DNA of 23,460 nt from a virus: IMG/VR virus record IMGVR_UViG_3300047560_000534, positions 1 to 23,460 of that record. One strand, given 5' to 3'. The notes beneath the pieces are model-generated. The model ran no database searches. It was not told where the DNA came from and saw only the letters and a program-made list of their open reading frames with translations. Position numbers and translations under genes: made by a program. Below are positions 1 to 23,460 of this stretch, piece after piece (position 1 is the first letter of the stretch; each line of letters begins with the position of its first letter).

Positions 1-35
1 GTATTAGTAAGGGCTACGTTTGCAATTACAGCCAT
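1..35 (-). CDS. 5' end of a structural (probably tail/fibre-type) gene, partial
   Basis: An ATG on the minus strand at 33-35 opens a reading frame that runs off the left edge (MAVIANVALTNT). An AGGAT Shine-Dalgarno lies about 6 nt upstream, inside the end of the preceding 72-aa gene. A start of the form MA-I/V-IANVALT is one I associate with virion structural and fibre-like proteins of T4-like cyanophages and their relatives, and the position at the end of a baseplate operon agrees. Only about 11 codons are visible, so the assignment is tentative. Confidence 0.5.
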   Translation of the reverse strand, partial: MAVIANVALTN

Positions 36-38
36 TGG

Positions 39-257
39 TTATCCTATCTTGTCTAAAATGCGCTGCATGAGCGTTTTGAGTTCTGACATTTCTTGTTTCA
101 TATTATTTATATCATCAAAGGCCTGATCAATTTCTCGACTTTTAGCCTTACGTTTTTTATAGGCAACTAAAGCGTCTATATTGGTATTCAAGACAGCCTG
201 ATTGCCCATATCGCGGATCAAATCAGGGTTATCTTGAACTTTAGCAACTCTTGTCAT
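39..257 (-). CDS. Conserved small coiled-coil protein (72 aa), function unknown
   Basis: The N-terminal part (VQDNPDLIRDMGNQAVLNTN at residues 7-26) reads like a family of short proteins found among structural genes of T4-like marine phages. The second half (about 38-72) is charged with regularly spaced hydrophobic residues (MKQEMSELKTLMQRIL), as in a short coiled coil. The ATG follows the stop of the 2140-aa gene by 2 nt, so it is probably translated from the same message, with a GCAGGT-like ribosome site overlapping that gene's end. No enzymatic motif is visible. A virion component or assembly factor is possible, but nothing in the sequence decides this. Confidence 0.8.
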   Translation of the reverse strand: MTRVAKVQDNPDLIRDMGNQAVLNTNIDALVAYKKRKAKSREIDQAFDDINNMKQEMSELKTLMQRILDKIG

Positions 258-259
258 TT

Positions 260-3200
260 TTATACCTGCAATGCGAGTGCTCTTAGATCCTTGACTCTTG
301 GCGGATTTGTGCTTGAGCTATTGACCAGAACAATCTTGACGGCAAAATACTTGAATCCAGTAAAGCGCGCTTTTGCTGTATTTCTGTATTCAATTACACC
401 AGTTGAAGTATTGGCTCCGAACTTATATGGAGAACCAGATGAAGCTGAATAGGTAGGTACTTTGTATGCAAGCTCAATGAAGTTGTTTTTATCTTCATTG
501 CTTGAATATAGAGTAGCCGAGCTAAATCCCTGTCCAGTATCCAGATCCATTGGAATCCAACGAGCATCAGCAAATGTATCGCTATCATCGCCATTTAGAA
601 CTTTGTAATAAACAAAGATATCAGAGCCGGTTGGCTTGTATGCTGTTAGATAGACACGAAGGTCTTCTGCATCCTGACCGTCAGCCAAAGTTACTGTTCT
701 TGTAATATAGCGAACCTTAGAATTACCACCGCTCTTTACATAATCTTCTGAAGAACCAATTTCAGAATTGGTACTAATCAGATTATGCGTAGAGTGAAGT
801 GATAGTCTGCTCAAGTCGATTGCTGGAGAAGCAACTTTGTTGCGACCTGTCAACTCATACTTGATTTCGACAGAACGATTTGTTCCCATTGTTGCTGAAG
901 AAGCAGCAGTATTTGATTCTACGCTTCTTGACAGATGATATCTTGGCGAACTAAATTCAGTATCACCGTTGATATTCAACTTGAAGAACGAGCTATCACG
1001 AGCAGAAGTTGATGTTGCCATCTTAGCATAAGCTTGAACATCATTGTTAGATGGCAAGATCATATTTGTAATTAGATTCACGTTATCCATCGTTGTATTT
1101 ACAAAGCTAACAATACGAGCATTGTAACCGTTCGATTGACCCTTGATATAAGAATCTGCAAGGAAATAACGATTGTTAGCAAATGCTGCACCGCTGTTTA
1201 TATAAGATGTATTAGCGATTGTAAGTCTTGTATTGGCGTAATCAATAGAGTTGTAATAGTAGATACGACCAACTGGATATGTTGCAGAAGTTGCAGTTCC
1301 AGTTCCTTTGATTTCGCCATTAGATGCTGTTCTTGATGCGTTATTCGCGACACGAATACGAATCTTTTCTCCACCTCTAAACTTAGCTGTGGTTGAAACA
1401 TCACGGATAACAAGAGCATCAGAGCTAAACTTCACAATCTTACCAGTTGCACCCGAAGTAATACCTTGAGCATAAGCTGTATTGTTGGCAACGTGAGTAT
1501 TGATTGCTGTTGTATTACCAGCTGCAATTGTAAATGTACCAACAATTCTTGTTTGACCATGAACAACTTCACCAGCACGATCTAGAGGACCAGTTGTGTT
1601 AGCGATTGTTACAGTATCAAAGTTTGGATTCTTTACAATCAGCTGACCAACATTTGAAGTATCAAATTCAGCGTAGTAAGCTGTAAACTTCAAATCTTCG
1701 TCTTGAACAGGTGTAAAGTTACGATCATTAGCTGAAGTAAATAGGAATCCTGTTGCTGGCTGGCTTGAAATACGATAACCTGTTGTGATATCCTTTTCAC
1801 CAAGAACCGCAGTCCAAATTGTTACATTTGGATTTGTAGCCGCTGGACCAACAAGAATAGCATATTCCGTTTCATCTGCCAGATGAACTGGCGCAGAGAA
1901 ATAAACCGGTGTTGGTGCCGATGCGTTTTCACTTGTATTGATATCTTCTGCAGCAAGTGTAACTTTAGCATAAGGAAGTGTGCGACGAGTAATCTGACCA
2001 GTTAGATTGTCAACTTCGCGAAGCTCAACAATGACTGGCAATGTTGGGTGTTTTGTAGCAAAGTATAGATCGAACTTTGTCAAGTACATACCAGATGTAT
2101 TGATCTTGGCTGTCTGACGACCAGTTACAAGGAATGTCTGAGCAAGTGGGTCCTGTGAAGGTGGTTCTGGCGGATCATCCGGGATCATTTCCGAACCAAC
2201 AAGATTGCTACCAGAAGCAGTAGATGTTGAAGATACCGATCCAGTTGTTGTTTTGCTCAAAGTAGTCTGAGTAATTGATACAGACTTAGTTGTAACAGTC
2301 AAAGCTGATACTTCGTTAGCAAGACCTTCCGCAGAATACTGACCTTCAGCAGATGTTGTATATTGCCCAGCAGTTGTTGAGTTTGTTGGGCTATCAACCA
2401 TACGAAGACGCTTAGTTCCTGTGCGGAATCTTAGGTTAGCATCGTTAGGTAGACGGAATACAGCATATACGTTACCAGATGTATCCGAATAAAGCGCATC
2501 ACCTTCTGTAGCGGTTGGCTTGATAGCATTTCCGTTAGAGTCTCTTAGACCGCTTGTATATTCAGCAGCAGTCAAAGGAGTAATATAAGCACTTACGTTT
2601 ACATCATCAAAGAACGAATATAGACGGCTTGAAGCTTTCATACCAACAACATTGACAAAAATCATTCGCGAACGCATGAAAGGAACAATGCTTGTATCTC
2701 TTACAACGTTACCAAACGATTGTGTATTGGTATTGATAGCAACACCAGTTTGATTACCAGTTTGTGTTGTTGAAGTTTTCTGTGTCGAAGTTGTTGTAGT
2801 TGTATAATCCTGATACGTATTCATGAAGTTGCCTTCTTGAACCGTATGAGAACCACCAGTTTGCGTAGAAGTTGTTACAACTGGGGTTCCAACAAACGAA
2901 GTAACCGCAGCATTCCAAGTTGCAGGCCATGTAGAAGCAAGATACTGCCAAGCATCTGTATTCTGATCCAATGTGATATTGGTAGATGGAGCTTGGATTG
3001 TATCGCACCAGTAATCGCTATCTGGTGTAAGGAGCATCGTTCCTTTATATTTCCATGAACCACCAGAAGCGTTACGAGTTGTTGTGGCGTATGGTTGCTG
3101 AACAAGAACCTTATGCGAATATGGCAACGTAACCAGATTGTCTGCTATTGTCATAGCCTTGACAGCAGAGATTGTAGTTGAACCACCATCGGTTGATGTG

Positions 3201-6200
3201 ATAGCAGCACCTGCAACAAAGTTACCTGTTGCATCTTCAACATAGATACGAGTGCCTACCTTATTGCGAACTGTAGCTTGGGACGCACCAGAATTTACAG
3301 TAGTGCCAGGAAGGAATGTTGTAGATGTTGGTGTTGAAGCTAGTGTGATACGCTGATCTTTGGCAATACCAGCTGGTGTAACATTCGAACGAACAATGTT
3401 CGATGAGTTCGATGTATATACCAACGGAAGTTCATTTACTTCAGCTTTTGGACGAAGCTGACCAAGCGAAGGATCAACAGCAGCATTATAGTCGGAATCA
3501 AATACGTTACCAATCGCATGATTGACAAATGCATCGATCAACATACCATTCTTGAAACGATTGAGACCGCTAGCGTCTTGAACAAGCATATCACGTGCGC
3601 TCTTCTCAAGGAGATTGAGCGAGGTATAATATTCGAGACGGTCAATACGCTGCGCAATCTGACCAATATCTTTCATTGTATAACGACGATTGTTGATCTT
3701 GCGAACAGCGTTTGTAATATCAGGGCGACCAATCTTACGACCAACTTGTTCTGGTAGAGATGGATACGGTGCGATATTCACAAACGCCAACGGCATTACA
3801 TCTTCTGGAATAGTTGGTGTAATTGGTTTATTCGATGATACACCGCGAGTTACTTGTAGCTTACCTTTTGTTGTAACACCAATAATGTCAACACGAGGTA
3901 GATAGTAACTAAGATCAGTTGTAAAATCTTCGCCTGAAGGTGGGAAATGTAGACCACCAGAAGGAAGAACAAATGTATTCGATGTTTTTGGATTGATCGA
4001 AATATTCGTTACAGAAGTTACAGCGTTAGCTGTATCTGTCATGCGAGGACGATTGTCGATGCAATCACGAAGATTGAACTTCTCGCCAGTTGTTGGAGAA
4101 GTAAAGATCGGAATTTCATAAGTGTAAATTTTAGACGTATCTGTCCCAGCAGTTGAATCATTGACTGGATAAGAGTCAAGAGAGAAATAACCTTTACCAC
4201 TGGTTGAATGTGTAAAGTAGTCCAACTTTACAAGCAGACGATCTGTAGTACCAATAGTAAGCGTGCTTGATGGCTTTTTGACTAGCTTTGCGTGGCTATA
4301 GAAACCATCAAGCATACCGCTATCAAGTGTAAACTGTGAAGTTACATCCGTACCTTCTGATGTTGATGTAAAGTTTGATCCGGTTTTCTTTCGGACTTCA
4401 ACAAGTTTGAAGCCATCAGAAAGACCAAGATTCCAAGGACCAGTTGTATTCGCTGTATAAGAAGTTCCACCGCCAGCATTGATACGAATACCAACATAGC
4501 GACCGCGCTGAACTGTTTTAGATTCTTCCTGTGCATCAACTTTATTCAGTCGTGCAATCATAGAAGCGTTGAACGATGCACCAAGAGTACCTTCGTTGAG
4601 CGAAAGTCTTGCGCTTGTTGAAGATACAATGTTCGCTTGACGATTACCATTCTTACCAACGCCAGCAAAGTCAAGAACCTGACCTGTCAGGAATCTCTTA
4701 TGGAATGCTTTACCAGCACCAGAAGAACCAGATGTTGATTTAGCTAGATTGATAGTTGAGCCACTAACACCAGTTACGATAAAGTTACCACCTTGTGTAT
4801 GAATATTGATAATATCGCCTGGGCTTACTTTTCCGTCGATTGTTGCGGAAGCAGTTACCGTATTAGAACCGTTTGTTGTTAGTGTTTCCGAAAATGTAGA
4901 TGTATTAGAAGCACCGCGAGAAACAACATAGAAGTTTGCGCGAGCTGCATCATCGCTTAGTGTACCAGAACCTTCATACTGCTCTGTTGGATCACCCGTA
5001 GGAATATTGGCAATACCGTTACCATCAAAGTTGATGTCAAACGATTTATAGAACCAATAGTCGTTGTTTACAACACCAGATGAGTTGCGCAGTCTCTTTG
5101 TTGCAGTTGACGGCAAACGGAATACTGCACGATCAAATGATGAATCAAATGTATTTGCACTTAGGTTGCTTGCTGTTGTTCCAAGAATGTCAGCTTTACC
5201 AAGTGCATAACCAACACCTGGATTATAACCAATAGACTTGACTTGCTTGAATGAATATCCAGCAGCCATATTGATATCTGTTAGATACAGCTTATATTGA
5301 CCACCAGCTGTACCTGGAGTTCCTGTATAATACTTGATACCACGAACACGAGCAGTACCGATTTGACCTGTTGGGAAATTTGTCTGTAGGAACGCAGGTC
5401 CGGATGTAGCTGATGAGCCAAGTGTATTGGCATTCTGACCGCGAAGTGAAACTACACCTTGCTGATTTACATCCCAGTTACCGACAACATTGTTTACAAT
5501 AACATAGTTGCCATAATCCGCATATCCTTTGGCTGATTCAACTTCTTGATAATCAATACCTTTTTCAGTCGAAGCTGATGTCGAAACAATCTTCTCGACA
5601 TCATAACCTTTTACATAGGCTTTACCTGGATCAGCAGTAACAGCAATAAGATATGTATTACCACCTTCACCAGCAGTATAGACACCGCCGTTGTTTGCTA
5701 CTCTGAGATGCTCGCGAGTATTGACAGCAAAACCACTTACAACATAGTCACCAGACTCGTCGAATGTACGTTGCGCCATATAGTCGCGAATTTGTGCGTA
5801 TTGGGTACGATTAGATACAGACTGAACAACACCGTTCTTGACTTGCATCAATTCGACGAATGTATTGGCAAGAGCTGCTGTCAGACCATAAGCACGGATT
5901 GGTGCTTCGAGCTTGAGACGAGCAGCACCAGGAGCGGCATAGTTATATGAACCTGATGCAGGATCAAGAAGTGAAGTATCTGTAACTTCTGTTACAATCG
6001 TTTCTGAAACGTCAAAACCAACACGAGCAGAGCCTAGATTGTTATACTTGCTAATGATAACTGTTTGAGTAGGAACACGAATAAAGTGATCTTTGGCAAA
6101 TACAATACCAGCTTGGAATGTAGCTGCTGTTCCAGTTCCAATAGCACCCGATGTATGCGATCCAAGTGTAGAAGGAATACTATTTGCAGAGTAAACAGTT

Positions 6201-6682
6201 CCACCAACAGTATTGATAATTTCATTGTTGGCAAAATAACGATAACCAGTTGTTGTATTAGCAGCTTGATACTTTACAAACAATGTCTTATAGTTTGGTG
6301 TATTAGCTTCAGAACCATCGTTCACGTTTACAACTGTAGCAATAACGCCAGATGTTGATCCCTTGATTGTTTTATCAAGAAAGTTTGCAACATCGATAGA
6401 AGTACCAGTAGATGAAGAATCGCGTAGCTTCACAAAGCTATAGCTTGTATCATATTGCATTTCCAATCCGCGAACGGTAGAACCTTCTTGGAAAATATGA
6501 GAAGCAAAACGATCAATTTGATTTTGCAAAATTGTTTGCATCTGTGTAAGTTCGCGAGCCTGAACTGCAAGCCCAGGGCGAAACAAGATGCGATGGAAGT
6601 TTTTTGCCTCGTCGAAATCGTCGTAGTATGGAGCTACATTGAAGTTCGTTGAGAGTGTGACGTTATTAGCTTCTGCAGCCAT
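260..6682 (-). CDS. Very large DUF4815-type baseplate/fibre structural protein (2140 aa)
   Basis: The N-terminus (about 15-62, with FHRILFRPGLAVQAREL and a Q-rich helix) matches what I know as DUF4815, a domain of large virion proteins in T4-like cyanophages. Other family landmarks are NLRDCIDNRPR near residue 875 and a helical stretch near 1005-1040 (YTMKDIGQIAQRIDRLEYYT). After these comes a PPEPPSQDPLAQTF segment near 1500 that begins a beta-rich region with a jelly-roll look. The rest is low in Cys and rich in Asn, Thr, Ser and Gly, typical of beta-structured fibre or baseplate-periphery proteins. Modules of the type SGAxxxIV...FxxGExI recur near residues 110-160 and 1690-1740. A GGAAGG ribosome site precedes the ATG, and gp8 ends 12 bp upstream. 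T4 has no clear single equivalent. By position it could take over part of the role of gp9-gp12. Structural role likely; exact role inferred. Confidence 0.85.
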   Translation of the reverse strand: MAAEANNVTLSTNFNVAPYYDDFDEAKNFHRILFRPGLAVQARELTQMQTILQNQIDRFASHIFQEGSTVRGLEMQYDTSYSFVKLRDSSSTGTSIDVANFLDKTIKGSTSGVIATVVNVNDGSEANTPNYKTLFVKYQAANTTTGYRYFANNEIINTVGGTVYSANSIPSTLGSHTSGAIGTGTAATFQAGIVFAKDHFIRVPTQTVIISKYNNLGSARVGFDVSETIVTEVTDTSLLDPASGSYNYAAPGAARLKLEAPIRAYGLTAALANTFVELMQVKNGVVQSVSNRTQYAQIRDYMAQRTFDESGDYVVSGFAVNTREHLRVANNGGVYTAGEGGNTYLIAVTADPGKAYVKGYDVEKIVSTSASTEKGIDYQEVESAKGYADYGNYVIVNNVVGNWDVNQQGVVSLRGQNANTLGSSATSGPAFLQTNFPTGQIGTARVRGIKYYTGTPGTAGGQYKLYLTDINMAAGYSFKQVKSIGYNPGVGYALGKADILGTTASNLSANTFDSSFDRAVFRLPSTATKRLRNSSGVVNNDYWFYKSFDINFDGNGIANIPTGDPTEQYEGSGTLSDDAARANFYVVSRGASNTSTFSETLTTNGSNTVTASATIDGKVSPGDIINIHTQGGNFIVTGVSGSTINLAKSTSGSSGAGKAFHKRFLTGQVLDFAGVGKNGNRQANIVSSTSARLSLNEGTLGASFNASMIARLNKVDAQEESKTVQRGRYVGIRINAGGGTSYTANTTGPWNLGLSDGFKLVEVRKKTGSNFTSTSEGTDVTSQFTLDSGMLDGFYSHAKLVKKPSSTLTIGTTDRLLVKLDYFTHSTSGKGYFSLDSYPVNDSTAGTDTSKIYTYEIPIFTSPTTGEKFNLRDCIDNRPRMTDTANAVTSVTNISINPKTSNTFVLPSGGLHFPPSGEDFTTDLSYYLPRVDIIGVTTKGKLQVTRGVSSNKPITPTIPEDVMPLAFVNIAPYPSLPEQVGRKIGRPDITNAVRKINNRRYTMKDIGQIAQRIDRLEYYTSLNLLEKSARDMLVQDASGLNRFKNGMLIDAFVNHAIGNVFDSDYNAAVDPSLGQLRPKAEVNELPLVYTSNSSNIVRSNVTPAGIAKDQRITLASTPTSTTFLPGTTVNSGASQATVRNKVGTRIYVEDATGNFVAGAAITSTDGGSTTISAVKAMTIADNLVTLPYSHKVLVQQPYATTTRNASGGSWKYKGTMLLTPDSDYWCDTIQAPSTNITLDQNTDAWQYLASTWPATWNAAVTSFVGTPVVTTSTQTGGSHTVQEGNFMNTYQDYTTTTTSTQKTSTTQTGNQTGVAINTNTQSFGNVVRDTSIVPFMRSRMIFVNVVGMKASSRLYSFFDDVNVSAYITPLTAAEYTSGLRDSNGNAIKPTATEGDALYSDTSGNVYAVFRLPNDANLRFRTGTKRLRMVDSPTNSTTAGQYTTSAEGQYSAEGLANEVSALTVTTKSVSITQTTLSKTTTGSVSSTSTASGSNLVGSEMIPDDPPEPPSQDPLAQTFLVTGRQTAKINTSGMYLTKFDLYFATKHPTLPVIVELREVDNLTGQITRRTLPYAKVTLAAEDINTSENASAPTPVYFSAPVHLADETEYAILVGPAATNPNVTIWTAVLGEKDITTGYRISSQPATGFLFTSANDRNFTPVQDEDLKFTAYYAEFDTSNVGQLIVKNPNFDTVTIANTTGPLDRAGEVVHGQTRIVGTFTIAAGNTTAINTHVANNTAYAQGITSGATGKIVKFSSDALVIRDVSTTAKFRGGEKIRIRVANNASRTASNGEIKGTGTATSATYPVGRIYYYNSIDYANTRLTIANTSYINSGAAFANNRYFLADSYIKGQSNGYNARIVSFVNTTMDNVNLITNMILPSNNDVQAYAKMATSTSARDSSFFKLNINGDTEFSSPRYHLSRSVESNTAASSATMGTNRSVEIKYELTGRNKVASPAIDLSRLSLHSTHNLISTNSEIGSSEDYVKSGGNSKVRYITRTVTLADGQDAEDLRVYLTAYKPTGSDIFVYYKVLNGDDSDTFADARWIPMDLDTGQGFSSATLYSSNEDKNNFIELAYKVPTYSASSGSPYKFGANTSTGVIEYRNTAKARFTGFKYFAVKIVLVNSSSTNPPRVKDLRALALQV

Positions 6683-6694
6683 GATACCTTCCGA

Positions 6695-8497
6695 TTAGTA
6701 TTTTACAACAAGTTTGAAATCTTCAGTTTGATCGACACTTCTGTTGATCGGAGTTCTATTCTCAGTATATATGACAATACCAGTGTATGGTTTTAGCGTA
6801 GGAGATATTACAGATTGAACATTTCCTGTAACTGTTGATTCGGAACCTGTAACAAGTTCACCAACTTCAAAACCTTGTCCAGTACCATTAGTCGTAACAC
6901 GAACAAGTTTTAGATAACCATTTGATCTAGCCGCGTTGCTATTGGCAAAATAAACAACACGAGCTTTTGCTCCGCTTGTTTGACCAGTTACAATTTCATC
7001 TGCTCTAAAATCTCCAGCAATACCGTTGACTAGAACATTTGTTGTTTGATCGACACGTGGTGTATTGGCATAAGATCCGTTTGCATAAAGTGGATCACGA
7101 ACAACGCCAATAATTCTAAAGTCGTTATTAGTAGGGAATGTATCTGATTCCGTTCCAGAAGTTTTCATATTCATCATAACAGCAACACCGTAGAGTTCAT
7201 CAACTGGATCTGATCCATGACCACCTTTTGGTGAAATAATAGCTCTTGCTGTAGCACCATAACCATATACAGAGTTAGCTGTAATTGTTACGTTTGCTGT
7301 TGAATATGAACGACCTTGATTGATTACGGTAATTCTACGAACTTGACCAGCAAATGTATTTGAAACATAAGCTGTTGCTCTCGATGTTGTTGACAGACCA
7401 CTATCACCACGAATTGTTACCAAAGGAGAAACAACGTAACGACTCGTGGTATTAGGTAGTGTTGAAAACGCTGTATTGACAACTAATACGTTATTTGCGC
7501 CAAAATACTTTACGATCTTGCGAAGCTGACCCGACCCTGCACCTTCGCTAATATAAAGACCAGAGCCAACATAAGAACCGTCAGTTGAACTTGCGTTGCT
7601 CTTGATTGTAAAGTATGTTGAATTGATAATGGTAGCAAATGTATTAGATGTACTCAGATAACCAGAACCATTTGAAGTAATTTTCAAATGTTGAATTGCA
7701 CCATTACTTGCCGTTTGCTGCACAGACCATTGGTTTGAACCGTCGTTGGCTGTGAGAGTTTTTACTGGAGCATATGCATTGGTACGAAACTTTAGTGCTT
7801 CACCAGGAGTAATTGTATACAAATACTTCCAACGATAACCATCAGATGTCAATTCGATGTTTGAGTAGTCGATGGTTGTTGGTTTAGAAGTAGAGTTTGC
7901 ACCACGGTTGTTATCAATGCACTTATATACGTTACCAGTATCTGTAATGGTATAAAATTGTTTTGTATCTAAATCTGCATCTTTGTCATCATATTCAGCA
8001 TAGAATGTGTTGTTAGACCAAGCATTGTTTGGAATAACATGAGAAACATCTGAAGATTGAAACTTCTTCAGAGCAATCATATCTTTCCAAACATCATAGT
8101 AAACATTGTTATATGAAGCATCAACATCCGGCGGATTCGTTTCAGCAAATAGTTTGCGAATATATGCGTTTGCGCCAGCAGTAATTGTTGAACTTGGTCT
8201 TGGCGTAACTACGATTGTCTGTGCACTTACAATAGAATGTACACGAACAACTGTTGATTGGTTGGTAATACCGATACGATCACCAACCGCCAATTGCGAA
8301 TTGAACAATGTTCCTTGCCCAACAATCGTATTCGAACTACTCGTCGTTTTTACTGTTCCTGATAAAGGAATAGCATTTGCATAAGCATGTGGCTTCCCGA
8401 TAAAGAAATAATATCGAGTTGGCATAGTTTCACTAAACGATTCAAAGAACTGAATCGCGTTATGAATTTTGAAGTGACGAGTAATAAGAGCTGTCAT
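6695..8497 (-). CDS. 8: Baseplate wedge protein gp8-like, enlarged (600 aa)
   Basis: The C-terminus ENRTPINRSVDQTEDFKL aligns with the T4 gp8 C-terminus ENRPPIIMAMDQTEEINI. The N-terminal region (RHFKIHNAIQFFESF, then YYFFIGKP) and the middle (YNNVYYDVWKDMIALKK, GYRWKYLYTITP) also follow gp8. T4 gp8 has 334 residues and forms a dimer in the wedge. This version has 600, mostly from inserted beta modules: residues 47-113 (a GTVK...GQGT...VGD unit that recurs in the gp7-like protein), Gly-x-Gly-Tyr units around 275-430, and SGAKARVVYF/GELVTG units around 500-560. The ATG is 3 nt after the stop of the 195-aa gene with little Shine-Dalgarno, so translational coupling is likely. Confidence 0.88.
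   Translation of the reverse strand: MTALITRHFKIHNAIQFFESFSETMPTRYYFFIGKPHAYANAIPLSGTVKTTSSSNTIVGQGTLFNSQLAVGDRIGITNQSTVVRVHSIVSAQTIVVTPRPSSTITAGANAYIRKLFAETNPPDVDASYNNVYYDVWKDMIALKKFQSSDVSHVIPNNAWSNNTFYAEYDDKDADLDTKQFYTITDTGNVYKCIDNNRGANSTSKPTTIDYSNIELTSDGYRWKYLYTITPGEALKFRTNAYAPVKTLTANDGSNQWSVQQTASNGAIQHLKITSNGSGYLSTSNTFATIINSTYFTIKSNASSTDGSYVGSGLYISEGAGSGQLRKIVKYFGANNVLVVNTAFSTLPNTTSRYVVSPLVTIRGDSGLSTTSRATAYVSNTFAGQVRRITVINQGRSYSTANVTITANSVYGYGATARAIISPKGGHGSDPVDELYGVAVMMNMKTSGTESDTFPTNNDFRIIGVVRDPLYANGSYANTPRVDQTTNVLVNGIAGDFRADEIVTGQTSGAKARVVYFANSNAARSNGYLKLVRVTTNGTGQGFEVGELVTGSESTVTGNVQSVISPTLKPYTGIVIYTENRTPINRSVDQTEDFKLVVKY
8159..8359 (-). repeat. GTVK...GQGT...VGD module, copy in the gp8-like gene
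   Basis: Residues 47-113 of the gp8-like protein, the partner of the module at 10516-10719. T4 gp8 has no counterpart, so this is an insertion near the N-terminus of the wedge protein. Confidence 0.8.
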
Positions 8498-8500
8498 TTA

Positions 8501-9088
8501 TTAGGCAGATGCTGTATATGTGATGTTCAGAGTGTCACCTGAGGTAACAACTTTGTCGCCTACTGTAAACAGACCTGCTGAGTAAAGAGTTCCTGTTGTT
8601 CCAGCCTTTGTTGACTGGTTTACAATGAACGCGCCCTTGACTGTACCAGCTACGTTGATTGAGAAAACAACGGCGTTTGCTGTTGCTTTTGAACCGGAAG
8701 AAGCGGCAGCCATTGTAATTTGACGGCGTGTTGACTGTGAATAGCCAGGAGCACGTGCTCCATCAGCACCAGACTCCAACCAGCCAGTATGCGATGACAT
8801 TGAATCGCCTGTAGAGATGGCTGTATAACCGTTAGCTGCAATTAGACCCATATACCAAGTTGTCGTGGCAGATGTTACGTTTGAAGCTTTGAAATGGGTA
8901 TCGAGAAGAAGGTTCTTACCGACTGTTGTTACAGCATTTGGAAACTCATCTTCCCACTTGACATTGCCAGCACTATCGTAGCAAAATGCTTTATATGTGC
9001 CATGCATATCGACTGATTCTGTTGAACCTGCTCCGCGGGTTACGGCAACGCTAGTAGAATCGCCTGGGTTAATCTTTTCAACTGACAT
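8501..9088 (-). CDS. Putative minor virion protein, 195 aa, between gp7 and gp8
   Basis: The protein is rich in Ala, Ser, Thr and Gly, with no Cys except one in AFCYDSAGNVKWEDEF (residues 34-49). A predicted mostly beta body follows (TTWYMGLIAANGYTAIS). Proteins with this start and the W-Y-M-G-L-I segment are common near tail genes of many phages and are usually only called structural. It has its own perfect TATAAATA late promoter at 9120-9127 and a strong AAAGGAG ribosome site 9 nt before the ATG, which suggests high late expression. T4 has no gene here between 7 and 8. Function unknown; a fibre-associated or decoration role is inference. Confidence 0.8.
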   Translation of the reverse strand: MSVEKINPGDSTSVAVTRGAGSTESVDMHGTYKAFCYDSAGNVKWEDEFPNAVTTVGKNLLLDTHFKASNVTSATTTWYMGLIAANGYTAISTGDSMSSHTGWLESGADGARAPGYSQSTRRQITMAAASSGSKATANAVVFSINVAGTVKGAFIVNQSTKAGTTGTLYSAGLFTVGDKVVTSGDTLNITYTASA

Positions 9089-9097
9089 TTATCTATT

Positions 9098-9104
9098 CTC
9101 CTTT
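9098..9104 (-). promoter_or_regulatory. Strong ribosome binding site of the 195-aa gene
   Basis: AAAGGAG on the minus strand, 9 nt before the ATG at 9088. It is one of the two best Shine-Dalgarno sequences in the leftward block. Confidence 0.8.
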
Positions 9105-9119
9105 GGGTTTAGATACGAG

Positions 9120-9127
9120 TATTTATA
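9120..9127 (-). promoter_or_regulatory. T4-type late promoter, perfect TATAAATA
   Basis: The minus strand reads TATAAATA, identical to the T4 late (gp55/gp33/gp45-dependent) -10 consensus. It lies in the 47-bp gap between the gp7-like stop and the start of the 195-aa gene, giving a predicted leader of about 25-30 nt. The position at a gene boundary argues against chance. Confidence 0.75.
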
Positions 9128-9135
9128 TCAAGAAA

Positions 9136-11745
9136 TCATGATCTATTTACACTATCGTCAAGATTTAGGGTTGGGTTGACAATAGTTCCAACTTGTGTTG
9201 ATTGATAGGTTGTAATCTGAGTTGCAGCATATGGAGTAATTTCACCGTTATTTTCTTGGATACCAGCTGATGTTACATTGCCACCAACAACCGTATCTGT
9301 TGCTGAAGCTGTTTCAGCAATTTGAGCACCCAGTAATACGAGGGCTCCTGTAGCATCATCAACATATACTGGCTCAGTTCCGGATGTTGCGTCTGTTATA
9401 CCAGCACCAACAACCGTATCCGTAGATGTTATCGACTCAGTTCCAGTATCAAGTGTGACAGAAACATATGTTCCTACGACACTATCCGTAGATGTTATCG
9501 ACTCAGTTCCAGTATCAAGTGTGACAGAAACATATGTTGCATCTGGTAAGCTATCAGCCGCTGTTACAGATTGGGTACCAGTTGTTAGATTACCTGAATT
9601 ATATGTAGCATCCGTAGCATCAGTTGAAGTTACGGATTCAGTTCCAGCTGTCAGATTACCTGATCTATATGTGGCTGCAAAACTGTCTGTTACACTAATA
9701 GTTTCTTCATGACCAACGTTCTTCGTAACTTCAGCGCTTGGGAATGAATCTGTAGATGTTACGGATTCTGTTCCCGTAGTACCAGATGTAATTTTACCAC
9801 CAACAACTGTATCTATCGCAACAACTGATTCATCAACTTCAACATCTTGTATATTTGAATATGATAGACCTGTAATGATATAATTTGGCGCTGTCGAATT
9901 GATAATCAATTCGTTGAAACGTTTTGTTCCTGCTGGATGCAGCGTTTTTTTGATAATCTCGCTGTACTTCTCAAGAGCTTCGGATACACGAAGAACGTAT
10001 GAAAATTCTTGATAGTAATAGTTATCCTGTAGCTTGTTGTTCCAGCTTAGGAAACCTTTTGTATCAACATAACGTCCTGGGAATGTAACAATACCAGATG
10101 GAATTGGTTGTGATTCGCCAGAGAATGTTTTTTGTCTACGAAGGTAACGATTAGCATTTCCACCAGATACGTTAGCCGAAGTATATGTCTTTACAATAGC
10201 AGTATTACCCTGCGATAGATTTAGCAGAGTTGCATTTTCAAATCTATTGAAGTTTTGACCAGGTGAAATGATTCTTAGTTTCTTGATTGCGCCAGGAGCA
10301 GGGTTCACAGATACTGTTGCGTTTCTTCCGATATAGCTGCTATATCCATCATACACGTTTAGCGGAGATGTTTCCGTATCGATGATTGTGATTGTTGGTA
10401 AAACAGTATATCCATATCCCGGATTGATGATTGCGATGGCATTGATTGCGTGATAGTTGCTGGCGCTGAACTTGAGAGCGTTGCCGATTGTGCTATATGC
10501 ATTAGAACCAGCAAGACCAGTATAAGCCAATGCACCAACAGTAATGTTTGTTGTTGCAGCAATTGCTGAAATGAATGTCTGTGCACTTGAAATAGAATGA
10601 ACACGTAATGTATTTGCACTTCCGTTTACACGGACAATGTCACCAACGTTTAGCTGTTCGGTAAAAGATGTTCCTTGCCCAACAACAGTATTAGAACCAC
10701 TTGCAATTTTTACTGTTCCGGTAAGTTTTGAACGAACAGAAGCTGTATTAGCTCCACCAGCAACAAAGAATGGTCCAGCACCAATTTGAACATTCTTGAG
10801 AGGTTCGATAATATCGATACCAAGTGTAACTGGAATTGACTCAAGCGTCCATGATGCAACTTTTGCTTGGAAACCAGTTCCGTTGCCGCCACTAATAATA
10901 AGTCTAGTGTTTTCTTTAGTATATCCAGAACCACTATTTGTGATTCGAATCTCAACACCTTCGCCAGTAGAAACAGTTTCTGTAACAACCGCACGAGCAG
11001 TTTCTGTTGAACCAGCACCGCCAATTTCAATAATATCATTTAGACTGTGATATGCGCCACCCTGAACAACTGTGGTTTCAATAAGAGAACCAACCTGCGC
11101 ACTAACAGTAACATAGTTACCAGCTTCATCAACAACGCGCTCGCCGTCAATAAATATACCAGTTACGTTTTCAACAACCATATCATAGATTGTCATACCA
11201 GCAGCGATTGTAGATGTAATACGTTGAACTAGCGCTGTTGCGCCAGACTGCACACCTCTTACGTTGGTACCACCAAATTGTTTTGGATTGAGTGAATATG
11301 GTTTACCAACACGCAGCTTTGTTTCTTGTACCCAACGACCATCTGAAGCACGAAGAATATCTTCGCCTGGATAATAAAACTCAAGCTCTGAGTCAAATAG
11401 CGCACGGAATAGAAAACGATAAGATTCTTGAGAGCCACGTGAACGATAGAACTCGCGGATATGTTTGGCTAACATACGCTTGTCAGCTAATACTTCTTTT
11501 GGAATATTGATCATAAACTCTTTGCGGAAATACTCCACAAAAGAATCCACGGTTCTATCAATATCCTTATTGTCACGCAGAGAACGAGCGGCGTTTACTG
11601 GATTGCCGCTTTGTTCCATATACTCAAAATAAGCTTTCATAAACGAAACAAATTGAGGCCCTTCCTCACGAATGAACCCAGGAAACTGAGTATCAATCTG
11701 TGAAGATATCTTTTTGAGTATGTCTTCTGCGCCTACGATTGCCAT
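9136..11745 (-). CDS. 7: Baseplate wedge protein gp7-like (869 aa) with C-terminal repeat tail
   Basis: The N-terminal 140 residues match the C-terminal part of T4 gp7. SRGSQESYRFLFRALF (about 103-118) corresponds to T4 TKGIEASYKFLFKVLY, and the preceding FVSFMKAYFEYMEQ corresponds to FEAFCEAYIQYLSD. A second match near residues 580-610 (SYVLRV...LHPAGTKRF) corresponds to T4 SYYVMKI...VHPVGFGF. The large N-terminal propeller of T4 gp7 (1032 aa) is absent. Beta modules fill the space between the matches: Gly-x-Gly-Tyr units, and residues 343-410 shared with gp8. The tail (about 640-825) is a tandem array of roughly 22-24-residue units around TGTESITSTD. The gene lies between gp6 and gp8, as T4 gene 7 does, and its ATG overlaps the gp6 stop (TAATG). 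Confidence 0.82.
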   Translation of the reverse strand: MAIVGAEDILKKISSQIDTQFPGFIREEGPQFVSFMKAYFEYMEQSGNPVNAARSLRDNKDIDRTVDSFVEYFRKEFMINIPKEVLADKRMLAKHIREFYRSRGSQESYRFLFRALFDSELEFYYPGEDILRASDGRWVQETKLRVGKPYSLNPKQFGGTNVRGVQSGATALVQRITSTIAAGMTIYDMVVENVTGIFIDGERVVDEAGNYVTVSAQVGSLIETTVVQGGAYHSLNDIIEIGGAGSTETARAVVTETVSTGEGVEIRITNSGSGYTKENTRLIISGGNGTGFQAKVASWTLESIPVTLGIDIIEPLKNVQIGAGPFFVAGGANTASVRSKLTGTVKIASGSNTVVGQGTSFTEQLNVGDIVRVNGSANTLRVHSISSAQTFISAIAATTNITVGALAYTGLAGSNAYSTIGNALKFSASNYHAINAIAIINPGYGYTVLPTITIIDTETSPLNVYDGYSSYIGRNATVSVNPAPGAIKKLRIISPGQNFNRFENATLLNLSQGNTAIVKTYTSANVSGGNANRYLRRQKTFSGESQPIPSGIVTFPGRYVDTKGFLSWNNKLQDNYYYQEFSYVLRVSEALEKYSEIIKKTLHPAGTKRFNELIINSTAPNYIITGLSYSNIQDVEVDESVVAIDTVVGGKITSGTTGTESVTSTDSFPSAEVTKNVGHEETISVTDSFAATYRSGNLTAGTESVTSTDATDATYNSGNLTTGTQSVTAADSLPDATYVSVTLDTGTESITSTDSVVGTYVSVTLDTGTESITSTDTVVGAGITDATSGTEPVYVDDATGALVLLGAQIAETASATDTVVGGNVTSAGIQENNGEITPYAATQITTYQSTQVGTIVNPTLNLDDSVNRS
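9280..9830 (-). repeat. Tandem repeats coding for TGTES-type units in the gp7-like tail
   Basis: About seven or eight degenerate units of 22-24 codons, each around TGT-E/Q-S-V/I-T-S/A-T/A-D followed by a short variable link. Two neighbouring units are exact copies at DNA level: 56 bp at 9417-9472 are identical to 9483-9538, with a 66-bp (22-codon) period. Outer units have diverged, so the inner pair is a recent duplication. Confidence 0.85.
10516..10719 (-). repeat. GTVK...GQGT...VGD module, copy in the gp7-like gene
   Basis: Codes for residues 343-410 of the gp7-like protein and matches residues 47-113 of the gp8-like protein (8159-8359). Identities include NT-x-VGQGT-x-F, QL-x-VGD and RVHSI-x-SAQT. 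At DNA level the two copies share an unbroken 18-bp stretch (10668-10685 and 8308-8325), which suggests relatively recent exchange. Confidence 0.8.
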
Positions 11746-13637
11746 TAGAAGTTATACAGCTTGAGTGATGGGGTTAGCAGCGTTGCAGTTTGACCAATAG
11801 TTTCTACGTTAGAAGCTGTAGCCAAAGTGTAACCACTGTTATCGTCGATGACATTGACTTCACTTTGCGAGATCAAAATAATCTGATTTCTTACTGGCGT
11901 AATATTAGGATTCAATGGCGCAGCAATAACAGAAATAGACTCGCCAGTAAACGACGATGGAACAAAGTTTGTTATTGTTATTGTACCAGTATCATAATCG
12001 ATTGTGCCAGCATTGTAGTTTGTATAGACACGTCCAAGTCTACCAGCAGTTGACTGGTAGTAAATGCGAAGTGTACCAAAACCGTTGTCATCGAAGTATG
12101 ATGTTTTACCAGCATATTCGAATGAAGAAGAAGTAATGGAACCATAACCAGGATGTCTTACAACACCACTAATAAGTTCTTTTGTACCCAAACGCTGAAT
12201 AGGGTTATTGAACTTCAACGTATAGGTATTCACTCCGCTTAGATTTGGCGTAAATGTTTTTCTCAAACGAATCTGAGCATCAGTTGTTTGAATAGCATCA
12301 TCTGTTGCATCAAGATAGTCTAGGAATCTTGAGAAACGGAAGCTATTGCCAAATGTTGACAGATAGTTTTGCTCGAACGAAACAATACGAGAAGCAATTG
12401 CTGCAGCAAGTTCGCCAGGGGTTTTTGTTGTAAGAGACACATTGTATCTTGCGTTTACCAACGGAACAATATACAAGTATGTTGGATCAACAATCTGGAC
12501 ATCGATAGCTTGAACATTATACTTGTTTAACTTTGCGATGATTTCGTCTTTGCGTGATGCCGAAAATAGAGTACCTGTCTTTGGCTTCGCAGCAATAAAA
12601 ACTTTACCATAAATTGGCGGATCGTTATCTTCGCCACCCCAAACATTGACGGCTGAGATATCTGGGTTCTGATCCAGAAGAAGTCTTCTGTAATCTTCTG
12701 ATGTTACACAACGATTCTGTGTTTCATACATGCGAGGAGCATTGAAACGAATTGATTCGATATCTTCGATATCTGCTCCACCAGAAGAACGACCAATCGG
12801 AACAATTGTAATACCAGTTTGCCCATCGATTGTTGTATTTGTTAGTGTAAATGTATTTGCGCCGTTTGGAATACCTGCGTTACAAACACGATAAGAAATA
12901 CTAACAATAGAAGAAGTAGCAGGTTGTGTACCAAGAACACCATCACCAAAAGCAATCTTATACTTTTTCTGACGATCAGCTTCGACAAAGTAAACTTTGG
13001 AACTTGAATTGACAGAAAGAATATCGCTACCAAGCTTATATGTTTGTGTGTTACCGCCAGATGTTACAGTTACAGAAATACTCGTTGTGTCTACCATTTC
13101 ATTTGGCAAAACAAACGATGTATTAGAACTTCTGTTATAAACAAATCTATGAGTTAGTGGCTCGCCTTCAACAATACTAATATAATCAGCAAAGCCATTT
13201 GAGCTGTTAGCAGTAATTGTATATGTCTGTGGAGTAACAAACTTATAGCTTGCTCCATTGACGGAAGTAGTAAAGATTGTGTCTTTAGGAACACGAATTG
13301 ATCTGAATGTTGTATTAGCCACAGAATTAGTAAAGATCAGTTGAACATTAGCTCTTGCTCCACGCGCCGACTTTGGCACATAACCTAAAGTTTTGGCATG
13401 TGATACAACTGAATCGTATAGCTGAGCCGTATCAATAAAGCTCTCGTTGACTGCCATATTTGTATAAAACGCATTATAGTATGTATTATAAGCAAGCAAA
13501 TCGAGCAATGTACCAAGCGCAGAATCACTAAAATCGTAATCCGAAAATTCAGACTTTGACGAGATATAGTTTCTAAGATTGGAACGGATTGTATCAAAGT
13601 CCAATCCTGTTACGATGAGGTCTGTATTGATTGCCAT
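11745..13637 (-). CDS. 6: Baseplate wedge protein gp6 (630 aa)
   Basis: The length is close to T4 gp6 (660 aa) and several blocks match. LLDLLAYNTYYNAFYTNMAV near residues 45-65 follows T4 LCDLLAYNTLYIQQFGNAAV. The segment GADIEDIESIR...TQNRCVTSEDY near 285-320 follows T4 GDPEDIERIR...TQQRCVTATDY. FIAAKPKTG near 350 follows FIAAKPKSG. This is the gp6/GpJ-like protein that forms the dimeric inner ring around the hub and clamps gp25, gp53 and gp7. The ATG overlaps the gp25 stop (TAATG) and the stop overlaps the gp7-like ATG, so 25-6-7 form one translationally coupled unit. Confidence 0.93.
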   Translation of the reverse strand: MAINTDLIVTGLDFDTIRSNLRNYISSKSEFSDYDFSDSALGTLLDLLAYNTYYNAFYTNMAVNESFIDTAQLYDSVVSHAKTLGYVPKSARGARANVQLIFTNSVANTTFRSIRVPKDTIFTTSVNGASYKFVTPQTYTITANSSNGFADYISIVEGEPLTHRFVYNRSSNTSFVLPNEMVDTTSISVTVTSGGNTQTYKLGSDILSVNSSSKVYFVEADRQKKYKIAFGDGVLGTQPATSSIVSISYRVCNAGIPNGANTFTLTNTTIDGQTGITIVPIGRSSGGADIEDIESIRFNAPRMYETQNRCVTSEDYRRLLLDQNPDISAVNVWGGEDNDPPIYGKVFIAAKPKTGTLFSASRKDEIIAKLNKYNVQAIDVQIVDPTYLYIVPLVNARYNVSLTTKTPGELAAAIASRIVSFEQNYLSTFGNSFRFSRFLDYLDATDDAIQTTDAQIRLRKTFTPNLSGVNTYTLKFNNPIQRLGTKELISGVVRHPGYGSITSSSFEYAGKTSYFDDNGFGTLRIYYQSTAGRLGRVYTNYNAGTIDYDTGTITITNFVPSSFTGESISVIAAPLNPNITPVRNQIILISQSEVNVIDDNSGYTLATASNVETIGQTATLLTPSLKLYNF

Positions 13638-14059
13638 TATCGAACCTTATTGAGATTGATGTCGATATCAACGTCGTTTAGCGTAACGGCGTTTCTGAAT
13701 TTTACTGTAATATAGAGTTGATTGCTGTCTCTATTTTCAGAAACAATCACTCCATTGTTCTCAGGAAGAACCGCTCTAGGTTCGTAGTTTTGAATTGCTG
13801 TTGCAATTTGATTTTCGTAATCGCTGGCAAAAACCGTATCAAAGTTATCGAATAGACGCTTGCGAACATCTCCGCCATACTCTGGGCGGAAAGGGCGCTC
13901 GTAGCGATTTGTTAGCAGAAGGTTCTTTAGACCCTGCTTGACTGCATCATCACCCTTCTTTACAAGCAGCTTGCCTGTCGATGGATGCGCACGAAACATA
14001 AGATCGAAGTCTTTGTTTGTGGTTTTAACGAGTGATGGTGGTAGTTGTCTTCTTTTCAT
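13637..14059 (-). CDS. 25: Baseplate wedge protein gp25 (140 aa)
   Basis: This is a GPW/gp25-family protein of the usual size (T4 gp25 is 132 aa). It shows the conserved core GLKNLLLTNRYERPFRPEYG (residues 43-62) and the family's EPR motif at 93-95 (NYEPRAVL). gp25 seats on gp6 and gp53 at the inner baseplate and nucleates sheath assembly. Homologues are shared by phages, type VI secretion (TssE) and other contractile systems. AAGGA lies just upstream of the ATG, and a near-consensus late promoter (AATAAATA) sits at 14076-14083. Confidence 0.93.
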   Translation of the reverse strand: MKRRQLPPSLVKTTNKDFDLMFRAHPSTGKLLVKKGDDAVKQGLKNLLLTNRYERPFRPEYGGDVRKRLFDNFDTVFASDYENQIATAIQNYEPRAVLPENNGVIVSENRDSNQLYITVKFRNAVTLNDVDIDINLNKVR

Positions 14060-14075
14060 ATGTTTTCCTTTTTGT

Positions 14076-14083
14076 TATTTATT
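14076..14083 (-). promoter_or_regulatory. Probable late promoter of gp25-gp6-gp7 (AATAAATA)
   Basis: The minus strand reads AATAAATA, one mismatch from the T4 late consensus. It lies in the 77-bp gap upstream of gp25, about 17 nt from the ATG, which would give a very short leader containing the AAGGA ribosome site. Confidence 0.5.
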
Positions 14084-14096
14084 CAGAAAAAAAGAC

Positions 14097-14125
14097 TTGA
14101 CAAACCAATCAAACGCCATTATAAT
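14097..14125 (+). promoter_or_regulatory. Perfect sigma-70 consensus promoter on the plus strand (antisense)
   Basis: TTGACA at 14097-14102 and TATAAT at 14120-14125 are separated by exactly 17 nt. Both hexamers are perfect and the spacing is optimal. The expected start is near 14132, just before the 3' end of the 439-aa gene, so transcription would run rightward, antisense to that gene and then to PAAR and the spike. No plus-strand gene with a believable start lies downstream and I see no obvious terminator. A candidate for an antisense RNA or an early promoter. Confidence 0.7.
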
Positions 14126-14136
14126 AGGAATTGTAT

Positions 14137-15456
14137 TCAGGCGGTCATAATACTCGTATTAGCTTTAGCTGCCGCAGCTTTATCCGTTTCCTCAATAATA
14201 TGTAGTGCCTCAGCTACAGTTGAGTTTGGCTTGATAGCAGGATACTTCTTTATCAGATCCGGATAGCTATACTTAGTCAGCTTAGTATAGTCCACTTGTG
14301 CAAGTAGCTCTGACGTATGCTTCTCGATCTTAGCTGAGATTTCCATACGTTTCTTTTCAAGATCAGCCTTAGAATTGTCTCGCCCGTAGCCACCGGAACC
14401 CCAGTTGACTGTGTTAGCGTTACCAACTAGTTTTTGTGTACCATAAGATGTTTTTGCTGGGCTATCAGCAATCATATTAGTGCGAGGGGCAATAGTAGAC
14501 ATTAGCCCCATAAACTGAGATAGTGGTTGCTTGAGAGTAGAAAGTGCTGATCCAGCTGCTGATTCCGCAAATAGATTTTTAGGAACAATAGGATCAATTG
14601 GCTTTGTTGGTGGCTTTAGTTTCTGCGGTCCTTCTGCATCTTTAGACGGAGCGATAGTAACTTTAGGAAGCATCTTGAGAGCACCGCTCGCAAGCACAAG
14701 ATTTGGAACGAGCGTAGCAAAGTTTGGCTTACGACCAGAAGCTGCCGTAGCAAGAAGAACACCAGCCATCGCATTCATATTGAGCATTGGGAAGTTTGCT
14801 TGAATACCAGCAGCTTTAGCAGCAAACCCGATCGGGTCAGCAGCAATTTTAGTCAACGCTGCAATTTCATTAGCTAGTGGAATCTGATTTGCTAGATCAG
14901 CAAGCCCAGGAATACCGCTCAAAAGATTACCCTTGATTGCTGAAAAGATAAGCGATGTTGGACCAGATAGACCAAGACTCATTAGAACCTTTACTTCAGC
15001 AATTTTATTTACAATATCTGCAGCTCCACCAATTTTGAATGGTAATGCTCCTGTTAGATTTTTGATTGCGCCAGTCACAGCCGAGATTGGACCATCAAGC
15101 CCAGCACCCAAGAAGTCTTTAGCTAATCCAGTCATCGCATCAAGCGCACCAGTTTGCTTTAGTGCAGCAAGCCCAAGAGTAATTGCCGGATCAAGTTGAA
15201 ATGGTGGTGCGCTGTATCCAAGAGGATCGTTGATCATTTTGACTGCTTCAGTATGATTTACTAGATTTGGATGATCGCGATTCATACGTTCTAGCAATTC
15301 ACAAAGTTCATTTGTTCCAGTATAGGTATACTCTTTATCGTTTAGAGTATACTTGTCTCCTTTAGCGAGTGGAATTTTCCCAGCCGCTTCCTGCTTTAGT
15401 TGAGCAAGACGCTCACGCTTTGAAACAATATCTGGTGTATCAACTATTTCTGCCAT
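14137..15456 (-). CDS. Unknown amphipathic Ala/Gly/Leu-rich protein (439 aa) downstream of PAAR
   Basis: I do not recognise the family. Residues 1-75 are charged and look globular (TLNDKEYTYTGTNELCELLERM). Residues about 90-275 are a long run of Ala, Gly, Leu and Ile-rich amphipathic helices broken by Gly-Pro (TLGLAALKQTGALDAMTGLA; LSGIPGLADLANQIPLANEI). Residues 280-360 are Pro/Ser linker-like. The end (about 365-439) is charged and helical (DLEKKRMEISAKIEKHTSEL). There is no signal peptide. It starts 4 nt after the PAAR stop with an AGGAT ribosome site, so it belongs to the spike cassette. Possible roles are a spike-associated cargo, a membrane-active protein or an assembly factor; none is shown by the sequence. 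Confidence 0.8.
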   Translation of the reverse strand: MAEIVDTPDIVSKRERLAQLKQEAAGKIPLAKGDKYTLNDKEYTYTGTNELCELLERMNRDHPNLVNHTEAVKMINDPLGYSAPPFQLDPAITLGLAALKQTGALDAMTGLAKDFLGAGLDGPISAVTGAIKNLTGALPFKIGGAADIVNKIAEVKVLMSLGLSGPTSLIFSAIKGNLLSGIPGLADLANQIPLANEIAALTKIAADPIGFAAKAAGIQANFPMLNMNAMAGVLLATAASGRKPNFATLVPNLVLASGALKMLPKVTIAPSKDAEGPQKLKPPTKPIDPIVPKNLFAESAAGSALSTLKQPLSQFMGLMSTIAPRTNMIADSPAKTSYGTQKLVGNANTVNWGSGGYGRDNSKADLEKKRMEISAKIEKHTSELLAQVDYTKLTKYSYPDLIKKYPAIKPNSTVAEALHIIEETDKAAAAKANTSIMTA

Positions 15457-15460
15457 TCAC

Positions 15461-15748
15461 TTATCCTACCGTAACTGATCCGAGACCACTTGATGCGTTG
15501 GGTGCACAATGTGCGCCGCCCGGAATTGGGCACAGTGCATCTGCCGCTGCGCTATCTCCAACAACAATAATACCCTTGCCGTTGATTGTAATTGAACTGT
15601 GAGATGTAGACAAAGCTCCACCACCGTCGGTATTACCATCGCCGTCAACAGAAATCAATTTACCACCAGCATAAACTGTGGATTGACCTGATGCAATCGT
15701 TGTTGCTCCGCATGCGCGAGAGTCGCCGTCTCTATGAATTGCTGCCAT
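15461..15748 (-). CDS. 5.4: PAAR-repeat spike tip protein (gp5.4-like, 95 aa)
   Basis: A small Gly-rich PAAR protein: AAIHRDGDSRACGATTIASG at the start, then SSITINGKGIIVVGD and the end GGAHCAPNASSGLGSVTVG. Candidate metal ligands are His5, Cys13, His50, Cys73, His80 and Cys81. PAAR proteins form the sharp metal-stabilised cone on the tip of the gp5/VgrG beta-helix and make first contact with the outer membrane. T4 gp5.4 is of similar size. The ATG overlaps the stop of the beta-helix gene (TAATG), the partner it should sit on. Confidence 0.9.
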   Translation of the reverse strand: MAAIHRDGDSRACGATTIASGQSTVYAGGKLISVDGDGNTDGGGALSTSHSSITINGKGIIVVGDSAAADALCPIPGGAHCAPNASSGLGSVTVG

Positions 15749-16467
15749 TATGGATTCATCTGAATTGTGCTACCCTTGATCGTATTTGTTCCAGACGATT
15801 GAAGAGTCATTGTTCCGCCATTTGCTTTTACAGTTGTGCTTGCTCCAGAAGCAATACCCATATCACCACCAGCACCTAATCCCATTCCTGTTGTAGCAAT
15901 AGCTTGGAAGTCGCCGCCAGATAGAACTGCATAAGTTCCACCAGAGATAACAGTTGCTTCCGATCCTGTTGACTGGAAATATTCATTATTATTTGTTTCT
16001 GTTTTATTTCCGCCAGTTACTTCGTCGCGGTTACCTGATGTGCGATGAGCAGTCTTACCATTTACTTGTGTGCGCTGATCGCCGATAACTTCACGAAGCT
16101 CGTTGCCACCAACTTTTACTTTCAGATCGCCACCAACATTCAATTCATAATTACCATCGACATGCTGAATAACATTGCCTGTGCAGTAAATATTGATAGG
16201 TCCGTTGACTGTAAGATTGAAATCGCCGGTAACAATTTCATCACGACCCTTATCATTGAAGTCCTGACGACCACCTTTTGTTGTGGTAATCATTGCTCCA
16301 TCGTCTTTGATCTCAATAAATGTACCAGAAGCATGATAAACATGCACACGTCTATCGCCTGGCGTATTATCAATTTCGATAACATGTCCAGCTTCAGTCG
16401 TGTAGGTATGATTACCGAGATACTCGGATTTCTTACCGCCTGGTTCTTGTTGATTCCAACTTGCCAT
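15748..16467 (-). CDS. Central spike beta-helix protein, gp5 C-terminal-domain-like (239 aa)
   Basis: The N-terminus (HTYTTEAGHVIEIDNTPGDR, residues 20-39) matches T4 gp5 from VHTMETESGHIQEFDDTPGQ, where the C-terminal domain begins after the lysozyme. From about 80 to 170 come short beta-helix repeats of the V-x-G-N type (DFNLTVNGPINIYCTGNVIQ; DLKVKVGGNELREVIGDQRT). The last 70 residues are Gly/Ser-rich. This is the trimeric needle of the cell-puncturing device, encoded as a separate protein without lysozyme. It starts 9 nt after the 282-aa gene and overlaps PAAR. Confidence 0.88.
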   Translation of the reverse strand: MASWNQQEPGGKKSEYLGNHTYTTEAGHVIEIDNTPGDRRVHVYHASGTFIEIKDDGAMITTTKGGRQDFNDKGRDEIVTGDFNLTVNGPINIYCTGNVIQHVDGNYELNVGGDLKVKVGGNELREVIGDQRTQVNGKTAHRTSGNRDEVTGGNKTETNNNEYFQSTGSEATVISGGTYAVLSGGDFQAIATTGMGLGAGGDMGIASGASTTVKANGGTMTLQSSGTNTIKGSTIQMNP

Positions 16468-16476
16468 TATTATTCC

Positions 16477-17325
16477 TTATCCTGATAAACCACCAGCACC
16501 GAACGACATACCCGTTTCGGGTGAATAGACTCCTGTAATACCTGCTGGATTTGAACCAGTATTCCTAGCCGTTTCATTTAGTGCATCAATCGTATCTTGC
16601 GGTGAAGCTGCCGAATTGATGTTGTCTTTGATCGTTTCAGCGTCAAATCCGGTACCAGCAGAAGTTCCATTCTCAAGCATCTCTCCAGCAACTTTATCTA
16701 GGCTTGCAGCAGGGATAGCAACAGCTGCTAATGGATCAACTGCTTTATTTTTAACTCCAGCAGCTTGAACATTATTTTTGCGTACAGTCTTATCTCTGCT
16801 TTTAGCCATAGTATCTTCAGCACGTTCTTCGTTACCGCGACCTACAAGAGACGTAGATGCATCGTCATTCAAAGCTGGATGGACTGAAGGAACTGGAGCA
16901 ATACCATTTTTGCCACCAAACAATTTATCAAGACTAGCCATAAGCAAAGTAACAGTCGCAACCTTTTCTAATAGAGTTGGGTTCTGTTGCTGAACTTGAG
17001 TGGGAGTTGGTTCTGTAATTGTAAGACCAGTTTCTTTAGTTTCACTAGCGACAATAATATCTGTGGCTACATCGGACACATAAGCTTCAACCTGATATGT
17101 ACCTGGATAGAGCTTTTGCGAGAAATGTAGTTTCCATTTATTAGGTTTTACTGATTCATCCAGACCTAAATTACCATCGAATAGTTTATATTTTGTGTAG
17201 TTTACATAAACAGATAATGTCTGCTTTGGATTACCGTTTATATCGAAACGTTCAAAATCAACATATCCCGTAAGCATAGGAGATGTATTGGATGTAGCCA
17301 GAGGTGTAATACTAATTTCAGCCAT
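16477..17325 (-). CDS. Unknown protein (282 aa) in the slot of the gp5 lysozyme domain
   Basis: I do not recognise the family. Residues 1-105 look like an immunoglobulin-like beta-sandwich (FERFDINGNPKQTLSVYVNY; KWKLHFSQKLYPGTYQVEAY; ending GLTITEPTPTQ). Next is one amphipathic helix (about 118-140, TLLEKVATVTLLMASLDKLF). The rest is low-complexity, charged then Ala/Gly/Ser-rich and probably disordered, ending SFGAGGLSG. There is no phage-lysozyme Glu-Asp-Thr motif as in T4 gp5, and no other hydrolase motif I can name. The ATG overlaps the stop of the gp5 OB gene (TAATG) and the gene is followed by the beta-helix gene, so it replaces the middle of T4 gp5. A linker or adaptor in the spike is inference. 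Confidence 0.8.
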   Translation of the reverse strand: MAEISITPLATSNTSPMLTGYVDFERFDINGNPKQTLSVYVNYTKYKLFDGNLGLDESVKPNKWKLHFSQKLYPGTYQVEAYVSDVATDIIVASETKETGLTITEPTPTQVQQQNPTLLEKVATVTLLMASLDKLFGGKNGIAPVPSVHPALNDDASTSLVGRGNEERAEDTMAKSRDKTVRKNNVQAAGVKNKAVDPLAAVAIPAASLDKVAGEMLENGTSAGTGFDAETIKDNINSAASPQDTIDALNETARNTGSNPAGITGVYSPETGMSFGAGGLSG

Positions 17326-17714
17326 TACATTTTATCTCCAGAACCAACTGAATTCTGTTCGGTATCTTCTTTTTGCTGAATATGTGGTAATACTCCAAAG
17401 ACAATAGGAACTTGACCGCCGTCGCCATCCATAAAGAATCCGATCACTTTACTATTTTCGACAAGACCTGTCGGCGAGTGACCAACACCAGAAATAGCAG
17501 CAGAAGTCGTTGGCTGCATAACATAACACCACGGCAGCTGACTCGTTGGCAAGTCACCTTTATTATCCGTATGATGACCTTTGATACGGACTTTGATGCG
17601 ACCCATCTTTAGATTATCTTTCTGTCCCGAGAACTGACCAGTGCCGCGATCCTCGACCACGCCAATCCACCACTTCAATCCGTCTTGCCCAAGAACTGTG
17701 CCAAACTCAGCCAT
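17325..17714 (-). CDS. 5: gp5 N-terminal OB-fold domain as a stand-alone protein (129 aa)
   Basis: WWIGVVEDR, MGRIKVRIKGHH and LPWCYVMQPTTSAAISGVG match T4 gp5 WFVGVVEDR, LGRVRVRVVGLH and LPWMSVIQPITSAAMSGIG nearly residue for residue. The OB fold ends about residue 110 (VPIVFGVLP). In T4 this domain joins the gp27 trimer to the spike and continues into lysozyme and beta-helix; here the chain stops after a short charged tail. It follows gp27 by 2 nt, as expected for partners. Known as the gp5_OB / Gp5 N-terminal family. Confidence 0.92.
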   Translation of the reverse strand: MAEFGTVLGQDGLKWWIGVVEDRGTGQFSGQKDNLKMGRIKVRIKGHHTDNKGDLPTSQLPWCYVMQPTTSAAISGVGHSPTGLVENSKVIGFFMDGDGGQVPIVFGVLPHIQQKEDTEQNSVGSGDKM

Positions 17715-17716
17715 AA

Positions 17717-18943
17717 TTATCCCTTGCTCTGCGAATCAGACTTACACTCAAGAATGCATTCATACTTCATATCTTTATCGTCTTTATAAAGAACATGACG
17801 TACAGAAGTAACCAGAAAAGAACCAGAACGATTATCCAGTTCACCAGTTTCTTGGTTAGCTGGAATATTCAATTTTACTTTGATTCCTGGCTTATATTCT
17901 GTATTACCCGGAACACGAACATTCATTATTAGGTTATCTAGTTGTGTTGCAGCTGACGAATTAGCTCCATGCTCGTGTACTGTTCTTTTATTTTCAGAGA
18001 TTGATTTATCTCTGGCATCACGGAATTTACTTCCAGAAGCTCCTGGAGCTACAACAAAATTGAATCGTTCTCCTCGTGCACTTTTCTGCTCTTTGGTAAT
18101 TTGATTTTTGCCAGTATGTGATGTTTTACCAGCGCCATCACGCTTTGATCCGCCGCCCATCTTACCCGTGGTAGGATCAAAGTAATACCAGTGATCTGAA
18201 TCAGCGCCATTGAAACGCGAATCGACAGTATTGAAATCTTTTTGTTGTTCGAACGCAATAATGTTTAGCTGTGTATCAGAACCCGATCCACCAATATTCT
18301 GAGTTGCATAGCTGAAGGTAAACTTATCACCTTCAGATAGCATCGAGTCGATGGTCTTGAAATGATATCCATCGCGGTCTTGATAATAGACATAATTCGA
18401 TGCTTTAGCCTTGGATGACTTCGCTTCTTTAGCAGCCCATCGAATAGCAGTCACAGGCGAGCGACCAGTTCCATAATACGATGCGTTACCCTCTGACTCT
18501 TCGTTTGTCGTCAAATCTTTTTTGATCGTTGATGAGTCTTTGGTATAATCATCGTGCCATTTCTTGACCATCTCCGAGAGTTTCTCTCCCGTATAAGCTT
18601 TAGCCACTTCCTTCGCATTATTATCCAGGAACTCTTGTGGTACACAAGTCAGTTCATAATAGTCCTGATTATCTTTGACACGAGTTCTGTCTCCAATAAT
18701 GCCTGTCTTATATTTCATGCGAATAGTGCTGCCTTCACGACTACCGAAAGAAAGCTCTATATCTTCGCCGCCCTTTAGTTTAGCTTTCTGGTGGAAACCA
18801 GACGCGTCGTTGACTGAAATATTGGCTGAAGTAGCTGTTTCATAAATGCTTTCAAAATAATCGAGCTTGCCTACAAGCGCTCGAATATCTTGACCATTGA
18901 CCGTACATTGTGAAACAATACCAGTTGCTACGTTTGGATTCAT
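17717..18943 (-). CDS. 27: Baseplate hub protein gp27-like (408 aa)
   Basis: Length is close to T4 gp27 (391 aa) and the architecture agrees. The N-terminal beta domain contains GEDIELSFG. A middle segment (SPVTAIRWAAKEAKSSKAKA, then NYVYYQDRDGYHFKTID) corresponds to the helix and strand pair of T4 ([27 protein letters not shown]). A C-terminal beta domain (YKPGIKVKLNIP...FLVTSVRHVLYKDD) corresponds to T4 LTPGVKIIFN...FYVDEVIHEL. gp27 forms the trimeric hub ring that adapts the hexameric tube to the trimeric spike. The next gene is the gp5 OB domain that binds it. The start overlaps the gp53 stop by ATGA. Confidence 0.83.
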   Translation of the reverse strand: MNPNVATGIVSQCTVNGQDIRALVGKLDYFESIYETATSANISVNDASGFHQKAKLKGGEDIELSFGSREGSTIRMKYKTGIIGDRTRVKDNQDYYELTCVPQEFLDNNAKEVAKAYTGEKLSEMVKKWHDDYTKDSSTIKKDLTTNEESEGNASYYGTGRSPVTAIRWAAKEAKSSKAKASNYVYYQDRDGYHFKTIDSMLSEGDKFTFSYATQNIGGSGSDTQLNIIAFEQQKDFNTVDSRFNGADSDHWYYFDPTTGKMGGGSKRDGAGKTSHTGKNQITKEQKSARGERFNFVVAPGASGSKFRDARDKSISENKRTVHEHGANSSAATQLDNLIMNVRVPGNTEYKPGIKVKLNIPANQETGELDNRSGSFLVTSVRHVLYKDDKDMKYECILECKSDSQSKG

Positions 18944-19560
18944 CGGACAAACTGACTTTCTTCAAAGATATATGGATGCTGGTCTTTGATAAGATGAACA
19001 TAATGCAAATCGAGTAAATAAATGTGACGATTTTGCTCGTTCAAGTCTTGCTCATATTCATATATTGTTACAGCTTTTCTATCCGTTGCAGGTAAAGCAG
19101 CATAAGTTGTATAGTCAACAATGATTGTTTTCTCTGGATAAATGCGCTGTTGAATACCATCAAACGCTGTATTGTTCTTTTGCAGAATCTTTTCATAGTG
19201 ATGTATAGTTTGATTTACATACGAAAATGTGGCTAGATCGCTATCGTTAGTTCCCATGCCACGATACTTCTGTAGGATCATATTATTGAATTGCTCGTAG
19301 CCAAGAGGCCATTGAAAATATGGATCATGAATCTCATTAGTCAATAGAACAAGCCAGTCGAGCGTATAGTCGTCATAATAGTCGTAGGCTACAACATCTG
19401 GACGTTCGCCGTCTTGAACAATATATTCGTCGAAAGTAACCGCAGCATTACTAATAAAATTAGCTACAGAAAAACGACGAGTAATATCGACAGCAGAAAT
19501 ACTTTTAGTTTGCCCAGGAATACGATAAGGAATCGTTGGGTGTGATACAAAGAAAAACAT
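18940..19560 (-). CDS. 53: Baseplate wedge protein gp53 (206 aa)
   Basis: Size and layout match T4 gp53 (196 aa). Conserved pieces include DITRRF near 25-30, RPDVVAYDYYDDYTLDWLVL (53-72; T4 has RPEELANAIYGNPQLYWVLL), HDPYFQWPLGYEQF and LQKYRG. gp53 joins neighbouring wedges around the hub during baseplate assembly and contains a LysM-like fold. The ATG is preceded by AAGGAAAATAA and the gene ends overlapping gp27. The gp48 stop is 9 bp upstream. Confidence 0.9.
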   Translation of the reverse strand: MFFFVSHPTIPYRIPGQTKSISAVDITRRFSVANFISNAAVTFDEYIVQDGERPDVVAYDYYDDYTLDWLVLLTNEIHDPYFQWPLGYEQFNNMILQKYRGMGTNDSDLATFSYVNQTIHHYEKILQKNNTAFDGIQQRIYPEKTIIVDYTTYAALPATDRKAVTIYEYEQDLNEQNRHIYLLDLHYVHLIKDQHPYIFEESQFVR

Positions 19561-19569
19561 TTATTTTCC

Positions 19570-20655
19570 TTACATATGTGCTGCAGGAGGAGCTCCAAGC
19601 AAGCGATCTGCTTCTTGTTGTGCTCTTCTTGCTACTTCCGCTTCTTCTGGTGTTGGCTGACGACCATTACGAGCTTCGTTGATTCTGCCATCAAGATAAT
19701 TTTTGGTAACGATTTCAGTTTCTTTGAACGCCAAAGTCAGTTCAACTTCAGCAGGAGCAGGATCACCACCACCATTTGCATCACGAATATATGCAGGAAA
19801 ACCTTGACCATGGTAATTGACTTGAATATCTGTGCAGACCGACGGTTGCATCTTGAATAGATATTCTGGATGACGGAACTTGATTTCAAAGAATTCAGGG
19901 TATTTGAAGAACATCCCGCCGCCAACAAACTCTGGGTGAGCGTAACGAGTAAATACATTAATAATATCACGGATTCTATTTGATTCATCTCTATTGCGCG
20001 GAGATAGTTTCCATGTAAAACGATGTTCACGGAAATCCACACCAGTAAATAAAATAATCTTATGTGGATTTACTGAAACACCAGCACCAACTTTTGCTAC
20101 TGCGTTGAATACATCACTTTTAGAACCTTTGTCCAGAAGAATTCCGGTAGCAGACCCTAAAGCAGTTCCAGCTCCACTTTCTAATGCACCGCCACCAAGA
20201 ACACCAGCTAGACCTGCACCATTGAGCAATCCAGGCATAGAGTTGTTATTATAGATTTGCTGATCAAATGGTTTTATAAGCTGACCTGCAGCAACATTAA
20301 GATCAGGTGAAGAATACTGTGGATTATAATCGGTAGAAACACCAGCAGGCATAGGCAAACGAATTGTTGCGCCAGTTACTTGAGTACCAATCAAACCAGT
20401 AAATAGTCTGATTCCTTTGGTAATTGTTTCATTACCTTTTGTTTCTTTAGCAGTGAATTCAATCCAGTGATCAATAGTTTTGAGATCGTCCGGAAAATAA
20501 TAATTACCGTCTTGAAATGGATCCGGTTTGCTGATTTGACCAACGAGTGATACTCGTGGGACTGCCGTTGTCTGAGACAATGCCCTAATGGCTGCTGTAA
20601 CACCAGCTACACCAGTTGCGAGTCTCTCTGATCTTAGTTGTCTAGCAGAAGGCAT
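19570..20655 (-). CDS. 48: Baseplate tail-tube cap protein gp48-like (361 aa)
   Basis: The length equals that of T4 gp48 (364 aa). The middle is Gly/Ala-rich and poorly ordered (LLNGAGLAGVLGGGALESGA), as in T4. After it comes the tube-fold half, with HRFTWKLSPRNRDESNRIRD (T4: KVFTWDLTPRSTEDLMAIIN) followed by a beta-rich end (CTDIQVNYHGQG...AEVELTLAFKETEIV; T4 ends SLPSTFTLEITMREIITLN). gp48 caps the hub-wedge complex and, with gp54, starts the tail tube. It is the first gene of the leftward block, with a perfect late promoter and a strong AAGGAG ribosome site 5 nt before the ATG. Confidence 0.85.
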   Translation of the reverse strand: MPSARQLRSERLATGVAGVTAAIRALSQTTAVPRVSLVGQISKPDPFQDGNYYFPDDLKTIDHWIEFTAKETKGNETITKGIRLFTGLIGTQVTGATIRLPMPAGVSTDYNPQYSSPDLNVAAGQLIKPFDQQIYNNNSMPGLLNGAGLAGVLGGGALESGAGTALGSATGILLDKGSKSDVFNAVAKVGAGVSVNPHKIILFTGVDFREHRFTWKLSPRNRDESNRIRDIINVFTRYAHPEFVGGGMFFKYPEFFEIKFRHPEYLFKMQPSVCTDIQVNYHGQGFPAYIRDANGGGDPAPAEVELTLAFKETEIVTKNYLDGRINEARNGRQPTPEEAEVARRAQQEADRLLGAPPAAHM

Positions 20656-20660
20656 TGGAA

Positions 20661-20668
20661 CTCCTTTT
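20661..20668 (-). promoter_or_regulatory. Ribosome binding site of gp48
   Basis: The minus strand reads AAAAGGAG, with 5 nt between the site and the ATG at 20655. Confidence 0.8.
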
Positions 20669-20676
20669 CGATATTA

Positions 20677-20684
20677 TATTTATA
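20677..20684 (-). promoter_or_regulatory. T4-type late promoter heading the leftward baseplate operon
   Basis: A perfect TATAAATA on the minus strand in the 45-bp divergent gap, about 21 nt before the gp48 ATG. Initiation about 6 nt downstream would leave a leader just long enough for the ribosome site. I see no equally good element for the rightward gp4 gene in the same gap. Confidence 0.75.
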
Positions 20685-20700
20685 CTGGATATATAAAGGT

Positions 20701-21147
20701 ATGGCTACTTACAGAGGGCGCTTTCAGCCCAAGAATCCACAGAAATATAAAGGCGACCCAACGAAGATTCAGTATCGCTCGTCGTGGGAATTGCGCTTTA
20801 TGAAATATCTCGATGAGAACTCTAACATTATTCAGTGGGCATCCGAGGAAGTCATTGTTCCTTACAAGTCACCATTAGATGGTAAATGGCATAGATATTT
20901 CCCTGACTTTGTTATAAAGATGCGAGATAAAGATGGGAAAGTGTCTGTGAAGATGATTGAGATCAAACCCAGATCACAGTCTGTACCGCCGACAGTCAAA
21001 ACAAATGGATCAAAGCCAACTAAAAAGTATCTGCGAGAAGTAGCCACGTACGGTATAAATATGAAGAAATGGGAAGCAGCAAAGGAATACTGCGCTGACC
21101 GTAACTGGGAATTCGTCGTATTGACGGAAAAAGAATTAGGAATTTAG
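20701..21147 (+). CDS. 4: Head completion nuclease gp4 (148 aa)
   Basis: Closely follows T4 gp4 (also called 50/65, 150 aa): GRFQPKNPQKYKGDPTKIQY, EEVIVPYKSPLDGKWHRYFP and KKYLREVATYGINMKKWEAA all have near-identical T4 counterparts. A PD-(D/E)xK nuclease core is visible: Glu30 in SSWELRF, Asp69 in FPDF, and Glu87-x-Lys89 in IEIKP. gp4 acts on the filled head before tail joining. Homology puts the start at 20701. An in-frame ATG at 20638 would add 21 unrelated residues and overlap gp48. AAAGG lies only 1 nt before the ATG, too close for a normal Shine-Dalgarno. Confidence 0.92.
   Translation: MATYRGRFQPKNPQKYKGDPTKIQYRSSWELRFMKYLDENSNIIQWASEEVIVPYKSPLDGKWHRYFPDFVIKMRDKDGKVSVKMIEIKPRSQSVPPTVKTNGSKPTKKYLREVATYGINMKKWEAAKEYCADRNWEFVVLTEKELGI
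21054..21061 (+). promoter_or_regulatory. TATAAATA late-promoter match inside gp4, upstream of the gp2-like gene
   Basis: An exact late consensus on the sense strand of gp4, 88 nt before the TTG start of the next gene. It also codes for gp4 residues 119-121 and part of 118 (GIN), which are fairly conserved with T4, so coincidence is possible. Confidence 0.4.
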
Positions 21148-21148
21148 C

Positions 21149-21760
21149 TTGGTAGCTTACGTTTTCGACAATATTCTAAAGCGCGGCGCAAAGGCTGGTA
21201 TAACGCCGTCTGTAAAGCGTGATGCTCGCGACTGGTTCCGTAAGCAAGCACAAGCAACATCAGCAATTCCATCTCGCATGATGGCTAGTAATCGTGAGAG
21301 ACTTACCGCGCGCCCAATGATTGGCAGTATGTATTTGTTTCAATATGATCCAAAGGGAAAAGGGAAGTTACCATATTATGACAGATATCCTCTTGTCTTT
21401 CCTATCGGTAGTGGTAGGAATACCGGATTTGCCGCAAACGGAGGATCTTTCCTCGGAATCAATCTCCATTATCTACCTCTTCCTCTTAGAGCTAGATTGA
21501 TGGATGCGCTATATGCAACAGCAAATAATAAAACGCTGGACGAGAATACTCGTTTGAAACTGTCTTATCAGATTTTAGCACAAGCAAGTAAATATCGCTT
21601 TTTCAAACCATGTATCAAGCGTTATTTGATTTCGCATGTAAAAACCAAATTCTTTTACATCGAGCCTACTGAATGGGAAATGGCTTTGTTTTTACCTTTT
21701 GATAGATTTGTTGGCTCAAATAAAACTCGCATTTACCGCGATAGTCGCGACAGGATCTAA
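21149..21760 (+). CDS. 2: DNA end protector-like protein gp2 (203 aa), TTG start
   Basis: The segments IGSMYLFQYDPKGKGKLPYY, DRYPLVFPIG, GINLHYLPLPLRARLMDALY, KYRFFKPCIKRYL and EPTEWEMALFLPFDRF match a family in T4-like cyanophages that is annotated as the gp2 DNA-end protector. The location next to gp4 mirrors the T4 2-4 pair. gp2 caps the packaged DNA ends and blocks RecBCD. T4 gp2 itself is longer (274 aa) and I cannot align it from memory. The start is TTG at 21149, 1 nt after the gp4 stop, with TTAGGA 7 nt upstream. The first in-frame ATG would lose about 42 residues. Confidence 0.65.
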   Translation: MVAYVFDNILKRGAKAGITPSVKRDARDWFRKQAQATSAIPSRMMASNRERLTARPMIGSMYLFQYDPKGKGKLPYYDRYPLVFPIGSGRNTGFAANGGSFLGINLHYLPLPLRARLMDALYATANNKTLDENTRLKLSYQILAQASKYRFFKPCIKRYLISHVKTKFFYIEPTEWEMALFLPFDRFVGSNKTRIYRDSRDRI

Positions 21761-21763
21761 CAA

Positions 21764-22531
21764 ATGCCATTCAATATCGAAGAATTCAATGCTAATATCT
21801 CACAAAGCGGTATTGCTTCCACGTCTCACTTTGAAGCGTGGATCATCGGCGGTCCTGGTGTATCCCCAAGTATTCTAAACAAATACGGTCTAAACGGTGG
21901 TATGCGCTTCCGCATCGAATCGATCAATCTACCTGGACGTAATCTTCAGACGCTTGACCAAAATTATCATGGTCCTGTCCGTCGTATTCCATATAAGTTT
22001 ACTCAGCAGCCCGTTACAATGAGTGTTATTCTTTCAAAGGATATGCGTGAGCGTGAAGTATTCATGCGTTGGCAAGACTTCTTTACTGGTCACTATAGAG
22101 ACAATCCGAATCGTGGTGTTATACCTGGTATGTTTGACGGTAAATATTATAAAGACGGTATTGGCACTATTGCTATTCTACAGTTCTCGCAGCCAATCGG
22201 TACGGATATGATGACTCTCGCTCGTATCGGATCGCAGGTTGTAACTAAATTCGTCAACCCAAATAGTACCGCTGGGCGTAATATCTCAGCCGGCGCACAA
22301 ATTGCAGCAGAAATTCTGCGAGCATTTGATGAACCTACCTTTGAGATTCAAAACACAATTACACTGGAAGAAGCATATCCCGTCTCCGTCAACGATATTC
22401 AAATGTCATGGGGTGACGAGGGATACGGCAAAATGCAGGTCGAAATCAATTATCGTTATTCTATCGAACATAATCAGAACTTCGGTAGCAGCGATCTATT
22501 CAACATGGAAAAAGCAAATCGTAAGAAATAA
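21764..22531 (+). CDS. 54: Tail-tube-fold protein, probably baseplate tube initiator gp54-like (255 aa)
   Basis: The first part (HFEAWIIGG, then MRFRIESINLPGRNLQTLDQ and QQPVTMSVILSKDMREREVF) and the end (SVNDIQMSWGDEGYGKMQVE) fit the gp19/gp54 tube fold, in which a target-strand pair and a final LxLxWD...QTFEVTLxY-type hairpin are typical. It is longer than T4 gp19 (163 aa) and shorter than gp54 (320 aa). Its place before gp26 and the expected tape-measure gene, with gp48 close by, favours gp54; a tube protein cannot be excluded. AGGAT lies 8 nt before the ATG, inside the end of the gp2-like gene. Confidence 0.62.
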   Translation: MPFNIEEFNANISQSGIASTSHFEAWIIGGPGVSPSILNKYGLNGGMRFRIESINLPGRNLQTLDQNYHGPVRRIPYKFTQQPVTMSVILSKDMREREVFMRWQDFFTGHYRDNPNRGVIPGMFDGKYYKDGIGTIAILQFSQPIGTDMMTLARIGSQVVTKFVNPNSTAGRNISAGAQIAAEILRAFDEPTFEIQNTITLEEAYPVSVNDIQMSWGDEGYGKMQVEINYRYSIEHNQNFGSSDLFNMEKANRKK

Positions 22532-22546
22532 TTGGAGTGAATTATT

Positions 22547-23257
22547 ATGGCATTACCTAAGTTATCAGCACCACGTTTTTCAGTTGAATTGCCATCAACA
22601 GGTCAGCGTGTTTCTTTTAGACCATTTCTAGTCAAGGAAGAAAAGGCGCTGCTTATGGCAGCAACTTCCAGCGATCAGAACTCGATGATTGATGCGGTCA
22701 AAGACGTTTTGGCAGCGTGTGTTTTAGATGATAATGTAAATGTATCCAATCTACCGTTCTTTGATCTGGAATATCTGTTCCTCAATCTAAGAGCTAAGTC
22801 GGTCGGCGAAGTCGTCAAGCTTGAATATCGTCATACTGGTGGAATGAATTATTCCGGTATTGAGTGTGAAGCGGTCACGCCAGTTGAGATCAATCTGGAA
22901 CGAGTCAAGGTCGAGAGAAACGAGAAGCATACTAATAAGATCAAGATCACTGATAATCTCGGTGTTGTTATGCGTTACCCAACGATCAGCGATATCAAGT
23001 TGGTTAGTGATGGTACCGATGAGCTAAAGATGATTGCCAAGTGTATTGTCTCGGTCTATGACGAAGAGAATGTCTATGAGCCGGATAATCTGCAAGATGC
23101 TGTGGACTTTATTGACTCGTTGAATACTCAGCAGTTCGCTAAGATCATGGAGTTTATTGCTACGATGCCAAAGCTAAAGCATACGTTTAGATATAAGTGT
23201 AAGGGCTGTGGGCAAGAAGATACGGTCACGCTGGAGGGACTGTCTGATTTTTTTTAA
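22547..23257 (+). CDS. 26: gp26-like baseplate hub / tail assembly protein (236 aa)
   Basis: Matches the T4_baseplate (gp26) family: RFSVELPSTGQRVSFRPFLV then KEEKALLMA near the start, a run of acidic helices, and a C-terminal zinc-ribbon-like half with CKGCG at 220-224, ending TLEGLSDFF. T4 gp26 (208 aa) is needed for hub assembly. GGAG lies 9 nt before the ATG. The gene ends GAT TTT TTT TAA; a perfect T TTT TTT slippery heptamer precedes the stop, and the 60-aa ORF is open in the -1 frame, so a frameshifted 297-residue product is possible. This resembles the two-product tail assembly chaperones encoded before tape-measure genes. Confidence 0.85.
   Translation: MALPKLSAPRFSVELPSTGQRVSFRPFLVKEEKALLMAATSSDQNSMIDAVKDVLAACVLDDNVNVSNLPFFDLEYLFLNLRAKSVGEVVKLEYRHTGGMNYSGIECEAVTPVEINLERVKVERNEKHTNKIKITDNLGVVMRYPTISDIKLVSDGTDELKMIAKCIVSVYDEENVYEPDNLQDAVDFIDSLNTQQFAKIMEFIATMPKLKHTFRYKCKGCGQEDTVTLEGLSDFF
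23233..23254 (+). promoter_or_regulatory. Candidate programmed -1 ribosomal frameshift site
   Basis: The zero frame reads GAT TTT TTT TAA, giving T TTT TTT at 23248-23254 directly before the gp26 stop. GGAGGG at 23233-23238, inside codons for Glu-Gly, lies 9 nt upstream, close to the place where Shine-Dalgarno-like stimulators sit for -1 shifting in dnaX. It has no start codon in range to serve. After a -1 slip the next codons are TTA then the ATG of the 60-aa ORF, with no stop between. Confidence 0.65.
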
Positions 23258-23439
23258 TGATCCTCTCTCATAATACACTAGCAAATTATTATCAGACTAA
23301 CTTTTCGTTGATGCAGCACCACAAATACTCGCTGAGTGATATCGATGGAATGATTCCGTGGGAGAGAGATATTTACGTCAAGATGCTTATTGAGCATCTG
23401 GAAAAACTAAAAGAAGAACAAGAAAAAGCAAGGCGATAA
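23257..23439 (+). CDS. gp51-like small hub assembly protein, likely -1 extension of gp26 (60 aa)
   Basis: The core LSDIDGMIPWERDIYVKMLI (residues 26-45) resembles the W-E-R-D/E-I/V-Y segment I know from short baseplate hub assembly catalyst (gp51-like) proteins. The last 17 residues are Lys/Glu-rich and helical. Its ATG overlaps the gp26 stop (TAATG), with no ribosome site at normal distance. It could be made by coupled re-initiation, by -1 frameshifting as a gp26 fusion, or both. The position right before the presumed tape-measure gene fits the second part of a tail assembly chaperone. Confidence 0.75.
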   Translation: MILSHNTLANYYQTNFSLMQHHKYSLSDIDGMIPWERDIYVKMLIEHLEKLKEEQEKARR

Positions 23440-23460
23440 ATGTCAAAGGAAGACGAAGAG
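23440..23460 (+). CDS. 5' end of next gene, probably tape-measure protein, partial
   Basis: ATG follows the TAA of the 60-aa ORF directly, with AAGG 6 nt upstream. Seven codons are visible (MSKEDEE). A tape-measure gene (T4 gp29 or a larger far-T4 type) is expected here because assembly-chaperone genes normally precede it. The visible residues neither prove nor exclude this. Confidence 0.5.

Follow-up and report, generated by a model that had tools for sequence, protein, structure and literature searches.

The window, a 23,460-base virus record of a T4-like phage analysed at its full length, carries what is almost certainly a real promoter opposing late genes. Judged by sequence comparison, the interval 14087–14151 on the plus strand is a genuine and strong host sigma-70-type promoter that runs against the late hub operon. 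It belongs to a module (A-tract, TTGACA, 17 nt, TATAAT, start dyad and GGTCA) that occurs two or three times in each near-complete genome and always opposes the upstream gene. The best reading of the module is that of an early antisense start for the host polymerase, and it may mark either a start of DNA copying or an early silencing of late genes in uncultured T4-like phages.

A perfect host-type promoter directed into the hub genes

An earlier note on this DNA had described a perfect sigma-70 promoter that lies in an intergenic gap, on the strand opposite to the resident genes, and is very unlikely to have arisen by chance. Both hexamers and the 17-nt spacing proved to be exact on the plus strand (12/12). 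The promoter is located in a 77-nt gap between gp25 and a gene encoding a 439-aa protein, both on the minus strand, and the gene map agrees with the note that it is directed into the 439-aa, PAAR and gp5-like spike genes. The features of the region are as follows.

14087–14093, plus strand: A-tract just 5' of the -35; A-rich in most relatives
14097–14102, plus strand: -35 hexamer TTGACA; exact, kept in relatives
14103–14119, plus strand: 17-nt spacer; length fixed, sequence free, CCAT beside the -10 partly conserved
14120–14125, plus strand: -10 hexamer TATAAT; exact, kept in relatives
14128–14138, plus strand: inverted repeat GAAT-TGT-ATTC, its midpoint at the predicted start (~14132–14133)
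14143–14151, plus strand: GGTCA followed by the -10-like CATAAT; conserved whether coding or not
14076–14083, minus strand: AATAAATA, late promoter motif of the T4-like kind for gp25; lies shortly before the -35, on the other strand
13637–14059, minus strand: gp25 baseplate wedge gene (phrog_261, E 4e-32; phrog_43)
14137–15456, minus strand: 439-aa gene opposed by the promoter, without a PHROG
15461–15748, minus strand: PAAR gene (phrog_281)
15748–16467, minus strand: gp5-like spike gene (phrog_430)

We take the A-tract to be UP-element-like; it is missing or interrupted in four related loci (L033, L034, L085 and L087). Beyond the spike gene, the minus strand encodes a 282-aa protein without a family, an OB-type gp5 part, a tail protein, a gp53-like wedge protein and a tube cap, and the genes for head-closure gp4, end protector gp2 and tail proteins diverge on the plus strand from ~20.7 kb. 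The hub protein gp5 is split across 15748–17714 into an OB-type protein (17325–17714), the familyless 282-aa protein and the spike, and a separate 'OB domain protein' is annotated also in Methylophilales phage Melnitz. Further T4-type late promoter motifs (TATAAATA) are located at 20684, 9127 and 111 on the minus strand, close to gene or operon starts, and at 21054 on the plus strand. The 869-aa protein encoded at 9136–11745 contains degenerate tandem repeats of the TESVTSTDS type in its C-terminal part. The psbA family was absent from all 5 of the 5 records searched, which does not settle the host.

The promoter pattern with up to three mismatches matched the window 44 times, a single time with no mismatch, and a promoter scan of 5000–23460 returned 14097–14125 as the sole 12/12 site. 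Based on the base composition (41% GC), the whole window is expected to contain 0.0098 perfect sites at spacing 17 and 0.030 at spacings of 16–18, and the 77-nt gap 2e-5, in keeping with the note's view of chance. Weaker promoter-like sites occur at chance level (48 found vs 50.4 expected from shuffles), so that 14097–14125 is distinguished by its perfect match and its conservation, and not by the occurrence of promoter-like sites per se. Other roles for the gap and the window were considered and rejected: a sense promoter using the symmetric ATTATAAT, for which the best sense scores were 8–10 of 12; a sense-strand terminator, no stable stem being visible by eye ahead of the T-run; and a tRNA or tmRNA anywhere in the window.

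Conservation of the promoter beside gp25

A search with the 439-aa protein identified 33 viral contigs, which together with the window form a set of 34 loci. The opposing promoter was present in the 439-aa/gp25 gap of all 34 with a spacer of exactly 17 nt, scoring 12/12 in 29 and 11/12 in 5. The -35 was TTGACA in 31 loci and TTGACG in 3, and the -10 was TATAAT in 32 and TATACT in 2. Mean column information among the 28 unique sequences reached 1.94 bits in each hexamer vs 0.58 in the spacer, which is the footprint expected of a promoter. The late promoter motif was likewise found in the gap, close to the -35, at 34/34 loci. The 439-aa gene is widespread in environmental contigs, but a tblastn search of 50,697 isolate phage records with it gave no match.

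A wider search used a gp25 alignment and yielded the best 80 of 105 loci, whose contigs overlap with the 33 of the 439-aa search. Among these best 80, an opposing promoter scoring at least 11/12 was found in 73, at a distance of 19–70 nt from where the gp25 match starts, and the loci that keep it extend down to 39% gp25 identity, with a drifting spacer sequence. The misses are six loci with no opposing promoter at gp25 (L117–L122) and one, L104, with only an unrelated 11/12 match (spacer 18) at 217 nt from the gp25 match; all seven were excluded from the dyad sets described below. The gp25 genes of L012 and L018 are cut. More distant gp25 loci carry TTTACA-17-TATAAT or TTGACA-16-TATAAT, the 16-nt spacer being found in three of them (L105, L107 and L111). 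The gene that is opposed varies as well, being the 439-aa gene, PAAR (for example in L077, L108 and L115) or another hub gene (L107 and L111). Across these loci the position of the promoter tracks gp25 and not any opposed target gene.

These results bear on whether the promoter is a chance match or a functionless relic, the latter having been suggested in the earlier note. The odds of a perfect site in 23 kb are roughly 1 in 100, which leaves some room for chance. Nevertheless, the element is kept in 73/80 gp25 loci (best 80 of 105) and in 54/55 uvsY loci despite spacer drift. The comparative data at both places refute a chance origin, and conservation of this strength speaks against a relic, so we give this explanation almost no credence. 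Conservation of the hexamers with the gp25 gap, which the note had named as a check, was borne out in both locus sets, and by this comparative evidence the promoter is functional.

A dyad and GGTCA at the predicted start

Conservation extends ~25 nt past the -10, whether the DNA is coding or not, and covers a short inverted repeat followed by GGTCA and a -10-like hexamer. This repeat is centred 7–8 nt past the -10, where transcription is predicted to start. Perfect arms of at least 4 were seen in 29/44 unique gp25-site and 20/34 unique uvsY-site sequences vs 8/98 control promoters, the controls being gene-strand and other promoters of at least 11/12 from four long genomes, read in gene direction. 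GGTCA or CGTCA was present in 24/44 sequences at the gp25 site and 21/34 at the uvsY site, vs 5/98 gene-directed promoters.

A control window at +22..39 also contained perfect 4-bp arms, namely in 41% of the gp25-site and 35% of the uvsY-site sequences. Part of the dyad excess is therefore due to composition and relatedness, and for this reason the register of the dyad was tested. When the arms were dealt anew, the observed pairing at the start centre was matched in 0/2000 shuffles, which ignore relatedness; pairs per sequence amounted to 3.03 observed vs 2.44 with re-dealt arms at the gp25 site and 2.50 vs 1.60 at the uvsY site. Neighbouring registers displayed no excess, except that a shift by one step at the gp25 site gave a weak signal (0.017). 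The changes are compensatory, with A-T, G-C, T-A and C-G all occurring at one pair. The register test is better evidence for the dyad than the perfect-arm counts. An operator for one repressor is unlikely and was rejected, since the dyads differ between sites of one genome, for example GAAT-TGT-ATTC and GGAT-GTT-ATCC within G018.

Further copies at uvsY and a third site

Four long genomes were available among the relatives: G018 (139 kb), G019 (158 kb) and G020 (155 kb), all near-complete-sized, and G011 (107 kb). Their strong promoters are mostly co-directed with the genes (the promoter matches of W04–W09 are those among the matches listed). Among the 12/12 promoters of the four genomes, the start motif accompanied 9 of 11 opposing vs 4 of 27 gene-directed ones (Fisher p 0.0002), the match of these four gene-directed promoters being to the loose form of the motif. 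The opposing copies that bear the motif are located at gp25 in all four genomes, at uvsY in G018, G019 and G020, and near a phrog_455 gene in G019 and G020, where the G019 copy lies beside a cytidyltransferase gene. Opposing promoters lacking the start motif comprised one 12/12 site each in G020 and G011 (16-nt spacer), and 2, 3, 3 and 1 sites of 11/12 in G018, G019, G020 and G011, respectively. Two gene-directed 12/12 promoters, G019:110160 and G018:126731, have a common GGGGTCA leader right before the ATG of a frame that begins MAILPIY, and the opposing module may have been derived from a leader of this type.

The uvsY copy came up without any search for origins. An opposing promoter of at least 11/12 with a 17-nt spacer was present at 54 of 55 uvsY loci, and 39 of these scored 12/12. 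The element is located upstream of uvsY and is divergent from the sense promoter of that gene (TTGACA-17-TACTAT and the like); in L127 the gene that it opposes is a tail-tube gene.

The arrangement at the start could suggest a roadblock or insulator, in which the perfect consensus and the start hairpin would bind the polymerase tightly and slow its departure, and the parked enzyme would end read-through from the upstream operon or cover the gp25 late promoter (14076–14083) until the late switch, the RNA being irrelevant. Such a device would account for the start module and for the late promoter lying so near the -35 at every one of the 34 loci, and it is consistent with the -10-like hexamer within the initially transcribed region and with uvsY having a divergent sense promoter of its own. 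However, the sense promoter beside the uvsY copy is of the early type, so that masking of a late promoter would not be general, and we regard the roadblock as an unlikely explanation.

Search for an antisense product

We further looked for a product of the antisense start. Synonymous conservation of the 439-aa gene, determined for 26 of the 34 sequences, was raised only over the last ~4 codons (observed minus expected 0.37 vs ~0.1 elsewhere). The window contains no antisense ORF of at least 30 aa starting within 300 nt, and the antisense ORFs of the 12 relatives scanned were not consistent, with none recurring. Rfam gave no match in the window, and conservation of RNA sequence or structure was not found to reach further than ~25 nt from the -10. 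On these grounds (no recurrent ORF, no Rfam match and constraint on only the first ~25 nt), we rejected an antisense RNA of a coding or structured kind.

It is accordingly quite improbable that the module serves to express a conserved small RNA, or a small early protein, from the strand antisense to the late gene. Early promoters of like shape do drive genes elsewhere in these genomes, among them the two with the GGGGTCA leader, which gives the idea some basis; the synonymous pattern, the ORF and Rfam results and the change of opposed gene among relatives all speak against it. The position of the promoter is maintained even where a different gene is opposed, and neither an ORF nor any RNA past ~25 nt is preserved, which indicates that the act of transcription or its start is conserved and not the product. 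The earlier note had proposed an antisense or early regulatory RNA that keeps the hub genes silent. Silencing as such is possible, but a sequence-specific regulatory RNA is unlikely, because the opposed gene differs and no RNA past ~25 nt is conserved. The note mentioned neither the start dyad and GGTCA nor the further genomic copies and the parallel with T4 oriE and oriF.

Replication priming and silencing as candidate functions

The leading mechanism, which we put forward tentatively, is that a short early RNA acts in place as a replication primer. The promoter would be read before the late switch, the host polymerase starting early at ~14132. The RNA would remain hybridised near its own G-rich start as an R-loop, its 3' end would prime leading-strand DNA synthesis, and the promoter would fall silent upon conversion of the polymerase to the late form. 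We lean to the primer because the recurrent neighbourhoods (hub/PAAR/gp25 and uvsY) coincide with those of T4 oriE and oriF, and because the start and not the product is conserved.

Several observations count against an origin: iterons, an unwinding element, a skew switch and repE-like ORFs are all absent, and the direction at uvsY is the opposite one. Evenly spaced 12-nt iterons, a trait of oriE, were sought as direct repeats of at least 12 nt in 13600–14800, and none was found. For the A+T-rich downstream unwinding element that is a trait of oriF and oriG, the downstream 60-mers were not consistently unstable: instability percentiles were 25–83 in the window, with group means of 46–78 at the gp25 site and 40–89 at the uvsY site, and the rise at +120 was weak (mean percentiles 78 and 89). 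GC skew and AT skew revealed no consistent strand-skew switch at fourfold sites, although skew is an uninformative proxy here.

A more far-reaching form of the primer proposal, which we consider doubtful, is a portable and repeated origin cassette, in which the perfect host-type promoter, the compensating start dyad and the two to three opposing copies would provide multiple R-loop origins whose positions, but not sequences, are kept across the T4 superfamily. To our knowledge, the third module site matches no known T4 origin, which counts against an origin function.

Following closely behind the primer, and a possibility to be taken seriously though we would not favour it, is early antisense silencing by transcriptional interference. 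Firing before the late switch, backwards through the 3' end of a late operon (the hub operon or, at uvsY, the tail-tube gene), would stop, through collision and antisense pairing, transcription that strays in from early promoters upstream, and the promoter would be quiet after late conversion. Silencing accounts well for direction and position: the gp25 and uvsY copies both oppose a late structural gene at its 3' end, and the opposed gene can be swapped. Read-through is a genuine danger in the long genomes, where the remaining strong promoters are mostly co-directed with the genes. Nevertheless, silencing leaves unexplained the conserved start dyad and GGTCA, the guarding of only two or three places, and the coincidence with the oriE and oriF neighbourhoods of T4.

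Either function would be of interest. How replication starts in T4-like phages outside T4 is largely unknown. One review describes just one predicted theta origin, that of Syn9, and calls the matter not known for other cyanomyoviruses (PMC2984593), and another lists R-loop use by T4 origins other than oriF and oriG as open (PMC3016281). A short recognisable module at two fixed places provides exact coordinates across many environmental phages. If silencing is true, the module would represent conserved early antisense transcription guarding late operons; such antisense control is documented in T4-like phages only once, as CfrI, according to passages of PMC2984593. No report of this module was found in the literature searched, which is not proof of its absence from print.

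Comparison with known systems

CfrI of cyanophage S-PM2 is an antisense RNA of ~225 nt over psbA and a homing-endonuclease gene that is expressed during infection, as passages of PMC2984593 describe it. Going by that description, the resemblance is antisense transcription in a T4-like phage, predicted here from sequence alone; unlike CfrI, the gp25 promoter has no conserved RNA sequence past the start. Cyanophages and marine T4-like phages have early promoters that, as far as the source passages characterise them, are of a host-like sigma-70 type that is also abundant in the long relatives of the window phage. Many of them stand ahead of genes, whereas the opposing class is mostly 12/12 and carries the start dyad.

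In other phages, a 12/12 TTGACA-17-TATAAT promoter lies antisense inside gp5 of Pelagibacter phage HTVC008M (L037:1997, minus strand), directly followed by an 11/12 site, and is reminiscent of T4 oriE. Phage JS98 has an 11/12 antisense promoter inside gp5, ~310 nt from the gene end, as at T4 oriE (L219:3791, minus strand). No antisense promoter of at least 10/12 was found inside gp5 of Phi1, 44RR, Aeh1 or K393, and no such promoter was seen in the gp25 gap of Syn33. The HTVC008M and JS98 sites speak for the primer proposal, and the negative results in the other phages against it. Three tandem 12/12 promoters, 74–77 nt apart, occur in phage Melnitz (L040:3508-3659, minus strand), in the region ahead of gp5, and oppose the surrounding small genes.

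In the T4 record, oriF (115321) adjoins gene 25 and the 5' end of uvsY, and the second copy of the module is also at the uvsY 5' end. In T4 the uvsY transcript itself is the primer, whereas the module copy is directed away from that gene, and oriF, in the source passages on it, uses a MotA-dependent middle promoter with a downstream unwinding element, while the -35 of the module is of the TTGACA type. For oriE, at 79355, the T4 record states that the 'primer RNA is complement of gene 5 transcript', and the primer strand carries TTGATG-17-TATAAT with a TG-extended -10. The window's promoter resembles oriE as a predicted early-type sigma-70 promoter without a phage activator, antisense to late hub genes in the gp5/PAAR/gp6 neighbourhood. 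The two differ in that the oriE promoter lies inside gp5 and the window's in the gap upstream of gp25, and in that the window has neither iterons nor repEA/repEB-like ORFs and its module recurs elsewhere in the genome. On this comparison the module should not be filed as a member of oriE, nor is it claimed as one of oriF, but it may work like oriE, with an early-mode promoter and a primer antisense to gene 5 as the model, and with the uvsY copy standing where T4 has oriF.

Follow-up and report, generated by a model that had tools for sequence, protein, structure and literature searches.

The window, i.e. the whole analyzed stretch of 23,460 nucleotides of IMG/VR virus record IMGVR_UViG_3300047560_000534, carries close to its 3' end a homologue of the T4 hub assembly factor gp26, followed by a 60-codon gp51-like ORF (23257-23439) that lies in the -1 frame relative to gp26 (Table 1). 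The gp26 product matches PF12322 (E 3.6e-66, 223 bits, cut-off 24.5) and phrog_150 (E 1.4e-70), and its gene ends in GAT TTT TTT TAA, with the zero-frame stop TAA occupying positions 23255-23257. The T run consists of eight T's (23248-23255) and includes the first base of this stop. The initial annotation had described T TTT TTT in zero frame directly before the gp26 stop as well as a -1 frame that is open from this slippery site through the 60-aa ORF to the next gene, and both descriptions hold: the heptamer is followed immediately by TAA, while the open stretch of the -1 frame begins at the slippery site, 7 nt 5' of the gp26 stop, and closes at the stop 23437-23439, the next ATG being at 23440. 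A virtual fusion that joins gp26 to the extension comprises the 297 residues that had been predicted for it. The match of the 60-aa ORF to phrog_634 (E 1.9e-27) identifies it as a genuine protein sequence. The ORF also matches positions 236-278 of the 282 positions of phrog_150 (E 2e-6), near the end of the gp26 profile, which suggests that phrog_150 contains fused members, T4 gp51 being one of them. The usual annotation of the extension is that of a separate 'gp51 / hub assembly catalyst'.

Table 1. Features at the gp26 junction of the window (positions of the whole stretch)
Feature	Position	Strand	Basis
Gene for the 255-aa tail tube protein, adjacent to gp26 on its 5' side	21764..22531	+	phrog_45, E 3.4e-16
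gp26 homologue, 236 aa, putative short chaperone (TAC-N; counterpart of lambda gpG)	22547..23257	+	PF12322, phrog_150
Internal Shine-Dalgarno-like GGAGGG, proposed 5' stimulator, 9 nt 5' of the heptamer	23233..23238	+	anti-SD pairing
Slippery heptamer T TTT TTT, gp26 frame	23248..23254	+	conserved in relatives as T TTT TTN
-1 frame extension, 61 codons (L-M-I-L-S-H-N-T-L...), C-terminal part of the putative long form	23254..23439	+	phrog_634, phrog_150
ATG that shares a base with the gp26 stop (TAATG); a free 60-mer could, but need not, start here	23257..23259	+	sequence
Next large gene, start only, cut by the window end	23440..23460	+	tape-measure-like in relatives

The slippery run at the gp26 end is more than a chance occurrence. 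It is the only run of eight T's in the window, for which shuffles lead to an expectation of 3.9, and TTTTTTY is present five times compared to 19.4 expected occurrences. Of the other T7 sites of the window, 9945-9951 is located antisense to a gene and 14086-14093 in an intergenic region. The codons at this position were analyzed in 37 representatives whose gp26 proteins are less than 45% identical, a selection that reduces shared descent without fully removing it. Given each gene's own codon usage, the combination of a preceding codon ending in T with TTT as the first Phe codon had a joint log10 P of about -19. Within the clade of the window, the third-position identity of the last three gp26 codons is 1.00, 1.00 and 0.89, respectively, versus an upstream mean of 0.49. 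With the amino acids at the gp26 end fixed and the codons not, codon choice around Phe-Phe is, as judged from these alignments, far from free, and the X XXY YYZ heptamer is conserved in zero frame beyond the effects of codon usage. The C-terminal Phe-Phe had been suggested to be the trace of a slippery site; T4 gp26 fits this suggestion, as it retains Phe-Phe in the non-slippery coding TTC TTT.

For a survey of relatives, 255 loci were gathered from viral contigs and phage records, and gp26 and the extension were each sought with their own profile. Both parts were found in 249 of these loci, every one of which has the extension in a -1 frame that stays open past the gp26 stop, with no +1, in-frame or gapped arrangement among them. 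Removal of junctions with at least 90% nucleotide identity left 158 distinct junctions. All except one of these exhibit T TTT TTN in zero frame 0-24 nt 5' of the gp26 stop (TTTTTTC in 85, TTTTTTT in 65, TTTTTTA in six and TTTTTTG in one of the 157), so that the combination of slippery heptamer and open -1 frame, for which an alignment of gp26-gp51 junctions had been proposed as a check, is kept in 157 of the 158. Nearly all relatives outside the T4 group thus appear, from their junction sequences, to make both chaperone forms by slipping on the T run. In the Ackermannviridae (L088, L089, L090, L093 and L094) the -1 extension is kept but the T6 heptamer is absent, and therefore another signal or reinitiation must act there. 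Kuttervirus heyday (L090) has ATT in the extension frame where others have ATG. In none of the 20 phage records examined is gp26 annotated as a joined gene, and from some the extension is missing entirely; in Aeh1 and Kuttervirus heyday the extension frame is present without an annotated gene.

The GGAGGG upstream of the heptamer exhibits an anti-SD pairing energy of -9.8 kcal/mol and is the strongest such position in gp26 (phase-matched controls, window rank 0.000). The initial annotation had noted that it serves no start codon, and indeed its distance of 18 nt from the ATG at 23257 is too large for an ordinary ribosome-binding site. In most of 32 dereplicated loci, a comparable SD-like element about 10 nt upstream of the heptamer ranks near the top of all anti-SD positions within the respective gene (mean rank 0.05); as evidence this element weighs less than the heptamer, since it follows in part from conserved Glu-Gly codons. 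No 3' stem-loop, a feature that -1 frameshifting does not always require, was detected in the window (z -1.1), and pairing of GGAGGG with the CCTCTC further downstream into a hairpin was not supported. The cyanophages P-SSM2 (z -5.5; L083:3220-3250) and S-8S56 (z -3.4; L095) contain a strong stem-loop 5-6 nt 3' of the heptamer that is likely to be a 3' stimulator; as a general stimulator the stem-loop was rejected, with z below -2 in just six of the 32 loci. A point against the shift is that U_UUU_UUU slips less readily than A_AAA_AAG in E. coli (PMC5009743).

Public records annotate the junction as two ordinary genes, which would mean that gp26 is accompanied by a separate 60-aa protein translated from the ATG at 23257 by termination-reinitiation at TAATG. 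The window does contain TAATG, with the ATG as codon 2 of the extension, an ATG is found in the stop-overlapping position in 36 of the 158 junctions, and 66 of the 157 have an ATG within the first ten extension codons. This arrangement leaves the conserved slippery heptamer, the universal -1 relation and the one-frame T4 gp51 unexplained, however, and the ATG at 23257 lacks a proper SD. Moreover, ATG, GTG and TTG are all absent from the first ten extension codons in 60 of the 157 junctions, and only GTG or TTG is available there in a further 31. The first possible start in the 60 start-less junctions is mostly codon 19-20, within the conserved core, yet the region preceding it is still conserved as protein, including residues L4, S5, H6, L9, N11, Y12 and Y13 (codons 4-13 with L in 48, H in 47, L in 53, N in 44, Y in 44 and Y in 45 of about 59) and a coding pattern of 0.56/0.66/0.41 for codon positions 1/2/3. 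Protein-level conservation at junctions without an early start means that the short 'gp51' cannot in general be an independent gene, and we consider two ordinary genes very unlikely. A frameshifted long form could also coexist with a free 60-mer made by reinitiation, resulting in three products in phages that retain the ATG, and both the heptamer and TAATG are indeed present in the window. The close relatives L013, L018 and L030, however, read TAATAG in place of TAATG (ATG to ATA); because of this loss the free 60-mer is not needed, and three products seem unlikely. Within the clade of the window, codon-position identity over extension codons 1-19 is 0.90/0.98/0.65. Extension codons 3-5 (NTC CTC TCT; window 23260-23268, equivalents in L003-L046) are near-invariant even at third positions in this clade, which exceeds the need of protein coding.

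Two further explanations are based on the homopolymer itself. RNA polymerase slippage, which is known in bacteria on runs of nine A or T (PMC5009743), could produce the long form on the T8 of the window in place of ribosomal frameshifting, and an assembly error in the form of a homopolymer indel could have split one real gene, as the break does fall at a homopolymer. The T run is just six T's long in 91 of the 157 junctions, mostly as TTTTTTC, which argues against polymerase slippage as well as homopolymer sequencing error. The SD-like element in addition fits ribosomes, making polymerase slippage highly improbable, and an assembly error is refuted by the survey, in which the same break was present in 249 loci including the isolate genomes of P-SSM2, Aeh1 and ValKK3, many of the loci with TTTTTTC.

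Ribosomal frameshifting at the end of gp26 is in agreement with the gene neighbourhood, as gp26 directly follows the tail tube gene, the usual setting of tail-assembly chaperones (TACs). Proteins of this class bind the tape measure and the tail tube, do not become part of the virion and have a long form that amounts to a few percent. An AlphaFold2 model of gp26 (pLDDT 86.7, built from 33 sequences) was compared with known structures by VIA-align. The best four matches of residues 1-90 were Rbstp2171 (3fgx; Z 8.3, 86 aa, 3.4 A), HK97 gp13 (2ob9; Z 7.2, 84 aa), YqbN (3klu; Z 7.0, 86 aa) and the PLE1 protein (5ir0; Z 4.5, 78 aa), with the next match at 2.6. The first three have been called TACs (PMC9603447), as has the PLE1 protein (PMC12987554). 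VIA-align Z values of 7-8 alone can arise by chance, and the weight of this comparison rests on all four top matches being TACs, according to which residues 1-90 are predicted to adopt the TAC fold. Foldseek of the gp26 model against the PDB returned E-values that were not significant, and a gp26 sequence search against the PDB likewise gave nothing significant. When a T4-type gp51 model was used for the fold search, the best Z was 3.9, to an unrelated protein, with no TAC among the matches listed, a result that excludes nothing. Together with the 157 of 158 junctions, the predicted TAC-type fold supports the central proposal of the initial annotation, namely that gp26 and the gp51-like ORF are a G/GT-type chaperone pair joined by -1 frameshifting.

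The downstream gene, which in relatives encodes 500-940 aa and starts within a few nt of the extension end, is likely to be the tape measure. Wall-hydrolase domains are clear in the clade of the window, and a weak tape-measure match was obtained in KVP40-like phages. In the post-chaperone gene (L005:3899-6124, L034:3888-6641) a VgrG3-like C-terminus, VanY and peptidase M15 were observed, the peptidoglycan-hydrolase domains varying between close relatives. The counterpart of the T4 gp5 spike is split between two genes of the window (15748-16467 and 17325-17714): one gene of 129 aa encodes the OB domain (phrog_430 positions 15-113), another of 239 aa the beta-helix (phrog_430 positions 330-538), and the ORF of 282 aa between them (16477-17325) is unmatched. 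No lysozyme match was found, and the hydrolase domains of the post-chaperone gene perhaps stand in for the missing gp5 lysozyme.

T4 genes 26 and 51 are divergent, which rules out a frameshift at gp26/gp51 in T4 itself. In the alignment with the virtual fusion, T4 gp51 was covered from end to end (hhalign probability 99.3, E 2e-20), and it matched positions 13-280 of the 282 positions of phrog_150 (E 2.6e-84); gp26 and gp51 align with each other, too. Based on the full-length alignment, T4 gp51 corresponds to the long form encoded in one frame, and T4 would accordingly possess a short form plus a separate one-frame long form that consists of a gp26-like domain and the tail. The initial annotation had extended the chaperone pair to gp26 and gp51 of T4-like phages in general, one being the frameshifted extension of the other; this stands for the relatives (157 of 158 junctions) and fails for T4 with its divergent genes and one-frame gp51. 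The shift at T TTT TTN is probably ancestral in T4-like viruses, with the T4 group having lost it by means of a long form encoded separately in one frame; the short ORFs annotated as 'gp51 hub assembly catalyst' would then mostly be C-terminal extensions rather than genes. We infer this direction of change from the presence of the shift site in Kyanoviridae, Pootjesviridae, Menderavirus as well as Aeh1 and KVP40-like Straboviridae; the gp26/gp51 tree, which is unrooted and has long branches, does not settle it.

Taken together, the window very probably encodes a short and a long tail-assembly chaperone by means of a -1 ribosomal frameshift at T TTT TTT. Comparison of sequences shows the shift site and how well it is conserved, the coding character of the -1 frame even ahead of any start codon, and the one-frame fusion that T4 gp51 represents; the TAC fold is a prediction, and we infer the shift itself, its ratio and the chaperone action of the products. 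Most ribosomes would end at TAA 23255-23257 and release the 236-residue short form (TAC-N). In a minority, the 16S rRNA would pair with the GGAGGG just passed, the ribosome would slip back one base at the heptamer, both Phe tRNAs would re-pair on TTT TTT, and shifted reading (TTA ATG ATC CTC TCT CAT...) would continue for 61 codons to give the 297-residue long form (TAC-NC). As in lambda, the tape measure protein would be coated by short and long forms, the extension serving to recruit subunits of the tail tube.

The idea of frameshifting in T4-like chaperones is not new. Before 2022, the G-T frameshift was described as widely conserved, with T4 named as the exception (PMC5009743). The identification of T4-like tail chaperones is credited to Vladimirov, Gautam and Davidson (2022, Virology 566:9-15) by PMC10885494 and PMC12846349, the latter also citing this work for poly-T sequences as an established -1 signal of the TAC-N genes in T4-like phages. 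As relayed in PMC10885494, their account agrees with T4 encoding the short form and, separately and in one frame, the long form. Priority therefore belongs at least in part to that work, and the window represents a well-supported further example of a known mechanism. The small 'gp51' ORFs of cyanophages and of many uncultured T4-like viruses would be explained as chaperone extensions, and routine annotation could be corrected to gp26 and extension as a joined gene. This would also place gp26 and gp51, the classical hub-assembly factors of T4, within the general scheme of tail chaperones, T4 gp51 being a fusion that occurs naturally in one frame.

The heptamer of lambda is G GGA AAG. The window and lambda gpG/gpGT are alike in having a short form and a -1 fusion, while the heptamer and the sequence family differ and the extension of the window comprises just 61 codons, unlike lambda gpGT. 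In lambda, gpG is the short form and gpGT the low-frequency -1 fusion, the gpG part of which binds the tape measure and the T part the tail tube protein (PMC5009743). Pakpunavirus Adele and the Andersonviridae have a conserved poly-T -1 shift at the TAC-N end, and the -1 frame is open in every genome (PMC12846349); the poly-T -1 shift is shared with the window, whereas the GTTTTT motif and the phage families are different. HK97 gp13, YqbN, Rbstp2171 and the PLE1 TAC share the predicted fold of gp26 residues 1-90 at 6-12% identity, and gp26 differs from these four by about 145 further residues without a clear PDB match. T4 gp26 and gp51 belong to the same protein family as the products of the window, the gp26 homologue and the C-terminal extension being shared; T4 encodes its two forms in divergent genes, gp51 in one frame, while the window would use one gene and a -1 shift.
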